A stretch of 64,000 bases of DNA, taken from contig NZ_VOBQ01000004.1 of assembly GCF_007833165.1 (NCBI RefSeq), positions 310,001-374,000 on the forward strand, given 5' to 3'. A model generated the notes under the pieces. The model was not told the origin of the DNA. It searched no databases and saw nothing but the letters and a program-made list of their open reading frames with translations. Position numbers and translations under genes: made by a program. Source of the stretch: Caenimonas sedimenti. GTDB taxonomy: Bacteria > Pseudomonadota > Gammaproteobacteria > Burkholderiales > Burkholderiaceae_C. Positions 1-64,000 of this stretch are shown piece by piece; within the stretch, counting starts at the first letter, position 1; each line of letters starts with the position of its first letter.

Positions 1-939
1 GACCTGACGGACAGCTCCAACCTCACGCGCATCATGCAGGAAGTGCGGCCGGACGAGGTTTACAACCTGGGCGCGCAGTCGCACGTGGCCGTGAGTTTCG
101 AGGCACCTGAATACACGGCCGATGTGGATGGCATGGGCACGCTGCGGTTGCTGGAAGCCATCCGGCTCCTGGGGCTCAAAGACAAGACGCGCTTCTACCA
201 GGCATCGACCTCCGAGCTCTACGGGCTGGTGCAAGAAACTCCCCAGAAGGAAACGACGCCGTTCTATCCCCGTTCCCCCTATGCCGTGGCGAAGCTCTAC
301 GCCTACTGGATCACGGTGAACTATCGCGAGGCCTATGGCCTGTACGCGTGCAACGGAATCCTGTTCAACCACGAGTCCCCGCGCCGGGGCGAAACCTTCG
401 TCACCCGCAAGATCACGCGCGGGCTTTGCAACATCGCGCAGGGGCTCGAGCAGTGCCTCTTCATGGGCAACATGGATTCGCTGCGCGACTGGGGGCACGC
501 CAAGGACTATGTGCGCATGCAGTGGATGATGCTGCAGCAATCGGAAGCGCGCGATTTCGTGATCGCGACCGGCAAGCAGTTTTCGGTGCGCGATTTCATC
601 CGCATGTCGGCAAGCAACCTCGGTATCGAACTGCGCTTCGAGGGTGCTGGCATCGAAGAGAAGGGCATCGTGGCTGCTGTGCGCGGCGACGACGCGCCGG
701 CAGTGAAGCCCGGGGACGTGCTCGTCGCGGTGGACCCACGCTACTTCCGTCCGGCGGAAGTGGAAACCCTCCTCGGCGACCCGACGCTGGCCAAGGAGAA
801 ACTCGGCTGGACGCCGGAGGTCTCCACCGAATCCATGTGCCAGGAGATGGTGGCCGCGGACCTGGCCGAGGCCAAGCGCCATGCATTGCTGCGCTCGCAC
901 GGATACCACCTGCCCGTGTCCGTGGAGAATGCCTCGTGA
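1..939 (+). CDS. gmd: GDP-mannose 4,6-dehydratase, 5'-truncated by window edge
   Basis: Converts GDP-D-mannose to GDP-4-keto-6-deoxy-D-mannose, the first committed step to GDP-L-fucose, in the cytoplasm. The frame is open from base 1 (reading [12 protein letters not shown]), so the start lies upstream; the ATG at 34 is internal. The extended-SDR catalytic YxxxK is visible as [12 protein letters not shown], followed by the family-typical [16 protein letters not shown] stretch. The C-terminus is complete and its stop overlaps the fcl start by four bases (GTGA), implying translational coupling. The N-terminal Rossmann GxxGxxG is outside the window. The neighbouring fcl confirms the pathway. Identification is secure; only the length is incomplete. 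Confidence 0.96.
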
Positions 940-1901
940 CAGCGGGCGCCATCTTCGTGGCGGGGCACCGTGGGATGGTCGGTTCGGCCATCGTGCGGCG
1001 TCTGCGAGCGTTAGGGCGCGAGAACATCGTCACGGCGGGGCGCGACGAGGCGGACCTGACGCGCCAGGAGCAAGTCGAGGCTTTTTTCGAGCGCCATGCG
1101 ATCGAGCAGGTGTACCTGGCGGCGGCCAAGGTGGGCGGCATCCATGCCAACAACACCTACCCCGCGCAGTTCATCTACGAGAACCTCATGATCGAGTGCA
1201 ACGTGATCCACACGGCGCACAAGGCCGGCGTGCAGAAACTGTTGCTGCTCGGCTCCTCATGCATCTATCCCCGTGCCGTGGCGCAGCCGATGCGCGAGGA
1301 CGCGTTGCTCACAGGTGTGCTCGAACCCACCAACGAGCCCTACGCGGTGGCGAAGATCGCCGGGATCAAGCTGTGCGAAAGCTACAACCGCGAGTACGGG
1401 CGCGACTACCGCAGCGTGATGCCGACCAACCTGTACGGCCCCAACGACAATTTCCACCCCGAGAACAGCCACGTGATCCCGGCGCTCATGCGCCGTTTTC
1501 ACGAGGCCGCGCGCAATGGCCAGGAGGAGGTTGTTGTCTGGGGCAGCGGCAAGCCGATGCGAGAATTCCTGCACGTGGACGACATGGCGGCCGCTTCCGT
1601 GCACGTGATGGACCTGGCGTTCGACACCTACCGCGCGAACACCGACCCCATGCTTTCGCACATCAACGTGGGCACAGGCGTCGATTGCACCATCCGCGAG
1701 CTGGCGGAAACCGTGGCCGAAGTGACCGGGTTCAAGGGACGGCTGGTTTTCGATGCCTCCAAGCCGGACGGCACGGCGCGCAAGCTGATGGACGTGGCCA
1801 AGCTGGAACGCATGGGGTGGAAAGCCACCATTCCGTTGGCTGATGGCATGCGGCAGACCTATCGGTGGTTTCTCGAACACGCCGAGGCGGTTCGAAGCTG
1901 A
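936..1901 (+). CDS. fcl: GDP-L-fucose synthase (epimerase/reductase)
   Basis: NADPH-dependent 3,5-epimerase/4-reductase that turns GDP-4-keto-6-deoxymannose into GDP-L-fucose. The GTG start at 936 lies inside the gmd stop and gives a 321-residue protein beginning [20 protein letters not shown], with the Rossmann [10 protein letters not shown] motif at the very N-terminus as the family requires. The frame is open upstream, but a longer protein would place gmd-overlapping sequence before the Rossmann fold. The catalytic SSC and YxxxK ([10 protein letters not shown]) are visible. It is the last gene of the gmd-fcl pair and is followed by the convergent Nudix gene. Identification is secure; the start rests on overlap and family length. 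Confidence 0.95.
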
Positions 1902-1914
1902 TCCCTGCGCCTGT

Positions 1915-2442
1915 TCAACCCCGCCGGAATTCCACGAACTCCGGCTCGTAGCCCTTGCCGCGCAGCCACTCGGCCAGCGCATAGCCTGTGCCGGCCGGCC
2001 AGCACTTGACCTCGTCGTACGCATACAGCTTGTAGTCGACGAGTTCGGGCGAGAGCGACACCTCGCCCTCGCAACGCGCGTGATAGGCGATGATCACCTG
2101 GTTCATCCGCTGGAAGTCATAGACGCCGATCAGGTTGAGCTCCAGGGTTTGGAGATTCGTCTCTTCCTTGATTTCCCGCTGGATGCCTTCCTGCGGCGTT
2201 TCACCGGCCTCCATGAAGCCGGTGATCAGCGCGTACATCTTCCCCGCCCAGGCGGCATTGCGCGCCAGCAGCACCTTGTCCTGGTACTGGATGACCGCCG
2301 CGAGCACGGGCGTCGGGTTGTTCCAATGCGTCCAGCCGCAAGCCACGCAGCGCAACCGCTGCTTCTCGCCGCCGTCTTCGAGCTGGCCGATCCACTCCAG
2401 CGCTGTCGCGCACTGGGGGCAGAATTTGAAGTCGCCGGTCAT
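1915..2442 (-). CDS. Nudix hydrolase with N-terminal zinc ribbon
   Basis: A 175-residue Nudix pyrophosphohydrolase. The Nudix box G-x5-E-x7-REUxEE is complete in the middle of the protein (GFMEAGE ... REIKEET). Two CxxC pairs near residues 8-11 and 32-35 form an N-terminal zinc ribbon like that of NudC-type NADH pyrophosphatases, although the NudC substrate-recognition segment is not evident, so the substrate is open. Its ATG overlaps the cysM stop by four bases (ATGA), so it is the second gene of a cysM-nudix pair. An apparent longer frame upstream is only cysM read in another phase. Confidence 0.88.
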   Translation of the reverse strand: MTGDFKFCPQCATALEWIGQLEDGGEKQRLRCVACGWTHWNNPTPVLAAVIQYQDKVLLARNAAWAGKMYALITGFMEAGETPQEGIQREIKEETNLQTLELNLIGVYDFQRMNQVIIAYHARCEGEVSLSPELVDYKLYAYDEVKCWPAGTGYALAEWLRGKGYEPEFVEFRRG

Positions 2443-3356
2443 GCCGGAAACACCCCGGTCGACAGGTAGCGGTCGCCGCGGTCGCACACCACAAACACGA
2501 TCGTGGCGTTCTCGACCTTCTGCGCGATCTGCTGCGCAACCCAGCAGGCCCCGGCCGCGGAAATGCCGGCGAAGATGCCTTCCTCGCGAGCGAGCCGCCG
2601 GCACATTTCCTCGGCATCGTCCTGGCTCACGTAGACCAGCTCGTCCACCGTGGTCGCGTCGTAGATCTTCGGCAGGTATTCCTGCGGCCACTTGCGGATG
2701 CCCGGGATGCGCGAGCCTTCGCTCGGCTGGGCGCCCACGATGCGAATGCCGGCGTTCTTCTCCTTGAGGAAACGCGAGACGCCGGTGATGGTGCCGGTGG
2801 TGCCCATCGCGCTGACGAAATGCGTGATGCGCCCCTGCGTCTGGTCCCACAGTTCCGGGCCGGTGGTCTCGTAGTGGATCCGCGGGTTGTCGGCGTTGGC
2901 GAACTGGTCCAGCACGCGGCCTTTGCCCTCGCGCTGCATGTTCTCGGCCAGGTCGCGGGCGTACTCCATGCCGCCGCTCTTGGGGGTGAGCAGCAGCTCG
3001 GCGCCGAAGGCCTTCATGGTCTGCGCCCGCTCGACCGACAGGTCCTCCGGCATGATCAGCACCATGCGGTAGCCCTTGATGGCCGCCGCCATCGCCAGCG
3101 CGATGCCCGTGTTGCCGGAGGTAGCTTCGATCAGCGTGTCGCCCGGCTTGATGTCGCCCCGCTCCTCTGCGCGCTTGATCATCGAGAGCGCCGGCCTGTC
3201 CTTGACGGAACCCGCCGGGTTGTTGCCTTCGAGCTTGCCCAGGATGACGTTGCCACGCTTGGCGTTGTCGGCGGCGCCGATGCGCTGCAGGGCCACCAGC
3301 GGCGTCTTGCCGATGGCGTCCTCGATGGTGGGATAGTTGTTCGTTGCGTTGCCCAT
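2439..3356 (-). CDS. cysM: cysteine synthase B (O-acetylserine sulfhydrylase)
   Basis: PLP-dependent synthesis of L-cysteine from O-acetylserine and sulfide or thiosulfate. The 305-residue protein shows the PLP lysine in NNPAGSVKDRPA, the substrate loop TSGNTG and the glycine-rich phosphate site SAMGTTGTI. The ATG at 3356 (MGNATNNYPTIEDAIGKTP) matches the family N-terminus; the frame continues upstream only into the tRNA-Leu gene, which decides the start. It is transcribed with the downstream Nudix gene. CysM rather than CysK is inferred from overall motif style (KWPQEYLPKIYD); that distinction is less certain than the enzyme class. Confidence 0.93.
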   Translation of the reverse strand: MGNATNNYPTIEDAIGKTPLVALQRIGAADNAKRGNVILGKLEGNNPAGSVKDRPALSMIKRAEERGDIKPGDTLIEATSGNTGIALAMAAAIKGYRMVLIMPEDLSVERAQTMKAFGAELLLTPKSGGMEYARDLAENMQREGKGRVLDQFANADNPRIHYETTGPELWDQTQGRITHFVSAMGTTGTITGVSRFLKEKNAGIRIVGAQPSEGSRIPGIRKWPQEYLPKIYDATTVDELVYVSQDDAEEMCRRLAREEGIFAGISAAGACWVAQQIAQKVENATIVFVVCDRGDRYLSTGVFPA

Positions 3357-3397
3357 CCACGTCACTGTGCCATAATTTCCGGCTGCCTTCACCCGCT

Positions 3398-3484
3398 GCC
3401 GGAGTGGCGAAATCGGTAGACGCAGCAGACTCAAAATCTGCCGGTGGCAACACCGTGCCGGTTCGATTCCGGCCTCCGGCACCA
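3398..3484 (+). tRNA. tRNA-Leu (anticodon CAA)
   Basis: A full cloverleaf with encoded CCA. Acceptor arms GCCGGAG (3398-3404) and CTCCGGC (3474-3480) pair perfectly, followed by A plus CCA. The anticodon stem GCAGA/TCTGC encloses the loop CTCAAAA, with anticodon CAA at 3432-3434, reading UUG. A long variable arm (GGTGGCAACACC-like) marks a class II tRNA. It lies divergently from cysM and just upstream of the VanZ-like gene. Confidence 0.97.
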
Positions 3485-3502
3485 ATCCTTCTCGTACAGA
3501 CC

Positions 3503-3862
3503 TTGAACAGGTACCTGGCGCTCGCCTTGCTCATCGCCGCCTTGCTGGCGGGCACAGCCATGCCAGGCGACCTGAAGGCGGAGATCGAAGGGCAATTGTG
3601 GCAAACCATCCCCTGGTCCGCCACCGCGCATTTTGTACTCTTCGCGTTGATCGCTCTTTGCCCTGTCTACGGCCGGGGCGCTTGGACCGTGATGCGGATT
3701 TTTGCCTTGGCCCTGCTCTTGGCCATGGTGACGGAGTTGCTCCAATCCCTGATTCCAGGGCGGCACCCGCTGGTGCGCGATGTGTTCATCGACTTGTCCG
3801 GCACATGCATCGGCGTACTTCTTCGTACCGTGATGCAGAGTTCACCCTCAAAAGGTGCGTAG
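3503..3862 (+). CDS. VanZ-like small membrane protein
   Basis: About 119 residues with three or four hydrophobic segments and the VanZ-type pattern: an N-terminal helix (YLALALLIAALLAG), a second carrying AHFVLFALIAL, then TELLQSLIPGRHPLVRDVFID, whose E..Q...PGR....D is the family signature. The function of VanZ-like proteins is poorly defined (glycopeptide resistance in the name-giving case). The start is uncertain: the frame is open back through the tRNA, so TTG 3503 (giving LNRYLALALL) is chosen to keep the first helix. ATG 3560 would remove it. No convincing ribosome site is visible. Confidence 0.75.
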   Translation: MNRYLALALLIAALLAGTAMPGDLKAEIEGQLWQTIPWSATAHFVLFALIALCPVYGRGAWTVMRIFALALLLAMVTELLQSLIPGRHPLVRDVFIDLSGTCIGVLLRTVMQSSPSKGA

Positions 3863-4014
3863 CTGCGTGGCGGCTTCGCGTCAAAAAAGCCATCGCAAAA
3901 CCGCCGCGCGAGCGCTACAGTTCGGGTTGAGAGAAGACACCCGGCCTGAACGCAAGCCCAAGCCGAGGCAAGAAGACAAGACCCAACAACAAGGCTTGCT
4001 TGGCGGAGCGAGGG

Positions 4015-4248
4015 ATGCAGATCTTTCTGAAGTCGTGCGACCAGTGCGACTTTTCCGAGGTGGGCCGACTGCCTCGCACGTGGTGGATGCGGTTGATTCC
4101 GAAGCTTCGACACTATGACTGCAAGAAGTGCAAGCAGTCTTTCCTGGCGCCCAAGCGCCTGGTGGAGGAGCGGCAGTGGATGACCACGACCTTGAAAAAC
4201 TTCCGTGTGCCTACCGGGCCCGGCGCCGTGGAGAACAAGGTTCGCTGA
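4015..4248 (+). CDS. small zinc-ribbon protein, unknown function
   Basis: A 77-residue protein starting at ATG 4015, with GGAG seven bases upstream; the TTG at 4000 is an alternative. Two cysteine pairs (CDQC near the start and CKKC in the middle) are separated by a W-rich, basic stretch (RTWWMRLIPKLRHYD), which looks like a rubredoxin/zinc-ribbon knuckle. No catalytic motif is visible. A protein with the same C..C-W-P-RxYxCxKC layout, plus a membrane helix, is encoded at 33549-33833. It sits 22 bases ahead of galE on the same strand and may share its transcript. I cannot assign a function. Confidence 0.6.
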   Translation: MQIFLKSCDQCDFSEVGRLPRTWWMRLIPKLRHYDCKKCKQSFLAPKRLVEERQWMTTTLKNFRVPTGPGAVENKVR

Positions 4249-4270
4249 GCGCGAGGCTACACTCGAACGC

Positions 4271-5245
4271 ATGAAAGTCTTGGTAGTAGGCGGGGCGGGC
4301 TACATCGGCTCGCATATGGTCAAGGCGCTGCATGCGGACGGCGCGGATGTGATCACACTCGATGACCTCTCCTCAGGCCACGCCGACGCCGTGCTCCACG
4401 GTCAGGTAGTTCGAGGCAGCATCGCCGACACGGCATTGCTTCAGCGCGTCTTCTCGGCCCACAGGTTCGACGCCGTCATGCACTTCGCCTCCTTCATCCA
4501 GGTGGGCGAGTCGGTCCGCGACCCCGCGCCCTATTACCGAAACAACGTGCTGAACACGCAGAACCTGCTGGAGGCGATGCTGGCGCACGGAGTCAAGCGC
4601 TTCGTCTTTTCCTCCACCGCCGCAGTGTTCGGGGAACCGGCCTACACACCCATCGACGAGAAGCACCCGCTGGCCCCCATCAACCCCTACGGCTGGTCCA
4701 AGCTGATGGTGGAGCAGATGCTGCAGGATTACCGGCGGGCTTACGGCATGGCGTCCGTGTGCCTGCGGTATTTCAACGCGGCGGGAGCCGACCCGGACGG
4801 AGAACTGGGCGAACGGCATGAACCTGAAACCCACCTGATCCCACTGGTGCTGCAGGCGGCGGCCGGGCGGCGGCCGCACATCACGATCTTCGGCGACGAC
4901 TACGACACGTTAGACGGCACCTGCGTCCGCGACTACGTGCACGTGACTGACCTGTGCAGCGCGCATCTGCTCGCTTTGCGGCGGCTGACCGCGGGCGATG
5001 CCGGTGGCCGCTTCAACTTGGGCAACGGCGAAGGCTTTTCGGTGCAGCAGGTGATCGCGACCGCCCGTCAGGTGACAGGGCGAGACATTCCGGTGCGCGT
5101 GGAAAGCCGGCGCGAAGGCGACCCGGCACGGCTGGTGGCCGACGCCGGCGAGGCGAGGCGGATCCTGGGCTGGGCCCCCCGCCATGCCGATCTGGCCGCG
5201 ATCATTCGCGACGCCTGGGCCTGGGAGCGGCGCTCGAGCCCCTAA
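4271..5245 (+). CDS. galE: UDP-glucose 4-epimerase
   Basis: Interconverts UDP-glucose and UDP-galactose for polysaccharide synthesis. The 324-residue protein has the NAD-binding GGAGYIGSH at residues 7-15, the FSSTAAVFGEP active-site strand and the catalytic YxxxK in NPYGWSKLMVEQ, then RYFNAAGADP, typical of GalE. The ATG at 4271 places the Rossmann motif at the N-terminus; a longer reading frame upstream overlaps the zinc-ribbon gene. It converges with a lipoprotein gene whose stop overlaps by four bases. Specificity for UDP-GlcNAc/GalNAc cannot be excluded from sequence alone. Confidence 0.93.
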   Translation: MKVLVVGGAGYIGSHMVKALHADGADVITLDDLSSGHADAVLHGQVVRGSIADTALLQRVFSAHRFDAVMHFASFIQVGESVRDPAPYYRNNVLNTQNLLEAMLAHGVKRFVFSSTAAVFGEPAYTPIDEKHPLAPINPYGWSKLMVEQMLQDYRRAYGMASVCLRYFNAAGADPDGELGERHEPETHLIPLVLQAAAGRRPHITIFGDDYDTLDGTCVRDYVHVTDLCSAHLLALRRLTAGDAGGRFNLGNGEGFSVQQVIATARQVTGRDIPVRVESRREGDPARLVADAGEARRILGWAPRHADLAAIIRDAWAWERRSSP

Positions 5246-5841
5246 GTGCCAGATACACGCGCAACGGGGACGGTGGCAATGACGCGCCCACCAATCAGCA
5301 CCTGCCCCGTGGAAGTGACGCTCACATTGATCGGCCGGCCGCGCGAAATGGCCAAGGCCAGCTTCAAGGTAGCCGCGCGGGACAGCGGCTGACTGTTGGC
5401 CGGCATGTTCTGGAGGATGATCGAGAGCGTGCACGGATCGATCCTGATCTGGCTCCCGAGCGACAACGCATGACCTGCGGGGAATGTGGACGCCTTGATC
5501 AGGAAGATGCACGAGCCGAACGTGGTCTCGCCCGAGGCCGTGAAACCGCCCGACGAAATCGAGAAACCCGGGTTGGTCGCCGACCCGCCTGTGCCCGTGC
5601 CGGTTGCGCTGGTCGTCGTGCCGGTAAATGCGATGGTGGTGGTGACCGTCGTCCCCAGATCAGGCACTGCGTTGAATTCGAAAGCCTCGGACTGGACAGC
5701 GGCGGCCACCTCAGTATTCATCGGGGCGACGGCTTCCGCGGAGGCCACCACGACGGGCGTGTCGTCACCTCCACCGCCGCACGACGCCAACACGACGGCG
5801 CCGACAAGCACCAGGACAAGCCTAATAAGCTTCTTCGTCAT
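5242..5841 (-). CDS. CGGGGD-type lipoprotein, unknown function (copy 1)
   Basis: A 199-residue secreted lipoprotein. The signal peptide MTKKLIRLVLVLVGAVV ends in the lipobox LASC, immediately followed by GGGGDDTPVVVA. The mature part is rich in T, S, G, V and A and contains two further cysteines in FGSCIF and DPCTLS that could form a disulfide, then a short repetitive-looking C-terminus (VSVTSTGQVLIGG). A clear paralogue with the same landmarks lies at 39680-40258. No enzyme motif is seen. It is convergent with galE and divergent from yjbH, so it may share a regulatory region with the export genes. Confidence 0.8.
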   Translation of the reverse strand: MTKKLIRLVLVLVGAVVLASCGGGGDDTPVVVASAEAVAPMNTEVAAAVQSEAFEFNAVPDLGTTVTTTIAFTGTTTSATGTGTGGSATNPGFSISSGGFTASGETTFGSCIFLIKASTFPAGHALSLGSQIRIDPCTLSIILQNMPANSQPLSRAATLKLALAISRGRPINVSVTSTGQVLIGGRVIATVPVARVSGT

Positions 5842-6067
5842 TTTCTGTTCTCCCGGAAGGATGAGAGACGTTAGCCGAAACGAAGAGGCCGGTAAACCTA
5901 TTCGGCATGCGAATGCCGTATGACTGACGGCCGGTGCCAGTCGAGCAGCGGGAGCAGCGCCTTCCTATGGTTTCGACGCCACAAGCCCAGCGCCCTGCTG
6001 CTTGCCACGCTAGGGCTGGTCCCCGAGTGCCGGTAAGATTCGGACTTACATTCAAAACTGCCCCTAA

Positions 6068-8278
6068 ATGCGCGCCAAGCCTACGTTTTCCGCCTTCCTG
6101 GCCATCGCGTTGGGATTGGCGACCCTGACGTCGAAGGCGGTCGAGCCCACCCTGGCGCCTGCCGGATTTACTGGTTTGGGCGTGACGCCCAATGCCCGGC
6201 TGCTGGGCTGGGGTCAAGCGGGCTTCGTTTACGACAACAGCTTGCCGGGCATAGCGGCCAGCCCCAGCGGACATAACTTTGTGGGCGGATTCGGCTTGCT
6301 CCCCAATATGGAAGCCACGCTGAGGCTGGCGACCAGCGATATCCATAGCAACTGCTTCACTGGCTGCGGTGCGGCCCGCGATTTGTCTGCCGCCGGCAAG
6401 GTCGCCATCGGCATCGACGCAGCCAACCGCTTCCACGTTGGGGCGGGCGTGGTTGACGTTGGCGGCGGCGCCACCTACTTCCGCAGCATGTATGGGGTGC
6501 TGACCTACCACGAGGGGCCCCTGGAAGCCAGCGCTGGGCTGGCACGGCGCTCTGGCGCGGGCATCGCCGGCTCCAAGTCGCCCTTGCACGGTGTGTTCGG
6601 CAGCGCCGCATGGCAGCCACTGCCCTGGGTCCGCGGTCACGTGGAATACACCGACAGCAACGTCTGGGCCGGTGTGCGCCTGTTCGCACCGCAGCAGTGG
6701 TTGCCGGAGGGCTGGTCGGCCTACGTGGGCAGCAATCACCGCTTGACCGAGACCAACTTGACCAAGCGCAGCTGGATCACAGCAGGCATGTCGATCCCAC
6801 TGTACAAGGTGCCCAGCCTGCCGGGCCAGTCCAAGGGGCCGTTGCCGCCCCTGGCGGGCAGCCAGGAGAGGCTGCCCGCCTATGAAGCCCGGACACCGTC
6901 CATCCCTGTGGAGTCAGGGCCCGCGACTGCAGCGAGCCAGGCACGCCCGGCGCTGCCCCAAGCGGCGCCCCTGGAAGACCGGCATTTGCACGAGCTGGTG
7001 GCGGCGCTCCATGCCAAGGGCTTCGAAGACATCTCCGTCGGCCGCATGCCGGACCGGTCGATCGCGGTGCGCGCGAACAACGCCACCTACAACTGGAACT
7101 CCGCCGATGCGCTGGGCGTTGCATTGGGCACCGTCGCTCGCACGCTGGCACCCACGCGCGCCGGTTACCGCCTGGTGATGACGCAACGGCAGATTCCGCT
7201 GGTCGCCGTGACCGGGCAGGCCGACTGCCTGCTGCAATGGATCCAGAACACCGACCCCTCGTGCACGGCTGGCGAGCTTTCCACCCCGGGGACCGGCCCC
7301 TTGGAAATGCTGCATCAGGACGCGGCCTGGGCGGTGCGCAATGCCCACCGCAGCCGCGAAACATTGCGTGTGAGCTTGGCGCCCGTGCTTCGCACGACCA
7401 TCGGCACGGAATTCGGAGCTTATGACTATTCCATCGGCGCCAACATCGGCTTCGCGCTGCCGTTGTGGGATGGCGCCACTGTCGAGTACCGGCACAACGT
7501 GGCCCTGGCGAAAAGTGAGGACTTCGAAGCGACCCGCGTGTTCGGCAACCGGCGGGTACGCTCCGGCGTCGAGCGGCTCGCGGTGGTACAGACGGTGCGC
7601 CTACCAGTGGAACAATGGTTCCCTCCGCGGAACCCTGCCGATGTGTCCCGCCTTGGCTTGGGCGCCATCACCGCCCAGGCAAGCGTCGGCCGCTTCGGCA
7701 TGGACTACGACGGCGTGCACGGCATGCTGCGCTGGGAGCCCGGGCAGGGTCTGCATCGCCTAACCGCCCAGGCCGGCTGGTTCAACAACCACGAATTCGG
7801 CAATGCACGCGACCAGTTCGGCCCCAAGACCGCCAAACCGCTGCTGGCCAGCTACCGTTACGCCGTGATGCCCACCCGAACCTACCTGGAGGCAACCGCC
7901 GGCCAGTTCATGAACAACGACCGGGGCTTCCAACTGGGCATGCGCCAGTGGTTCAGCGACGTGGCCGTGAGCGCGTACTACAAGCGGACCCAGTTCGGCG
8001 ACTCGCCAGCGCGGAACCTCTTGGGCGTGGAGTTATCCCTACCCTTGGGGCCACGCAAAGACATGTCGCCCGGGAGATTGGTGCAGGTGACGGGCACCCC
8101 CCGATTCGCTCATTCCGTCGAAACTTCATTCCGCGAGGATGTTGCCGGAAACCCCCTGCGGATCGGGCATGGCCTGTTGCCGCCCACGCCCAGCCTGGAC
8201 GCCACATTCAATTCGGACCGGGCGGGTCTGACCTATTTCGAAGACAACACCCGGCGGATTCGCGACGCGGCCCGCTGA
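6068..8278 (+). CDS. yjbH: YjbH-like outer-membrane exopolysaccharide protein
   Basis: A 736-residue protein with a signal peptide (about residues 1-24) and two regions of alternating beta-strand character typical of the YjbH family of large outer-membrane barrel proteins encoded with exopolysaccharide genes. Landmarks are the N-terminal GFTGLGVTPNARLLGWGQ, a middle linker rich in P and A (about residues 250-310), and a second barrel-like part with SYRYAVMPTRTYLEATAGQF. The gene starts the block yjbH-wza-wzb-wzc. In Escherichia coli YjbH belongs to yjbEFGH; here the other members are absent and classical Wza/Wzb/Wzc follow. Export or surface modification of the polymer is inferred from context. 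Confidence 0.85.
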   Translation: MRAKPTFSAFLAIALGLATLTSKAVEPTLAPAGFTGLGVTPNARLLGWGQAGFVYDNSLPGIAASPSGHNFVGGFGLLPNMEATLRLATSDIHSNCFTGCGAARDLSAAGKVAIGIDAANRFHVGAGVVDVGGGATYFRSMYGVLTYHEGPLEASAGLARRSGAGIAGSKSPLHGVFGSAAWQPLPWVRGHVEYTDSNVWAGVRLFAPQQWLPEGWSAYVGSNHRLTETNLTKRSWITAGMSIPLYKVPSLPGQSKGPLPPLAGSQERLPAYEARTPSIPVESGPATAASQARPALPQAAPLEDRHLHELVAALHAKGFEDISVGRMPDRSIAVRANNATYNWNSADALGVALGTVARTLAPTRAGYRLVMTQRQIPLVAVTGQADCLLQWIQNTDPSCTAGELSTPGTGPLEMLHQDAAWAVRNAHRSRETLRVSLAPVLRTTIGTEFGAYDYSIGANIGFALPLWDGATVEYRHNVALAKSEDFEATRVFGNRRVRSGVERLAVVQTVRLPVEQWFPPRNPADVSRLGLGAITAQASVGRFGMDYDGVHGMLRWEPGQGLHRLTAQAGWFNNHEFGNARDQFGPKTAKPLLASYRYAVMPTRTYLEATAGQFMNNDRGFQLGMRQWFSDVAVSAYYKRTQFGDSPARNLLGVELSLPLGPRKDMSPGRLVQVTGTPRFAHSVETSFREDVAGNPLRIGHGLLPPTPSLDATFNSDRAGLTYFEDNTRRIRDAAR

Positions 8279-8291
8279 GTGCAGAATATGT

Positions 8292-8312
8292 GACAAGTTG
8301 GACACACTTGTC
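8292..8312. promoter_or_regulatory. perfect inverted repeat upstream of wza, possible operator
   Basis: GACAAGT (8292-8298) and ACTTGTC (8306-8312) form perfect 7-base arms around a 7-base spacer in the 122-base gap between yjbH and wza. There is no T-tract, so it is more like a protein-binding site than a terminator. The binding factor is unknown. Confidence 0.45.
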
Positions 8313-8364
8313 TGTTTCACACCGTGGCAGGGCACAAAATGGCCCCGCTTCTGGTCTAAAGTTC

Positions 8365-8384
8365 TCCACAGGCTCCCCTGTGGA
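8365..8384 (+). promoter_or_regulatory. 8-bp stem-loop in the wza leader
   Basis: TCCACAGG (8365-8372), loop CTCC, CCTGTGGA (8377-8384): a perfect hairpin ending 16 bases before the wza ATG at 8401, with a GGGG at 8387-8390 that could be the ribosome site. If transcribed, the hairpin would sit right at the translation initiation region. A regulatory role is inferred from position only. Confidence 0.5.
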
Positions 8385-8400
8385 CAGGGGCAATGAGAAT

Positions 8401-9561
8401 ATGGGTATTTTGAAATTTTGCGCCGTGATGCGCGGTGCAATCCTTATGGCGGCAGCGCTTTGGCTGGCAGGCTGCGCCGTGGTCACCGCACCGGGCTTCG
8501 ACTATGCGGACCCGAAGACGCGCACAAGCATCACGCTGGGACAGTATGTCCCAGGCGACGTGAACAATCCGCCGCAAGGCACCATCACGCCGATCACCCC
8601 AATGGTGGTCAAGGCGCAGATGGAGGCACGCCCAGCCGATGTTTCCGCACGGGTGAAGCGGCTTTTCGCAGACCCCACACCCTACACGATCGGCCCCAGT
8701 GACATCATCAGCATCGTCGTCTATGACCACCCGGAGCTGCTCCCCAACGCCGGTGCCGTGATCAGTCAGCAGGCTGATCCCACCGGCATCAGTTCCGCCC
8801 CGGGTTTCATTGTGAATTCCGAGGGGCTTGTCACTTTCCCCTTCGTCGGCCGCATCAAGGTATCCGGGTTGTCGGAGATCGAAGCGTCCGAGTTGATTCA
8901 GAGCCGATTGGCCAAGTTCATCAAGAACCCCCAAGTCACGGTCAGGATTGCATCCTTTCGCAGCCAGCGTGCGTATGTGGATGGTGAAGTCCGTACCCCA
9001 GGCACCCAGATTTTCACCGACGTGGCCATGACGCTGCCGGAGGCGTTGAATCGCGCCGGTGGGATCACCCCTGCGGGCGACCGGTCGTTCGTGACGCTGA
9101 CCCGAGACGGCGAGACGACCATCGTCAACCTGATGATGCTGCAGGAATTGGGCATCAACCCCAACCGGATCCTGCTGAAAAACGGCGACTTGGTGACCGT
9201 GCGCAATCGCGAAGACAACAAGGTCTATGTGATGGGTGAAATCATGCGACCCTCCGCGCTGCTGATGCGAAATGGCAAGCTGAGCTTGAACGAAGCACTG
9301 GGCGAAACCGGTGGCCCCAATCTTGCAACAGCAAACACCGCGCAAATCTACGTGATCCGTAACACCGCCGAAGGCAATCCGGCGATCTACCACTTGAACG
9401 CATCCGCCCCCAGTGCACTGGCTTTGGCGGACAATTTCTCGTTGCGCCCGCGCGACGTGGTCTATATCGATCCTGTCCCACTTGTGAGCTGGAACCGCGT
9501 GATCAGTCTTATTTTGCCTTCCGCGCAAACGCTCAGCGTAGGTCGGCAGCTCATCAACTAA
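8401..9561 (+). CDS. wza: outer-membrane polysaccharide export lipoprotein (Wza type)
   Basis: A 386-residue lipoprotein with lipobox LAGC after a 24-residue signal sequence. It has the polysaccharide-export (PES) domain beginning TIGPSDIISIVVYDHPEL and two SLBB-like repeats (RAYVDGEVRTPGTQ and VYVMGEIMRPSALLM), ending with an amphipathic helix region VSWNRVISLILPSAQ as in the octameric Wza channel. It forms the outer-membrane pore for capsule/EPS export and works with Wzc. The ATG at 8401 is chosen because the lipobox falls at the correct distance; an upstream open frame has no signal sequence. Its stop overlaps the wzb start (TAATG). Confidence 0.93.
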   Translation: MGILKFCAVMRGAILMAAALWLAGCAVVTAPGFDYADPKTRTSITLGQYVPGDVNNPPQGTITPITPMVVKAQMEARPADVSARVKRLFADPTPYTIGPSDIISIVVYDHPELLPNAGAVISQQADPTGISSAPGFIVNSEGLVTFPFVGRIKVSGLSEIEASELIQSRLAKFIKNPQVTVRIASFRSQRAYVDGEVRTPGTQIFTDVAMTLPEALNRAGGITPAGDRSFVTLTRDGETTIVNLMMLQELGINPNRILLKNGDLVTVRNREDNKVYVMGEIMRPSALLMRNGKLSLNEALGETGGPNLATANTAQIYVIRNTAEGNPAIYHLNASAPSALALADNFSLRPRDVVYIDPVPLVSWNRVISLILPSAQTLSVGRQLIN

Positions 9562-9992
9562 TGAAGCATATTTTGACGGTTTGCATCGGCAACATCTGCC
9601 GCAGCCCCATGGCGCAGGCACTGCTTGCACATGCGTTGCCCGATGCGACCGTCGCTTCCGCAGGCACTGCTGCTATGGTCGGCATGCCGGCGGATGAAGG
9701 TGCGCAGCGCCTCATGCAGGCGCGTGGGTTAGACATCAGCAAGCATCGAGCAATGCAGGTGCACCGGGAAGTATGCCGTTGGGCCGACCTGATCCTCGTC
9801 ATGGACACGGATCAGAAGAAGGAGCTTGAGCAGGCTTACCCTGTCGTCCTGGGCAAGGTCTTCCGCATCGGTGAGCACGCGAAGCGGGACGTGCCCGACC
9901 CGTACAAGCGAGGTGAGGCCGCGTTCCGTGATGCGCTGGCGATCATCGACGATGGCGCGCAGCAATGGCTGCAGCGCATCCGCAAACTCTGA
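9561..9992 (+). CDS. wzb: low-molecular-weight protein tyrosine phosphatase (Wzb type)
   Basis: A 143-residue cytoplasmic phosphatase. The P-loop Cx5R is CIGNICR at residues 8-14 and the general-acid DPY loop is VPDPYKRG near residue 110. Full length for the family. It overlaps the wza stop by one base and lies 27 bases before wzc, the standard wza-wzb-wzc order, so it is expected to dephosphorylate the tyrosine tail of Wzc and keep polymer assembly cycling. Confidence 0.95.
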   Translation: MKHILTVCIGNICRSPMAQALLAHALPDATVASAGTAAMVGMPADEGAQRLMQARGLDISKHRAMQVHREVCRWADLILVMDTDQKKELEQAYPVVLGKVFRIGEHAKRDVPDPYKRGEAAFRDALAIIDDGAQQWLQRIRKL

Positions 9993-10019
9993 CCGAGCCC
10001 CGAAAATGGCGACAACCCT

Positions 10020-12281
10020 ATGAACGCACCGCTCAACCTCCAGCAGTTGCAGAACACGCAGCCGCAGCAACCTCAGGCGTTGCCGATGGTCGAGGATGAT
10101 GAGATCAATTTGGCCGAGTATTGGGACATCCTGGTCGACAATCGTTGGCTGATCCTCGGCGTGCTGGTGCTGGCTCTGGCAGCCGGTATCGCCTACGCCG
10201 TCGTCGCGAGGCCCGTTTACCAGACGAACTTGCTGATCCAAGTGGAAGACTCCGCGGGTTCGGCGAAGAGTTTTCTCGGCGAAGCCTCGAGCCTCTTTGA
10301 CGTCAAGACGCCAGCGGCTGCGGAAATTGAAATCATCCGTTCACGCCTGATCGTGGGCCAGGCCGTGGACAACACAGCCTTGCACATCGACGCCAGGCCG
10401 CGCTACGTGCCCTTCATCGGCAACTGGATGGCGCGGCGGGCCAAGACCCTCTCCGACCCTGGTTTCCTGGGCCTCGGCGGCTACGTCAGCGGCACAGAAA
10501 GGATCGGCATCGAGACGTTCAAGGTGCCTTCGGCGTTCGAGGGGGAGAGATTTCGGGTGACCTCGCAAGGTGCGGGCGCGTATACGCTGTCGCACCCCGA
10601 AATCTCGCCGACCACAGGCAGGGTTGGGGTTCCACTGGTACTGAACACACCCGAGGGCCCTATCAACCTGACAATCAGCCAACTGCTAGGCAAGGCCGGC
10701 GCGGACTTCAATCTGCGCCATCGTTCGCGTCTCGACGCGATTGAACATCTGCAGGCTCAGCTGAAATTGGCGGAAAAAGGCCGTCAGTCTGGCGTCATCG
10801 ACGTTTCCATGCAAAGCACGGATCCGGTCCAGCTCACTGTAGTGCTCAACGAAATTGGCCGTCAGTATGTGCGGCAGAACATCGAACGCAAGGCCGCCGA
10901 GGCGCAAAAGACGCTCAGCTTTCTGGAAACACAGTTGCCCCAGTTCAAGAAGCAACTCGATGCGGCCGAGGATGCGTACAACAAATACCGAAACCAACAA
11001 GGCACGGTGGCGCTGGACGAAGAGGCCAAGGTCATCCTGAACCGCAGTGCCGATCTGCAGTCTAAGCTGCTGGAAGCGCAGCAGAAGCGACGAGAAAACG
11101 AGGCACGCTTCACCGCAGAGCATCCGATCGTCCGCACGATCGACGCCCAAATCGGCGCGTTCAGCCGGGAGATCGCCAGCCTGAACGCTCGTGTGAAGAC
11201 GATGCCGACCGTGCAGCAAGACGCCATCCGGCTCGAACGCGACGTCAAAGTCAACAACGAGCTCTACCAGTCCCTCCGCAACAACGCGCTGCAACTGCAG
11301 CTGGTACGCGAAGGCAAGGTAGGCAACGTGCGCCTGATCGATGAAGCCGCCCTCCCTGAAGATCCCGTCAAGCCCAAACCCAGCATTGTGGTCGCCCTGG
11401 CCGGTGTCCTGGGTCTGCTGGGCGGCATCATGGTCGCCCTGGGCCGCAACGCCCTCTTCCGTGGCGTCAAGAACCCGCAGGAGATCGAGGCGCATACCGG
11501 CTTGAGCGTGTACAGCACCATTCCGCTCAGTGACGGCCAATACGGGCTCGCCCGCAAGGTGCGTGAAAAGGCGAAAGGTGTGCACCTGCTCGCCTTGACC
11601 CAGCCACATGACCCGGCGATCGAAAGTCTGCGCAGCCTGCGCACGGCGCTGCAATTCGGCATGCTGGAGGCGCCGAACAACCGCATCATCATCACCGGCC
11701 CGACACCTGGCGTGGGCAAGAGCTTCGTGGCGGCCAACTTCGCGGCGCTCATGGCGGCGGCGGGCAAGCGGGTGCTGCTGATCGACGCGGACCTTCGCAA
11801 GGGCTACCTGAACCAGTACTTCGGCCTGCCCCGAGCCGACGGCCTCTCGGAGCTCGTGGCGGGGTCGATCTCCGCTTCCCAAGCGGTCCGGCGTCAGGTG
11901 TTGCCCAATCTAGACTTTCTGCCGACGGGCCAGATTCCCCCAAATCCTGCGGAGCTAATGCAGAGTTCGGCGATGGCTCAGGTGCTGCAGGCCACCTCTC
12001 CGCACTACGACCTCGTCATCATTGACACACCCCCTGTGCTCGTTGCGGCCGACACTGCGGCGGTGGCGCCGCATGTAGGTACGCTACTGATGGTGGCGCG
12101 CGCCGAACAGACGCACTTGGGCGAGCTGCACGAGAGCGGCAAGCGCTTGGCCCAGTCGGGGAAGGCAGTCACGGGCGTGTTGTTCAATGCCATGGACCTC
12201 ACGCGCCGCCATTACGGCAGCTACGGCTACAAGTACGGCCGCTACCGATACCGGAACTACGGCTACAAGTCGACTTCATGA
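10020..12281 (+). CDS. wzc: polysaccharide co-polymerase / tyrosine autokinase (Wzc type)
   Basis: A 753-residue inner-membrane protein joining a Wzz chain-length domain to a BY-kinase. Membrane helices lie near residues 43-62 and 450-470, flanking a long coiled-coil periplasmic part. The kinase shows Walker A GPTPGVGKS (about 560-568), Walker A' LLIDADLR (about 586-593) and Walker B VIIDTPP (about 666-672). The C-terminus (about 730-753) is a tyrosine cluster, HYGSYGYKYGRYRYRNYGYK, the autophosphorylation tail that Wzb acts on. It controls polymer length and couples polymerisation to Wza export. The gene is followed directly by a transposase relic. Confidence 0.95.
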   Translation: MNAPLNLQQLQNTQPQQPQALPMVEDDEINLAEYWDILVDNRWLILGVLVLALAAGIAYAVVARPVYQTNLLIQVEDSAGSAKSFLGEASSLFDVKTPAAAEIEIIRSRLIVGQAVDNTALHIDARPRYVPFIGNWMARRAKTLSDPGFLGLGGYVSGTERIGIETFKVPSAFEGERFRVTSQGAGAYTLSHPEISPTTGRVGVPLVLNTPEGPINLTISQLLGKAGADFNLRHRSRLDAIEHLQAQLKLAEKGRQSGVIDVSMQSTDPVQLTVVLNEIGRQYVRQNIERKAAEAQKTLSFLETQLPQFKKQLDAAEDAYNKYRNQQGTVALDEEAKVILNRSADLQSKLLEAQQKRRENEARFTAEHPIVRTIDAQIGAFSREIASLNARVKTMPTVQQDAIRLERDVKVNNELYQSLRNNALQLQLVREGKVGNVRLIDEAALPEDPVKPKPSIVVALAGVLGLLGGIMVALGRNALFRGVKNPQEIEAHTGLSVYSTIPLSDGQYGLARKVREKAKGVHLLALTQPHDPAIESLRSLRTALQFGMLEAPNNRIIITGPTPGVGKSFVAANFAALMAAAGKRVLLIDADLRKGYLNQYFGLPRADGLSELVAGSISASQAVRRQVLPNLDFLPTGQIPPNPAELMQSSAMAQVLQATSPHYDLVIIDTPPVLVAADTAAVAPHVGTLLMVARAEQTHLGELHESGKRLAQSGKAVTGVLFNAMDLTRRHYGSYGYKYGRYRYRNYGYKSTS

Positions 12282-12284
12282 GCA

Positions 12285-13120
12285 TAGCGCGGGCGTAGCC
12301 GATGCGTGCCTTCCAGCGACCGACATCGCGGACGCTCACGAAGCAGAGACTGGCGACCGCGAGATGATCTTCGCCGCGCTGGGCACTATCCGCGTCGAGG
12401 CGGCCGGCTTCGTGCCCTCTCCGAATACCCTCCAGGTACCTCACCCGGCCGGCGGGGTCGCGTTCAGCGCGCCTACGAACCATCGCCGCCGCAGCCGTCC
12501 GCTGAAGAGCTTGGCCATCGCGGCGATCCAGGACCAGGATGCCACGCGTGCCGTCAGGCAACAGGTAAATCGCCTTGTTGCCAACGAGCGTCTTCCTCGA
12601 TCTTGACCGGCACCGAAAGAAGACCACCGGGCATGTCGGGTCGAGCGGTCGGGCTTGTCAAGTGGAGACTTCGGCCATCACCGCTTCGTCACGTTGCCGA
12701 TGAATTGCGCCAGAAGCGTGGGCGTATTAGGTGTCGCGCAGGACGCTTGGATCTCGCGCAAAGTCCACGCGCGTACAGGGCAATGTTGGATTCGTCAAAG
12801 TCCGGGAAGCGCGCGCGCTCGTGATTGGGGATCAAAATCGGCACGAAGCTGCCGTCACAGTTTTTCAGGGAACTTCCATGCGCACGGACCTTCACCGGCC
12901 AGCACGGTCTTGGCGCTCGCCGTTCCGATGAACTGGTCCTCGCCTCGGCTTGGCAGCGCCGGCGGGGTAGCCCAAGGGGTGCAGTTCGGCGCGAATGGCG
13001 CGTTCCGAGAAGAGCCTTAATGAAGGCCAAGGCGCCGCGTTGACCGCCTATTCGATGGGCAAGTGCGAACTGGTCGATAAGTTCATGGGGGTTAAGAACC
13101 CCGTTGCCCTGACTGCGCAT
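12285..13120 (-). pseudogene. IS256-family transposase remnant, frameshifted and truncated
   Basis: No intact gene occupies this 0.9-kb gap, but the minus strand contains transposase-like pieces in changing frames and in the right order: an N-terminal LNPHELIDQF, then FPDFDESNIALYARGL, then AVMAEVST, then VGNKAIYLLPDGTRGIL and finally SLCFVSVRDVGRWK. These resemble successive blocks of IS256-family (mutator-type) transposases (FDDKIxSMYARGM; VRNKAVYLALGVLPDGTRDILG). At least two frame changes and in-frame stops are needed to join them, and roughly the C-terminal third is missing. It is non-functional. Family assignment is by motif memory, not by search. Confidence 0.65.
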
Positions 13121-13205
13121 ATTCGCCGATGCGCATTGCTGGAACAGCAGCTAATCATTTCAAGTCAACGGCAAGCGCACAACTCTGCGCGCAGCAGCGG
13201 CGGCG

Positions 13206-14129
13206 TCAGCCCTCGCGCGTGAGCTTGTGCCCGGTCAGTCGAGACAACTCCGCCAGAATCTCATCCTTGTCATTAAGGTGGGTAACGGCCTGCTCCAGTT
13301 CCATGAGCTTGGCACCGACCAGGAAGCGATACCAGTACCCTTGCAAGAAGTGGTACACCAACCCAGAGCGGCCATCCAGGAATCCCAGCTGAAAGACGTA
13401 GCGCCAGAGAAAGTATAACGTGGCACTTACGGTGAAAGGCAATCGGTTGTACACGCGTTCCTTGCCCCAGCGTTTAACATAGGCCTGCCATGACGCGCTC
13501 TGGCTGTTGAGCCCGTCGTCGCGGGCGAATAGTTGCATTCGCTGATTCAGAGCATCAATTGCCTCACGCGTAGCATATTTGTTGTGCTTATCAATGAAGA
13601 AAGTCAGATCGTTGAGATTGTGGTCCGCGAAGCCGCCGTTGAAATGGACAGTGCGGCCACCCCAAACGACCATGTGTTCGTCCATCCAGCGGTCTTCTAT
13701 GCGGCCGTGACCACGACGCCAAATGCGCAACAGGCGTAGGGGATAGCGACCGCCGTGCCGCACCCATCGGTTCATGAAGATGTGCTTGCGATCGAGATTT
13801 ATGCCAACGACGTCTGCCGGCAGACTGGGCAATTTCTCCGCGATCTCGTTCGCCAAGTCAAGCTCGATGATTTCATCAGCGTCCAGCCGCATCACCCAAG
13901 AACATGTGATGGGAGCGTTGTCCAACGCCCACTGGAACTGCTTAGCGTAGTTGACGAATGCATTATTCAAGACATGCGCCCCTGCACTCGTCGCGATGGT
14001 CACCGTGGAGTCTGTTGACCCCGAGTCAACTACGAAGATTTCCGAAGCTACACTCCTTACCGACGCCAGCGCTCGCGCCAAGTGAATCGCTTCATTTCGA
14101 ACAAGTATTACAACCGCCAGGTCCACCAT
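13206..14129 (-). CDS. family 2 glycosyltransferase (WaaE-like)
   Basis: A 307-residue GT-A fold transferase. MVDLAVVILVRNEAIHLARAL opens the nucleotide-binding domain, VVDSGSTDST follows, and the metal-binding DXD-type motif is MRLDADE. The C-terminal half (RWMDEHMVVWGG, then aromatic helices) resembles WaaE/KdtX-type glucosyltransferases. The ATG at 14129 is chosen because the preceding 37 codons look non-coding (PPLPPLPR) and the GT-A core starts here. It adds a sugar to the lipid-linked repeat unit on the cytoplasmic face; donor and acceptor are unknown. It stands alone on the minus strand between a transposase relic and a 0.5-kb gap. Confidence 0.85.
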   Translation of the reverse strand: MVDLAVVILVRNEAIHLARALASVRSVASEIFVVDSGSTDSTVTIATSAGAHVLNNAFVNYAKQFQWALDNAPITCSWVMRLDADEIIELDLANEIAEKLPSLPADVVGINLDRKHIFMNRWVRHGGRYPLRLLRIWRRGHGRIEDRWMDEHMVVWGGRTVHFNGGFADHNLNDLTFFIDKHNKYATREAIDALNQRMQLFARDDGLNSQSASWQAYVKRWGKERVYNRLPFTVSATLYFLWRYVFQLGFLDGRSGLVYHFLQGYWYRFLVGAKLMELEQAVTHLNDKDEILAELSRLTGHKLTREG

Positions 14130-14637
14130 TCCAGTTTCTGACTCAAGTTTTAATGAATCGAGAGTATGACCTGTTTCTACAGGAGTGCAGCGCGGCAACG
14201 GAGGCAAGGGAGGCAAGCACTCGACTAGAAGACGATGCATGAGGTTGGTTTTCTGCTTAAAATGTTTTTCAGCCCGTCACCTCTGGCTACTTCTCACAAC
14301 GCTTGCTCTTTTGAGGCAGGCGGCAGTAGTGTCTAGACGATTCTTGTCGAGCGCCGCATCCATTTGACCGGCAGCCATGCATGTCCGGATTTAGGCAGGG
14401 GGCGTCCCACAACCATTGACCGTCGGTCGGGCACATCCATATCTGGGTGACCACGCTTGTCAGCTGAGGCACATTTCTGTTCAACGCGGCTCATTCACTG
14501 TAAGTCGGAAGCCGAAGCCCTTATGCAATTGTTCACTGGATTAACCTAGCTATGGCGGACACTGATCTCGTCACCAAATTGCCCATGATACTGCGCTACT
14601 CGCGGACGAGGTCGTCGCTACTGACCTTTTTGATTTC
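14130..14637. other. gene-free 0.5-kb stretch
   Basis: Between a minus-strand glycosyltransferase and the plus-strand flippase there is no convincing gene. Short open frames have no family-like sequence or ribosome site. It probably holds divergent promoters for the two flanking genes, but I see no clear -35/-10 pair. Base composition shifts from GC-rich to AT-richer across it. Confidence 0.5.
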
Positions 14638-15792
14638 GTGAAAGCCAAGTTCGCAAGCATCGCGCTCGCAGGTGCGTATCTAGCTGGTCAAGGCTCGATG
14701 TTTCTGTTCCAAATGGCGTCGAAAGCCACTGGCCATTCCGAGTTGGCCGGCATCGCTGTGCTGGCAGCTACCATCCTTTCATTTGGATTTCAATTTTCCG
14801 AACTCGGGGCAGGTCGAATAATCTCATATTACGGCAATAGAGAATTTGATCGCCTATCTTCTTTTGTCGTATGTCGGATAATGATTGCAGTCGTCGCGGC
14901 ACTTCTTTTTGCCACCATGACTTCTCAATCATCAAATGAGCTTCAAGGTCTTCACTACTTGGGTTTCGCGATAGCGGTACTGGCCTCTGCCAATTTGGTT
15001 TCAATAGTCGAAGCCCGCCAATCGTACGTGGCCGTGGCAATCGCGTCTGCATTACCTTGGCTAGCAACCACGTTGGGAATGATGCTTTATGCAACGATTG
15101 GCGACATGCCCCTTTGGTCAGTTGGTGTTCTGCCGCTCGTTGTGGTCTTCAGCAGTTTATTCTGGTCCCACATAACATCTAACTTCAAATTAATAAACCG
15201 TTTACCTACGCCTCGAGCACTTAGCGAGACGGCCGCAATAGTCCTACCTCTACTATACGGTCAAGTTTGGGGTCGGCTTGTTGTGATTTTCTTCTTGGCC
15301 ACCTTGGGGTGGGAATCTCTCGCGAACTTCGGCATTGTACGATATTTGCAGGTTGCAATTGTTCTGATTTCCGGATTTATTCTTCGACCCTTGGTTCGGG
15401 GCCTGCTGGTTGGGGAAATCGATTCAAATCGCCAATTGCGACTTGGCGAATTTTTGCGTACTACGCGGAATCCATTTATTTTTTCCATAATTTCAACGTT
15501 GATCGCAGCAATCGTATTGTGGATCATTGGATCTGGACTGGAAGATTGGACAATTCTCCTATTCGTAGCCCCATTGCAAACCATTGCATCTATTGCCATT
15601 CAGATCAGCCATGCAAAGGGTCAAGCGATACAGATCTTCAAAATGGAACAAGTCGCACTCATGGTGAACGCGATTGTATTTTGTCTACTTTGGAACACCA
15701 ACCCAGCGTTAGCGATGGCAATTGGCGAAATGCTACAAATGGGCATTTTAATTGCTTATCGCATATTGATGGACCACAGAGGGAGCAACTGA
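14638..15792 (+). CDS. wzx: polysaccharide flippase-like membrane protein (Wzx candidate)
   Basis: A 384-residue, very hydrophobic protein with about ten to twelve predicted helices and the glycan-flippase style N-terminus (ALAGAYLAGQGSMFLFQ) and mid-protein YGQVWGRLVVIFFL. Wzx flips the undecaprenyl-linked repeat unit to the periplasm. It is shorter than many Wzx proteins (usually above 400), and the start is weak: GTG 14638 is the first usable start after an in-frame stop at 14563. Codon use is AT-richer than in the flanking export genes, a sign of separate origin. It is followed by the polymerase candidate on the same strand. MATE-like alternatives are not excluded. Confidence 0.75.
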   Translation: MKAKFASIALAGAYLAGQGSMFLFQMASKATGHSELAGIAVLAATILSFGFQFSELGAGRIISYYGNREFDRLSSFVVCRIMIAVVAALLFATMTSQSSNELQGLHYLGFAIAVLASANLVSIVEARQSYVAVAIASALPWLATTLGMMLYATIGDMPLWSVGVLPLVVVFSSLFWSHITSNFKLINRLPTPRALSETAAIVLPLLYGQVWGRLVVIFFLATLGWESLANFGIVRYLQVAIVLISGFILRPLVRGLLVGEIDSNRQLRLGEFLRTTRNPFIFSIISTLIAAIVLWIIGSGLEDWTILLFVAPLQTIASIAIQISHAKGQAIQIFKMEQVALMVNAIVFCLLWNTNPALAMAIGEMLQMGILIAYRILMDHRGSN

Positions 15793-15915
15793 ATTGTATT
15801 TCAATGAGCACTCTTATGCGATCACGAATTAATTCCTGACTTCCCGCGACATCTTAAATTCGAGCAAAGGACCACATAGATAAAAATTTTGCATGCGCGT
15901 GAGCTTTCCTCAGAG

Positions 15916-17196
15916 ATGCATGTTGCGTTTTTTCACTGCAACTCTGCAGACCTATACTACTGCTCCAACTGCTATATGAACTCGCTCTTTTTTGTTTTCC
16001 TGCTGGCTGGTGCGGTGTTTAAGAACGACATCGCAGATTTTGCTTTGTCCGAGTGGTACAGCGATATCTCTTGGCCACCAGTTGTCGTACTTTTAAAGCA
16101 GAGTTCTTACCTTTGGTTGACCGTAGCGGCAACGATCACGCTGCGCCTGCTGTTCAAAGGCTCCAAATTCAGAATTCGACGAAATGATCTCGCGTTAGTA
16201 TTGATACTTACCGCAATGACTGCCGCCCTACGAGGCGGATTCTACTCCATCGAGCTCGGAGTAAAAATTTTGATCGGAGCGGGTCTGCTTGCGATGATTG
16301 TTTTGGCGACGAACATCATGATCGCTCGTGATGGGATGCTGAGATACGGCGACGATCTTGTTCGTGGCTTATTGTGGTTCTCTCGTATATTCATAGTGTT
16401 GAACTTCGGGATGCTGCTTTTTGGTTATGGCATCGTGCTGGGCAATCCGCGGTTCTTCGGGTCTGCTGCGCATCCAAATTTCCTCGCGGTGCAGCTTACC
16501 GTCTGCGCCATCGTCCTATTCTCGGCAGTCTATTCCGATAAATTGCGGCGGAGCTGGCCGAATTGGTTGCTAATATTTGCGAGTTTGTATTTGCTCGTCG
16601 CCACCGGGTCACGTACTGGCCTCTTGATGACCAGCCTCGGCGTCGGCCTCTACGTCCTGTGTCGCAGTCGCTTCAAGCTAGCAGTTCTTCTTTGGGTAGC
16701 TATCGCCCTTGCCATATTTCTAGCGGCGATCCTGTCCATTGTGCCAGCGGACCTGTTGTTGTCCTTTGATCGCGGGGAGGTGGGCTTGGACACACGTTCA
16801 GAAGCATGGGGTTTTTTACTAGGTCTGATCGCTTCAGAGCCCATCTTCGGACATGGTTTGGTCACTTTCTATTCCGAGAATTCCTACCTTCGGGGACTCG
16901 CGAATTATGGCTTGGTGTACTTCGTGCCTTTTGTCTTCGTCGCGGTAGTTTCGACAATACGGTTGTGGAAGACCGCTCGGGCGTCCGAATATAAGCCAAT
17001 TTTTACCATGATGTTTTGCTTGCATGTATCTCTACTAACAGGAGCCATGCTTGAGGGTTACCTGATTGATCTTCTCAGCCTACCGGTATTCATGTATGTC
17101 ATTACCAGCACTTTTATTGCTGGACGCAGCGCGGGAAATTCTATGCGACGAAGTCCAATGAAAAGCAAAGACTTTGGGACAGTTCTGCATCATTAG
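15916..17196 (+). CDS. wzy: O-antigen ligase/polymerase-like membrane protein (Wzy candidate)
   Basis: A polytopic protein of about 426 residues with some ten to twelve helices. The Wzy_C/O-antigen-ligase region is visible as ATGSRTGLLMTSLGVG and the following large periplasmic loop with TRSEAWGFLLG...GHGLVTFYSENSYL, the H/R-containing motif typical of the family. In a Wzx/Wzy locus its role is polymerisation of repeat units in the periplasm. Three starts are possible: TTG 15889, ATG 15916 or ATG 15976. None has a strong ribosome site; 15916 is a compromise and the first membrane helix starts near 15976. AT-rich like its neighbour. Confidence 0.8.
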   Translation: MHVAFFHCNSADLYYCSNCYMNSLFFVFLLAGAVFKNDIADFALSEWYSDISWPPVVVLLKQSSYLWLTVAATITLRLLFKGSKFRIRRNDLALVLILTAMTAALRGGFYSIELGVKILIGAGLLAMIVLATNIMIARDGMLRYGDDLVRGLLWFSRIFIVLNFGMLLFGYGIVLGNPRFFGSAAHPNFLAVQLTVCAIVLFSAVYSDKLRRSWPNWLLIFASLYLLVATGSRTGLLMTSLGVGLYVLCRSRFKLAVLLWVAIALAIFLAAILSIVPADLLLSFDRGEVGLDTRSEAWGFLLGLIASEPIFGHGLVTFYSENSYLRGLANYGLVYFVPFVFVAVVSTIRLWKTARASEYKPIFTMMFCLHVSLLTGAMLEGYLIDLLSLPVFMYVITSTFIAGRSAGNSMRRSPMKSKDFGTVLHH

Positions 17197-17284
17197 CGTG
17201 CGAGCTTAACCAACTTTGGCTACGCAACAATAGGCACTCTGACCGCCCTCAATGGCACGTATCCATTTTTCGGGCGTGCCTCGA

Positions 17285-18388
17285 TCAGTATTGCGCGGAA
17301 ACTTCAAATTGCGGGGATCTTGAACGCCCTTTGACAGATTTAAATATCGCTTTCCACAGCCCTTTGGATGAGATGTCTGGCAAGTAGTAGGTAAAAATTT
17401 CCCGACTACGTCGATCGACGGCAAAAAACACATACAAGACACTGGAAACTAAGAGCGCACTCCCGCGGAGGCACCAAAGTAAATATAGGCCGCAAGCGAG
17501 CACAAACTTCAACCCCTTTAGATTGGTTAGCAGGAACCGCCACTCCGAATTGATTCCAGAGGGTACCACCCCAGCGAGGTCCCGTATCACAGCCGAAGAA
17601 ATCGTTCTGAACCGGTACCTCGATTCCGCTCGATCAATCATCGCCAAAAGTCTGGGGTCGCTGGTAACGGCTTGCCGCGAGGTTTTCCATGCGCCGATGT
17701 GACTTCTCGCCACGCGCCACCGGGGCAGAACTCGGTAATTGTAGGAAGCGAGGGGCTGCACAGTATTGTCGAAAGGCATCATATCAAGAAGTGCCATGCT
17801 GCTTTCGGCTCTAATTGAGGAAAACGCAATTAAGGCGTAGGGATGTTCCCACTGAATAGCCTCTCCGGCCGCCCCTAGCTGCTCTTCTACTACGCGTTTG
17901 CTGAATATGTAGTTTCCCAGAAAATGGAAATCACCCGACGAATTTCGGCCGTTATTGTATAAGAACTCAAGGCTCGAAACTTCGGAAACGTCGGCCAACC
18001 AAGGCAAGTTGGTCTTGTTTCGGAAAAATGCAAGATCGGGCTGCGCTGCACTAAGTGTTGAAATGAGCTCAGGCAGTATTTTCCATGTGACCGAGCTGTC
18101 ATCACCTATAAGCCATCTGAAGTTGCCAGTTGCGCATTCTAAGGATTTTAGGCAGTTTGCACCGGCGCCCAAATTCGAAGAATTTCTATGCGCAACCAGA
18201 TTCAGATTCCCGTCATACGTCGACAATCGAGACCACGAATTGTCTGTCGACGCATTGTCAGAGACAACGACTTCAAGTCCGGCGGAGGCATACTTTTCGA
18301 TAGCGCTCAACTGCGCCATAAGTTGTGACTCCCGGTTGTACGTAGGAATACAAATAGATAGAAGAGGAGGGACGTGGGCGTGAGGCAT
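17285..18388 (-). CDS. family 2 glycosyltransferase with C-terminal membrane helix
   Basis: A 367-residue GT-A transferase: LLSICIPTYNRESQL at the N-terminus, EVVVSDNASTDNS, then WLIGDDSS as the metal-binding site. A hydrophobic stretch near the C-terminus (FVLACGLYLLWCLRGSALLV) suggests membrane association. The ATG at 18388 begins MPHAHVPPLLSICIP; the upstream open frame runs into a decayed transposase end and is rejected. It probably adds one residue of the repeat unit. Donor sugar unknown. Confidence 0.83.
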   Translation of the reverse strand: MPHAHVPPLLSICIPTYNRESQLMAQLSAIEKYASAGLEVVVSDNASTDNSWSRLSTYDGNLNLVAHRNSSNLGAGANCLKSLECATGNFRWLIGDDSSVTWKILPELISTLSAAQPDLAFFRNKTNLPWLADVSEVSSLEFLYNNGRNSSGDFHFLGNYIFSKRVVEEQLGAAGEAIQWEHPYALIAFSSIRAESSMALLDMMPFDNTVQPLASYNYRVLPRWRVARSHIGAWKTSRQAVTSDPRLLAMIDRAESRYRFRTISSAVIRDLAGVVPSGINSEWRFLLTNLKGLKFVLACGLYLLWCLRGSALLVSSVLYVFFAVDRRSREIFTYYLPDISSKGLWKAIFKSVKGRSRSPQFEVSAQY

Positions 18389-18419
18389 TGGGCAACCAAG
18401 GGGGCGGGTAATTTGGGTT

Positions 18420-18505
18420 CTTGCCTGCGGCGGTTTCTGTGGACACCGGCGAGGCTTCTCGATCTCTCTCAAAGTCTATCGGACTGACGCAATCAAGTGT
18501 CAGAT
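18420..18505 (-). pseudogene. possible IS3-type transposase C-terminal scrap
   Basis: On the minus strand the frame reads HLTLDCVSPIDFERDRE, resembling the end of IS3-family transposases (xxLGYxSPxDFE). Only about 30 codons are present, directly upstream of the glycosyltransferase start. The match is short, so this is tentative. Confidence 0.3.
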
Positions 18506-18639
18506 GACCTACAGAAGGCTGAAACGCACTTGGAGGCCGCATCAGGCCCGTCGATTGGCGCGAAGCGCCGCCTATGGCTCGCGCTTCAGCCATCTTCGCA
18601 ATGCCGCTCGGCCGGCTGCGATGTGCCCTTGCAAATTGC

Positions 18640-18995
18640 CTCTTGGACATCTCAGGGTTGCGTTCGCACTCGGCGTTCTTCGTGGAGCTTGGCGCCGCAA
18701 TGTGGTGGCGTCCTCGATGCCGCCTCGCTTGAGCAGCAGGCCCTTGCGCTCCAGCAACGTTGACCACCTTGAAGATATATCCTCCTCCGCCTAGTCGTTA
18801 GTCCCCAGCAGATGTCGGAAGTTCAGGATGGCTTCTCGTCGGGAATTGCCTCGTTCAGGCTCAGGTGCGCGAAGCTGCAAAGCGCGGTGACCTTAAACAG
18901 TGCTCCTCCATCGCTGGATCATTCATCGCGTCGAGAACACCTCGCGCCGGGTCTCCTTCCCCTTGCCGGCATAGTCCGCGACCGCAGACTTATCT
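18640..18995 (-). pseudogene. IS5-family transposase remnant
   Basis: In the 0.96-kb gene-free stretch 18389-19348 the minus strand carries ordered pieces of an IS5-like transposase: ADYAGKGKETRREVF then (shifted) LDAMN, FAHLSLNEAIPDE, LNFRHLLG-like codons, LLLKRGGI and finally HIAAPSSTKNAECERNPEM. These match the order of IS5 blocks (EYAGKRKxTRxExFLxxMD; ESVPDETTILNFRHLLE; GTIVDATIIxAPSSTKNxxxxRDPEM). Frames change several times, so it is dead. The remainder of the gap, 18996-19348, shows nothing recognisable. Confidence 0.65.
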
Positions 18996-19348
18996 GGCTC
19001 ATCGCCACGCCCCTTTGCATCAGTCAACGCGCATCGGAAGATTCGGTGGACTTGTTTCAGACGCTCCTTAAGTCTGACATGCAATCTCGACTCGGTCGGA
19101 GAAGTGGCTTATCGCTTTTTGGACAGCATTCACGGATTCTTTAGTGGACTCCATGCGCTTTCCACACAATTGACGTCTTCGTCGAACAGGCTTTCGCCCT
19201 CGATTATTCAACGTGCTTTCATCTGTTGCGTTTCGTCCGCGCATTGCGATTTCGAGACAGAAGCGGAGCGGTCAAAACCCACAGTTCATACTTGACGCTG
19301 CGCGGAACGCGAAGACGAGCTCTTGGTGCGAAGGCCGCGCCCATCAAT

Positions 19349-20569
19349 CTACGCCTTTAAACTTCGGCCGGCTCTTCCTATGTATGTGTAAGGCCCTGTG
19401 GCCTCCTTTGCGCAATCCATCAACGCATGATGCAGGTTGTCTGCCACATTCTCGATGTAGAAGTGCCGATCAAAACATTGCAGTGCACGTTCACCCATCT
19501 GCTTGCGCTCGGCGGCGGACAGGGCGAGCCATCGGTCCAGTAGTGAATCGATCCCCTGCGGAGTCGCGTCGCCAATCAAGCCTGCCGCCTCGGACTCGAT
19601 CTCTCGCCAGATATTGACACCTTTGGTCGTCACCACCGGCACACCCGCTACCAATGCTTCTGCCAATGCGATCCCGAAATTCTCTTGGTAGGACGGCAAC
19701 ACAAAAACCTCTGCAGCCTGGATCGCACCCCATTTAAGATCGCCAAGCAACATCCCGGTGAAAGTTATCGAACTTCCAGCGCCACACGCTTGTGCAAGAT
19801 CTTTCAGCGTCTCTTCGTATTGGGCATTTCCGCTTCCTGCAATAACTAGGTGCAGCTGCGGATTAGTTGCACGGACTCGCGCAAACGACCTGATCAACAA
19901 CTCGCAGCCCTTTTTTTCATGCAGCCGCGACAGGAAGAGTAGCACGCGCTTTCCTACTAGTTGCGGGAAGGCTTGGGTAAACTGGTCCCGCTGGGCGGGT
20001 ACGAGGATCGGCTTCGCAATCCCGTATCCAACCAATCGTTCCCGTACCTTGTATAGCCAAAAGGAATTTCGCGCGAGCCGCAGCTCTTCGGCCGTGGTGA
20101 ACAACACAAGCCCAGCATCGCGAATCACCCTGTACTCACCCCAAGGCCAGTAGAGCCACTTCTTCAGGTGCTTAAACGGGTATCGCTGCTTGAACCAAGG
20201 GTCCAGCATTCCATGCAAGAAAATAGCGTAGGCAAAGCCTTGTCGCCGTGCAACCTTGGAAACGCAATACCCATGGTAACCCCACATCCCATGCACGAGG
20301 ATGGCGCTGTACTTCGACGCATTCAAGCGAAGCCACGGTTCCAAGCGAAAATTAAACCCATAAGCTCCGATCGAGGGCCCAAGCTGGACTACAGCGGACG
20401 CGGCAATGCGAGAGTCAACGCTGGCGCCTGGTCGATCAAGGCAAAGGGTATGGACTGTCCAGCCACGCTTCGCCAGTTCCTGGCCTTGCAAGATCGCTCC
20501 CTCCACTGGGCCACCAGCAGAGGGATGCAGAGTTGGAATGACCTGAAGTACTATGCGCGAGGTTGTCAA
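19349..20569 (-). CDS. family 4 glycosyltransferase (GT-B)
   Basis: A 406-residue GT-B transferase. N-terminal domain: IVLQVIPTLHPSAGGPVEGA, then ILVHGMWGYHG and FLHGMLDPWF. C-terminal domain: KRVLLFLSRLHEKKGCELLI and the E-x7-E nucleotide-sugar motif in ENFGIALAEALVAGVPVV. Retaining GT4 enzymes of this type often transfer hexoses in EPS synthesis. The start is TTG 20569, as no ATG lies near the N-terminal beta strand; the ribosome site is weak. It precedes the transposase relics and follows the tyvelose gene at a 256-base gap in which I see no gene. Confidence 0.88.
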   Translation of the reverse strand: MTTSRIVLQVIPTLHPSAGGPVEGAILQGQELAKRGWTVHTLCLDRPGASVDSRIAASAVVQLGPSIGAYGFNFRLEPWLRLNASKYSAILVHGMWGYHGYCVSKVARRQGFAYAIFLHGMLDPWFKQRYPFKHLKKWLYWPWGEYRVIRDAGLVLFTTAEELRLARNSFWLYKVRERLVGYGIAKPILVPAQRDQFTQAFPQLVGKRVLLFLSRLHEKKGCELLIRSFARVRATNPQLHLVIAGSGNAQYEETLKDLAQACGAGSSITFTGMLLGDLKWGAIQAAEVFVLPSYQENFGIALAEALVAGVPVVTTKGVNIWREIESEAAGLIGDATPQGIDSLLDRWLALSAAERKQMGERALQCFDRHFYIENVADNLHHALMDCAKEATGPYTYIGRAGRSLKA

Positions 20570-20825
20570 GGCGATTGAGGAAGACGGTCAGCTCGGCGGA
20601 TTCTGCAGCAGCCGATATTCGCGGCGTGGCGTACTCCGGGGGTGGGTTGATGGTAGCTGAAAGCTGCACACCGCTGTGTCGCCGTCAATATCATTCCTTT
20701 CCCGGATGCACCGACCTTCGGCAAATGGCGTCCACCAATACTACTTCCACGCGTGGCTCCAATCGTGTCTGATCAAATTGCCAAAATACCATTTTCAGTT
20801 TTGTAGATCGACGTCGATACGTCTA

Positions 20826-21860
20826 CTAATGGCGTGGACTATCATTCAAAACCACCCACTCAAGCATTTGACGCACGCCATCTGACGGGGTCACGACTGG
20901 ACTCCAACCAAGCATCCTACGTGCCTTAGAGATGTCGGCAACAAATACTCGCTGATCACTCTCTCGAGGAGGCAACTTTTCATACTGAAGCGGTTTTCCA
21001 ATAAAGCCTTCCAGCAGCGAGAACAATTCGAGTAACGACAGACTTTTGTCGATGCCGCCGCCGATGTTGAACGCTTGACCCTTCGCGATATCCATATGTT
21101 CAATCGCCTTGAAATAGAGGCTCACCATGTCACGCGCATGCAGTACGTCCCGTACCTGTTTGCCCGACCCAGATATTGTGAATGGTTGCGAGCTGACGCC
21201 TCCAGCAACTTCGGCCGCTTTCTGGCAGAACCATCCCACCCATCCTTGGTCGGCAGAGGCAAACTGACGTCCGCCATACATTGACGAATGACGAAATACT
21301 ATGGTGCGCAGGCCAAATATCCGGGCGAAGTCAAGCATGTACTGATCCGCCGCGCCTTTAGAGCATCCATACGGAGAATGGAAATCGAGACAGGTTTCTT
21401 CATCGAACCCTTGCGGACGATCAGTGCATTCGTATCGTGTCGCGGTTTCTTGATACTCGTACTGTTCAAGATCACCGTACACCTTGTTTGTCGATGAATA
21501 GACGATAGCGGCTGCAGGAGCCGCGTCTCGCACAGCTTCGAGCACATTGAACGTTCCGAATGCGTTCACTTCGAAGTCGTATCGACTATTTGCGATTGAG
21601 GTAGTCATTGCCACCTGACCGGCAAGGTGGAAGACTGCATCTGGCAACGACTCCGTGACGACACGACGCACATCATTGGCACTGCGGACGTCTCCATGAA
21701 CATGTCGAAATTCGCCAAGTGACTGGAGCCAGCGCAGGTTGTCGATCGACCCTTTGCGATAGAGACTGTCAAAGATGACCAGCTCGTCACCACGCTCGAT
21801 CGCGTGAGCGGCGAGGTTGCTGCCGAGAAATCCACAACCGCCGGTAATGAGAAGCTTCAT
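20826..21860 (-). CDS. tyv: CDP-paratose 2-epimerase (CDP-tyvelose synthase)
   Basis: A 344-residue extended SDR. It has the NAD site GGCGFLGSNLA at the N-terminus, YSSTNKVYGD and the catalytic YxxxK in HSPYGCSKGAADQY, followed by FRHSSMYGGRQFA and DQGWVGWFCQKA. These last motifs are characteristic of the CDP-tyvelose epimerases of Salmonella and Yersinia O-antigen clusters. It converts CDP-paratose to CDP-tyvelose at C2. The start overlaps the prt stop by four bases. It is the last gene of ddhD-ddhA-ddhB-ddhC-prt-tyv. Close relatives that act on other nucleotide sugars exist, but the pathway context supports this call. Confidence 0.88.
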   Translation of the reverse strand: MKLLITGGCGFLGSNLAAHAIERGDELVIFDSLYRKGSIDNLRWLQSLGEFRHVHGDVRSANDVRRVVTESLPDAVFHLAGQVAMTTSIANSRYDFEVNAFGTFNVLEAVRDAAPAAAIVYSSTNKVYGDLEQYEYQETATRYECTDRPQGFDEETCLDFHSPYGCSKGAADQYMLDFARIFGLRTIVFRHSSMYGGRQFASADQGWVGWFCQKAAEVAGGVSSQPFTISGSGKQVRDVLHARDMVSLYFKAIEHMDIAKGQAFNIGGGIDKSLSLLELFSLLEGFIGKPLQYEKLPPRESDQRVFVADISKARRMLGWSPVVTPSDGVRQMLEWVVLNDSPRH

Positions 21861-22741
21861 GATTTTTTCATTTCAAGTTCGACCGTTCTGGCTATCCCTT
21901 CCGTTAGCCCGTGTCTAGCTACCCAGCCCAAGCTTCGCATCCGACGCGTGTCAGCGCGACAATTCATGGCCTCGTTCTGACGGTATGGCAGTGCGCCAAA
22001 CAACAAGTTTGTTTGCGATTGAGTCACGGCACGGACTGTCTCCGCAAAACGACGCACAGTTGGCGCCTCCCCCGTGCCCACGTCAATTCGCTCGACAGTA
22101 TTCAGATCGCCGCGTGCACGCACCAATATATCGAAGGCCGATACAACATCATCGATGTAGATGAAGTCACGCTTCTGCTCGCCGGCAGTGAGGGAAAGTT
22201 CAGAAACTTGATCACGACATGAGCGGATTACGTGTGTGGTGAACTTCGAGGGAGAATCATTGGGTCCGTAAAAGTGCTGCAGCGCCACATCGACAAATTG
22301 CATGCGGCCTGCTAACTGGCCAGCCAACATCGTGCCCCAGTCGGAAAACTGCTTCTTACTGAGCGCGTAGGAGTTAACATGCCCTTCCAGTGCTGAGCCG
22401 GCGTTCAGGAACGTCACCCTGTTTGAAAACTTGCTACTCGCATCCATTAGAGCGAGGCCGAGTCGAACATTAGCGTCCAAAACATCTTGCAACGTCTCAC
22501 CCTGGCGACCATAAGAACAGGCCGTATGCACAATGACATCGGGTTCGAAGGACCGGATGCCCTCCGTGAGCTCTCGGTCGCTCTCGGGCCGCAGCACAGC
22601 CGAGCTCGTGATCGGAATGCCAACTTTCCGTAAGTCACTGTCGCGCCGCATGAGCAACATAATTTTGGCATCAGTTACTGCCCAGTAACGCGCCAGAGCG
22701 CTCCCTAGGAACCCAGTTCCACCAGTCAGTAGGAGCTTCAT
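21857..22741 (-). CDS. prt: CDP-paratose (or abequose) synthase-like reductase
   Basis: A 294-residue SDR with GGTGFLGSALARYW at the N-terminus, FLNAGSAL in place of the SSS strand and the catalytic YxxxK in NSYALSKKQF. It is predicted to reduce CDP-4-keto-3,6-dideoxyglucose at C4. Paratose and abequose synthases catalyse this with opposite stereochemistry and cannot be told apart by eye. Because the next gene encodes a tyvelose epimerase, which uses CDP-paratose, paratose synthase is favoured. It starts 10 bases after ddhC and overlaps tyv by four bases, a tight operon. Confidence 0.78.
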   Translation of the reverse strand: MKLLLTGGTGFLGSALARYWAVTDAKIMLLMRRDSDLRKVGIPITSSAVLRPESDRELTEGIRSFEPDVIVHTACSYGRQGETLQDVLDANVRLGLALMDASSKFSNRVTFLNAGSALEGHVNSYALSKKQFSDWGTMLAGQLAGRMQFVDVALQHFYGPNDSPSKFTTHVIRSCRDQVSELSLTAGEQKRDFIYIDDVVSAFDILVRARGDLNTVERIDVGTGEAPTVRRFAETVRAVTQSQTNLLFGALPYRQNEAMNCRADTRRMRSLGWVARHGLTEGIARTVELEMKKS

Positions 22742-22751
22742 GTATTTGACT

Positions 22752-24095
22752 TCAGAACGTGAGTCCGAAGAATTCTTCCAAGCGCACCGCGACGTACTCG
22801 AGGTGATCGCGACTCAAACCGGGATATACACCCAACCAAAACGTCTGATTCATCACAGTGTCAGTGTTGGTCAATTCGCCGCTGATTCGGTAGTTACGCC
22901 CTAGCATGTAGGGCTGGCGTGTGAGATTCCCGGCAAACAACAGGCGCGTACCAACCCGATTCTGGTCAAGGTATGTGAGGAGATCCACCCGCTTTACTCC
23001 ACTCGTCTCCTTTAGAACTGCCGGAAACCCGAACCAGCTCGGGTTGGATTTCGGCGTGGCCTCAGGCAGGTGAAGAAACTCCTCACAGGTTCGGAGTCGC
23101 CCCTTCAAGAACGCGAAATTCTCGCGGCGGATACGAATGAAATCCTCCACCCGATCCATTTGAGCCAATGCGCAAGCGGCCTGCATATCCGTAATTTTGA
23201 GGTTGTAGCCAAGGTGACTGTATGTGTACTTGTGGTCATAGCCTTCCGGCAAGTCACCTAGCTTCCAACAGAAGCGCTTGTTGCAAGTATTGTCCTTGCC
23301 AGGCGGGCAGTAACAGTCTCGCCCCCAATCGCGGAACGATTCCGCAATCACCTTCAATTCGGCGTTGTTCGTGAACACTGCGCCGCCCTCGCCCATAGTG
23401 ATGTGATGCGCGGGGTAAAAGCTGAGCGTGCCGATATCGCCAAAGGTCCCTACCGAACGGCCGTCATAAGTGGCGCCAAGTGCATCACAGCAATCCTCGA
23501 CCAGCCACAGCCCGTACTTTCTGCAAAGCGCGGTGACGACATCCAAGTTGAAGGGATTTCCAAGGCTGTGAGCCAGCATGATGGCTTTCGTCCTCGGACT
23601 GATCGCAGCTTCGATCTTGTCGGCATCGATGTTGTGCGTGGCGAGATCGACATCGACGAATACCGGCACGGCGCCGAACTGCAAGATCGGGTTCACCGTC
23701 GTCGGGAACCCTGCTGCGACTCCGATTACCTCATCTCCGGGTCGTATGGCTCGCTCGCCGAGCTTGGGCGAAGTCAGCGTCGAAAAAGCGACTAGATTTG
23801 CGGAGGACCCCGAGTTAACCGTGATTGCGTGCTTGACGCCAATGAACGCCGCGAGCCGCTCTTCGAATTCGGCGTTGAATCGACCGGTTGTGAGCCAACC
23901 ATCCAGGCTAGCCTCGACCATCAATTGGAGTTCTCGCGCCCCAATGACCTTTCCGGAGACGGGCACAGGCGACTCTCCGGGAACGAACGGGCGCGGCGCA
24001 TGAACCAATTCGGCGTACTGGTTCACGAGCCGGGAAATCTCCGTTCGGATAGCTTCCGGGTTCTTTTGACTGAAATAAATGGGAGTGACGCTCAT
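22752..24095 (-). CDS. ddhC: CDP-4-keto-6-deoxyglucose 3-dehydrase (E1, RfbH type)
   Basis: A 447-residue aspartate-aminotransferase-fold enzyme that removes the C3 hydroxyl of CDP-4-keto-6-deoxyglucose using PMP and a [2Fe-2S] cluster. The hallmark is present: the usual PLP lysine is replaced by histidine in [16 protein letters not shown] cysteine group, [16 protein letters not shown] plus CC in VEDCCDALG, supplies cluster ligands as in Yersinia E1. [12 protein letters not shown] and GFPTTVNPI are also typical. Length matches the family (about 437). It works with the DdhD reductase encoded first in the operon. Confidence 0.94.
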
Positions 24096-24105
24096 GGTTG
24101 TTGAT

Positions 24106-25170
24106 TCAATTCTGCAAAGACGTTGAATAGCGCGCGATCTGCTGCAAGGTCATCTCGCGCGGGTCGCCGTCGGACAGCCAGTGCCGGTGCCAACTTACGA
24201 TTTGGTCAAGACTCTCAGGCAGGGTCCACCGCGGGCGCCAAGCTAGTCGTGCCCTGGCCTTTGAAATGTCTAATTTCAGGGAGTTCGCTTCGTGAGGATG
24301 AGATCTTCCGTCCAGCGCCCATGACGTCCCTCCTCCCCATGCAGCCACCATCCGATCGACGATCCAGCTGACGGGTTTGGCATCGTCCTCCTTGGGGCCG
24401 AAGTTCCACCCTTCCGCGAATTGCGCTCCGTCCTCTGCGCAAAGCCGTGCTGCGAGGCTCATGTAGCCAGAAAGCGGCTCCAAGACATGCTGCCAAGGGC
24501 GCGTGGCCTGGGGACTGCGGACGATGACAGTTTGGCTCTTCTCAAACGCACGCAGGATGTCCGGGATAAGACGGTCAGCCGCCCAATCGCCACCGCCAAT
24601 GACATTGCCTGCACGCGCAGAGGCAACCAGGATCCCAGCATCTGCCAAAAAAGACTTCCGGTACGCACTCGTCACGAGTTCTGCACATCCTTTACTGCTG
24701 CTATACGGATCATGGCCGCCCATCGGCTCGTCTTCGCGGTAAGGCCAGAGCCATTCCTTGTTCTCGTAGCACTTGTCCGTAGTGACATTCACGACGGCCC
24801 TCACTCCGCTGGACGCTCGAACGGCTTCCAGCAAATTGACCGTTCCCATGACGTTCGTCTCATAGGTCAATGCTGGCTGTTCGTAGGAGAGCCGCACCAA
24901 CGGCTGCGCGGCCATATGGATCACGACCTCCGGCCGGAAGGCGCGAAGCACAGCGAGGACTTTCTGCGCGTCACGGACATCGCCAACCACGCTCTGCATT
25001 CCTTCGGCTACCTTCGCCTCTTGGAACAAGTTGGGAGTCGTCGGCGGTTCGAGCGCAAATCCCAGCACTTCCGCGCCCAATTGCTGCAGCCAAAGACTCA
25101 ACCAGCTACCTTTGAATCCAGTATGACCAGTGAGGAACACGCGGCGCCCACGCCAAAATCCGGCGTCCAT
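24106..25170 (-). CDS. ddhB: CDP-glucose 4,6-dehydratase
   Basis: A 354-residue extended SDR making CDP-4-keto-6-deoxyglucose. The ATG at 25170 begins [21 protein letters not shown], matching the family N-terminus ([21 protein letters not shown]); an ATG at 25182 overlapping ddhA is possible. [25 protein letters not shown] with the YxxxK, and [13 protein letters not shown] are diagnostic of CDP-glucose dehydratases. It starts two bases after the ddhA stop and ends 10 bases before ddhC. Confidence 0.95.
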
Positions 25171-25172
25171 GC

Positions 25173-25946
25173 TCAGTTCCATTTTTTCCACGGCGCTCGC
25201 CCGCTCGCCCACAACTCCTCCAACAGATGCTTGTCGCGCAGAGTATCCATTGGTTGCCAAAAACCGTCATGTCTGAACCCCATCAGCTCGCCACTTTCTG
25301 CAAGCTGGTTGAGCGGCTCCTGCTCCCAAACAGTCTTGTCGCTCTTGATGTATGTCAACACCTGCGGGTTGAGAACGAAGAAGCCTCCGTTGACCAAAGC
25401 ACCGTCGCCTCTCGGCTTCTCCTTGAAATTGATCACCCGCCCATCTTGAATGTCGATCGCGCCGAAACGGCCCGGAGGATAGGTCGCGGTCATCGTAGCC
25501 ACCTTGCCATGCTCCCTATGAAAAGCGATGGAGCCGGTGATGTCGATGTCGCCTACCCCGTCTCCATACGTGAAACAGAACGCTTCGTCGTCCTTGACGT
25601 ACTTGGCCACGCGAAGCAAGCGCCCCCCAGTCATCGACTCATCGCCCGTGTCAACCAGCGTGACATTCCACGGTTCAGCCCGCTTTTGGTGCACCTCCAT
25701 TCGGTTCGACCGCATGTCGAACGTCACGTCGGACATGTGCAAGAAATAGTTGGCAAAGTATTCCTTGATCACATAGCCCTTGTACCCGCAGCAAATGACG
25801 AAATCATTGATGCCGTGATGCGAGTACATCTTCAGAATGTGCCAGAGGATGGGTCGGCCGCCGATCTCCACCATGGGCTTCGGGCGTGTGGCAGTTTCCT
25901 CGCTGAGCCGGGTGCCTAGACCCCCAGCCAAGATGACGGCTTTCAT
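25173..25946 (-). CDS. ddhA: glucose-1-phosphate cytidylyltransferase
   Basis: A 257-residue nucleotidyltransferase that activates glucose-1-phosphate with CTP to CDP-glucose, the entry to the 3,6-dideoxyhexose pathway. The signature [18 protein letters not shown]...[10 protein letters not shown] is complete, as are [11 protein letters not shown] (metal site) and [18 protein letters not shown]. Full length for RfbF/DdhA. It follows ddhD by 14 bases and is nearly joined to ddhB. Confidence 0.96.
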
Positions 25947-25960
25947 GTCGGTTTCCTAAT

Positions 25961-26956
25961 TTAGTTCGAGCTGACAAAGGCATCGGAATGGAACTGGCGA
26001 GGATGTAACCCGTGCTCGACGAGCTTGGCGCGGGCGGCATGGATCATTGCATCAGAGCCGCACGCAAACACAGTTGCATCTGCAAGGGGAATCCGGTCGT
26101 CTAGGACGGCCTGTTGCACGTACCCATTGCGATGACCGCCGCCACACGCCGGCGCTCGCGAAAGCACTTTCGTGTAGCGAACGGGCATGCCCGCAGGGAC
26201 AGGGTCGAAGTAGTGGTCCGCAGGCGTGCGCCCACCCCAATATACGTGGAGGATATGGGTGGTGTCCGCCTGAGCCAGCGCTTCGAGCATGGCTTTCACC
26301 GGTGCGATGCCGGTGCCCGTCGCCAAAAACACCAGATTCCTTTTGGCGTCGCTGCGCAAGCTGAAGGTGCCAAGCGGGCCATGAATTCGAAGCAAGTCAT
26401 TGACGTTCGCGTGCTCAAACCAATAGGCGCTAAAAGCGCCACCTTCGACGCGTCGGATGTGCAAGCAGAGACGCCCATCCGACCGTGGCGCGTTCGCGAT
26501 CGAGTAACTTCTGCGAAGCCCGCCCGGCCCGATAACATCCAGATATTGCCCAGGCATGTATCGGATCACCGACCCCGGCGGAAAACGCAGACGCACGCTC
26601 ATCACATCGTCCGCAAACCGGTCTAAACCCTCAATGCGCGCTGGCATTGTTTTCGGCGTGAAATCGGCAAGCTCACCTAAATCTGTGCCATCCAGCACTA
26701 AGTCGCCGGCCGCAACCCGACAGCACGTAAGAATGTAACCTGCCTCACGTTCCGCATCGGTCAGACTCACTTCATCTCGCCTGACGGCCGTCTCACCTCT
26801 CACAAGCAAGGTCTTGCAAACGCCACAGCGACCAGTACGACAACTGTGTTCAAGCGCCAATCCTGCCGTACGAGCTTCCTCAAGCAATACCATCTGGCCA
26901 GATGCAGCAAATTGCTTTCCATCGGCGAGCGTCACCGTCCAAGAGTCCGCCGTCAT
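25961..26956 (-). CDS. ddhD: CDP-6-deoxy-delta-3,4-glucoseen reductase (E3)
   Basis: A 331-residue electron-transfer flavoprotein. It has an N-terminal plant-type ferredoxin domain with CRTGRCGVC and a distal cysteine in ILTCC, then an FAD-binding domain (RYMPGQYLDVIGPGG, RRSYSIANAP) and an NAD(P)H domain (LVFLATGTGIAPVKAML, VFACGSDAMI). It passes electrons from NADH to the E1 (DdhC) intermediate. It is the first gene of the ddh operon, with 139 bases upstream that should hold the promoter. A paralogue sits at 36789-37847; operon context makes this copy the pathway enzyme. Confidence 0.9.
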   Translation of the reverse strand: MTADSWTVTLADGKQFAASGQMVLLEEARTAGLALEHSCRTGRCGVCKTLLVRGETAVRRDEVSLTDAEREAGYILTCCRVAAGDLVLDGTDLGELADFTPKTMPARIEGLDRFADDVMSVRLRFPPGSVIRYMPGQYLDVIGPGGLRRSYSIANAPRSDGRLCLHIRRVEGGAFSAYWFEHANVNDLLRIHGPLGTFSLRSDAKRNLVFLATGTGIAPVKAMLEALAQADTTHILHVYWGGRTPADHYFDPVPAGMPVRYTKVLSRAPACGGGHRNGYVQQAVLDDRIPLADATVFACGSDAMIHAARAKLVEHGLHPRQFHSDAFVSSN

Positions 26957-27095
26957 CTTTCTCTCTGTTGGTTGCCCGACGAATTAATGCAACACCCAAG
27001 GTGCCGCGTCACTGTCTCAACTAAAGTTGGAACCATGCGGCCTACGCGCATCACCGACGTCTTCGGCAAAGTCTTGTCGCGAGCTACCATCGGCG

Positions 27096-28079
27096 TCAGC
27101 TTTGGACCTTTTTAATCTTGTATTTACCGCGTCTGAAGTACACCCAGCCGGCGACGGAGGGGGGCACAAGATACTGCAGCATCCGTATCAACGCCCGACG
27201 CCTCAGCGACTGGTAACTTGCAGCGTGAGCCCAAAATGGATCGGCAACGCGATACCCGTATGCTTTCGCCACAATACAGTCAATCCCAATGCGAATCACA
27301 GACACTTCCGTCGTTCGCCAAGTCGCGACGGCATCCGTCGTTCTGCCGCCAGCCTCAAGCGCCAACAACAGTGATGGCATGCTGACAAGCCAGTACCGCG
27401 GCCAATCGTTCTTCCAAATTTGCACTCCTCGTCTTTGAACAAGAAGCGGCATTCCAATGAAAACGCAGGTCCTGTCAAGCAATCCCCCATACACCCGCGC
27501 AAGAAATTTATAGCCGTCGAATTCTTTCCTGTAAAACTCTTCGCCATCTCGCCAGACTGTTCTAGAAAATATTAGAGCACTGACGAATCCCGGGTGGTGG
27601 GTAAACCGACGGATGAATTCCGGGGCAGAGAGTGTCCGATCTACCATCCCCCATCCGTCGTGCGCGAGTTCGCCGAAATTTGAAAGATCTTCATCACCAA
27701 TTAGCCTGTTGAAATAGGCCATCCCCGGCGAGCCACCACGTATTATGGCGAGGGCCTTCTCGATGAACCCGGGGAAGGGCACATCATCGTCGCCGAAGAT
27801 GTTGATGTACTCACCCGTACTTTGGTCGATACAGCGCAGGAAGCTGTCGTCCAATGATAGTCGGTCGCCATTGGTTATAACCCGTGCAAATTCCGGCAGC
27901 CCCGCTGACGACAGAAATTCACGAGTCCCATCGACCGAGGCATTGTCAATCACTAGTAATTCGACTTGATCGAGGTGAGGCCGGATCTGACCTGCCAATG
28001 CCGACAAAGTATGACGGAGAAGCTCGCATCTTCCGATCGTGGGGACCACGACGCTCAACAACGGCCGATTCAAGGTCAA
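27096..28079 (-). CDS. family 2 glycosyltransferase
   Basis: A 327-residue GT-A transferase: LLSVVVPTIGRCELLRHTL, ELLVIDNASVDGT and the metal site NIFGDDDVP. A C-terminal basic tail (YFRRGKYKIKK) could touch the membrane. The start is taken as TTG 28079, overlapping the upstream acetyltransferase stop by four bases (TTGA); the longer frame upstream is the acetyltransferase read out of phase. It may attach the dideoxyhexose or another side sugar; this cannot be read from sequence. Confidence 0.83.
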   Translation of the reverse strand: MTLNRPLLSVVVPTIGRCELLRHTLSALAGQIRPHLDQVELLVIDNASVDGTREFLSSAGLPEFARVITNGDRLSLDDSFLRCIDQSTGEYINIFGDDDVPFPGFIEKALAIIRGGSPGMAYFNRLIGDEDLSNFGELAHDGWGMVDRTLSAPEFIRRFTHHPGFVSALIFSRTVWRDGEEFYRKEFDGYKFLARVYGGLLDRTCVFIGMPLLVQRRGVQIWKNDWPRYWLVSMPSLLLALEAGGRTTDAVATWRTTEVSVIRIGIDCIVAKAYGYRVADPFWAHAASYQSLRRRALIRMLQYLVPPSVAGWVYFRRGKYKIKKVQS

Positions 28080-28768
28080 ACCATCATCTCCCGAGCCCTC
28101 AGGACACGAGCTGGATTGCCAGCAACGACAGTCCACGCGGGTACGTTGCGAGTTACGACAGAGCAAGCGCCAACGACCACGCCTTGCTCAATCGTCACTC
28201 CCGGTAGAACAGTAGACTTCGCTGCGATCCAAACCTGGTCCTTAATAACTATAGGGATACAAGTGAGATCTAGAACGGGGGACTGGAAGTCATGCGTGGC
28301 CGCGCACAGATAGGAATACTGTGAAACGACTGTCATTGAACCAATCTCAACCGAAGCCAAATTATAAATTTCGACACCCCAAGCTATGGCGGAAAAATCA
28401 CCTACACGGAGATTCCATGGACACCAGACGCGTACGCCCCCATGAACCAAGACGCGACTACCAATCTTTGCGCCAAAAATTCTAAGCAATAGAACGCGAA
28501 TAACGGAAAAATGCTTACCTAGGGGCAGACGGAGTAACCACGAAAACGGTTCCCATGCAGCTCGCATTGCCTTCACGCGCAAGGGCCACCCGCTCTTGGT
28601 GCGAAGCAGATCGACTTTCAAAGATCCTCTAACTTTCGAAGCAAGTTCAACTGCCCATAGCTCAGTGGTCTGCACCAAGAATGAACTAGATGAGCCAAAA
28701 TGGGGGGTTTCGACCTGCCGTTCACCGAACATCTCTTGGCTCTTGGCAGCAGACTCGTTAGGCTGCAC
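28076..28768 (-). CDS. hexapeptide-repeat acyltransferase (WcaF-like)
   Basis: A 230-residue left-handed beta-helix acetyltransferase. Hexapeptide repeats run from about residue 95 to 215 (GAKIGSRVLVHGGVRVW, IGSMTVVSQYSYL, VWIAAKSTVLPGVTI, GVVVGACSVVTRNV), ending VVAGNPARVLR as in the WcaF/CysE group. It probably O-acetylates a sugar of the polymer from acetyl-CoA. The N-terminal 70 residues are unusual and may be partly non-coding if an internal start is used. It overlaps the next glycosyltransferase, forming a two-gene unit. Confidence 0.86.
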   Translation of the reverse strand: MQPNESAAKSQEMFGERQVETPHFGSSSSFLVQTTELWAVELASKVRGSLKVDLLRTKSGWPLRVKAMRAAWEPFSWLLRLPLGKHFSVIRVLLLRIFGAKIGSRVLVHGGVRVWCPWNLRVGDFSAIAWGVEIYNLASVEIGSMTVVSQYSYLCAATHDFQSPVLDLTCIPIVIKDQVWIAAKSTVLPGVTIEQGVVVGACSVVTRNVPAWTVVAGNPARVLRAREMMV

Positions 28769-28857
28769 CTCAACGCCCGAACCATCGCAACTAGGGGGCT
28801 CCAGATATGCGCCTTGGCGCTCATCCTGGGTACGCGGCCGATCGAACTAGCTTGAGG

Positions 28858-29628
28858 CTAGTGCGCTCCGTGACCCGTGAGCACGACTTTCACAGTCTTC
28901 AGCAGAATGCAGAGGTCCAACCACAACGACCATTCCTGCACATAGCGCACGTCCATTCGCACCCGTTCCGCATACGTTAGCGTGTTGCGCCCACTCACCT
29001 GCCAGAGCCCAGTGATTCCCGGTCGCATGGTGCAATATGTTGTCCAATGCTCCCCATAGTACTTGTCTTGGTCCGCCATGCACGGCCGCGGCCCTACCAA
29101 ACTCATGTCACCGAGCAGCACATTCCAAAATTGGGGCAATTCATCCAGACTGGTCCGGCGGATAAAACTCCCAAATCGGGTGATTCGCGGATCCCTTTCC
29201 AGCTTCTGGTGCGTCTCCCACTTGGCCCTGGCAGCGCTGTCACTGTCCAAAAAGCTGTTCAGCACCTCATCGCCATCCATCACCATGGAGCGGAATTTGA
29301 TGAAGGCAAAGCGCCGCCCGCCAATGCCCACTCGATACTGCCAATAATGCACGGGCCCCGGCGAACTGAGCTTCACGCCCAGAGCCACAAGAAGATACAG
29401 CGGCATTCCAAGCACGAGGAACAGCGCTGCACCAGTGATATCCAACAGGCGCTTCAAGACCCTGCCCACACCTGAAGCACCAATAGATCGGACATGCACG
29501 TCCCTGGCGATTGCCTGCGGCGGCGTCTCGATCAGCCGGTCGTCTGAGTCAACCCTATACATTGTCAATCCCTGAATGCCCTTGCGAGTTGCAAAATCCA
29601 TGCTACGGTTAGCAACATTCTGAAGCAT
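28858..29628 (-). CDS. initiating sugar-phosphate transferase (small polyprenyl-phosphate type)
   Basis: A 256-residue monotopic transferase that places the first sugar phosphate on undecaprenyl phosphate. One hydrophobic re-entrant helix (RLLDITGAALFLVLGMPLYL) precedes the catalytic block with KFRSMVMDGDE, ITRFGSFIRRTSLDELPQF and LVGPRP, then PGITGLWQVSGRN, all diagnostic of the WbaP/WcaJ/PglC superfamily. It lacks the large N-terminal membrane region of WcaJ. The start is uncertain: ATG 29628 or ATG 29562 (MYRVDSDDRL). It reads divergently from manC, probably sharing a 100-base control region. Confidence 0.92.
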   Translation of the reverse strand: MLQNVANRSMDFATRKGIQGLTMYRVDSDDRLIETPPQAIARDVHVRSIGASGVGRVLKRLLDITGAALFLVLGMPLYLLVALGVKLSSPGPVHYWQYRVGIGGRRFAFIKFRSMVMDGDEVLNSFLDSDSAARAKWETHQKLERDPRITRFGSFIRRTSLDELPQFWNVLLGDMSLVGPRPCMADQDKYYGEHWTTYCTMRPGITGLWQVSGRNTLTYAERVRMDVRYVQEWSLWLDLCILLKTVKVVLTGHGAH

Positions 29629-29733
29629 CTTAGCTTAGCTGCGACGGCGGTCTATCCCCCATCAGGCGTACAGAAATGATGCGGTGCACACTAATTCACA
29701 TCCCCTGCAGCTTTCATACCCGAATCTATCAGC

Positions 29734-31170
29734 ATGAGCCTTCTGCCCCCCCTCCCGTTTCACCCGGTGGTGCTGTCCGGAGGCACAGGTTCGCGCCTGT
29801 GGCCACTGTCTCGGATGGCGTATCCCAAGCAGTTGTTGGCCTTGGCTGGCGAGCCCACGATGCTACAGGCAACTCTTGCCCGGGCCAGTGGATTGACTTC
29901 GGCGAAAGCGCCTCTGCTGGTGTGCAACAGTGAGCATCGGTTTCTGATCCGCGACCAATGGGCGGCGCTGGGAGTCGATCCAATGGCGGCTTACCTTGAG
30001 CCAGTGGGCCGAAACACGGCTCCCGCCATCGCCTTGGCAGCCTTGCATTTGGCAGCGAGCGATCCGCAGGCGCTGATGTTGATCTTGCCGGCAGACCATG
30101 TGATCGACGATGTTTCCGCGTTCGGCGCCGCTGTGGCGCGGGCGTTGCGGGCAGCTCAAGCGGGATACCTGGTTACTTTCGGGATCTCGCCTTCGTCGCC
30201 CGAAACAGGGTATGGCTACATCCAGGTGGGGGGGCCTTTGGGGGAGGAGGAGGGCGTCAACGCCGTCGCCTCCTTCGTCGAAAAGCCCGACGCCGCCCGC
30301 GCTGCGCAATACTTGGCGCAGGGCAACTACGTCTGGAACAGCGGCATCTTTGTCTTCCAGGCTGGCCGCTACTTGGAAGAGCTGGGCGCCCACCGGCCTG
30401 ACATCCTGGCCGCCGTTCGCAAGGCTTGGGATGCACGCACGGAAGACCTGGGCTTTGTCCGCCCGGGCAAGGCCGAGTTCGAGGCCTGCCCTTCTGAATC
30501 CATCGACTACGCGGTGATGCAGTCAAGCCGCAAGGCGGCGGTGGTGCCAGCTTCGTTTGGCTGGAGCGATGTGGGCTCTTGGGATGCGCTGTGGGAGATC
30601 GGCAAGAAGGACGCGCAGGGCAATGTGACGCAGGGAGACATCCATCTCCACGATACGCGCAACAGCTATGTTCGCTCGCAGGGTCGCATGGTCGCAGTGG
30701 TCGGCATGGACGATGTGGTCGTGGTTGAGACAGCCGACGCGGTGTTGGTGATGCCCCGCAGTAAGGCACAGGACGTGAAGCACATTGTGGCCAAGCTTCA
30801 GAAGGAGGGCCGGCGCGAACACCTGGAGCACCTGCGCGTGCACCGGCCGTGGGGATGGTACGAGGGCGTGGACCAGGGTGAGCGCTTCCAGGTCAAGCGC
30901 ATCATGGTCCAACCTGGGGCGCGCCTTTCACTGCAGATGCACCATCACAGAGCGGAGCACTGGATTGTGGTGAGCGGCACAGCCAAGGTCACCATTAATG
31001 GCGACGAGCAATTGCTCACCGAGAACCAGAGCACCTACATCCCTCTAGGGCGGACGCACCGGCTGGAAAATCCTGGCAGGTTGCCGCTGCACCTGATCGA
31101 GGTGCAATCGGGCTCCTACTTGGGGGAAGACGACATCGTGCGCTTTCAGGACGACTACAAACGCGATTGA
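29734..31170 (+). CDS. manC: mannose-1-phosphate guanylyltransferase / mannose-6-phosphate isomerase
   Basis: A 478-residue bifunctional enzyme making GDP-mannose, the substrate of gmd. The pyrophosphorylase signature LSGGTGSRLWPLSR and PKQLLAL are at the N-terminus, FVEKPD is in mid-protein, and the C-terminal cupin isomerase domain shows RPWGWYEG, MHHHRAEHWIVVSGTA and YIPLGRTHRLENPG. Full length for type II PMI-GMP enzymes. It overlaps the convergent wcaI gene by 16 bases. Together with gmd and fcl in this window it completes GDP-fucose supply from mannose-1-phosphate; a phosphomannomutase is not seen here. Confidence 0.96.
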   Translation: MSLLPPLPFHPVVLSGGTGSRLWPLSRMAYPKQLLALAGEPTMLQATLARASGLTSAKAPLLVCNSEHRFLIRDQWAALGVDPMAAYLEPVGRNTAPAIALAALHLAASDPQALMLILPADHVIDDVSAFGAAVARALRAAQAGYLVTFGISPSSPETGYGYIQVGGPLGEEEGVNAVASFVEKPDAARAAQYLAQGNYVWNSGIFVFQAGRYLEELGAHRPDILAAVRKAWDARTEDLGFVRPGKAEFEACPSESIDYAVMQSSRKAAVVPASFGWSDVGSWDALWEIGKKDAQGNVTQGDIHLHDTRNSYVRSQGRMVAVVGMDDVVVVETADAVLVMPRSKAQDVKHIVAKLQKEGRREHLEHLRVHRPWGWYEGVDQGERFQVKRIMVQPGARLSLQMHHHRAEHWIVVSGTAKVTINGDEQLLTENQSTYIPLGRTHRLENPGRLPLHLIEVQSGSYLGEDDIVRFQDDYKRD

Positions 31171-32399
31171 GGGCGCCCCAGCCCCAGAAAATCCGATTCC
31201 AGTTTCGCCAGCACCGCGTCTTTGCTCATCTGTTGTTCGGCAAAAGCGCGGCCGGCGGCGCCCTGCCGTGCCAGCGCCCCCGGGTCGCGCAGCATGTCCT
31301 CCAAAGCAGTGATCATCGCGTCCGCGTCCTCGGCTGGCACCACCTTGCCGCAGCCGGCACGCTCATCGACAACCTGCGCCAATTCAGTTCCATGCGCCGC
31401 GGTGACCAGAACCGGGCGCCCGCTGGCCAGCATGCCGGTCAACTTCGAGGGCAACACCAAGTCGGCCGCGTCGGCGCGTTGAGGTAGCAGGTGGATGGTG
31501 GCCAGCCCAAGCAGCTCGCCCAACCGTTCAACGGGCTGGAGGGGAAGAAAGTCGACATTGGCCAAGCCCGCGCACAGCGCCTGCAGACCAGCTTTGCCCG
31601 CGCCGTCTCCGCAGAAGACGAAACGCAGTGGGCTGTGGCCTTGCATCCTGCGGGCCGTCTCAGCAAGAACCTCTAAGCCCTGTTTGGCACCCATGTTGCC
31701 GGAGTAAAGGGCGACCGGCACCTCAGGTGCCAATCCCAGCACGCGGCGAAAGTCGCTGTCACGGGTCAAGGGGCGAATGCTCGCCACGTCGACCCAATTG
31801 GCGAAGAGCAACACCCGCTCTGCCGGCACCCCTTTGCTTTGCGCCAGCTCCGTCATGCGCCCCGAGATGGACGAAACGCGGTCGAAACGCTTCATCAAGC
31901 CGCCCTCGATCGCTCGCACGATGCGCTCCAAGCGCTTCCCACGCAACAGGCCGAGGGCAAATGCGGCATCCACTTCATAGTCTTGCACATGCAGCCACGC
32001 TTTGCCGCCCGTCAGTCGGGCCAGCAAGAGTGCCCCGGGTGCGCAGAGCAGCGGCGGCTCGACCACCATGGTCACATCGGGCTTCCACCGCAACTGCGCC
32101 AGCAAGGCGGGCAGGCTGCTCAGTGCAAAGCTCGCCAGGTGAACGAGGCGCTTCAGTCCCGAAAGCTTGGCTGGCACCCAAAGAGGGCAGCGCCAGACAT
32201 CCACGCCGTTCACGCGCTCCCGGCTCCACTTCCTGCCCGAATACCCCGCCCCTATTTTCCACGCGGGGTAATACGGCGGAGCGGTAAGGACGCGCACGTG
32301 ATGGCCGCGGGCCGCGAGCCATTCGGCCATTTCACCGGTGTACTTGCCGACGCCAGTGAGCTCGGGCGCGTAGTTGATGCCGTAGAGGAGGATCTTCAA
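31155..32399 (-). CDS. wcaI: WcaI-like family 4 glycosyltransferase
   Basis: A 414-residue GT-B enzyme. The N-terminus MKILLYGINYAPELTGVGKYT is the WcaI (colanic acid) signature, with APPYYPAWK soon after. The C-terminal domain has ALYSGNMGAKQGLEVL, FVFCGDGAGK and LPSKLTGMLASGRPVL. In Escherichia coli, WcaI is thought to add a sugar to the lipid-linked colanic acid unit. It stands alone on the minus strand between manC and a secreted protease-like gene. Confidence in the WcaI family is high, in its acceptor low. Confidence 0.88.
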   Translation of the reverse strand: MKILLYGINYAPELTGVGKYTGEMAEWLAARGHHVRVLTAPPYYPAWKIGAGYSGRKWSRERVNGVDVWRCPLWVPAKLSGLKRLVHLASFALSSLPALLAQLRWKPDVTMVVEPPLLCAPGALLLARLTGGKAWLHVQDYEVDAAFALGLLRGKRLERIVRAIEGGLMKRFDRVSSISGRMTELAQSKGVPAERVLLFANWVDVASIRPLTRDSDFRRVLGLAPEVPVALYSGNMGAKQGLEVLAETARRMQGHSPLRFVFCGDGAGKAGLQALCAGLANVDFLPLQPVERLGELLGLATIHLLPQRADAADLVLPSKLTGMLASGRPVLVTAAHGTELAQVVDERAGCGKVVPAEDADAMITALEDMLRDPGALARQGAAGRAFAEQQMSKDAVLAKLESDFLGLGRPQSRL

Positions 32400-32468
32400 T
32401 TGTTCAAGTCAGGCTTGCGGGGGCGTCCGCTTTGGCGCATCCTAACGTCTCGCGTCAAGGGGCCCGCC

Positions 32469-33503
32469 ATGCGCTTCGTACATTCTTTCCGCTTGCTGCT
32501 TGCAGCAACATTGGCCGCGTGCCAGCTTCTATGGCCCGGCGTCGCCGCGGCGGCGACTCCCGAGCCTGCGTACCAAGGGATGATTGATTCGCTCACCAAG
32601 GCGAATGCCGCCGTCGTCGGTGTGCAGGTGACGGCTGCCGATGGCGCGCGCTCCGCGGAAACTCTCGGCAAGCAGCGCAGTGGCTCGGGGGTGGTGATCG
32701 GTCAAGACGGGCTGGTTCTCACCATCGGCTACCTGATGCTGGAGGCGGACACGATCCAGATCGTGACGCAAGACGACAAGACCGTGCCCGCACGGGCCGT
32801 CGCCTATGACCTGGCCACCGGCTTCGGCTTGATCCGGCCTTTGCTGCCCTTGCGTGGCATCTCTCCGGTGGCGCTGGGCACAACCAGCCAGGCAAAGACC
32901 GGCGAGCCCATGATGGCCGCCATCGGTGGCGAAGACGCGGATGTGTCGATGACCCAGTTGGTCAGCAAGCGCCCCTTCTCGGGTTATTGGGAATACCACA
33001 TCGAGAGTGCGCTCTTCACGAGCCCGCCCATCCGCAACCACAGCGGCGCGCCCCTGTTCAACCAGCGTGGCGAACTCATGGGCATCGGCAGCCTGTTCGT
33101 CGGCGACGCGCTGGGCGACAACCGGCGCTTGCCAGGCAACATGTTCGTGCCGGTGGATCTGCTCAAGCCGATCCTGGCGGAAATGCAGCAGACCGGCACC
33201 ACCAAGGTGAGCCGCCGCCCCTGGCTGGGCCTGAGCTCCACGGAACAAGGCGGCCGTGTGCAGATCGTGCGCGTCAACCAGGACAGCCCGGCGCAGACGG
33301 CCGGCCTGAAGCCTGGTGATTTCGTGCTTGCCGTGGACGGGGAAAAGATCAGCACCCTCGAGGGCTTCTACAAGAAGCTCTGGTCCCACGCAGACCCCAC
33401 CGACGAGATCGAGCTCACCGTCTTGCAAGGCGCGGAAATCCGCAAGTTGACCATCAAGGCCGTGGATCGCATGGAGACCATGCGCAAGCCTGCCGGGATT
33501 TAG
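32469..33503 (+). CDS. secreted trypsin-fold/PDZ protein with degenerate catalytic site
   Basis: A 344-residue protein with a signal peptide (to about AAAA at residues 26-30), a DegP-like S1C domain and one PDZ domain (GGRVQIVRVNQDSPAQTAGLKPGDFVLAVDG). The fold landmarks are there (RSGSGVVIGQDGLVLTIGYL), but the site that is normally the catalytic His reads TIGYLML and the Asp site reads DLATGFGLIRP. The serine motif remains as NHSGAPLFN instead of GNSGGP. It is probably a pseudoprotease or binding protein of the periplasm. The ATG at 32469 is chosen because the signal peptide follows directly; a longer open frame upstream overlaps wcaI antisense. Confidence 0.8.
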   Translation: MRFVHSFRLLLAATLAACQLLWPGVAAAATPEPAYQGMIDSLTKANAAVVGVQVTAADGARSAETLGKQRSGSGVVIGQDGLVLTIGYLMLEADTIQIVTQDDKTVPARAVAYDLATGFGLIRPLLPLRGISPVALGTTSQAKTGEPMMAAIGGEDADVSMTQLVSKRPFSGYWEYHIESALFTSPPIRNHSGAPLFNQRGELMGIGSLFVGDALGDNRRLPGNMFVPVDLLKPILAEMQQTGTTKVSRRPWLGLSSTEQGGRVQIVRVNQDSPAQTAGLKPGDFVLAVDGEKISTLEGFYKKLWSHADPTDEIELTVLQGAEIRKLTIKAVDRMETMRKPAGI

Positions 33504-33516
33504 TTGAAAGCTCTGG

Positions 33517-33536
33517 ATTCCCGCCTCCGCGGGAAT
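33517..33536. repeat. short palindromic repeat
   Basis: ATTCCCGC-CTCC-GCGGGAAT, perfect 8-base arms, followed by GACGG. It is the same type as the repeats at 37917-37992 and 51583-51602 (consensus tail GGGAATGAC / GTCATCCC) and lies just after the S1C gene stop. Confidence 0.75.
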
Positions 33537-33548
33537 GACGGGGGCTCC

Positions 33549-33833
33549 TTACAGGTCCATCCTCGACAAGATGTAGATCGTGACCGCACAGGTCGCCAGG
33601 GCTCCCGCCGTCCAATACAGCACGTCTTTCCAGCCGTGGACGGCCTTGTGCCGGGGCCGGAAAGTGCCAGGGCCACTGGGACTGGGGCTTGTCCACGACT
33701 TCCATCGATAGTGCGCTTTGCCGCACTTGCTGCAAACGTACTTCCGCACGGGAACCGGCTTGAGCCACGCGGGCCGGTGCTCCATGCGCCATTGGCTTTT
33801 GGGGCACTGACATCGGGGCGCGGGCTTCTCCAT
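33549..33833 (-). CDS. small zinc-ribbon membrane protein, unknown function
   Basis: A 94-residue protein: MEKPAPRCQCPKS gives the first cysteine pair, RKYVCSKCGKAHYRWKS the second, then a P/S linker and a C-terminal membrane helix (VLYWTAGALATCAVTIYIL). The ATG at 33833 is preferred over a TTG two codons upstream. The spacing C.C ... W ... P ... RxYxCxKC parallels the protein at 4015-4248, which lacks the helix. Function unknown; it may be a membrane-anchored metal-binding or nucleic-acid-binding knuckle. Confidence 0.6.
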   Translation of the reverse strand: MEKPAPRCQCPKSQWRMEHRPAWLKPVPVRKYVCSKCGKAHYRWKSWTSPSPSGPGTFRPRHKAVHGWKDVLYWTAGALATCAVTIYILSRMDL

Positions 33834-33890
33834 CGACAAACATTTTAGGAGCCGCGCACCAAGTTCGGGAACGCTTGCCCGATGGCGTGA

Positions 33891-35279
33891 CTAGGGACTA
33901 CCCTCTGCCGCGGCCCTGCCAATGCCGTGGTACGCGATGCCCTCGCTCTGCATCAGGTGCGGGTCGTAGAGGTTGCGGCCATCGAAGATGATGGCTTGCT
34001 GCATCTCCCGCTTCAGCGCGCCCCAGTTCGGGCTGCGATAGGCTTTCCATTCGGTCACGATCACCAGGGCATCCGCCCCGCGCAGCGCGTCCATGGGCTT
34101 GCCGACGATGTCGAACTGCTGGAGCGCGGCGGGTACATCGTGCAAGTCGAGCGCAAGCACCCGGCGCGCCTCCTCGGCTGCGACCGGGTCGTGCGCCACC
34201 ACGCGTGCCCCGGCGCGCAACAACGCGGCTACCACCACACGTGAGGGCGCGTCCCGCATGTCGTCGGTGTTCGGCTTGAACGCCAGCCCCCAGACGGCAA
34301 TCGTCCGGCCGCGCAGATCACTGCCGAAGTGCGCGAAGATCCTGTCGACCAGCACACGCTTCTGGTCCCGATTGACGTTTTCCACCGCTCCCAGGATCTT
34401 CAATTCACGCCCGTGCTCTTCGGCCGTGCGGATCAGTGCTCGAACATCCTTGGGGAAACAGCTGCCGCCATAGCCCGTGCCGGCATAGAGGAAGCTATAG
34501 CCGATGCGCGGATCCGAGCCGATCCCCTGGCGAACCAGTTCGATGTCGACGCCCACATGGTCGGCCAAGTTGGCCAGTTCGTTCATGAAGCTGATGCGCG
34601 TGGCCAGCATGGCGTTGGCGGCGTATTTGGTGAACTCCGCGCTGCGGACGTCCATGACGCGAGTGCGCTCATGGTTGCGGTTGAAAGGCGCGTAGAGCTG
34701 CCTCAGCATGGCCAGCGCACGCTGGCCGTTTTCGTCTTTGCTGATGCCCACGACGATGCGGTCTGGGCGGCTGAAGTCTTCGACCGCGGCACCTTCCTTT
34801 AAGAACTCCGGGTTCGACGCGATGGTGAACCCGGGTGCCTGATCGGCATTGGGGAACCGCACGGCGAGTTCCGCGCGTACGGCCTCCGCGATCTTGTCGC
34901 ATGTGCCCACCGGCACGGTGGATTTCTCCACAATCACCGTGAAGTGCTTCATCCACCGGCCGATGCTGCGCGCGGCGCTCAGCACGTATTGCAGATCGGC
35001 ACTGCCATCTTCGTCGGCCGGGGTTCCCACCGCAATGAAGATCAGGTCAGCGTGTTCAATGGCCTGTTGCGTGTCTGACGTGAAGACCAGGCGTCCGGTG
35101 TCGACGTTGCGTTCGATGACTTCGCGCAATCCGGTTTCATAAATGGGGACGCCGCCCGCGTTCAGCAGGTCAATCTTCGACTGGTCGATGTCCAGGCACA
35201 CCACGTGGTTGCCCAGATCGGCGATGCAAGCTCCGCTGACGAGCCCAACGTAGCCCGTCCCAACAATGGTGATATTCAT
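33891..35279 (-). CDS. ugd: UDP-glucose 6-dehydrogenase
   Basis: A 462-residue NAD-dependent enzyme that oxidises UDP-glucose to UDP-glucuronate, a usual acidic component of [26 protein letters not shown] is the N-terminal NAD fold; the catalytic cysteine is in [20 protein letters not shown] and [16 protein letters not shown] are diagnostic. The ATG at 35279 sets the Rossmann motif at residue 6. Upstream codons in the open frame are non-coding in appearance. It is the last sugar-supply gene of the polysaccharide locus. Confidence 0.96.
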
Positions 35280-35410
35280 TGATACTGATCCAAAATCCCG
35301 GTGCGTCTTCGCGCTCGTTGAATTACGTCTTGTGGGATTGTGCCGTCTTTCAGGTCGCCACCCGAGAACTACGTCGTGCTGGCAACCCGCCGCGGCCAGC
35401 AGCTCGACAG

Positions 35411-35734
35411 CTATTTGACGGCAAAATCCTCGATCTTCTTGCCCTTCGCCAGCGCCTCGGTCACCCACTTGGGCTTGCGGCCGCGGCCGCCAGACCAACT
35501 TTCCCCATTAGGCCCCCGGTATTTGGCTGCTGCTGCCGTTGTGGTCTTGGGCGTCGTCTTGCGGACTCGGGTGGTAGCGGAGGAAGAAAAGCCGAGGTCT
35601 TTTGGCGTCAGCCCGTAGGTTTCTATTTTTTGCTTGATGTCGTTGACGACGGCGTCGATTTCTTTGACGCGTAGTTCTTCGGCTTCGGCGAAGAGTTTTT
35701 CTGCTTTGGCTTTGAGTTCCAAATAGGTGGCCAA
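35411..35734 (-). CDS. H-NS-family nucleoid protein
   Basis: A 107-residue protein. The N-terminal half is a charged coiled coil ([21 protein letters not shown]) for oligomerisation, then an S/T/P linker, then the DNA-binding loop [20 protein letters not shown], the xGxGRxPxW signature of beta-proteobacterial H-NS (Bv3F/BpH3) proteins. The start codon is TTG 35734, supported by AAGGA six bases upstream. Such proteins silence AT-rich acquired DNA. It lies beside an AT-rich glycan block, so it may act on it, though H-NS genes are often far from their targets. Confidence 0.9.
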
Positions 35735-35820
35735 TGGATTTCCTTGAGATGTTTAGCAGGGGAATTCTATTGCAATATGGGTCAATTTATCTTTTCCCTG
35801 CTGGCGCAGGAATTCCCATG

Positions 35821-36744
35821 TCACGCCAAACCGCTCGCCACCGTCGGATATCTGAGGCGCCCCCGCAATTCCCGCTTCAACCGCGAGTTATCCAATCGCC
35901 GGGACTCCCCCATGAAGCTCAATAGCATGAGCGGCAATTGCTCGCGCGCACTGTCGCGCGAAACCCGAGGAGGCCGCGGCAGGCCGTACAGATCGGCAGC
36001 CAGGTCGAAGTAGTCACCCATCTTCAACTCGGTGTCGTCGTTCACGTTGTAGACGCGTTGCGGCCGCCCCCGCCAGAGCGCGGCCACCACGGCTCGGGCG
36101 AGGTCGTCGGCGTGGATATGGTTGGTGTACACGTCGTCCTCGGCCCGCAACACGGGCGTGCCCTTGCGCAGGCGTTCGCGCGGCGTACCACCCACGCGAT
36201 CGGGCGCGTAGATGCCCGGGATGCGCAGGATGCTGGTCCGCACTCCCGTCGCCCGGCCGAAGTGGCGGATCCGGCGCTCGGCGTCGACTCGCCTGTGCGC
36301 GCGCGGGGTGTGCGGCTGGACGGGGCGGCCTTCATTGACGCGCGCACCCTGGCAATCGCCATAGACGCCCGAGGTCGATGCATAGACGACGGCTTGCGGC
36401 AGGCTGCGCAGGCGGAGCGCCTGCAGCAGGTGCCGCGTGCGGCTGTCCAGCCACCAGGCCGGTCCGGCGTGGGCGGGCGGTGGCGCAAGGTGTGCCACCC
36501 GCGTGCCAAGTGCGGCCAACCGCGCCAGCGTTCGCGGATCATCCAGGTTCCCCATCAACGGCGTGATTCCGGCGCCGCGCAGGGTTTCGCACCGCCCCGC
36601 CGTGGAGGTCAACGCGAGCACGCGCACGCGGGCAGGCAGCAAGCGCGCCACACGCAGGCCAACGTCGCCGCAACCGACGATCAGGACGCGCGAGCGCCGG
36701 AAGCGGCTGGGCAGGGCGCCGAGGGGGTGCTGGAATGCGGGCAA
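35821..36744 (-). CDS. NAD(P)-dependent SDR (YeeZ-like)
   Basis: A 307-residue short-chain dehydrogenase-like protein. SRVLIVGCGDVGLRVARLL is a Rossmann glycine-rich loop of the GCGxxG type seen in YeeZ-like proteins, VVYASTSGVYGD the active-site strand, and DDVYTNHIHADDLARAVVAAL the substrate region. The usual YxxxK lysine is not obvious: the tyrosine-containing segment reads PHTPRAHRRVDAERR, with no YxxxK, so classical catalysis is doubtful. Substrate unknown. It is divergent from the ferredoxin-reductase gene at 36789 with a 44-base gap. Confidence 0.82.
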   Translation of the reverse strand: MPAFQHPLGALPSRFRRSRVLIVGCGDVGLRVARLLPARVRVLALTSTAGRCETLRGAGITPLMGNLDDPRTLARLAALGTRVAHLAPPPAHAGPAWWLDSRTRHLLQALRLRSLPQAVVYASTSGVYGDCQGARVNEGRPVQPHTPRAHRRVDAERRIRHFGRATGVRTSILRIPGIYAPDRVGGTPRERLRKGTPVLRAEDDVYTNHIHADDLARAVVAALWRGRPQRVYNVNDDTELKMGDYFDLAADLYGLPRPPRVSRDSAREQLPLMLLSFMGESRRLDNSRLKRELRGRLRYPTVASGLA

Positions 36745-36788
36745 AATCCGGGCAACGACGACATCGACAAGAGCCCGAGGATACCCAC

Positions 36789-37847
36789 ATGACAGGAGTC
36801 ACGGCCCCGCCCGGCCCTTTCCAGATCACCGTGCAGCCCAGCGGGCGCGGCTTCATGGCCAACGGTGGCGAGGCCATCCTGCAGGCCGCCATCCGGCAGG
36901 GCATCGGGCTGCCCTACGGTTGCAAGGACGGCGCGTGCGGCTCCTGCAAGTGCAAGAAGCTCGAAGGCACCGTCGTGCATGGCGCTCACCAGAGCAAGGC
37001 CCTGTCGGCGGAGGAAGAAGCCAACGGCTTCATCCTGACCTGCTGCGGTGTCCCGCGCACCGACGTGGTGCTCGAGTCGCGGCAGGTGACCGACGAAAGC
37101 GCGTTCCCCATCAAGAAGATGCCTTCGCGCGTGACCTCGCTGGAGAAGGTGTCGCACGACGTGATGATCGTCAAGCTGCAACTGCCCGCGAACGACACGA
37201 TGCGCTACCACGCGGGCCAATACATCGAATTCATCCTGCGCGACGGCGCGCGCCGCAGCTATTCGATGGGCAACGCGCCGCACAACGGCCCGGGCGTGGA
37301 ACTGCACATCCGGCACATGCCGGGCGGCAAGTTCACGGACCATGTGTTCTCGGCGATGAAGGAAAAAGAAATCCTGCGGGTCGAGGGGCCGTTCGGCAGC
37401 TTCTACCTGCGGGAGGACTCCGACAAGCCGATGGTGCTGCTGGCATCGGGCACGGGCTTCGCGCCGATCAAGGCACTGATCGAACACCTGCAGTTTCGCG
37501 GCAGCCAACGGCCCGCCACGCTGTACTGGGGCGGGCGCCGGCCCTTGGACCTGTACATGGATGCCTGGGTCCAGGATCGCCTGGCCGAGATGCCTCAGCT
37601 GAAATACGTTCCTGTCATCTCCAACGCGTTGCCGGAGGACAACTGGACGGGGCGCACCGGCTTCGTCCACAAGGCCGTGATGGAGGACTTTCCCGATCTC
37701 TCCGGGTACCAGGTGTATGCCTGCGGCGCGCCGGTCGTTGTCGATTCCGCGCGGGCGGAGTACACGGAGCGTTGCCGGTTGCCGGCGGAGGAGTTCTTCG
37801 CCGACTCGTTCACGACTGAGGCGGATAAGCACAAGGATCCGGCTTAG
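36789..37847 (+). CDS. CDP-6-deoxy-delta-3,4-glucoseen reductase-like flavo-iron-sulfur reductase
   Basis: A 352-residue protein with the same three domains as DdhD: ferredoxin (YGCKDGACGSCKCKKL and ILTCC), FAD (MRYHAGQYIEFILRDG, RRSYSMGNAP) and NAD (MVLLASGTGFAPIKALI, YACGAPVVVDSAR). It resembles the chromosomal homologues common in Comamonadaceae that are annotated by similarity to AscD/E3 although no dideoxysugar genes accompany them. Here the true pathway copy is at 25961-26956, so this one probably reduces another oxygenase or dehydrase. The ATG at 36789 matches the expected N-terminus. Confidence 0.85.
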   Translation: MTGVTAPPGPFQITVQPSGRGFMANGGEAILQAAIRQGIGLPYGCKDGACGSCKCKKLEGTVVHGAHQSKALSAEEEANGFILTCCGVPRTDVVLESRQVTDESAFPIKKMPSRVTSLEKVSHDVMIVKLQLPANDTMRYHAGQYIEFILRDGARRSYSMGNAPHNGPGVELHIRHMPGGKFTDHVFSAMKEKEILRVEGPFGSFYLREDSDKPMVLLASGTGFAPIKALIEHLQFRGSQRPATLYWGGRRPLDLYMDAWVQDRLAEMPQLKYVPVISNALPEDNWTGRTGFVHKAVMEDFPDLSGYQVYACGAPVVVDSARAEYTERCRLPAEEFFADSFTTEADKHKDPA

Positions 37848-37875
37848 TAGGTGCCGCGCGCGCCCCTCACCCCAA

Positions 37876-37898
37876 CCCTCTCCCCGGAGGGGAGAGGG
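37876..37898. repeat. long-armed palindromic repeat
   Basis: CCCTCTCCCC-GGA-GGGGAGAGGG, perfect 10-base arms, preceded by CCTCACCCCAA. This REP-like sequence type is widespread between genes of proteobacteria. It lies between the reductase stop and the Bug gene and may end transcription. Confidence 0.75.
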
Positions 37899-37916
37899 AG
37901 CAAGAGCATGGCTGTC

Positions 37917-37992
37917 ATCCCCGCGGAGGCGGGGATCCAGGGCTTCCGGCTCCCGAATTCAGGATGCTCTAGATTCCCGCCTTCGCGGGAAT
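37917..37992. repeat. paired GTCATCCC-type palindromes
   Basis: Two small hairpins face each other: ATCCCCGC-GGAG-GCGGGGAT (37917-37936), preceded by CTGTC, and ATTCCCGC-CTTC-GCGGGAAT (37973-37992), followed by GACAG. The outer CTGTCAT and ATGACAG make the whole unit an inverted repeat, as expected of a small non-autonomous palindromic element. Confidence 0.75.
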
Positions 37993-38031
37993 GACAGCCT
38001 ACCAGGCGGGAATGACGACAATATCGGGACC

Positions 38032-38991
38032 ATGAAACGCAGACACCTTCTTCTTGCTTCCAGCGTCCTGGCCGCACCCGCCGCCTGGTCACAGACCAAG
38101 CCCCTTCGCATCATCGTGCCCTACGCGGCCGGCGGCCCGATCGACGTCACGGCGCGGCTGCTCGCCGAACGCGTCAAGGACTCCCTGGGCACGGTCATCA
38201 TCGAGAATCGGCCGGGCGGCGGCGGCAACATCGGCGCCGATGCCGTGGCCAAGGCCGCGCCCGACGGCACGACCATCGGCATCTCGGCGGTGGCCACGCA
38301 TGCGATCAACCCCTGGCTGTTCTCGAAGATGCCATACGACGCGGCGAAGGACTTCACGCCGATCACGCAGATGGTGCGCGTCCCCAACGTCCTGGTGATG
38401 AACGCGGACACCGCTGCGCGGCTGAAGATCAACACGCTGAAGGATCTCATCGCTTACGCCAAGGCCAACCCCGCGAAGCTGAACTACGGCAGCGGCGGCA
38501 ATGGCAGCGCGGGCCACCTGGCGGGCGAGATGTTCAAGCGCGACGCCGGCATCTTCGTCGTGCACATCCCCTACAACGGCGGCAACCCGGCCCAGCTGGC
38601 ACTGCTGTCGGGCCAGGTCGACTTCAATTTCGACAACCTGGCCACCGCCGCAGCCAACATCCGCAGCGGCAAGCTGAAGGCGATCGCCGTCACGACGCTC
38701 GCCCGTTCACCGAGCCTTCCCGATGTTCCGCCTGTGGCCGACACCCTGAACGGCTTCGCCATCGACACCTGGTGGGGACTGGTGGCCCCAGCGGGCACGC
38801 CGCGCGAAATCGTCCAGAAGCTGAACCAGGCTTTCGTCGCCGCGCTCCAGTCGCCGGAGGCGAAAACGCGATTCGCCGGCCTGATGGCCGAGCCCGTAAC
38901 CAACTCGCCGGAGGAGTTCGGCAGCTTCATGAAGGCCGAGCTGGCCAAATATGAAAAAGTTGTGAAAAACTCGGGCGCCAAGGTCGATTGA
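38032..38991 (+). CDS. Bug-family (TctC-like) periplasmic solute-binding protein
   Basis: A 319-residue secreted receptor. Signal peptide MKRRHLLLASSVLAAPAAWS, then the family start KPLRIIVPYAAGGPIDVTAR, ENRPGGGGNIGADAVA, and the ligand-loop region LNYGSGGNGSAGHLAGEMFK and VPPVADTLNGFAIDTWWGL. Bug proteins bind small carboxylates or amides and are hugely expanded in Burkholderiales, mostly without adjacent transporter genes, as here. The ATG at 38032 is chosen because the signal peptide follows. Ligand unknown. Confidence 0.93.
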   Translation: MKRRHLLLASSVLAAPAAWSQTKPLRIIVPYAAGGPIDVTARLLAERVKDSLGTVIIENRPGGGGNIGADAVAKAAPDGTTIGISAVATHAINPWLFSKMPYDAAKDFTPITQMVRVPNVLVMNADTAARLKINTLKDLIAYAKANPAKLNYGSGGNGSAGHLAGEMFKRDAGIFVVHIPYNGGNPAQLALLSGQVDFNFDNLATAAANIRSGKLKAIAVTTLARSPSLPDVPPVADTLNGFAIDTWWGLVAPAGTPREIVQKLNQAFVAALQSPEAKTRFAGLMAEPVTNSPEEFGSFMKAELAKYEKVVKNSGAKVD

Positions 38992-39093
38992 GGCTGAGCC
39001 GCGCTTCCTACAGCGCCCGTACGACTCGTCCTACAAACTGCCCGGCGGCCGGGGTTCACATTGGCTCATCCGAGTGCACCTCAGGAGTCCGCC

Positions 39094-39615
39094 ATGACCG
39101 CGCCACGCAGCCTTTCGATGCTTCTGGGTCTGTTCATGTGCGGGGCGGCAGCCGCCCAGGTTTCCGCGCGCGATGGCTACCTTGGCTTGCAGTTGAAGCG
39201 CTCTGACTTTCGCATTCCCTGCGGGAGTGTTGCATTCCCTTGCGACGCTGGGTCCACTTTCCCCCTGTATTCGGGCGCCTTGCTGGCTCGGCCGGTGGGC
39301 GTGGAACTGGGTGCGCTGCAGCTGCGCGATGGACGCCTGAACGGCACCACCGTCGGGGTAGTCGGCCGGGCGCGCATGGCGCCGGAGTTCGGTGTCTACG
39401 GCCGCCTGGGGACGACTTTCGTGCGGGCGCCGACCAGCGTGCTGGGCGCCGGTGTGGACCCAGGCGCGGGGGTCTCTTACGGCGTCGGCCTCAGCTGGGA
39501 TTTTTCTCCGAGCGCGTCCGCCATCCTGGGATGGGACAGCTACGACCTGCGGTTCGCCAGCGGCGAGCGGGACACCGTCCGCTCGACGAGTCTTGGCCTG
39601 CAGTGGCGGTATTGA
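39094..39615 (+). CDS. small outer-membrane beta-barrel protein
   Basis: A 173-residue protein starting at ATG 39094 with AGGAG seven bases upstream (an upstream start at 39061 lacks one). The signal peptide ends near AAAAQVSA. The rest alternates hydrophobic and polar residues with G/Y-rich turns (VYGRLGTTFVRAP, GVSYGVGLSWDFS) and ends in LGLQWRY, a terminal aromatic typical of barrel insertion signals. It resembles OmpW/OmpA-like eight-stranded barrels. Two cysteines (IPCGS, FPCDA) near residue 40 could form a disulfide. Followed by a strong terminator. Confidence 0.75.
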   Translation: MTAPRSLSMLLGLFMCGAAAAQVSARDGYLGLQLKRSDFRIPCGSVAFPCDAGSTFPLYSGALLARPVGVELGALQLRDGRLNGTTVGVVGRARMAPEFGVYGRLGTTFVRAPTSVLGAGVDPGAGVSYGVGLSWDFSPSASAILGWDSYDLRFASGERDTVRSTSLGLQWRY

Positions 39616-39635
39616 ACCGCCCGCAATCGTCCAGC

Positions 39636-39664
39636 AAAAACGCCCGGCAAGCCGGGCGTTTTTT
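39636..39664 (+). terminator. rho-independent terminator
   Basis: A-rich run, CGCCCGG (39641-39647), loop CAAG, CCGGGCG (39652-39658), then six T. It ends the barrel-protein gene and, because an A-run precedes it, could also act for the convergent lipoprotein gene at 39680. Confidence 0.9.
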
Positions 39665-39679
39665 CGTGGCGCAACGGAA

Positions 39680-40258
39680 TCAAGAGCCGCCGGTCGCCGT
39701 CGTCGTCGTGACGGCGCCAGCGCTGACAGGTTCGTTGTTCACGTTGTTGATCGTCACCGCGCCGGTGCTGCTCACAGTGACTGTCAAAGTCACTTCGGTC
39801 GACGTGGCCGTGCCAAGGGTCAAGGTCACCGGTTGAGCGATGGCTTGCCCCGCAGGATCACCAGAAGTGTCCACGTTGATGGTGCAAGGATCCACCCTCA
39901 CGACTGTGCCAGCCGGGAGCGAGGGGATGGTGCTGGTGGAAACGGTGAAAACACAGGAGCCGAACGACATGGTCCCTGAAGCGGTCCCGCCATTTGCGTC
40001 CAGATTGAACGTCGGGGTCACGGCGCCAGCCGGGGCCACGATCCGCAGCGCGGTGGGGCCGGTGGTCCCGAGCGCGGGGACGCCGGCGGGGAATGACAAG
40101 TTCGTGGCGGAAAGAGCCTTGACCGTGTCCTGCGTCGTGGCGACTTTGACGTCTGCCGCCGCCACGACCACCGGCGTCTCATCGCCTCCGCCGCCACAGG
40201 AAGCAGTTGCAAGCGCGGCGACAACGGCCGCAGCCCAGGAATACTTGGAAAAGCGCAT
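39680..40258 (-). CDS. CGGGGD-type lipoprotein, unknown function (copy 2)
   Basis: A 192-residue lipoprotein starting at ATG 40258 (MRFSKYSWAAAVVAAL, lipobox ATASC). The mature start GGGGDETPVVVAAA, the FGSCVF and DPCTIN cysteines and the C-terminal VTVSSTGAVTINN match the protein at 5242-5841 position by position. The interior is T/A/V-rich without catalytic motifs. The longer frame upstream of 40258 has no signal sequence and is rejected. It shares a terminator with the convergent barrel gene. Confidence 0.8.
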   Translation of the reverse strand: MRFSKYSWAAAVVAALATASCGGGGDETPVVVAAADVKVATTQDTVKALSATNLSFPAGVPALGTTGPTALRIVAPAGAVTPTFNLDANGGTASGTMSFGSCVFTVSTSTIPSLPAGTVVRVDPCTINVDTSGDPAGQAIAQPVTLTLGTATSTEVTLTVTVSSTGAVTINNVNNEPVSAGAVTTTTATGGS

Positions 40259-40359
40259 GTCACTAACCCCCAGTTGATTGGTACTGAAAAAACGTCTTGA
40301 CGGCAGCATACCGCAACCCGTTACGAGTTGCAAAAAATACTGCGCCGCACCATTGCAAC

Positions 40360-41078
<719 letters not shown>

Positions 41079-41082
<4 letters not shown>

Positions 41083-41903
41083 TCTTCCGCTCCGCTCGTG
41101 GCCGGCGCCTGCTCGCCGGGGCCCGCCGTGTTCTTGTGGCTGTGGCCCAGGTAGGCCTCGATCACCTTCTCGTTGCGCTGCACGTCGTACGGCGAGCCCT
41201 CGGCGATCTGCTTGCCGTAGTCGAGCACGGTCACGCGGTCGCACAGGCCCATCACCAGCTTCACGTCGTGCTCGATCAAGAGGATGGTGCGGCCGTCGCC
41301 ACGGATGCGGTCGATCAGCTCGCGCAGTACCACTTTCTCGGTGGAGTTCATGCCAGCCGCGGGTTCGTCCAGCGCGATCAGTTGCGGGTCGGTGGCCAGG
41401 GCGCGGGCGATCTCCAGGCGGCGCTGGTCGCCATAAGACAGCGTGCGCGCCTTGTAGTCGGTGAAGCCGCCGATGCCGACGTAGTCGAGGAGCTCCTGGG
41501 CGCGCTTGGCGATGTCGGCTTCTTCGGCCACGAAGCTCTTGGTGCGGAAGATGGCGCCGAGCAGGCCCGAGCCCGTGCGGATGTGGCGGCCGACCATCAC
41601 GTTCTCGAGCGCCGTCATCTCGGCGAAGAGGCGGATGTTCTGGAACGTGCGAGCGATGCCGGCCTTGGCGACTTCATGCACCGCCGTCGGCTGGTAAGGC
41701 TTGCCGGCCAGCTCGAAGGTGCCGCTGTCGGGCGTGTAGAGGCCGGTGATCACGTTGAAGAAGGTGGTCTTGCCGGCGCCGTTCGGGCCGATCAGGCCAT
41801 AGACCTGGCCACGCTCGATGGTGAGGCCGACGTCCGACAGGGCTTGCAGCCCGCCGAAACGCTTGGAGATGCCCGCAACGCGGAGGACGACTTCTCCGCT
41901 CAT
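41079..41903 (-). CDS. livG: branched-chain amino acid ABC transporter ATPase LivG
   Basis: A 274-residue ABC ATPase: Walker A GPNGAGKTTFFN, the LivG hallmark ITGLYTPDSGT and GIARTFQNIRLF, signature LSYGDQRRLEIARAL, Walker B LIALDEPAAGMN. A 20-residue tail (AGPGEQAPATSGAEE) extends beyond the usual end. It overlaps livM (start within stop) and livF by four bases each, so the three are coupled. Confidence 0.95.
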
Positions 41904-43036
41904 GCTGCCTTCCCCTCAGCGGGCGGCAGGGCCTTGCCGTGTTCCGGCGTCGGCCACAGGCCGCGCGGCCGCATCAGCATCACGATGATCATGGCCAGCG
42001 CGATCAGCAGCTGGCGCAGGATGGAGGCGTCGAGCCGGCCGCCGGTGAGGGCCTGCAGGTCGAGCACGCCCGACACCCAGCGCAGCACCTCCGGCAGCGC
42101 CGACAGCAGCACCGCGCCCAGGATGACGCCGGGCAGGTGGCCGATGCCGCCCAGCACCACCATGGCGACGATCATGACCGACTCCATCAGGCTGAACGAC
42201 TCCGGCGACACGAAGCCCTGGAACGCCGCGAACATGGAGCCCGACACGCCGCCGAAGGTGGCGCCCATGCCGAAAGCCAGCAGCTTCATGTTGCGCGTAT
42301 TGATGCCCATGGCCTTGGCGGCGATCTCGTCTTCGCGGATGGCCATCCAGGCGCGGCCGATGCGCGACAGCTCCAGCCGGTGGCAGATGATCAGGCTGAA
42401 CACCACCAGCACCAGGAAGAGGTAGTAGTACTGCGTGACCGAATTCAGCGTGTAGCTGCCGATCTCCATCGGCTTGCCCAGGTTGATGCCGGGCAAGCCC
42501 AGGGCGTCGAACTTGAAGAGCGTGACGGAGTCGATCTGGCTCAGGCCCTTGGGGCCGTTCGTGATGTTGACCGGGTGGTCCAGGTTGTTCAGGAACACCC
42601 GGATGATCTCGCCGAAGCCCAGCGTGACGATCGCCAGGTAGTCTCCGCGCAACTTGAGCGTGGGTGCGCCCAGCAACACGCCGAGGATGCCCGCGATGAA
42701 CGCCGCCATGGGGACGACCAGCCACAGCGAGGTGTGCAACCCGTTGGGGAACATCTGAGCGAACCATGGGAAGGCCTCGGAGAGGTGCGGCGACGCCATC
42801 AGCGCATACATGTAGGCGCCGATCGCGAAGAAGGCCACGAAGCCCAGGTCGAGCAGGCCCGCATAGCCGACCACGATGTTCAGGCCGAGGGCCAGCAGCA
42901 CATAGAGCAACGCCGTGTCCGCGATGCGCACCCAGAAATTGCCCATGCCCTGCAGCATCAGCGGCAGGATGGCCAGGGCCAGCGCGCCGAGCGCGTAGAC
43001 CACGTACTTGTTCTGCTTGTTGATGAAATTCATCAT
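41900..43036 (-). CDS. livM: branched-chain amino acid ABC transporter permease LivM
   Basis: A 378-residue permease with about ten helices; LALGLNIVVGYAGLLDLGFVAF and LRGDYLAIVTLGFGEIIRVFLNN are LivM signatures, with RIGRAWMAIREDEIAAKAMGI in the cytoplasmic coupling loop. Start at ATG 43036 with AGGAG seven bases upstream; the next codon is also ATG. It lies 10 bases after livH. Confidence 0.95.
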   Translation of the reverse strand: MMNFINKQNKYVVYALGALALAILPLMLQGMGNFWVRIADTALLYVLLALGLNIVVGYAGLLDLGFVAFFAIGAYMYALMASPHLSEAFPWFAQMFPNGLHTSLWLVVPMAAFIAGILGVLLGAPTLKLRGDYLAIVTLGFGEIIRVFLNNLDHPVNITNGPKGLSQIDSVTLFKFDALGLPGINLGKPMEIGSYTLNSVTQYYYLFLVLVVFSLIICHRLELSRIGRAWMAIREDEIAAKAMGINTRNMKLLAFGMGATFGGVSGSMFAAFQGFVSPESFSLMESVMIVAMVVLGGIGHLPGVILGAVLLSALPEVLRWVSGVLDLQALTGGRLDASILRQLLIALAMIIVMLMRPRGLWPTPEHGKALPPAEGKAA

Positions 43037-43046
43037 GTGCGGCTCC

Positions 43047-43976
43047 TCAAGCCCGGTCGGCCACGCGCTCGCCGAGCAGGCCGGAAGGCCGGAGCGTCAG
43101 CACCACGATCAGCACGATGAAGGCGAAGATGTCGGAGTAGTGGCTGCCCAGCACACCGCCCGTGAGCACACCGAGGTAGCCCGATCCGATCGATTCGATC
43201 AGCCCCAGCAGGATGCCGCCCACCACCGCGCCGGCCAGGTTGCCGATGCCGCCGAACACGGCCGCGGTGAAGGCCTTCAGGCCGGGCAGGAAGCCCATGG
43301 TGTGCTGCACCGTGCCGTAGTTCGAGGCGTACATCACCCCCGCGATGGTGGCGAGCACGGCGCCGATGATGAAGGTCATGGAGATGACCGTGTCGGGCTT
43401 GACGCCCATCAGCGCCGCCACGCGCGGGTTCTCCGCCGTGGCGCGCATCGCGCGGCCCATGCGCGTGTAGTTCACCAGGTACATCAGCACCGCCAGCGAC
43501 ACCGCGGTGAGCCCGAGGATCATGATCTGCGTGGTGGTGATCACCGCGCCGCCGACCTGGATGGGCGCCGCCGGCAGCAGCGTGGGGTACGGCTTGTAGT
43601 TCGGCTTGAAGATGATCATGGCCAGCGTCTGCAGCAGGATCGACATGCCGATGGCGGTGATGAGCGGTGCCAGCTTGGGGCTGTTGCGCAAGGGCCGGTA
43701 GGCGATCTTCTCGATGGCGAAGTTCAGCGCCGCCGCGACGATGCAGGAGATCACGAGCGCCACGGCCAGCAGCAGCCAGCCGGGCATGCCGGGCATCGCT
43801 TCCTGTGCGGTGGTGATGATGGCCCAGCTGGTGAGCGCGCCCACCATGAGCACTTCGCCGTGGGCGAAGTTGATCAGGTTGATGATGCCGTACACCATGG
43901 TGTAGCCCAACGCTACCAAGGCATACATGCTGCCGAGAACCAGACCGTTGATGATCTGCTGCAGCAGGATATCCAT
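43047..43976 (-). CDS. livH: branched-chain amino acid ABC transporter permease LivH
   Basis: A 309-residue permease: LLQQIINGLVLGSMYALVAL at the N-terminus, INFAHGEVLMVGA, and RMGRAMRATAENPRVAALMG in the coupling loop. First gene of the liv operon, with GGAG nine bases before its ATG and a leader rich in dyad symmetry (44013-44069). No substrate-binding protein gene (livJ/livK) lies on either side, so the receptor must come from elsewhere in the genome. Confidence 0.95.
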   Translation of the reverse strand: MDILLQQIINGLVLGSMYALVALGYTMVYGIINLINFAHGEVLMVGALTSWAIITTAQEAMPGMPGWLLLAVALVISCIVAAALNFAIEKIAYRPLRNSPKLAPLITAIGMSILLQTLAMIIFKPNYKPYPTLLPAAPIQVGGAVITTTQIMILGLTAVSLAVLMYLVNYTRMGRAMRATAENPRVAALMGVKPDTVISMTFIIGAVLATIAGVMYASNYGTVQHTMGFLPGLKAFTAAVFGGIGNLAGAVVGGILLGLIESIGSGYLGVLTGGVLGSHYSDIFAFIVLIVVLTLRPSGLLGERVADRA

Positions 43977-44012
43977 AGAGGTTTTCTCCGTTTCTTTGCC
44001 GTTCAGGGCCGG

Positions 44013-44038
44013 CAGGGTCAGCCCATGGGCTTACCCTG
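44013..44038. promoter_or_regulatory. 26-base dyad in livH leader, operator candidate
   Basis: CAGGGT (44013-44018) and ACCCTG (44033-44038) surround the palindrome AGCCCATGGGCT (44020-44031), leaving one mismatched pair (positions 44019/44032). Twelve of thirteen arm positions match. It lies 37 bases ahead of the livH start. Such an extended symmetric site suits a dimeric repressor or activator; which one is unknown. Confidence 0.55.
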
Positions 44039-44053
44039 GGCCGCTCTTTATCG

Positions 44054-44069
44054 ACAAAGGCGCCTTTGT
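44054..44069. promoter_or_regulatory. 16-base perfect palindrome upstream of livH
   Basis: ACAAAGGCGCCTTTGT is perfectly self-complementary and is followed two bases later by another GGCGCC. With no spacer it cannot be a good RNA hairpin, so a DNA-binding site is more likely. Confidence 0.45.
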
Positions 44070-44090
44070 GAGGCGCCCTCGTCATCTAGC

Positions 44091-44123
44091 AAAAAACCCG
44101 CCAAGCACAACCATGGGCGGGTT
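44091..44123 (-). terminator. rho-independent terminator of rarA
   Basis: Read on the minus strand: AACCCGCC (44123-44116), a 13-base loop, GGCGGGTT (44102-44095), followed by TTTT (44094-44091). It sits 100 bases past the rarA stop and separates rarA from the liv operon. Confidence 0.8.
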
Positions 44124-44222
44124 CACGGCCGGGATTGTAGTAGCGCCACCTGACAGGCTGAACGCCCCGCCCGCCGGGGTTTACCCTGGAAAATCAGACC
44201 ACGCAACGGGGCAGCGCGAGGA

Positions 44223-45515
44223 TTAATCTTTCTGATTGTTGAGTTCGCGCAGCTGCCGCAACTTATCGGCAATGCGGATTTCCAGGCCCCGCTCCACGGG
44301 CCGATAGAAGTCGGGCGGCGACATGCCTTCGGGGAAGTAGGTCTCGCCCGCGGCGAACGCGTCCGCCTCGTCATGCGCGTACCGGTAGCCTTTGCCATAG
44401 CCCAAGTCCTTCATCAGGCGCGTGGGTGCGTTGCGCAGGTGCATGGGCACCGGGCGGGTGCCCTCCTTGCGCACGAGGGTGCGCGCCTCGTTGTAGGCGT
44501 TGTAGACCGCATTGGATTTCGGGGCCACGGCCAGGTAGATCACGCACTCGGCCAGCGCCAGCTCGCCTTCGGGCGTGCCGAGCCGCTCGTACACCTCGGT
44601 GGCGTCCAGCGCCATGCGCAGCGCGCGCGGGTCGGCCAGCCCGATGTCTTCCACCGCCATGCGGATCATGCGGCGCGCCATGTAGCGCGGGTCGGCGCCG
44701 CCATCGAGCATGCGCACCAGCCAGTAGAGCGCGGCGTCCGGGTCCGAGCCACGCACCGACTTGTGCAGGGCGCTGATGGTGTCGTAGAACTGCTCGCCGC
44801 CCTTGTCGTAGCGGCGCATGCGCTCGCCCAGCACCTTGAGCAGCCACGCATCGTCGATTTGCGCGCGCCTTTCCTTGGTGGCTGCAACGGCCAGGGTCTC
44901 GAGGGTATTGAGCAGGCGACGCGCGTCGCCGTCGGCATACGCGATGAGCCGGTCCAGCGCTTCCGCTTCGATCGCCGGCACGGCGTCGATGGCCTGGGCC
45001 CGCGCGACGATCTGCCGCAGGTCGTCCTCCGAAAGCGGTTGCAGCACGTACACCGCGGCGCGCGAGAGCAGCGCGGAGTTGACCTCGAACGACGGGTTCT
45101 CGGTGGTGGCGCCGATGAACGTGAAGAGCCCGGACTCGACATGCGGCAGGAAGGCGTCCTGCTGGCTCTTGTTGAAGCGGTGCACCTCGTCGACGAAGAC
45201 AATGGTCCGGCGCCCGGTGGCCTGTGCGAGCTGGGCTTGCTCCACGGCTTCGCGGATGTCCTTCACGCCACCCAGCACCGCGCTGATGGTGATGAACTGC
45301 GCGTCGAACGCGTCGGCCATCAGCCGTGCGATGGTGGTCTTGCCGGTGCCCGGCGGCCCCCACAGGATGCAGCTGTGGGGCTGGCCCGATTCGAACGCGA
45401 TGCGCAGCGGCATGCCTTCGCCCAGCAGGTGCTGCTGGCCGATCACTTCCCCCAGCGTGCGCGGCCGCAGCTTTTCGGCCAGCGGCGCGTGGGCCAGGGG
45501 GGGCTTGCTGCTCAT
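44223..45515 (-). CDS. rarA: replication-associated recombination ATPase RarA
   Basis: A 430-residue AAA+ ATPase of the RarA/MgsA/WRNIP1 family acting at stalled replication forks. PLAEKLRPRTLGEVIGQQHLLG is the N-terminal signature, Walker A GPPGTGKTTIA, Walker B IVFVDEVHRFNK, sensor FIGATTENPSFEV, then the C-terminal tetramerisation domain with SVRGSDPDAALYWLVRMLDGG. Full length. A terminator follows at 44091-44123. Confidence 0.96.
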   Translation of the reverse strand: MSSKPPLAHAPLAEKLRPRTLGEVIGQQHLLGEGMPLRIAFESGQPHSCILWGPPGTGKTTIARLMADAFDAQFITISAVLGGVKDIREAVEQAQLAQATGRRTIVFVDEVHRFNKSQQDAFLPHVESGLFTFIGATTENPSFEVNSALLSRAAVYVLQPLSEDDLRQIVARAQAIDAVPAIEAEALDRLIAYADGDARRLLNTLETLAVAATKERRAQIDDAWLLKVLGERMRRYDKGGEQFYDTISALHKSVRGSDPDAALYWLVRMLDGGADPRYMARRMIRMAVEDIGLADPRALRMALDATEVYERLGTPEGELALAECVIYLAVAPKSNAVYNAYNEARTLVRKEGTRPVPMHLRNAPTRLMKDLGYGKGYRYAHDEADAFAAGETYFPEGMSPPDFYRPVERGLEIRIADKLRQLRELNNQKD

Positions 45516-45541
45516 GCCACGCAGTTTATATTCCGCCCACC

Positions 45542-45913
45542 ATGGACAACGCGCTCTGGCACACCTTCTCGGCCCTGATGGGAGCGATCGTCGGCGGTCT
45601 TATGAGCATCCTGCTCAATCGCCAGCAGTTCCGCAACCAGCTGCGCATCCTCCAGGAGCAGAACAAGGTCGACTTCATGGCGGAACTGACCGCCCGCCAT
45701 TTCCTGTCGCACAAGAGCTTCACCGACCGCTCATTCGAGACCCTGCGCAATCATCTCGGAGGCTTTACCGACGACGAGCTGCGCAAGATCCTGGTGCGCG
45801 CGGGTGCCGTCCGGGTTTATCGCGAAGACGGCTCGGAGTGGTGGCGGCTGCTGTCGCGGATGGATGAATTCATCGAGCGGAAGCAGCTCGATCAGATCGC
45901 GCGGGAGATTTGA
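45542..45913 (+). CDS. small membrane-anchored protein, unknown function
   Basis: A 123-residue protein: one N-terminal helix (ALWHTFSALMGAIVGGLMSIL), a basic coiled-coil (NRQQFRNQLRILQEQNK), then a compact acidic/basic domain (FETLRNHLGGFTDDELRKIL and WWRLLSRMDEFIERKQ) that looks like a small winged-helix or DUF fold. The start is ATG 45542; further open frame upstream overlaps rarA antisense. Divergent from rarA by 26 bases. I do not recognise the family. Confidence 0.65.
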   Translation: MDNALWHTFSALMGAIVGGLMSILLNRQQFRNQLRILQEQNKVDFMAELTARHFLSHKSFTDRSFETLRNHLGGFTDDELRKILVRAGAVRVYREDGSEWWRLLSRMDEFIERKQLDQIAREI

Positions 45914-45915
45914 AG

Positions 45916-46008
45916 GGATGTCATCCCTGCGAAGGGCAGAGCCTGCCCCTGCGCAGGCAGGGGGATCCAGGCGCCCCCTGGATTCCAGCCTTCGCTGGAA
46001 TGACATCC
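45916..46008. repeat. composite inverted-repeat element between convergent genes
   Basis: GGATGTCAT (45916-45924) and ATGACATCC (46000-46008) are perfect outer arms. Inside are smaller hairpins (GCCTGCCCC region; CCAGCCTTCGCTGG). The whole 93-base unit fills the gap between the 45542-45913 gene and the lolA stop, and belongs with the other GTCATCCC repeats. Confidence 0.75.
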
Positions 46009-46011
46009 TTT

Positions 46012-46647
46012 TTAAGGCGCCCGCACCACGTCCGCCCCTTGCGGCGCCTGGAACTTGAACGCATCCGGGCTCACGCCGGCATTGAGCTGCATGCCGTTGA
46101 ACGTCAGCACCGAGCGCTGGCCGAAGCTGTCCAGGATGTCCAGCGCGGCGAGGTCATTGCCGCGGAAGCCCACCTTCATGCTGGTCAGCTGGCCTTCCTT
46201 CACCTTCGGCGTGGCCTGCACCCATTGCATGCCGTCCTTGTCCGGCAAGGCGACCAGTTCGAACTCGCGCTTGAGCGTGGCCAAGTCGGGCGACGCGGCG
46301 ATCAGCGCCGCGGGCGTCGTGCCCAGCACCTGGGCCTGCTTGCGCGAGGTGACCTGGTTCAAGCCGATGTCGTGCAGCCAGAGGGTCTGGCCGTCGGCCA
46401 CGATGGTCTGCTCGAACGGTTTCTTGTAGACGAAGCGGAAGCGGTCCGGCCGCTGGAACTCGAACGTGCCGTTGGACGTGCGGGTCTTGCCGGGTTGGCC
46501 GTCGCGGCCGGGCGCGGTGATGACCTGCGTGAAGTCGGCACGGCCCGACTTGGCGGTCTTGATGAAATTCTCCAGACTCTCGATGGGCCCGGCGTGGGCG
46601 GCCAGCGCCGCACCGGCGAAAAGCAGAGTGGCAATTGTTTTCTTCAT
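46012..46647 (-). CDS. lolA: outer-membrane lipoprotein carrier LolA
   Basis: A 211-residue periplasmic chaperone that ferries lipoproteins from LolCDE to LolB. Signal peptide MKKTIATLLFAGAALAAHA, then the LolA pattern: GRADFTQVITAPG, GTFEFQRPDRFRFVYKKPFEQTIVADGQTLW (split at mid-protein) and DILDSFGQRSVLTFNGM. The ATG at 46647 follows a GGAGAATCC ribosome site; an upstream start would hide the signal peptide. It is 65 bases after ftsK, the order ftsK-lolA common in beta-proteobacteria. Confidence 0.94.
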   Translation of the reverse strand: MKKTIATLLFAGAALAAHAGPIESLENFIKTAKSGRADFTQVITAPGRDGQPGKTRTSNGTFEFQRPDRFRFVYKKPFEQTIVADGQTLWLHDIGLNQVTSRKQAQVLGTTPAALIAASPDLATLKREFELVALPDKDGMQWVQATPKVKEGQLTSMKVGFRGNDLAALDILDSFGQRSVLTFNGMQLNAGVSPDAFKFQAPQGADVVRAP

Positions 46648-46712
46648 GGATTCTCCCAACAGGACATTGTCCGTTGGGTGGCCTGCCAGCGGGCAAGTTC
46701 GCAACGAACTGT

Positions 46713-49040
46713 TTATTCCTGCCGGCCCGGGACCAGGATCTCGCGCTGGCCCCGTGCGTTCATGGCGGTGACCAGCCCGGCTTTTTCCATGGCTTCCAGC
46801 AGGTTGGCCGCCTTGTTGTAACCGATGGCCAGGTGTCTTTGCACGAGGGAAATGCTGGCCTTCTGGTTCTTGAGCACGATTTCGACGGCGCGGTCGTACA
46901 GCGGATCGCCCTCCCCGCCCTCGCCGCCGGCGCCACCCGTCGCACCCTCCTCGCCATCAACCGTTCCGCCTTCCAGCACGCCTTCGATGTAGTTCGGCTC
47001 GCCCTGCGACTTCAGGTAGGCCACGACGCGATGCACTTCCTCGTCGCTGACGAAGGCGCCGTGCACGCGAACCGGGAGCCCCGTGCCGCTGGCCATGTAG
47101 AGCATGTCGCCCATGCCCAGCAGCGCCTCCGCGCCCATCTGGTCCAGGATGGTCCGGCTGTCGATCTTGCTGGACACCTGGAAGGAAATGCGGGTCGGGA
47201 TGTTGGCCTTGATCAGGCCCGTGATCACATCCACGCTCGGGCGCTGCGTGGCCAGGATCAGGTGGATGCCGGCCGCGCGCGCCTTCTGCGCGAGCCGCGC
47301 GATCAGCTCTTCGATCTTTTTCCCGACCACCATCATCAGGTCGGCCAGTTCGTCGATGACGACGACGATGTAGGGCAAGCGCTCCAGCGGCTCGGGGCTG
47401 TCGGGCGTCAGGCTGAAGGGATTGGAGATGAACTGCTCCTTCGCCTTCGCCTCGTCGATCTTGGCGTTGTAGCCCGCCAGGTTGCGCACGCCCAGCTTGC
47501 TCATCAGCTTGTAGCGGCGCTCCATCTCCATCACGCACCAGTTCAGGCCGTTGGCGGCCTGGCGCATGTCGGTCACCACCGGCGCCAGCAGGTGCGGGAT
47601 TCCCTCGTACACCGACATTTCGAGCATCTTCGGGTCGATCATCAGCAGGCGGACGTCGCGCGCCTCGGCCTTGTACAGCACGCTGAGGATCATCGCGTTG
47701 ATGCCCACCGACTTGCCCGAGCCGGTGGTGCCGGCCACCAGCACGTGCGGCATCTTGCCGAGATCGGCCACGACGGGGTTGCCGACGATGTCCTTGCCCA
47801 GGCCCATGGTGAGCTGCGACCTGGCCTCGTTGTACTGGGCCGAACCCAGGATCTCCGACAGCTTGATCGACTGCCGCTTGGCGTTGGGGAGCTCCAGCGC
47901 CATGTAGTTCTTCCCGGGAATGGTTTCGATCACACGGATCGACACCAGGCTGAGTGAACGCGCCAGGTCTTTCGCCAGGCCGACGATCTGCGAGCCCTTC
48001 ACGCCCGTCGCCGGCTCGATCTCATAGCGCGTGATCACCGGGCCCGGCTGCGCCAGCACCACCCGCACCTCCACACCGAAGTCCTTCAGCTTCTTCTCGA
48101 TCAGGCGGGAAGTCATCTCGAGCGTCTCGGGCGCCACGGTCTCCTGGCGCGCCAGCGCGCCATCCAGCAGGTCGACCTGCGGCAACTTGCTGTCCGGCAG
48201 TTCGACGAAGAGGGGCTTCTGCCTTTCCTTGGCGACCCGCTCGCTCTTCGGCAGGTCGAGGATCAGCGGCTCGATCACCACCGGCACCGGATGGTGCTCC
48301 TCGATCTCGATGCGTTCGACCTGCACCGTCTCCTCGCGCTCGCGGGCAGCCTGCTGGCCGAAGGCCAGGTCCTGCGCCATCTCGCGCTTTTCGCGGCGCG
48401 ACTCGATGAAGCCGTCGATGGCCGCGCCGATGCGCTCGGCCACCTGGCTCCAGGAAAAGCGGAAGACCGCGGCGGCGCCAAGAATCAGCAGCGCGATGAA
48501 CACCAGGCCGGAGCCCGCGAAGCCCAGCCACTGGACGCCGGCCGGACCGACCAGGTAGCCCAGGGCGCCGCCGGCATGGTCTGGCAGGCGTCCCTCGAAC
48601 CGATACAGCCGCGACCACTCCAACGCGGTGCTGGCCGCCAGCAGCAGGGCCAGGCCGAGCCAGAAACCGGCACGGCCGCGGACCCAGCGGGCCGGGCCAG
48701 GAGGCACCGGGGTCGGTTCGCCGCCTCGCATCCAGCGGGCCAGCGATGCCACCCAGGCGCGCAGCCCCGCGGCCAGGCACCACCACACCGAGTAGCCCAG
48801 CAGGAAATAGCTGCCGTCGGCGACCCAGGCGCCCAGGCGGCCGCCAAAGTTGCGCACGGCCGCGCCGTCCCCCGAAGTCGAGAACGCCGGGTCCAACGGC
48901 GAATAGCTGAGGAGCGCCAGCAACCAGAACACCCAGGCGACCGCGGCCAGCAACAGGATGGTTTCGTGCGCGAAGCGGGCGGCGCCGGAGCGCGCGGCGG
49001 ACGGCGTCGGGTCGGTCAGGGTGTTCAGCGAATACGTCAT
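46713..49040 (-). CDS. ftsK: DNA translocase FtsK
   Basis: A 775-residue septal DNA pump for chromosome segregation. About four N-terminal helices ([19 protein letters not shown] onward to near residue 200), a short charged linker, then the motor: Walker [20 protein letters not shown], Walker [13 protein letters not shown], and [15 protein letters not shown]. The C-terminal gamma winged helix reads [23 protein letters not shown] and recognises KOPS. A glycine/glutamate-rich insert ([17 protein letters not shown]) separates motor and gamma. Start ATG 49040; a TTG two codons earlier is possible. Confidence 0.96.
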
Positions 49041-49061
49041 GCGCAAGCGTGAGCTTACCGG

Positions 49062-49176
49062 TTGTCATTGCGGGCTTGACCCGCAATCCATGCAACGCAC
49101 TCCAAAGTGTTGGCGCTCCGCCATGGATCCCGGGTCCCCGGATCTAGTCCGGGGCAGGCTCTGCCCGGGATGACAA
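49062..49176. repeat. GTCAT-bounded composite repeat upstream of ftsK
   Basis: TTGTCAT (49062-49068) and ATGACAA (49170-49176) bound a 115-base stretch with inner inverted pieces (TTGCGGG/CCCGCAA; CCCGGG and CCGGGGCAGG/CTGCCCGG parts). Same family as the unit at 45916-46008. It fills the gap between ftsK and the Crp/Fnr stop. Confidence 0.65.
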
Positions 49177-49179
49177 GGA

Positions 49180-49854
49180 TCAACCGAGCGTGGTGAGCCT
49201 GTCCTTGACCACCATCGAGCCGTCTTCCCGGGTCTCGATAAAGCCCCGGTCCTCGAGGTCTTTCATGACCCGGCTGACCATTTCGCGCGAGGCACCGACC
49301 ATTTTGGCAATGTCCTGACGGGAAATGCGGTCCTTGATGATCATGACGCCGTCGCGATCCGGCTGGGCGAATTCCAGCAGCGCTCGGGCGACACGGCCAT
49401 AGACGTCCATCAAGGCCAGCGATTCGATCTTGCGGTCGGCGTGGCGCAGGCGCTGCACCAGCCCCTTCATGATGGCGTAGGCCATCGAGCTGTTCTCGGG
49501 CAGGCAGCGCGCGAACTCCGCGCGGCCCAGCGTGAGCATGTCGGTCTGCACCTCGGCACGGCAGGTGGCCGAGTGCGGTTCGTTGTCGATGAGGCTCATC
49601 TCGCCGATGTAGTCGCCGGGGTTCAAGGTGGCAAGGATGACCTCGCGGCCGCGCTTGTCGGACGTGACGACCCGGATCCGGCCGGTGAGGATGATGTACA
49701 GCGTGTTGGACTTCTCGCCTTGCTCCACGATCACTTCGCCGCGCTTGAAGCGGCGCTTGACGACTGCGTCGGCCACGGCCTCCGCCTGGTTTGCCGTCAG
49801 CAGAGCGAACAGGGGCACCCTGCGGATCAGCTCCAGGTTGGACAGCATCGACAT
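49180..49854 (-). CDS. Crp/Fnr-family transcription regulator
   Basis: A 224-residue regulator: cyclic-nucleotide-binding barrel (GEVIVEQGEKSNTLYIILTGRIRVV, LNPGDYIGEMSLIDNEPHSATC) and a C-terminal winged helix (SRQDIAKMVGASREMVSRVMKDLEDRG). The barrel keeps the GEMSL and the SAT motif used by CRP to bind cyclic nucleotide; the N-terminal cysteines of FNR are absent, so oxygen sensing by Fe-S is unlikely. AGGAGG lies ten bases before ATG 49854. It is divergent from trxB across 157 bases. Confidence 0.9.
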   Translation of the reverse strand: MSMLSNLELIRRVPLFALLTANQAEAVADAVVKRRFKRGEVIVEQGEKSNTLYIILTGRIRVVTSDKRGREVILATLNPGDYIGEMSLIDNEPHSATCRAEVQTDMLTLGRAEFARCLPENSSMAYAIMKGLVQRLRHADRKIESLALMDVYGRVARALLEFAQPDRDGVMIIKDRISRQDIAKMVGASREMVSRVMKDLEDRGFIETREDGSMVVKDRLTTLG

Positions 49855-49948
49855 ATCTCTAATCCCTCCTGCCCGGCGGGCGGCCAATGGCTTCTTACAA
49901 TCATCCCGATTGATGAGTGCCAAGCATGCGGCATGCCCGCACCGTTGA

Positions 49949-50965
<1,017 letters not shown>

Positions 50966-51013
50966 CCCTTCGCGGGCCACCGCGGAACCGGCTTTGCCGG
51001 GCTGCTGGTGGCG

Positions 51014-51042
51014 CCCCCTTGAGGGGGAGGCGGCGCAGCCGC
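51014..51042. repeat. tandem hairpins between trxB and rpmB
   Basis: CCCCC-TTGA-GGGGG (51014-51027) is followed by GCGGC-GCA-GCCGC (51030-51042). Sequences of this type (CCCCCTTGAGGGGG...) recur between genes in Comamonadaceae, by recollection. It may stop trxB transcription or stabilise its 3' end. Confidence 0.6.
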
Positions 51043-51054
51043 TTCGGGGGTGGG

Positions 51055-51060
51055 TATAAT
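51055..51060 (+). promoter_or_regulatory. possible -10 box for rpmB-rpmG
   Basis: A perfect TATAAT lies 98 bases before rpmB in otherwise GC-rich DNA. No good -35 hexamer is at the right distance (GGCGCA at 17 bases), so the call rests on the -10 alone. Confidence 0.4.
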
Positions 51061-51157
51061 CTTGGGCTTTGCTGGGCTTGCCCTGGCCGGATACCGCCCC
51101 CGTCAGGGCGAGGTGAGCCCCTCACGTGATGTGACGGGCGGTCAAGGAGAAGTGCCC

Positions 51158-51391
51158 ATGGCACGCGTCTGCGAAGTGACGGGCAAAGGCCCGATGGTGG
51201 GGAACAACGTCTCCCACGCCAACAACAAGACCAAGCGCCGGTTCATGCCGAACCTGCAATATCGCCGTTTCTGGGTCGAGACCGAAAACCGCTGGGTGCG
51301 TCTGCGCATCTCCAACGCCGGCCTCCGCCTCATCGACAAAAACGGCATCGACTCCGTGCTCGCAGACCTGCGCGCCCGCGGTCAGGCTTAA
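51158..51391 (+). CDS. rpmB: 50S ribosomal protein L28
   Basis: A 77-residue ribosomal protein: [20 protein letters not shown], then [19 protein letters not shown], the full L28 pattern. AAGGAG lies nine bases before ATG 51158; upstream open frame is not part of the protein. Co-transcribed with rpmG 11 bases downstream. Confidence 0.98.
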
Positions 51392-51402
51392 GGAGCACGA
51401 AC

Positions 51403-51573
51403 ATGGCAAGCAAAGGCGGTCGCGAGAAGATCAAGCTGGAGTCCACCGCGGGCACCGGCCATTTCTACACCACGAGCAAGAACAAGAAGACGATGCCCGA
51501 GAAGATGTCGATCATGAAGTTCGACCCGAAGGCGCGCAAGCACGTCGAGTACAAAGAGACCAAGTTGAAGTAA
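51403..51573 (+). CDS. rpmG: 50S ribosomal protein L33
   Basis: A 56-residue ribosomal protein reading [35 protein letters not shown] and ending [11 protein letters not shown], the L33 pattern of beta-proteobacteria without the zinc cysteines (C-minus form). AAGGAG precedes its ATG. Followed by a palindromic repeat and a terminator. Confidence 0.97.
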
Positions 51574-51582
51574 ACGGCTGTC

Positions 51583-51602
51583 ATCCCAGCGCAGGCTGGG
51601 AT
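51583..51602. repeat. GTCATCCC-type palindromic repeat
   Basis: ATCCCAGC-GCAG-GCTGGGAT, perfect arms, preceded by CTGTC and followed by CCAG. Same class as the repeats at 33517 and 37917. Confidence 0.75.
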
Positions 51603-51606
51603 CCAG

Positions 51607-51633
51607 AAAAAAGCCCCGCACTGCGGGGCTTTT
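51607..51633 (+). terminator. rho-independent terminator of rpmB-rpmG
   Basis: A-run, GCCCCGC (51613-51619), loop ACT, GCGGGGC (51623-51629), then TTTT. It marks the end of the core block; accessory DNA follows. Confidence 0.9.
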
Positions 51634-51700
51634 GTTTGGGCGCCGGCATTCTCTAGCTGACGCACCAGGATCCTGAAAAATTCAATGCTGATAGGCACTT

Positions 51701-51736
51701 AACGCAAAAGCGGCCATTGACGCCCGCCTTTGCGTT
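51701..51736. other. attC-like imperfect hairpin
   Basis: AACGCAAAAGCGG (51701-51713) and CCGCCTTTGCGTT (51724-51736) pair over 12 of 13 positions around a 10-base spacer. On the minus strand the flank reads GTTAAGT, a perfect integron core GTTRRRY; the other end reads ATGCAAC, one mismatch from RYYYAAC. With its core sites it spans about 44 bases, shorter than usual attC sites, so it may be a chance or decayed example. No integrase gene is in the window. Confidence 0.35.
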
Positions 51737-51811
51737 GCATGCAACAACAAGGCTTCCCGGCAAAGCGCCCTCTTGGTTCGCCTGCACCAAGGGCTGCTGT
51801 CGGGGGCACGA

Positions 51812-51982
51812 TCACAGGGGCTCAGGCGGATCCTGCATGGCCCGCTGGATGTCGCGAGAGTTAAGAACGGTGCAAATGGCCGGCAGCGGGGCAGCCGCGG
51901 GCAGCCTCTCGAGGAAGGCGGGCCGCTCCTCTCGCGAGTCTATGTGCAGGTCCGTCGCTTCAGCTCGAGCGCTAGTAGACAT
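51812..51982 (-). CDS. 56-residue hypothetical protein, coupled to the gene upstream
   Basis: MSTSARAEATDLHIDSREER opens a small acidic/basic protein ending IQRAMQDPPEPL. Codon use is GC3-rich like real genes of this genome. Its ATG lies inside the last codons of the 51972-52184 gene (11-base overlap), the usual sign of translational coupling. No family recognised; no signal or membrane segment. The pair lies upstream, in reading direction, of the attC-like hairpin. Confidence 0.5.
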   Translation of the reverse strand: MSTSARAEATDLHIDSREERPAFLERLPAAAPLPAICTVLNSRDIQRAMQDPPEPL

Positions 51983-52184
51983 CGGGTTCACCCAGCGCGT
52001 TCTGGATCTGGGGCCCCACTGGGCTTCGATCATGTGCTCTGACCCACTCCTGAGCGGTGAGCCACCGCTCAGGCATCCGCCGCGCCTCGGGCAGCGGCCG
52101 GCCCTGCTCGGCGCACAGACGTCGCACGCCCTCACACAGGGCCGCATGGGCGTCAGGCACTACTGCGACTTTGGAGCTACTCAT
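51972..52184 (-). CDS. 70-residue hypothetical protein
   Basis: MSSSKVAVVPDAHAALCEGV, then RLCAEQGRPLPEARRMPERWLTAQEWVRAHD (given in parts) and QIQNALGEPDVY. Strong GC3 codon bias supports a true gene. ATG 52184 is used; a GTG two codons upstream is possible and no clear ribosome site is seen. The C-terminal RWLTAQEW has a helix-turn-helix-like look but this is only an impression. It begins directly beside a truncated tRNA-like sequence. Confidence 0.5.
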   Translation of the reverse strand: MSSSKVAVVPDAHAALCEGVRRLCAEQGRPLPEARRMPERWLTAQEWVRAHDRSPVGPQIQNALGEPDVY

Positions 52185-52209
52185 TGGCACATTCTGCGCC
52201 CGCTCGCGA

Positions 52210-52264
52210 GAACCCAGAACCTGCCCCTTGAAGGTGCTGCTCTCAACCGTTCAGCTACGTGAGC
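52210..52264 (-). pseudogene. truncated tRNA-like sequence
   Basis: On the minus strand: GCTCACG, TA, then a D-arm-like GCTGAACGGTTGAGAGC, an anticodon-arm-like AGCACCTTCAAGGGGCA and GGTTCTGGGTTC, stopping inside the T-loop; the 3' halves of the T and acceptor stems are missing. The segment CAGGTTCtGGGTTC nearly equals the tRNA-Ile at 55490-55567. The anticodon stem is poorly paired, so it is not functional. Confidence 0.45.
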
Positions 52265-52285
52265 GTGAGGCGCCGCGTGGCAAGC

Positions 52286-52609
52286 TCAATCGCTCACACG
52301 CGTGCTGAAGGTGAGCGATGGCCCGAAGATCAGAAGCGGACGCAGCTCCTTCATCACTTCGGCCACATGCTCGTTGCCCGCGTGAGCGTCGACGGCCGCT
52401 TGATTCGCCCAGCCATCGATGATGAAGAAAGTGTCAGGCGCGTCCAGCTTCTGGTGAAGGTGGTAGTAGAGACAGCCTGGCTCGGCGCGCGCCGGCGCCA
52501 CGAACCGGAGCGCGAGTTCGCGTACCCGCTCCCGGTTTGCAGGCGCGCAGCGCAGCTCGCAGACGATATGAACTTCGTCCTGCTTTTCGGCGGTGATTGG
52601 TGCGGTCAA
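52286..52609 (-). CDS. antibiotic biosynthesis monooxygenase (ABM/YgiN-like)
   Basis: A 107-residue ferredoxin-fold protein: [54 protein letters not shown] and [13 protein letters not shown] (in parts) are the ABM pattern. Such dimers act as small quinone or polyketide monooxygenases or as unknown redox partners. The start is TTG 52609 with no clear ribosome site. It lies 12 bases after the SDR gene in the same operon as the aldo/keto reductase. Confidence 0.82.
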
Positions 52610-52621
52610 GGCAGCACCATC

Positions 52622-53395
52622 TCAGTTCTTGCCCGCGTAGACGCGGGTCATGCCGCCGTCCACCACCAGGTCGATGCCACGGACATAGCCACTGGCGTCC
52701 GACGCGAGGAACACCAAGGCATCGCCGATGTCCTCCACCGTGCCGACACGGCCGGCCGGGATCTCGGTCGAGACACGATCGACGTAGTCCTTGACCTGCT
52801 GGTCGGTCATTTTCTGCTCCTTGCCATAGCCTTCGGTGGGCACCACGCCCGGACTGATAGTGTTGACGCGGATGTCGCGGTTTTTCAAGTCGGTCGTCCA
52901 GCTGCGGGCGAGCGAGCGGACGGCCGCCTTGGTCGCCGCGTAGACACCGAAACCCTTGAGTCCCATGTCGGCGGTGATGGAAGCGTTGAGCACCACCGAG
53001 GCGCCGTTACGCAGCACACCCAGCATGCTCTGCATCGTCAGGATCACGCCCTTGATATTGATGGACAGTTCGCTGTCGATCTGCTGTTCGGTCAACTCCG
53101 GCAGTGGCGTCGCGTGACCCCCGCCGGCGTTCGCGAACAGGACGTCGAGCTGGCCGTGTGCCGCCTTGATGGCGTCAGCCACACGCTGCATGTCGGCCTT
53201 GACAGTGGCGTCCGCCTGGATGCCATGAGCGCCTTTGCCAAGCTTGGCGACAGCGGCTTCAAGGACGTCCTTGCGGCGGCCCGTGATGTACACGGTGGCA
53301 CCGTGCTCGAGCAAGCGCTTGGCGGATCCGAAGCCAATGCCGGTGGTGCCGCCCGTGACAAGGGCGACGCGCCCGTTGAGAGTCTGTTCAGTCAT
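52622..53395 (-). CDS. SDR-family oxidoreductase
   Basis: A 257-residue classical short-chain dehydrogenase: GRVALVTGGTTGIGFGSAKRL (NADP site with TGxxxGIG), NAG in FANAGGG, catalytic Ser in NASITAD and YxxxK in YAATKAAVRSLARS, then ISPGVVPTEGYG. Substrate unknown. ATG 53395 is preferred over GTG 53404. It starts 10 bases after the aldo/keto reductase gene and the two are probably co-transcribed under the LysR gene encoded divergently. Confidence 0.92.
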   Translation of the reverse strand: MTEQTLNGRVALVTGGTTGIGFGSAKRLLEHGATVYITGRRKDVLEAAVAKLGKGAHGIQADATVKADMQRVADAIKAAHGQLDVLFANAGGGHATPLPELTEQQIDSELSINIKGVILTMQSMLGVLRNGASVVLNASITADMGLKGFGVYAATKAAVRSLARSWTTDLKNRDIRVNTISPGVVPTEGYGKEQKMTDQQVKDYVDRVSTEIPAGRVGTVEDIGDALVFLASDASGYVRGIDLVVDGGMTRVYAGKN

Positions 53396-53405
53396 GGTGT
53401 TCACT

Positions 53406-55424
<2,019 letters not shown>

Positions 55425-55489
55425 GTGGCGGCGCGTGCGGCTGCCGTCCCGCTGTTCGGTGACCTTCAGTTCCCCAAGGATTAGGTAGT

Positions 55490-55567
55490 TGGTGCGGACG
55501 CCGGGTGTCGAACCCGGAACCTGCCGCTTATAAGGCGGCTGCTCTCACCACTTTGAGCTACGCCCGC
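55490..55567 (-). tRNA. tRNA-Ile (anticodon UAU)
   Basis: A complete cloverleaf with encoded CCA on the minus strand. The acceptor GCGGGCG pairs with CGTCCGC (one G-U), the D arm is GCTC/GAGC with GG in the loop, the anticodon stem GCCGC/GCGGC encloses CTTATAA, and the T arm is CCGGG-TTCGACA-CCCGG. The anticodon is at 55530-55532 and reads AUA directly. Most bacteria read AUA with a CAU anticodon modified by TilS, so this is a rare type, more often seen on mobile DNA. Confidence 0.9.
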
Positions 55568-55591
55568 GTTGAGCGGGCGCGCAGTGCTCCG

Positions 55592-55612
55592 CTCAGGCCA
55601 AGGTGGCCTGAG
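55592..55612. repeat. perfect inverted repeat between tRNA and ATPase gene
   Basis: CTCAGGCC-AAGGT-GGCCTGAG, 8-base arms, 5-base loop. No T-tract. It lies 25 bases upstream of the tRNA 5' end and 184 bases before the ATPase start; recombination or regulatory roles are possible. Confidence 0.5.
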
Positions 55613-55795
55613 GTATGAGCGCGAAGTTCAGAGTGCACATGTCCACCATCCTAATACAGGCACCAACTGATTGCTTGCACCGTCGTCGAGATGAGGCGCT
55701 CACGTCCCAGCAGTACAGAGCGTCTGCTCGTGCAACAGGGGCTCTCTTCAGTGGAATACCAAGGAAGCTCCACAATAGGGTCCGGAGGTGATGGC

Positions 55796-57142
55796 ATGGC
55801 GATTCAGGGGTTCACGCAGGAGGAGTTCGAGCGCACTCTGAACGAGTACGTGAGCCCGTCCTCGCCTATCGAGTCTTTCGAGCACCTTGTTGGCCGTCAG
55901 AAGCAACTCGAGAAAATTGAAGAAGCGATCATCTCGCCAGGGCGCCACATCTTCATCTACGGAGACCGGGGCGCTGGTAAGACATCGCTTGCTCGCACGG
56001 CAGCCTATAAGCATCACCCTGCCCACGGGGAGCCTGTTTACACCGCTTGCGGACGTGGAACCAGCTTCGCCTCGATTGTGCGCGACATCGTCTCGCAGCT
56101 GGATCAGCGCTCTGAGCTTCGCTCCATAGACAGAACCCTCACGGCTGGTGGCAAGGCATTGGGACTCGAAGGTTCGTACTCGGAGCTCGAGAAGGCGAAG
56201 AGTGTCGAGAACCTGGATCTGAATGCAGCGACGGCTGCTGTAAACGAAGCCGCGCTGCGGCGCCAAGGTCGCAGCATCATCGTTGTCGACGAATTCGAGA
56301 ACCTTCCGACAATTGACGATCGTCACCTGTTCGCCGAGTTGATCAAGCAACTCAGTGACCGCCGCGTCCCCGTGTCGATGGTGTTCTGCGGGATAGGCAA
56401 GAGCCTGGACAGCTTGCTGCAGGGGCACAACTCAGCGCACCGGTACCTCGAAGAGATCGCGCTGCCCGCGCCGCCATTGACGTTCACTGGGTGCTGGGAG
56501 ATCGTGGACTCCGCTTCCGGCGCTCTAGGGCTGAAGATCGAAGACACGCCACGCCTACGGATCGCACAGATCTCGGACGGCTTTCCGCATTACGTCCATC
56601 TGATCTGCCAGAAGCTTTGCTGGCGTGCGTTCCGCGACTCGGAAGTGGTTCACGAGCTCACCTCAGAGTTCTACATGGACGCGATCCGTGACGCACTGTC
56701 GAGCGTGGAGTCGCGCCTGCGAAGCGCATACGACCAAGCGACAAAGAAGGACCGCGACAGCTATGAGGAAGTGCTCTGGGCAGTTGCTGACCATTTCGAG
56801 CTACAGCGTAACAACCGACGCATCTACGACGAGTCTTACATGCGAATCATGGAAGACGTTCAGCGAAAGCCGCTCGACTTCACGACCTTCCAGTCCCACC
56901 TGACCAGTCTTCGCTCTTCACGCCACGGCGCCATCCTCGAGATGCCGCGGCGCGGGTGGGTCCAGTTCTCAGAGAACCTGATTCGGGGCTACGTTCGACT
57001 GGTCGCCGAGTCGAAGGGCGTGCGACTCGCACTCGAACACGAGCCCGGTCCAGAGCCGAAGGCGCTTACAGCGGCTGCGCGCTCCCAAGGTGTTCATCCG
57101 GCCTACCAAGGCAGGCGCTACACCTGGGGCTCGGGTCGGTAA
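55796..57142 (+). CDS. AAA/ORC-like ATPase of an accessory element
   Basis: A 448-residue P-loop ATPase. Walker A YGDRGAGKTSLARTA at about residues 62-76, Walker B SIIVVDEFENLP near 160, followed by a sensor-like FCGIGKSLDSLLQ, and a helical C-terminal part with a possible winged helix (FQSHLTSLRSSRHGAILEM, GWVQFSENLIRGYVRLV). This layout resembles Orc1/Cdc6-like and TniB-like ATPases of mobile or defence systems. GGAGGTG before ATG 55796 decides the start over an upstream frame from 55691. No partner nuclease or transposase subunit overlaps it. Function unresolved. Confidence 0.72.
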   Translation: MAIQGFTQEEFERTLNEYVSPSSPIESFEHLVGRQKQLEKIEEAIISPGRHIFIYGDRGAGKTSLARTAAYKHHPAHGEPVYTACGRGTSFASIVRDIVSQLDQRSELRSIDRTLTAGGKALGLEGSYSELEKAKSVENLDLNAATAAVNEAALRRQGRSIIVVDEFENLPTIDDRHLFAELIKQLSDRRVPVSMVFCGIGKSLDSLLQGHNSAHRYLEEIALPAPPLTFTGCWEIVDSASGALGLKIEDTPRLRIAQISDGFPHYVHLICQKLCWRAFRDSEVVHELTSEFYMDAIRDALSSVESRLRSAYDQATKKDRDSYEEVLWAVADHFELQRNNRRIYDESYMRIMEDVQRKPLDFTTFQSHLTSLRSSRHGAILEMPRRGWVQFSENLIRGYVRLVAESKGVRLALEHEPGPEPKALTAAARSQGVHPAYQGRRYTWGSGR

Positions 57143-57375
57143 AGCAGCTAGGTCAGAGCAGCATTCGTCGACGCTCTACCAGGAGCGCGACCCCGCCGAG
57201 GCCCGCGGGCACCATGAGGAGAACCCAGAACAGCACTTCCATGTGCGCATGGTGCCGCAACTCGCCCGACGCGTCTTGCGCGCGCTCTGCTCAACAACAA
57301 GCATCCGAGTTTGATGGTCGGGATTGCTGCGCCGCAGCTTGCCTTCCCCAAGTTGCTGTATAAAACAACAGTACG

Positions 57376-57762
57376 TCAGCGACGAGGGATCTTGGCCTTC
57401 TCTGCTGCCGGCAGGGGCGGGATGTCGATCCGGTTCTCACCAAGTAGCGCGAGCACTTCCATGGCGAACGCCAGGGAGAAGGTCCCTCTCGTGATCTTGT
57501 TGGTCAAGGACTGGCGAGAGATCTTCATGCCCTGCCGCCGCAGGAGGTCAGCGAGGTCCTCGTAGGCGAATGGCTTCCCAGGCTTCGCTTGCTTGTTCTT
57601 GACGTCGCGAATCAGCCTGCGTGCTTCCCGCTCATAGAAGGCGCTCACAGGCGAACGTTTCGCTGGTCTCACGAGTGCATCAAAAACGATAAAGGCCCGA
57701 TCGTATCGGCGATGGCAACGCGTACTGAAAGAAAACTCATCTAAGAGTTTGTTCGAATCCAC
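57376..57762 (-). CDS. DUF6471-like small HTH protein
   Basis: Up to 128 residues. The C-terminal half, FAYEDLADLLRRQGMKISRQ and SLTNKITRGTFSLAFAMEVL, has the shape of the DUF6471/XRE-like fold (A..L...G....S..NKI.RG.FSA.F). The N-terminal 30 residues from GTG 57762 look unlike protein; GTG 57672 (RPAKRSPVSAF) is an alternative start. It is divergent from the IS1595 transposase and may regulate it or the ATPase. Between the ATPase stop and this gene (57143-57375) I see no gene. Confidence 0.6.
   Translation of the reverse strand: MDSNKLLDEFSFSTRCHRRYDRAFIVFDALVRPAKRSPVSAFYEREARRLIRDVKNKQAKPGKPFAYEDLADLLRRQGMKISRQSLTNKITRGTFSLAFAMEVLALLGENRIDIPPLPAAEKAKIPRR
57733..57750. promoter_or_regulatory. 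inverted repeat in the divergent intergenic region
   Basis: AAACTC (57733-57738), spacer ATCTAA, GAGTTT (57745-57750). It lies between the likely start of the DUF6471-like gene and the transposase gene. It may be an operator or part of a mobile-element end; only position supports this. Confidence 0.35.
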
Positions 57763-57774
57763 TGTCAGTGAGGG

Positions 57775-58935
57775 ATGCCTTCAGGCAGGGGAAGACTCGC
57801 GGCCATGGCCAATGCCACGCAACTTTCCAACGACGTCGGTGATGAACCGCCGCAGGGGAAGAGTGCGCGCTCGGGTGGCCACTTCCTGCTTTCGCGTGCG
57901 GCGCGTGACTTCTCTCTAGCCCACGTCGAGAAGATGAACCGGGCTCAGGTCCACAGCTGGTTCGTCAATGCACGTTGGGGTGACGACGGTACCCAGGTCT
58001 GTCCCGAGTGCGGAAACATTGACCAGCACTACTGGATCAAGACTCGCTGGCAATGGCGGTGCAAGGACGTGGCCTGCGGCCGATTTTTTTCAGTCACGTC
58101 AGGGACGAAGTTCGCCGACCGCAAGCTGCCTCTGAAGTCAATCTTGCGTGGGATGCTGATCTTCTGCGCCAACGTTAAGGGCATCAGTGCCTGCTCGCTG
58201 GCTCGCCAGCTGGGGGTGGCGTACCAAACCGGGTTCGTGCTGCTACACAAGCTGCGTGAGAGCATCATCGAGGCGACCAGCACTCTTCCCCTAGAGGGCG
58301 TCGTGCACATCGACGGAGCACATGTCTCAGGGCGGATCCGCAAGCCACGGGTGAAGACGCCCTCAACGAAGCGCCAGGCTCGTGATCGCGTGCCGTTTGA
58401 AGAGGATGTGCTCCACAAGAACCGTCGCATCATCATGACCATGCGCCAGGCCGGCGAGGACGGAGAAGGGGCTGTGCGCACTATCGTGGCCGTGGTCCCC
58501 AGAGAGAGTGCGGAGCACGTGGAGCCCTTGATCCAGAGACACGTGAAGAAGGGGAGCAAGGTGATGACCGACGAGCTGGCCGCCTACGGCCGGTTGTCGA
58601 TGCTCTATGACCACCAGACGGTGAATCACAGCAAAGAGTTCTCCACGAAGCCCAAAGGCGGTGTGAACAACAACCTCGCGGAGTCGTACTTTGCTCGATT
58701 TCGGCGGATGGTGATCGGCCAGACTCACCGAGTGACGCCCAAGTACATGTTCGACTACACGAGCGAGGTCGCATGGCGTGAGGACATGCGCCGGTGCTCA
58801 CCCTCGTTGCAGGTCAAGACCCTGCTGACCGCTTCCTTGAAGAAGCCGTCAGTGTGGTGGCGCGGGTACTGGCAGGGGCAGAACCGATCCACTGAGATCC
58901 TCTTCGACCCGGGTCAACTCGATCAGGGCTCGTAG
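57775..58935 (+). CDS. IS1595-family (ISXO2-like) transposase
   Basis: A 386-residue transposase. Zinc ribbon CPECGNIDQHYWIKTRWQWR followed by CKDVACGRFFSVTSGTKFAD is the family N-terminus; GISACSLARQLGVAYQTGFVL is the helix-turn-helix; the DDE-type core shows VVHIDGAHVSGRIR, SKVMTDELAAYGRL and GVNNNLAESYFARFRRMV. It looks intact. ATG 57775 or 57805 could start it. No terminal inverted repeats were identified by eye, so the element's borders are open. Confidence 0.88.
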   Translation: MPSGRGRLAAMANATQLSNDVGDEPPQGKSARSGGHFLLSRAARDFSLAHVEKMNRAQVHSWFVNARWGDDGTQVCPECGNIDQHYWIKTRWQWRCKDVACGRFFSVTSGTKFADRKLPLKSILRGMLIFCANVKGISACSLARQLGVAYQTGFVLLHKLRESIIEATSTLPLEGVVHIDGAHVSGRIRKPRVKTPSTKRQARDRVPFEEDVLHKNRRIIMTMRQAGEDGEGAVRTIVAVVPRESAEHVEPLIQRHVKKGSKVMTDELAAYGRLSMLYDHQTVNHSKEFSTKPKGGVNNNLAESYFARFRRMVIGQTHRVTPKYMFDYTSEVAWREDMRRCSPSLQVKTLLTASLKKPSVWWRGYWQGQNRSTEILFDPGQLDQGS

Positions 58936-58942
58936 CGAAGAA

Positions 58943-59458
58943 TCAAGCGCGTCGGGAAGCCAAGCCCATGTCAGCGAACTTCCAGGCGCCGAGCTTGTTC
59001 GTTGAGGATGCGTGAAGAGGCACCACCAAGCCTTCATCACGCATATCACGCAGCCGCCTGGCCACCACTCGGCGCAGGTTCTCCTTGCCGATCGCGTCCA
59101 CGTCAAGCCCGTTCTTCCGCGCAATGAACAGCACGATCTCAAGCGTGTAGCGGGGTTCGCCCTCGGCCAGTCTGAGGCACTCCATGATGCCTTTGCGGAT
59201 GTCTCCATGCCCAACCAATCTGGGCCGAGAGGTGCTTACGCCTTTGATCTGGTGGGGGTCAACGGGCACCTCGTGCAACGGAATGACGCGCTGCAGGGCG
59301 TCGAGAGCCTGCATCAGCTCAACCCGCTCTCTCGGCAGCGCCTCGAGCAGCTTATCGATCTTGTCGATCCTGCCTTTGAGCCTGGCCACCTCTTGGATGA
59401 GCCAAGCCATAGAGGGTGGGGTGCGCACCAGGCCCGTGTAGTCTCGATTCTTCGGCAT
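58943..59458 (-). CDS. coiled-coil/winged-helix-like hypothetical protein
   Basis: A 171-residue protein. The N-terminal third is a coiled coil (WLIQEVARLKGRIDKIDKLL and LPRERVELMQALDALQRV); the C-terminal half, GDIRKGIMECLRLAEGEPRY, then NLRRVVARRLRDMRDEGLVV, has a winged-helix look (helix, turn, helix, wing) with a tail KLGAWKFADMG. It probably binds DNA or is a transposon passenger. Its stop is 8 bases from the transposase stop, convergent. No family recognised. Confidence 0.6.
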   Translation of the reverse strand: MPKNRDYTGLVRTPPSMAWLIQEVARLKGRIDKIDKLLEALPRERVELMQALDALQRVIPLHEVPVDPHQIKGVSTSRPRLVGHGDIRKGIMECLRLAEGEPRYTLEIVLFIARKNGLDVDAIGKENLRRVVARRLRDMRDEGLVVPLHASSTNKLGAWKFADMGLASRRA

Positions 59459-59530
59459 GTCCCGATGTTTCCACCGGGACAGCTAGCAATCCAGTGCGTC
59501 AGCTAGAGAATGCCGTTGGGCGCTTGGCGC

Positions 59531-60745
59531 TTAGGCGTGCGCAGCGCGCAGCTTGTACGAGAACTGCCGCAGCGCGTCGATGCCGCTTTCCTCGGCGCGG
59601 TGGCACCACGCCTGCAGGTCGAGCGCCAGCTGCTCGCGTGACTGGGAGGTGTTCATCCACATCTGGCGCAGCTCTTCGCGCATCGTGACCATCTTGTCCA
59701 GCACCGGGTGGGCGGCACGGGCCTGGGCCAGGTGCGGCTTGGCGGAGGCCGGCACCTTGTCGTCGTCGCGGTGCATCCAGCGCTTGGCGGACTTGAGCAT
59801 GGAGAAGTCCTGGCCCTTTGCCTTGAGCATGGCGATCTCCGCCTTGCAGGCGCGGCGCATCTCGCGGGCATAGCCGGCCATGACCTCGTAGCGGTTGGCG
59901 ATGACGGCCTCGAGCGTCTTCTCGTCGGCCACCGGCTTGATGGCGCCCAGCACCAGCTTCGGCGGGACCTTCTTGACCGTCGCCCAGCCGACCTTGGTCA
60001 TCAGCGTGATGTAGAACCAGCCGAGGTCGAACTCGTAGGGCTTGACCGAGAAGCGCGCCGACGTCGGGTACGTGTGATGGTTGTTGTGCAGTTCCTCGCC
60101 GCCGATGATCAGGCCCCAGGGCGAGATGTTCGTGCTGGCGTCGGGCGCCTCGAAGTTGCGGTAGCCCCAGAAGTGGCCGATGCCGTTGATGATGCCGGCC
60201 GCGGTGATCGGGATCCACGCCATCTGCAGGGCCCACACGGCCGCGCCGACCGCGCCGAACAGCGCCAGGTCGATGATGAGCATCAAGCCCACGCCCTGCC
60301 AGCTGAAGCGGGTGTACAGGTTGCGCTCGATCCAGTCGTCCGGCGTGCCGATGCCGAATTTGGCGATCGTTTCCTTGTTCTTGGCTTCGGCACGGTAGAG
60401 CTCAGCCCCGCGGTACAGCACGGTGTCGATGCCGCGCGTCTGCGGACTGTGCGGGTCATCGTGCGTTTCGCACTTGGCGTGGTGCTTGCGGTGGATGGCG
60501 ACCCATTCCTTGGTCACCATGCCGGTGGTCAGCCACAGCCAGAAGCGGAAGAAGTGCGACGGGATCGCGTGCAGGTCCATCGCGCGGTGCGCCTGGGCGC
60601 GATGCAGGAAGATCGTGACGCTGGCGATGGTGATGTGCGTCATCACGAGCGCGGCAATCACGATCTGCCACCAGGACAGGTCCAGGAGGCCGTTGGCAAG
60701 CCAGTCGATCGCGGCAGTCAGGACGGCCCAGTCGGGGAGCATCAT
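59531..60745 (-). CDS. membrane fatty-acid (acyl-CoA/delta-9 type) desaturase
   Basis: A 404-residue di-iron membrane desaturase. The three histidine boxes are HRAQAHR, HRKHH and HNNHH, with about four helices between them. The C-terminal 150 residues are a cytosolic extension typical of the betaproteobacterial form. It introduces double bonds to keep membranes fluid. Start at ATG 60745 or the next ATG codon. It stands alone, 132 bases from rsmB; a small hairpin CTGTGG-TTTT-CCACAG lies at 60828-60843 in that gap. Confidence 0.93.
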   Translation of the reverse strand: MMLPDWAVLTAAIDWLANGLLDLSWWQIVIAALVMTHITIASVTIFLHRAQAHRAMDLHAIPSHFFRFWLWLTTGMVTKEWVAIHRKHHAKCETHDDPHSPQTRGIDTVLYRGAELYRAEAKNKETIAKFGIGTPDDWIERNLYTRFSWQGVGLMLIIDLALFGAVGAAVWALQMAWIPITAAGIINGIGHFWGYRNFEAPDASTNISPWGLIIGGEELHNNHHTYPTSARFSVKPYEFDLGWFYITLMTKVGWATVKKVPPKLVLGAIKPVADEKTLEAVIANRYEVMAGYAREMRRACKAEIAMLKAKGQDFSMLKSAKRWMHRDDDKVPASAKPHLAQARAAHPVLDKMVTMREELRQMWMNTSQSREQLALDLQAWCHRAEESGIDALRQFSYKLRAAHA

Positions 60746-60877
60746 GGTGAGAAGTGTCTCTTTCTTGTAAGGGGAGTAGAAATACTGCTGGTATGAGGGA
60801 TTTTAAGGCGGGGGGTTCCGTCCGGGCCTGTGGTTTTCCACAGAGATTTTGCGTCTAGTCAGGAAAACTCAGACTAA

Positions 60878-62146
60878 TTACCGCGCGCGCTCCCAGGCCG
60901 CCGCAAAAAAACCGTCCGTGCCATGGCGGTGCGGCCAGAGCCGCAGGAAGGCGCCTTCGGCCCCGCTGCACAGATCGGCGGCTGCCGGCGCCTTGAGCTG
61001 CTGCAGAGCCGCTTGAACCGGCACGGCCTGGAAATCGCGATGCGCCTGGCTGAACGCGGCAGCGACCTGCTCGTTCTCTTGCGGGAGCACGCTGCAAGTC
61101 GCATAGACCAGCCGCCCGCCGGGCTTGAGCAGCCGGGCCGCGCTCTCCAGGATCGCCGTCTGCTTCGCGACCAGCTCCTCGATTTCCTGCGGCGTCTGCC
61201 GCCATTTCAGGTCGGGGTTGCGCCGGAGCGTCCCCAGCCCGGAACACGGCGCATCCACGATCACGCGGTCCATCTTGCCGGCCAGGCGGGCGATGCGTTC
61301 GTCGCGCTCGTGGGCGATGGCCGCCGGATGCACGTTGGTCAGCCGGGCGCGCGCCAGGCGCGGCTTGAGCGCCTCCAGGCGATGCGCCGACACATCGAAG
61401 GCATAGAGGCGCCCGGTGTCGCGCATCGCCGCGCCGAGCGCCAGCGTCTTGCCGCCGGCGCCGGCGCAGAAATCGACGACCATCTGCCCCCGCCTGGCGT
61501 CGAGCAGCAGGGCCAGCAATTGCGAGCCTTCGTCCTGCACCTCGATCGCGCCGCGAGTGAAGACATCCAGCTTGCCGAGCGAGGGCTTGCCGGCGATGCG
61601 CAAGCCCCATGGCGAATACGGCGTCGGCGTGCTTTCGATGCCGGCCGCCGCCAGTTCCTGGCGGACCTCGTCGCGCTTGCCTACCAGCGCGTTCACGCGC
61701 ACATCCAGCGGGGCGGTGCCGTCGAAGGCCTTCACCAGCGCCCAGAAATCCTCGCCGACTTGCTCCTGCAGCGCTTGCGCCAGCCAGGCCGGCATGTTGT
61801 GCCGCAGCGGCTCCGGCAGGTCGGCTGCGGCGACGGCGTCGCACTGGGCCAGCCAGGCTTGCTCGTCCGCGCTCAGCGCCCCCTGCAGGAGGTCACGCGG
61901 GCCGGCGAACGCGAGAATGGCCAGCCGGCGCGCCCGCGGCCCGCTACCCGAGCTGGCCAGGTGCTCCAGCAAAGCCCGCTTGCGCAGGACGGCGTAGCCG
62001 GTTTCGGCGGCGGTGGCGCGTTCCCTCGAGCCGAGCGAGCGGTTTTCGCGAAAGTAGCGGGCGACGACCGCATCCGCGGGGTGCTCCAGCTTGAGCATTT
62101 CGCCCACGAGCCCGGTGCAGGCTTCCAGCAACGCCTTCGGATGCAT
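60878..62146 (-). CDS. rsmB: 16S rRNA (cytosine-967-C5)-methyltransferase RsmB
   Basis: A 422-residue SAM-dependent m5C methyltransferase. An N-terminal NusB-like helical domain (about residues 1-140) is followed by the Rossmann domain with [17 protein letters not shown], the catalytic-site [17 protein letters not shown] and [15 protein letters not shown] holding the second cysteine. It methylates C967 in the 30S decoding region. Its ATG shares one base with the purN stop (TGATG), so the two are coupled. Confidence 0.95.
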
Positions 62147-62727
62147 CAGAGCGCCGGCAGCAGTTGGGCGATGGCGCGCGGGTAGATCAGGTGCTCTTGC
62201 GCCCTGACCCGCGCCGCCAGGCTGTCGGCCGTGTCGTCCGGCAGCACGGGCACCGCGGCCTGGGCCAGGATCGGCCCGAGGTCGAGTTCCACCGTGACCT
62301 GGTGCACCGTGGCCCCGGCGATCCTGCAGCCGGTGTCGATGGCGCGCTGGTGCGTATTCAGCCCGGGAAAAGCCGGCAGCAGCGACGGGTGGATGTTCAG
62401 CAGGCGCCCCTGGTAGCGGCCGACGAAGCCGGGCGTGAGGATGCGCATGAAGCCGGCCAGCACCACCAGCGCCGGCTGGCGCGCGTCGATCGCGCGCCCC
62501 AGCGCTTCGTCGAAGGCCTCCCGGCTGTCGAAGCGCTTGTGGTCCACCACCTCGGTGGCGATCATCTGTTCCCGGGCGATGCCGAGGCCGCCTGCATCCG
62601 GCCGGTTGCTGATGACGGCGCTCACCTGGGCCCCGTACCGCTGGCGCCAGTTGTCGCGCTGCGCCGCGCGCACAATGGCGGCCATGTTGGAGCCCCCGCC
62701 GGAAATCAGGATCACGATGTTCTTCAT
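62146..62727 (-). CDS. purN: phosphoribosylglycinamide formyltransferase (10-formyl-THF)
   Basis: A 193-residue enzyme of purine synthesis transferring formyl to [22 protein letters not shown] at the N-terminus, [15 protein letters not shown] and the catalytic [19 protein letters not shown] with [19 protein letters not shown] 62727 is chosen as it fits the family start; the long frame upstream is the antisense of yceH. Divergent from yceH by 24 bases. Confidence 0.96.
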
Positions 62728-62751
62728 TGGCCCCGCGATTATCCCTGCCCC

Positions 62752-63426
62752 ATGGAAGCCCTGAACCCCGTCGAGGCCCGCGTGCTGGCCACCCTCATGG
62801 AGAAGGCGCGCACCGTTCCGGACAGCTATCCGCTGTCGCTCAATGCCCTGGTGGGCGGCTGCAACCAGAAGACCAGCCGCGACCCGGTCATGAACGTGAC
62901 CGAGGCCCAGGCGCAGGACGCACTCGACGCGCTGAAGCGACGCACGCTGGTGTTCGAGTCCAGCGGCAGCCGCGTGCCGCGTTGGGAACACAACTTCCAG
63001 CGCGGCATTGGCGTGCCTGAGCAATCGGCGGTGCTGCTGGGCCTGCTGATGCTGCGCGGGCCACAGACCGCCGCCGAACTGCGCATCCACAGCGAGCGCT
63101 GGTACCGTTTCGCCGACATCTCCTCGGTCGAGGCCTTCCTGGATGAATTGCAGTCCCGCGCCGAGGAAAAGGGCGGGCCGCTGGTGACTCTGCTGCCGCG
63201 CGCGCCCGGCGCCCGCGAGCAGCGCTGGGCGCACCTGCTGTGCGGGGCGGTCGACGCGGCGACCCTGGCGTCCGGCGGCACGGCCAGCGCCGGCGGCGAG
63301 GTCCAGGACGAACGGATCGCCCGGCTGGAAATCGAAGTGGCCGAGCTCCGTTCCGCTTTGCAAAACGTCCTGAACGAACTCGGCTTGTCGCCACTTGGAC
63401 ATCAAAAATCGAACGACCGTGCTTAA
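62752..63426 (+). CDS. yceH: YceH family (DUF480) protein
   Basis: A 224-residue protein of two tandem winged helices: [40 protein letters not shown] and [18 protein letters not shown], then [20 protein letters not shown], the exact DUF480 pattern. The C-terminus has a coiled coil ([20 protein letters not shown]). Function not established in any species I know of. Divergent from purN. Confidence 0.93.
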
Positions 63427-63453
63427 AATCGTCGAGCTTTCGGAGACACCCCC

Positions 63454-64000
63454 ATGGATCTAGCTTTCACCCCCGAAGAACAGAAATTCCGCGAGGACAT
63501 CCGCGCCTGGGTGCAGGAAAACCTGCCCAAGGAGATTTCGCAGAAGGTGCACAACTCGCTGCGCCTCACGCGCGACGACATGCAGCGCTGGGCGAAGATC
63601 CTCGGCCGCAAGGGCTGGCTCGGCTACGGCTGGGCCAAGGAGTTCGGGGGCCCGGGCTGGTCCGCTGTGCAGAAGCACCTGTTCGAGGAAGAAACCGCGC
63701 TGGCCGGCGCGCCGCGCATCGTGCCGTTCGGCCCCGTGATGGTCGCGCCCGTGATCATGGCCTTCGGCTCGCCCGAGCAGCAGAAGCGCTTCCTGCCCGG
63801 CATCGCGAGCGGTGAAGTCTGGTGGAGCCAGGGCTACAGCGAGCCGGGCTCGGGCTCGGACCTGGCGTCGCTGAAGACGCGCGCCGAACGAAAGGGTGAC
63901 AAGTACATCGTGAACGGCCAGAAGACCTGGACCACGCTCGCCCAGCACGGCGACTGGATCTTCTGCCTGGTCCGCACCTCGACCGAAGGCAAGCCGCAAA
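63454..64000 (+). CDS. acyl-CoA dehydrogenase, 3'-truncated by window edge
   Basis: The first 182 codons of an FAD-dependent acyl-CoA dehydrogenase. MDLAFTPEEQKFREDIRAWV is the usual N-terminus; GWLGYGWAKEFGGPGWSAVQ and the FAD-binding WWSQGYSEPGSGSDLASLKT followed by NGQKTWTTLAQHGDWIF are typical. GGAG lies eight bases before ATG 63454. The catalytic base is beyond the window. Beta-proteobacteria use several such paralogues, so chain-length specificity is open. Confidence 0.92.
   Translation, partial: MDLAFTPEEQKFREDIRAWVQENLPKEISQKVHNSLRLTRDDMQRWAKILGRKGWLGYGWAKEFGGPGWSAVQKHLFEEETALAGAPRIVPFGPVMVAPVIMAFGSPEQQKRFLPGIASGEVWWSQGYSEPGSGSDLASLKTRAERKGDKYIVNGQKTWTTLAQHGDWIFCLVRTSTEGKPQ

Follow-up and report, generated by a model that had tools for sequence, protein, structure and literature searches.

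A predicted six-gene CDP-D-tyvelose operon in a low-GC surface-polysaccharide island of Caenimonas sedimenti

The window, a stretch of 64,000 nucleotides of Caenimonas sedimenti DNA analysed as a whole, carries between positions 20826 and 26956 six intact minus-strand open reading frames (ORFs) in the order ddhD-ddhA-ddhB-ddhC-prt-tyv. Along this order the spacing is 14, 2, 10 and 10 bases followed by a 4-base overlap, and the tight packing described in an earlier, sequence-only reading was reproduced throughout. The ORF list begins ddhB at a TTG (25260) that overruns into ddhA; the ATG at 25170, which aligns with the start of Salmonella RfbG, was taken as the ddhB start, and the gap between ddhA and ddhB is therefore 2 bases. 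The genes are:

25961-26956, minus strand: ddhD, CDP-6-deoxy-delta-3,4-glucoseen reductase (E3), ferredoxin-FAD-NAD type
25173-25946, minus strand: ddhA, glucose-1-phosphate cytidylyltransferase
24106-25170, minus strand: ddhB, CDP-glucose 4,6-dehydratase (354 aa with the ATG start)
22752-24095, minus strand: ddhC, CDP-4-keto-6-deoxyglucose 3-dehydrase (E1, RfbH)
21857-22741, minus strand: prt, candidate CDP-paratose synthase (RfbS-like 4-reductase)
20826-21860, minus strand: tyv, predicted CDP-tyvelose (paratose) 2-epimerase

The proteins were compared with their Salmonella counterparts, and identities of 77% (DdhA, RfbF), 70% (DdhC, RfbH), 66% (Tyv, RfbE), 60% (DdhB, RfbG), 37% over 322 aa (DdhD, RfbI) and 30% (Prt, RfbS; E 3e-53) place the gene assignments beyond chance. 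NCBIfam equivalog models were passed by DdhA (TIGR02623, 473.8 bits against a cut-off of 300.25), DdhB (TIGR02622, 500.2 against 278.45) and DdhC (NF011936, 746.1 against 423). The E1 dehydrase has an iron-sulphur motif of the form C-X57-C-X-C-X7-C and a histidine in place of the PLP lysine; DdhC carries Cys203, Cys261, Cys263 and Cys271 together with the motif FYPAHH, as does Salmonella RfbH. A group of ddhC products that appeared in a pattern scan to be without the iron-sulphur motif proved to be a spacing artefact, the four cysteines being present in all rows of the alignment except that of locus L016. DdhD contains Fer2, FAD_binding_6 and NAD_binding_1 domains, is 54-56% identical to the operonic DdhD of loci L015, L016, L017 and L021, and reached the cut-off of no curated reductase model in the NCBIfam search. 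A core reductase elsewhere in the genome matches RfbI slightly better than DdhD does; an E3 reductase gene dedicated to the pathway is nonetheless present inside the operon.

Tyv aligned with 1ORR at 66% identity (E 8e-153) and retains the catalytic and CDP-binding residues G7, G10, G13, T124, Y164, K168, W207, W210 and F211, in agreement with those given for TyvE in the accessible part of PMC7851689, as well as Ser230, which is shared with the Salmonella and Yersinia enzymes. At position 203 it has alanine, as do two close relatives, where 1ORR and 9RL0 have tyrosine; the available text of the same paper attributes the contact at this position to the main chain. On these grounds Tyv is predicted to be a CDP-tyvelose (paratose) 2-epimerase. 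The TyvE of Thermodesulfatator atlanticus (9RL0), which is 64% identical to Tyv and has the same catalytic residues, epimerises CDP-glucose and is inactive on CDP-3-deoxyglucose according to that text, unlike the role predicted here, and since its sugar pocket is fully conserved with that of the enteric enzymes, pocket residues fail to predict the substrate (PMC7851689, as far as accessible). Both the identity to 9RL0 and this lack of discrimination would suit a Tyv acting as a CDP-glucose/CDP-6-deoxyglucose 2-epimerase with a mannose-type product, a reading that we judge very improbable given that the operon holds the full set of 3-deoxygenation genes, ddhC and ddhD. In a tree from which loci L001-L014 and L018 were left out, Tyv moreover fell in the part holding RfbE and apart from the T. 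atlanticus enzyme, a weakly supported split (SH-aLRT 82), and within a 6-row Burkholderiales clade (support 95).

Prt is the weakest link among the six and is placed as a candidate RfbS-like 4-reductase. With RfbS as query, the prt ORF scored 148 bits and the next window ORF 29; by BLAST, Prt matched RfbS at 166 bits and the abequose synthase RfbJ at 118. A quick tree, with SH-aLRT support only and a long-branch warning for RfbS and RfbJ, was built from rows chosen by a profile seeded with the window Prt, RfbS and RfbJ, leaving out repeat loci (L007, L009-L013 and L018), scores below 80 bits and ORFs that after trimming were not 200-420 aa long. Prt lay inside a 68-row RfbS/RfbJ clade (SH-aLRT 95) with the other SDR rows outside, and more narrowly in an 8-row clade of Burkholderiales and one Halieaceae (SH-aLRT 100); the outgroup did not fall on one side of a branch, and the RmlD row was very long. 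This placement speaks against Prt as an unrelated epimerase, a reading that was rejected, and the grouping of prt and tyv with such epimerases, which the sequence-only reading had named as evidence against itself, appeared in neither of the two trees.

In the Prt tree the synthases of paratose and of abequose do not form separate groups, and we infer the C4 stereochemistry of the product from the adjoining tyv, which favours paratose over abequose. The sugar used could instead be CDP-paratose or CDP-abequose, with Tyv having little or no activity: Prt also matches RfbJ, the tree cannot fix the C4 stereochemistry, and Salmonella group A is described in the accessible part of PMC3715488 as using paratose after loss of Tyv function. 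This is nevertheless improbable, as tyv is an undisrupted frame that shares 4 bases with prt and encodes the catalytic residues, and as the Salmonella abequose stretch (L102) has no annotated tyv in its gene table, which is incomplete.

With CDP-paratose as the predicted intermediate, DdhA would convert glucose-1-phosphate to CDP-glucose and DdhB would convert this to CDP-4-keto-6-deoxyglucose, from which DdhC, using pyridoxamine phosphate and an iron-sulphur cluster, would strip the 3-hydroxyl with electrons from DdhD. Prt would then reduce the 4-keto group to give CDP-paratose, and Tyv would invert C-2 to give CDP-tyvelose, the likely product of the operon. PMC7851689 reports that the E1/E3 step, attempted there with enteric enzymes, yielded no product, and the window set could serve as another source of these enzymes. 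The same route had been proposed in the sequence-only reading and is well supported by sequence (equivalog cut-offs, identities, motifs and the Prt and Tyv trees). That ddhD to tyv make up a single operon for CDP-D-tyvelose is highly probable; it is an instance of a multi-phylum gene set that lies here in a low-GC surface-polysaccharide island.

The genes and their order are those of the Salmonella enterica O-antigen genes ddhDABC-prt-tyv (rfbIFGHSE), with 30-77% protein identity. The Salmonella order was pieced together from two records, one with ddhD-ddhA-ddhB-ddhC-abe (L102) and one with ddhA-ddhB-ddhC-prt-tyv (L101), the ddhD slot being empty in the incomplete gene table of the latter. The accessible text of PMC3715488 likewise gives ddhDABC followed by abe or prt/tyv as common to Salmonella and Yersinia pseudotuberculosis, and the enteric gene order claimed earlier was borne out by these sources. 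The surroundings differ: in L101 tyv is followed by a MATE-type transporter and a GT2, whereas in the window it is followed by a GT4 and a GT2, and ddhD is preceded by a GT2 and a WcaF-like acetyltransferase. The shared order, together with the low GC of the island (54.0%, against 63.5 and 64.6% on its flanks), could be taken to indicate recent import from an enteric bacterium. With Salmonella as the sole enteric source compared, that origin is scarcely credible: Tyv (6-row clade, 95) and Prt (8-row clade, 100) group with Burkholderiales and not with Salmonella, and Prt shares no more than 30% identity with RfbS.

Tyv was found in 6 of 150 genomes of the family, the C. sedimenti genome itself included. 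All six genes in the window order were present in three other family genomes (G144, G056 and G046; Tyv 68-74% identical, the ddhC frame of G056 apparently interrupted) and in the Burkholderiales loci L041 and L049 (Aquabacterium). A tblastn search with Tyv gave at least 554 places at E 1e-3, possibly including other SDR enzymes, of which the best 80 (species-level genomes, 56-74% identity) were examined. The order ddhA-ddhB-ddhC-prt-tyv, counted regardless of intervening genes and with a prt profile seeded with the window Prt, RfbS and RfbJ, occurred in 27 of these 80 loci from six named phyla, including 6 of the 8 betaproteobacterial ones; 26 of the 80 are shorter than 15 kb, so that genes may fall off the contig, and there are repeats (L062 duplicates the G113/L018 contig, and L039 and L040 have identical Tyv and Prt). 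For ddhD a threshold of at least 120 bits was used, with weaker matches (28-80 bits) in L025, L050, L059, L063 and L077. The gene set, with or without ddhD, was found in Rhodoferax, Janthinobacterium, Aquabacterium, Variovorax and two other Burkholderiales records. The operon is therefore an addition to an already known gene set, and the earlier suggestion of rarity is weakened by the many unrelated bacteria that carry comparable ones. The statement that soil betaproteobacteria are not commonly reported to have such a branch may be true of chemical reports, the titles and abstract openings searched (with most subscription papers outside the search) naming no tyvelose from a betaproteobacterium; it does not hold for the genes, and no result of the analysis pointed to soil. 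Membership of the betaproteobacteria is supported: the family genome G113 has a tyv contig of the same content as that of Variovorax sp. PCZ-1, which NCBI assigns to Betaproteobacteria.

The operon is surrounded by genes of a polysaccharide locus:

10020-12281: Wzc-type kinase region with Wzz, GNVR and AAA_31 domains
14638-15792, plus strand: Wzx candidate, 384 aa, about 10 hydrophobic stretches
15889-17196, plus strand: Wzy-like polymerase (PF04932 Wzy_C, 36.3 bits, cut-off 31.7), about 9 hydrophobic stretches
17285-18472, minus strand: GT2 glycosyltransferase, second candidate dideoxyhexosyl transferase
19349-20569, minus strand: GT4 glycosyltransferase (PF00534, 108.1 bits), downstream of tyv
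27096-28166, minus strand: GT2 glycosyltransferase (Glycos_transf_2), first candidate 3,6-dideoxyhexosyl transferase, true start uncertain
28076-28768, minus strand: WcaF-like hexapeptide O-acetyltransferase (NF007797, 160.9 bits, below the cut-off of 192)
28858-29628, minus strand: undecaprenyl-phosphate hexose-1-phosphate transferase (initiating enzyme, C-terminal type; PF02397, 221.2 bits)

The Wzy, Wzc-type kinase and initiating transferase of a Wzx/Wzy-dependent locus are all present, the last matching the WbaP and EPS_sugtrans models below their cut-offs. Of the Wzx/Wzy assignment made earlier, the Wzy part stands by PF04932, while Wzx is a candidate that gave no family match in Pfam and NCBIfam model searches. 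Gmd and Fcl (GDP-fucose) and ManC (GDP-mannose) pass equivalog cut-offs, which confirms the neighbouring genes for these two precursors; the claimed UDP-glucuronate gene corresponds to a dehydrogenase (33891-35498) that passes the general nucleotide-sugar dehydrogenase model only, so its link to UDP-glucuronate is inferred.

Tyvelose would probably be attached as a side sugar by the GT2 at 27096-28166 or, as second choice, by that at 17285-18472. Salmonella RfbV finds the latter as its top match in the genome (58.1 bits, RfbV residues 2-117 only); RfbV was set aside as a guide, since its matches, to a pair of GT2s in the window and to one further site in the genome, cover its N-terminal part only and do not decide between them. 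The acceptor would be a Wzy-assembled polysaccharide whose remaining precursors include GDP-fucose, GDP-mannose and, in all likelihood, a UDP-sugar acid; this polymer, which would be exported as EPS or LPS, may carry tyvelose or paratose, and the WcaF-like enzyme may acetylate it.

In Flavobacterium caseinilyticum (L099) the same six genes, in order, are followed by a GT2 (36% over 317 aa to that at 27096-28166) and a WcaF-like acetyltransferase (41% over 165 aa), to which the two window proteins have their highest similarity. The pair lies after tyv there and before ddhD in the window, and the Flavobacterium Tyv and Prt are on other tree branches than the window proteins. No match above 45 bits to this GT2 was present in G144, G056, G046, L041 or L049. 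None of 398 other genomes from the order matched it at E 1e-25; it was accordingly rejected as a common companion of tyv, and its pairing in Flavobacterium rests on a single locus. The operon, GT2 and acetyltransferase might have passed between Burkholderiales and Bacteroidota together, as a portable cassette that provides an O-acetylated tyvelose side branch, with the GT2 as a tyvelosyltransferase type unlike enteric WbaV, a proposal that we regard as speculative and rather unlikely.

What is known of tyvelose comes mostly from enteric pathogens, in which it is an immunodominant sugar; PMC7725333 mentions pseudotuberculosis in this connection. The occurrence of these genes outside the enteric bacteria, across several phyla, fits the view of an ancient gene order expressed in PMC3715488, as far as its available text shows. 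Salmonella has been detected by PCR for the TyvE gene (PMC13098431, accessible part), and the wide distribution of TyvE-related genes would be a reason to check the specificity of such primers. For the C. sedimenti genome, the operon provides a concrete, testable prediction on one glycan.

Six intact open reading frames were found on the minus strand at 20826..26956. The ORF listing and a check of starts confirmed the coordinates and gene spacing of the sequence-only reading, with 14, 2, 10 and 10 bases between successive genes and then a 4-base overlap (prt/tyv).

Genes of the operon, from its upstream end
ddhD, minus strand, most upstream gene, 331 aa
ddhA, minus strand, second gene, 257 aa
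ddhB, minus strand, third gene, 354 aa from the ATG at 25170
ddhC, minus strand, fourth gene, 447 aa
prt, minus strand, fifth gene, 294 aa
tyv, minus strand, sixth gene at the downstream end, 344 aa

The operon had been read correctly, and this predicted CDP-tyvelose operon is probably functional. Against curated NCBIfam models, DdhA scored above the cut-off for glucose-1-phosphate cytidylyltransferase, DdhB above that for CDP-glucose 4,6-dehydratase and DdhC above that for RfbH. DdhC was 70% identical to Salmonella RfbH and contained both the FYPAHH motif and the four cysteines of the iron-sulphur cluster; in one comparison locus (L016, from family genome G056) the ddhC frame was seemingly interrupted close to the last of these cysteines, either because of a sequencing error or because the gene is broken. 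DdhD, with ferredoxin, FAD and NAD domains, was 37% identical to Salmonella RfbI and 54-56% identical to the operonic DdhD of loci L015, L016, L017 and L021.

Tyv was 66% identical to Salmonella RfbE, matched the crystal structures 1ORR and 9RL0 (E about 1e-152), and contained all catalytic and CDP-binding residues named in PMC7851689. In the Tyv tree it grouped with five other sequences (three from family genomes and two from named Burkholderiales records; support 95); a recent enteric origin of the operon is unsupported. Salmonella RfbE fell in the same larger group with weak support (82), and the CDP-glucose-active Thermodesulfatator atlanticus enzyme (9RL0) in a separate one.

Prt is the weak link of the pathway reading. 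It reached no curated family cut-off, and its best match among solved structures was distant (E 4e-11). Identity was 30% over 292 residues to the Salmonella paratose synthase RfbS (E 3e-53) and 31% over 222 residues to the abequose synthase RfbJ (E 1e-34); with RfbS as query, Prt scored 148 bits and the next ORF in the window 29. In a quick tree of 87 rows, in which RfbS and RfbJ had long branches and the outgroup was not clean, Prt joined Burkholderiales rows and a single Halieaceae one in a clade of 8 rows (support 100), nested in a 68-row clade with RfbS and RfbJ (support 95). Other SDR rows lay outside, so the grouping with unrelated epimerases that had been considered for prt was not what the tree gave. 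Paratose synthases were not separated from abequose synthases in this tree; paratose is preferred as the product because tyv adjoins prt and Tyv belongs to an enzyme family acting on CDP-paratose. In nine other loci (L060, L064, L067 and L075; L063, L080, L084, L085 and L088) the SDR gene directly upstream of tyv fell outside the RfbS/RfbJ clade, and the end sugar of those clusters may therefore be a different one. L060 had an additional gene of that clade about 3 kb past tyv, and L079 had two Prt-like genes, one ahead of tyv and the other about 3 kb past it.

A second reductase was located outside the operon.

36735-37847, plus strand, DdhD-like reductase matching Salmonella RfbI

It scored above the operonic DdhD against RfbI (226 vs 192 bits; 225 vs 199 by BLAST), so naming by best hit would misplace ddhD. 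Its occurrence at E 1e-70 in 98 out of 100 genomes of the family, its own among them, suggests a core gene rather than a member of the operon. Within the fetched stretch, ddhD (at least 120 bits) was present in 8 of 51 ddhC-bearing loci and absent from 43, and the alignment showed that DdhC retains its iron-sulphur cysteines in loci of the latter kind; general reductases of this type may therefore serve DdhC there. For the loci among L020-L099 that had no ddhD at this score within the fetched stretch, another electron donor may serve, or ddhD may lie elsewhere.

The polysaccharide locus, with its GDP-fucose and GDP-mannose genes, was also confirmed, because the operon is surrounded by sugar-nucleotide genes (GDP-L-fucose synthase, GDP-mannose 4,6-dehydratase, ManC, a nucleotide-sugar dehydrogenase) and assembly genes (a Wzc-type kinase, a YjbH protein, a Wzy-like polymerase, an initiating transferase). 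The GC content of 13000-29700 was 54.0%, vs 63.5% before and 64.6% after it within the window, as expected for an exchangeable surface-polysaccharide island. Three further genes were considered.

27096-28166, GT2, first candidate tyvelosyltransferase
28076-28768, WcaF-like acetyltransferase
17285-18472, GT2, other candidate tyvelosyltransferase

Among the ORFs of L010-L099, the first two had their best matches in the Flavobacterium caseinilyticum locus (169 and 131 bits, respectively, against 64 and 57 for the runners-up), where the matches are two neighbouring genes past tyv; the GT2 at 27096-28166 was ranked first because of this matched pair. Apart from the Flavobacterium match it is rare, with none of 398 other genomes sampled from the order matching at E 1e-25. 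The GT2 at 17285-18472 was the top match of the Salmonella glycosyltransferase RfbV in the genome of the window, but only over the N-terminal part.

Tyv was detected at E 1e-80 in 6 of 150 family genomes and in 3 of 398 genomes of a phylum sample (own included in both). The complete set of six genes, ordered as here, was present in four of the six family genomes (own, G144, G056 and G046); G113 had ddhA-B-C-prt-tyv with ddhD absent within the fetched stretch, and G123 had a divergent Tyv (50%) close to a contig end. A one-genome-per-species scan was also made, and the best 80 loci among the matches listed were compared. All five genes from ddhA to tyv lay on one strand in 37 of these and in operon order in 27 (seven with ddhD in front); the 27 came from six named phyla, two being without phylum assignment. 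Eight of the 80 were betaproteobacterial by NCBI placement (Sideroxydans, Burkholderiaceae MAG, Rhodoferax, Janthinobacterium, Comamonadaceae MAG, Burkholderiales MAG, Aquabacterium and Variovorax), and six of the eight had the gene order, the Sideroxydans and Burkholderiaceae MAG pieces starting within about 1 kb of tyv. A proteome table from flocculation work on Azospirillum brasilense (PMC4264754) includes a putative CDP-tyvelose 2-epimerase, which suggests that a gene of this type is expressed in a soil bacterium. By these counts few genomes carry the gene set, yet it is widely spread, and this spread removes most of the surprise of finding the operon here.
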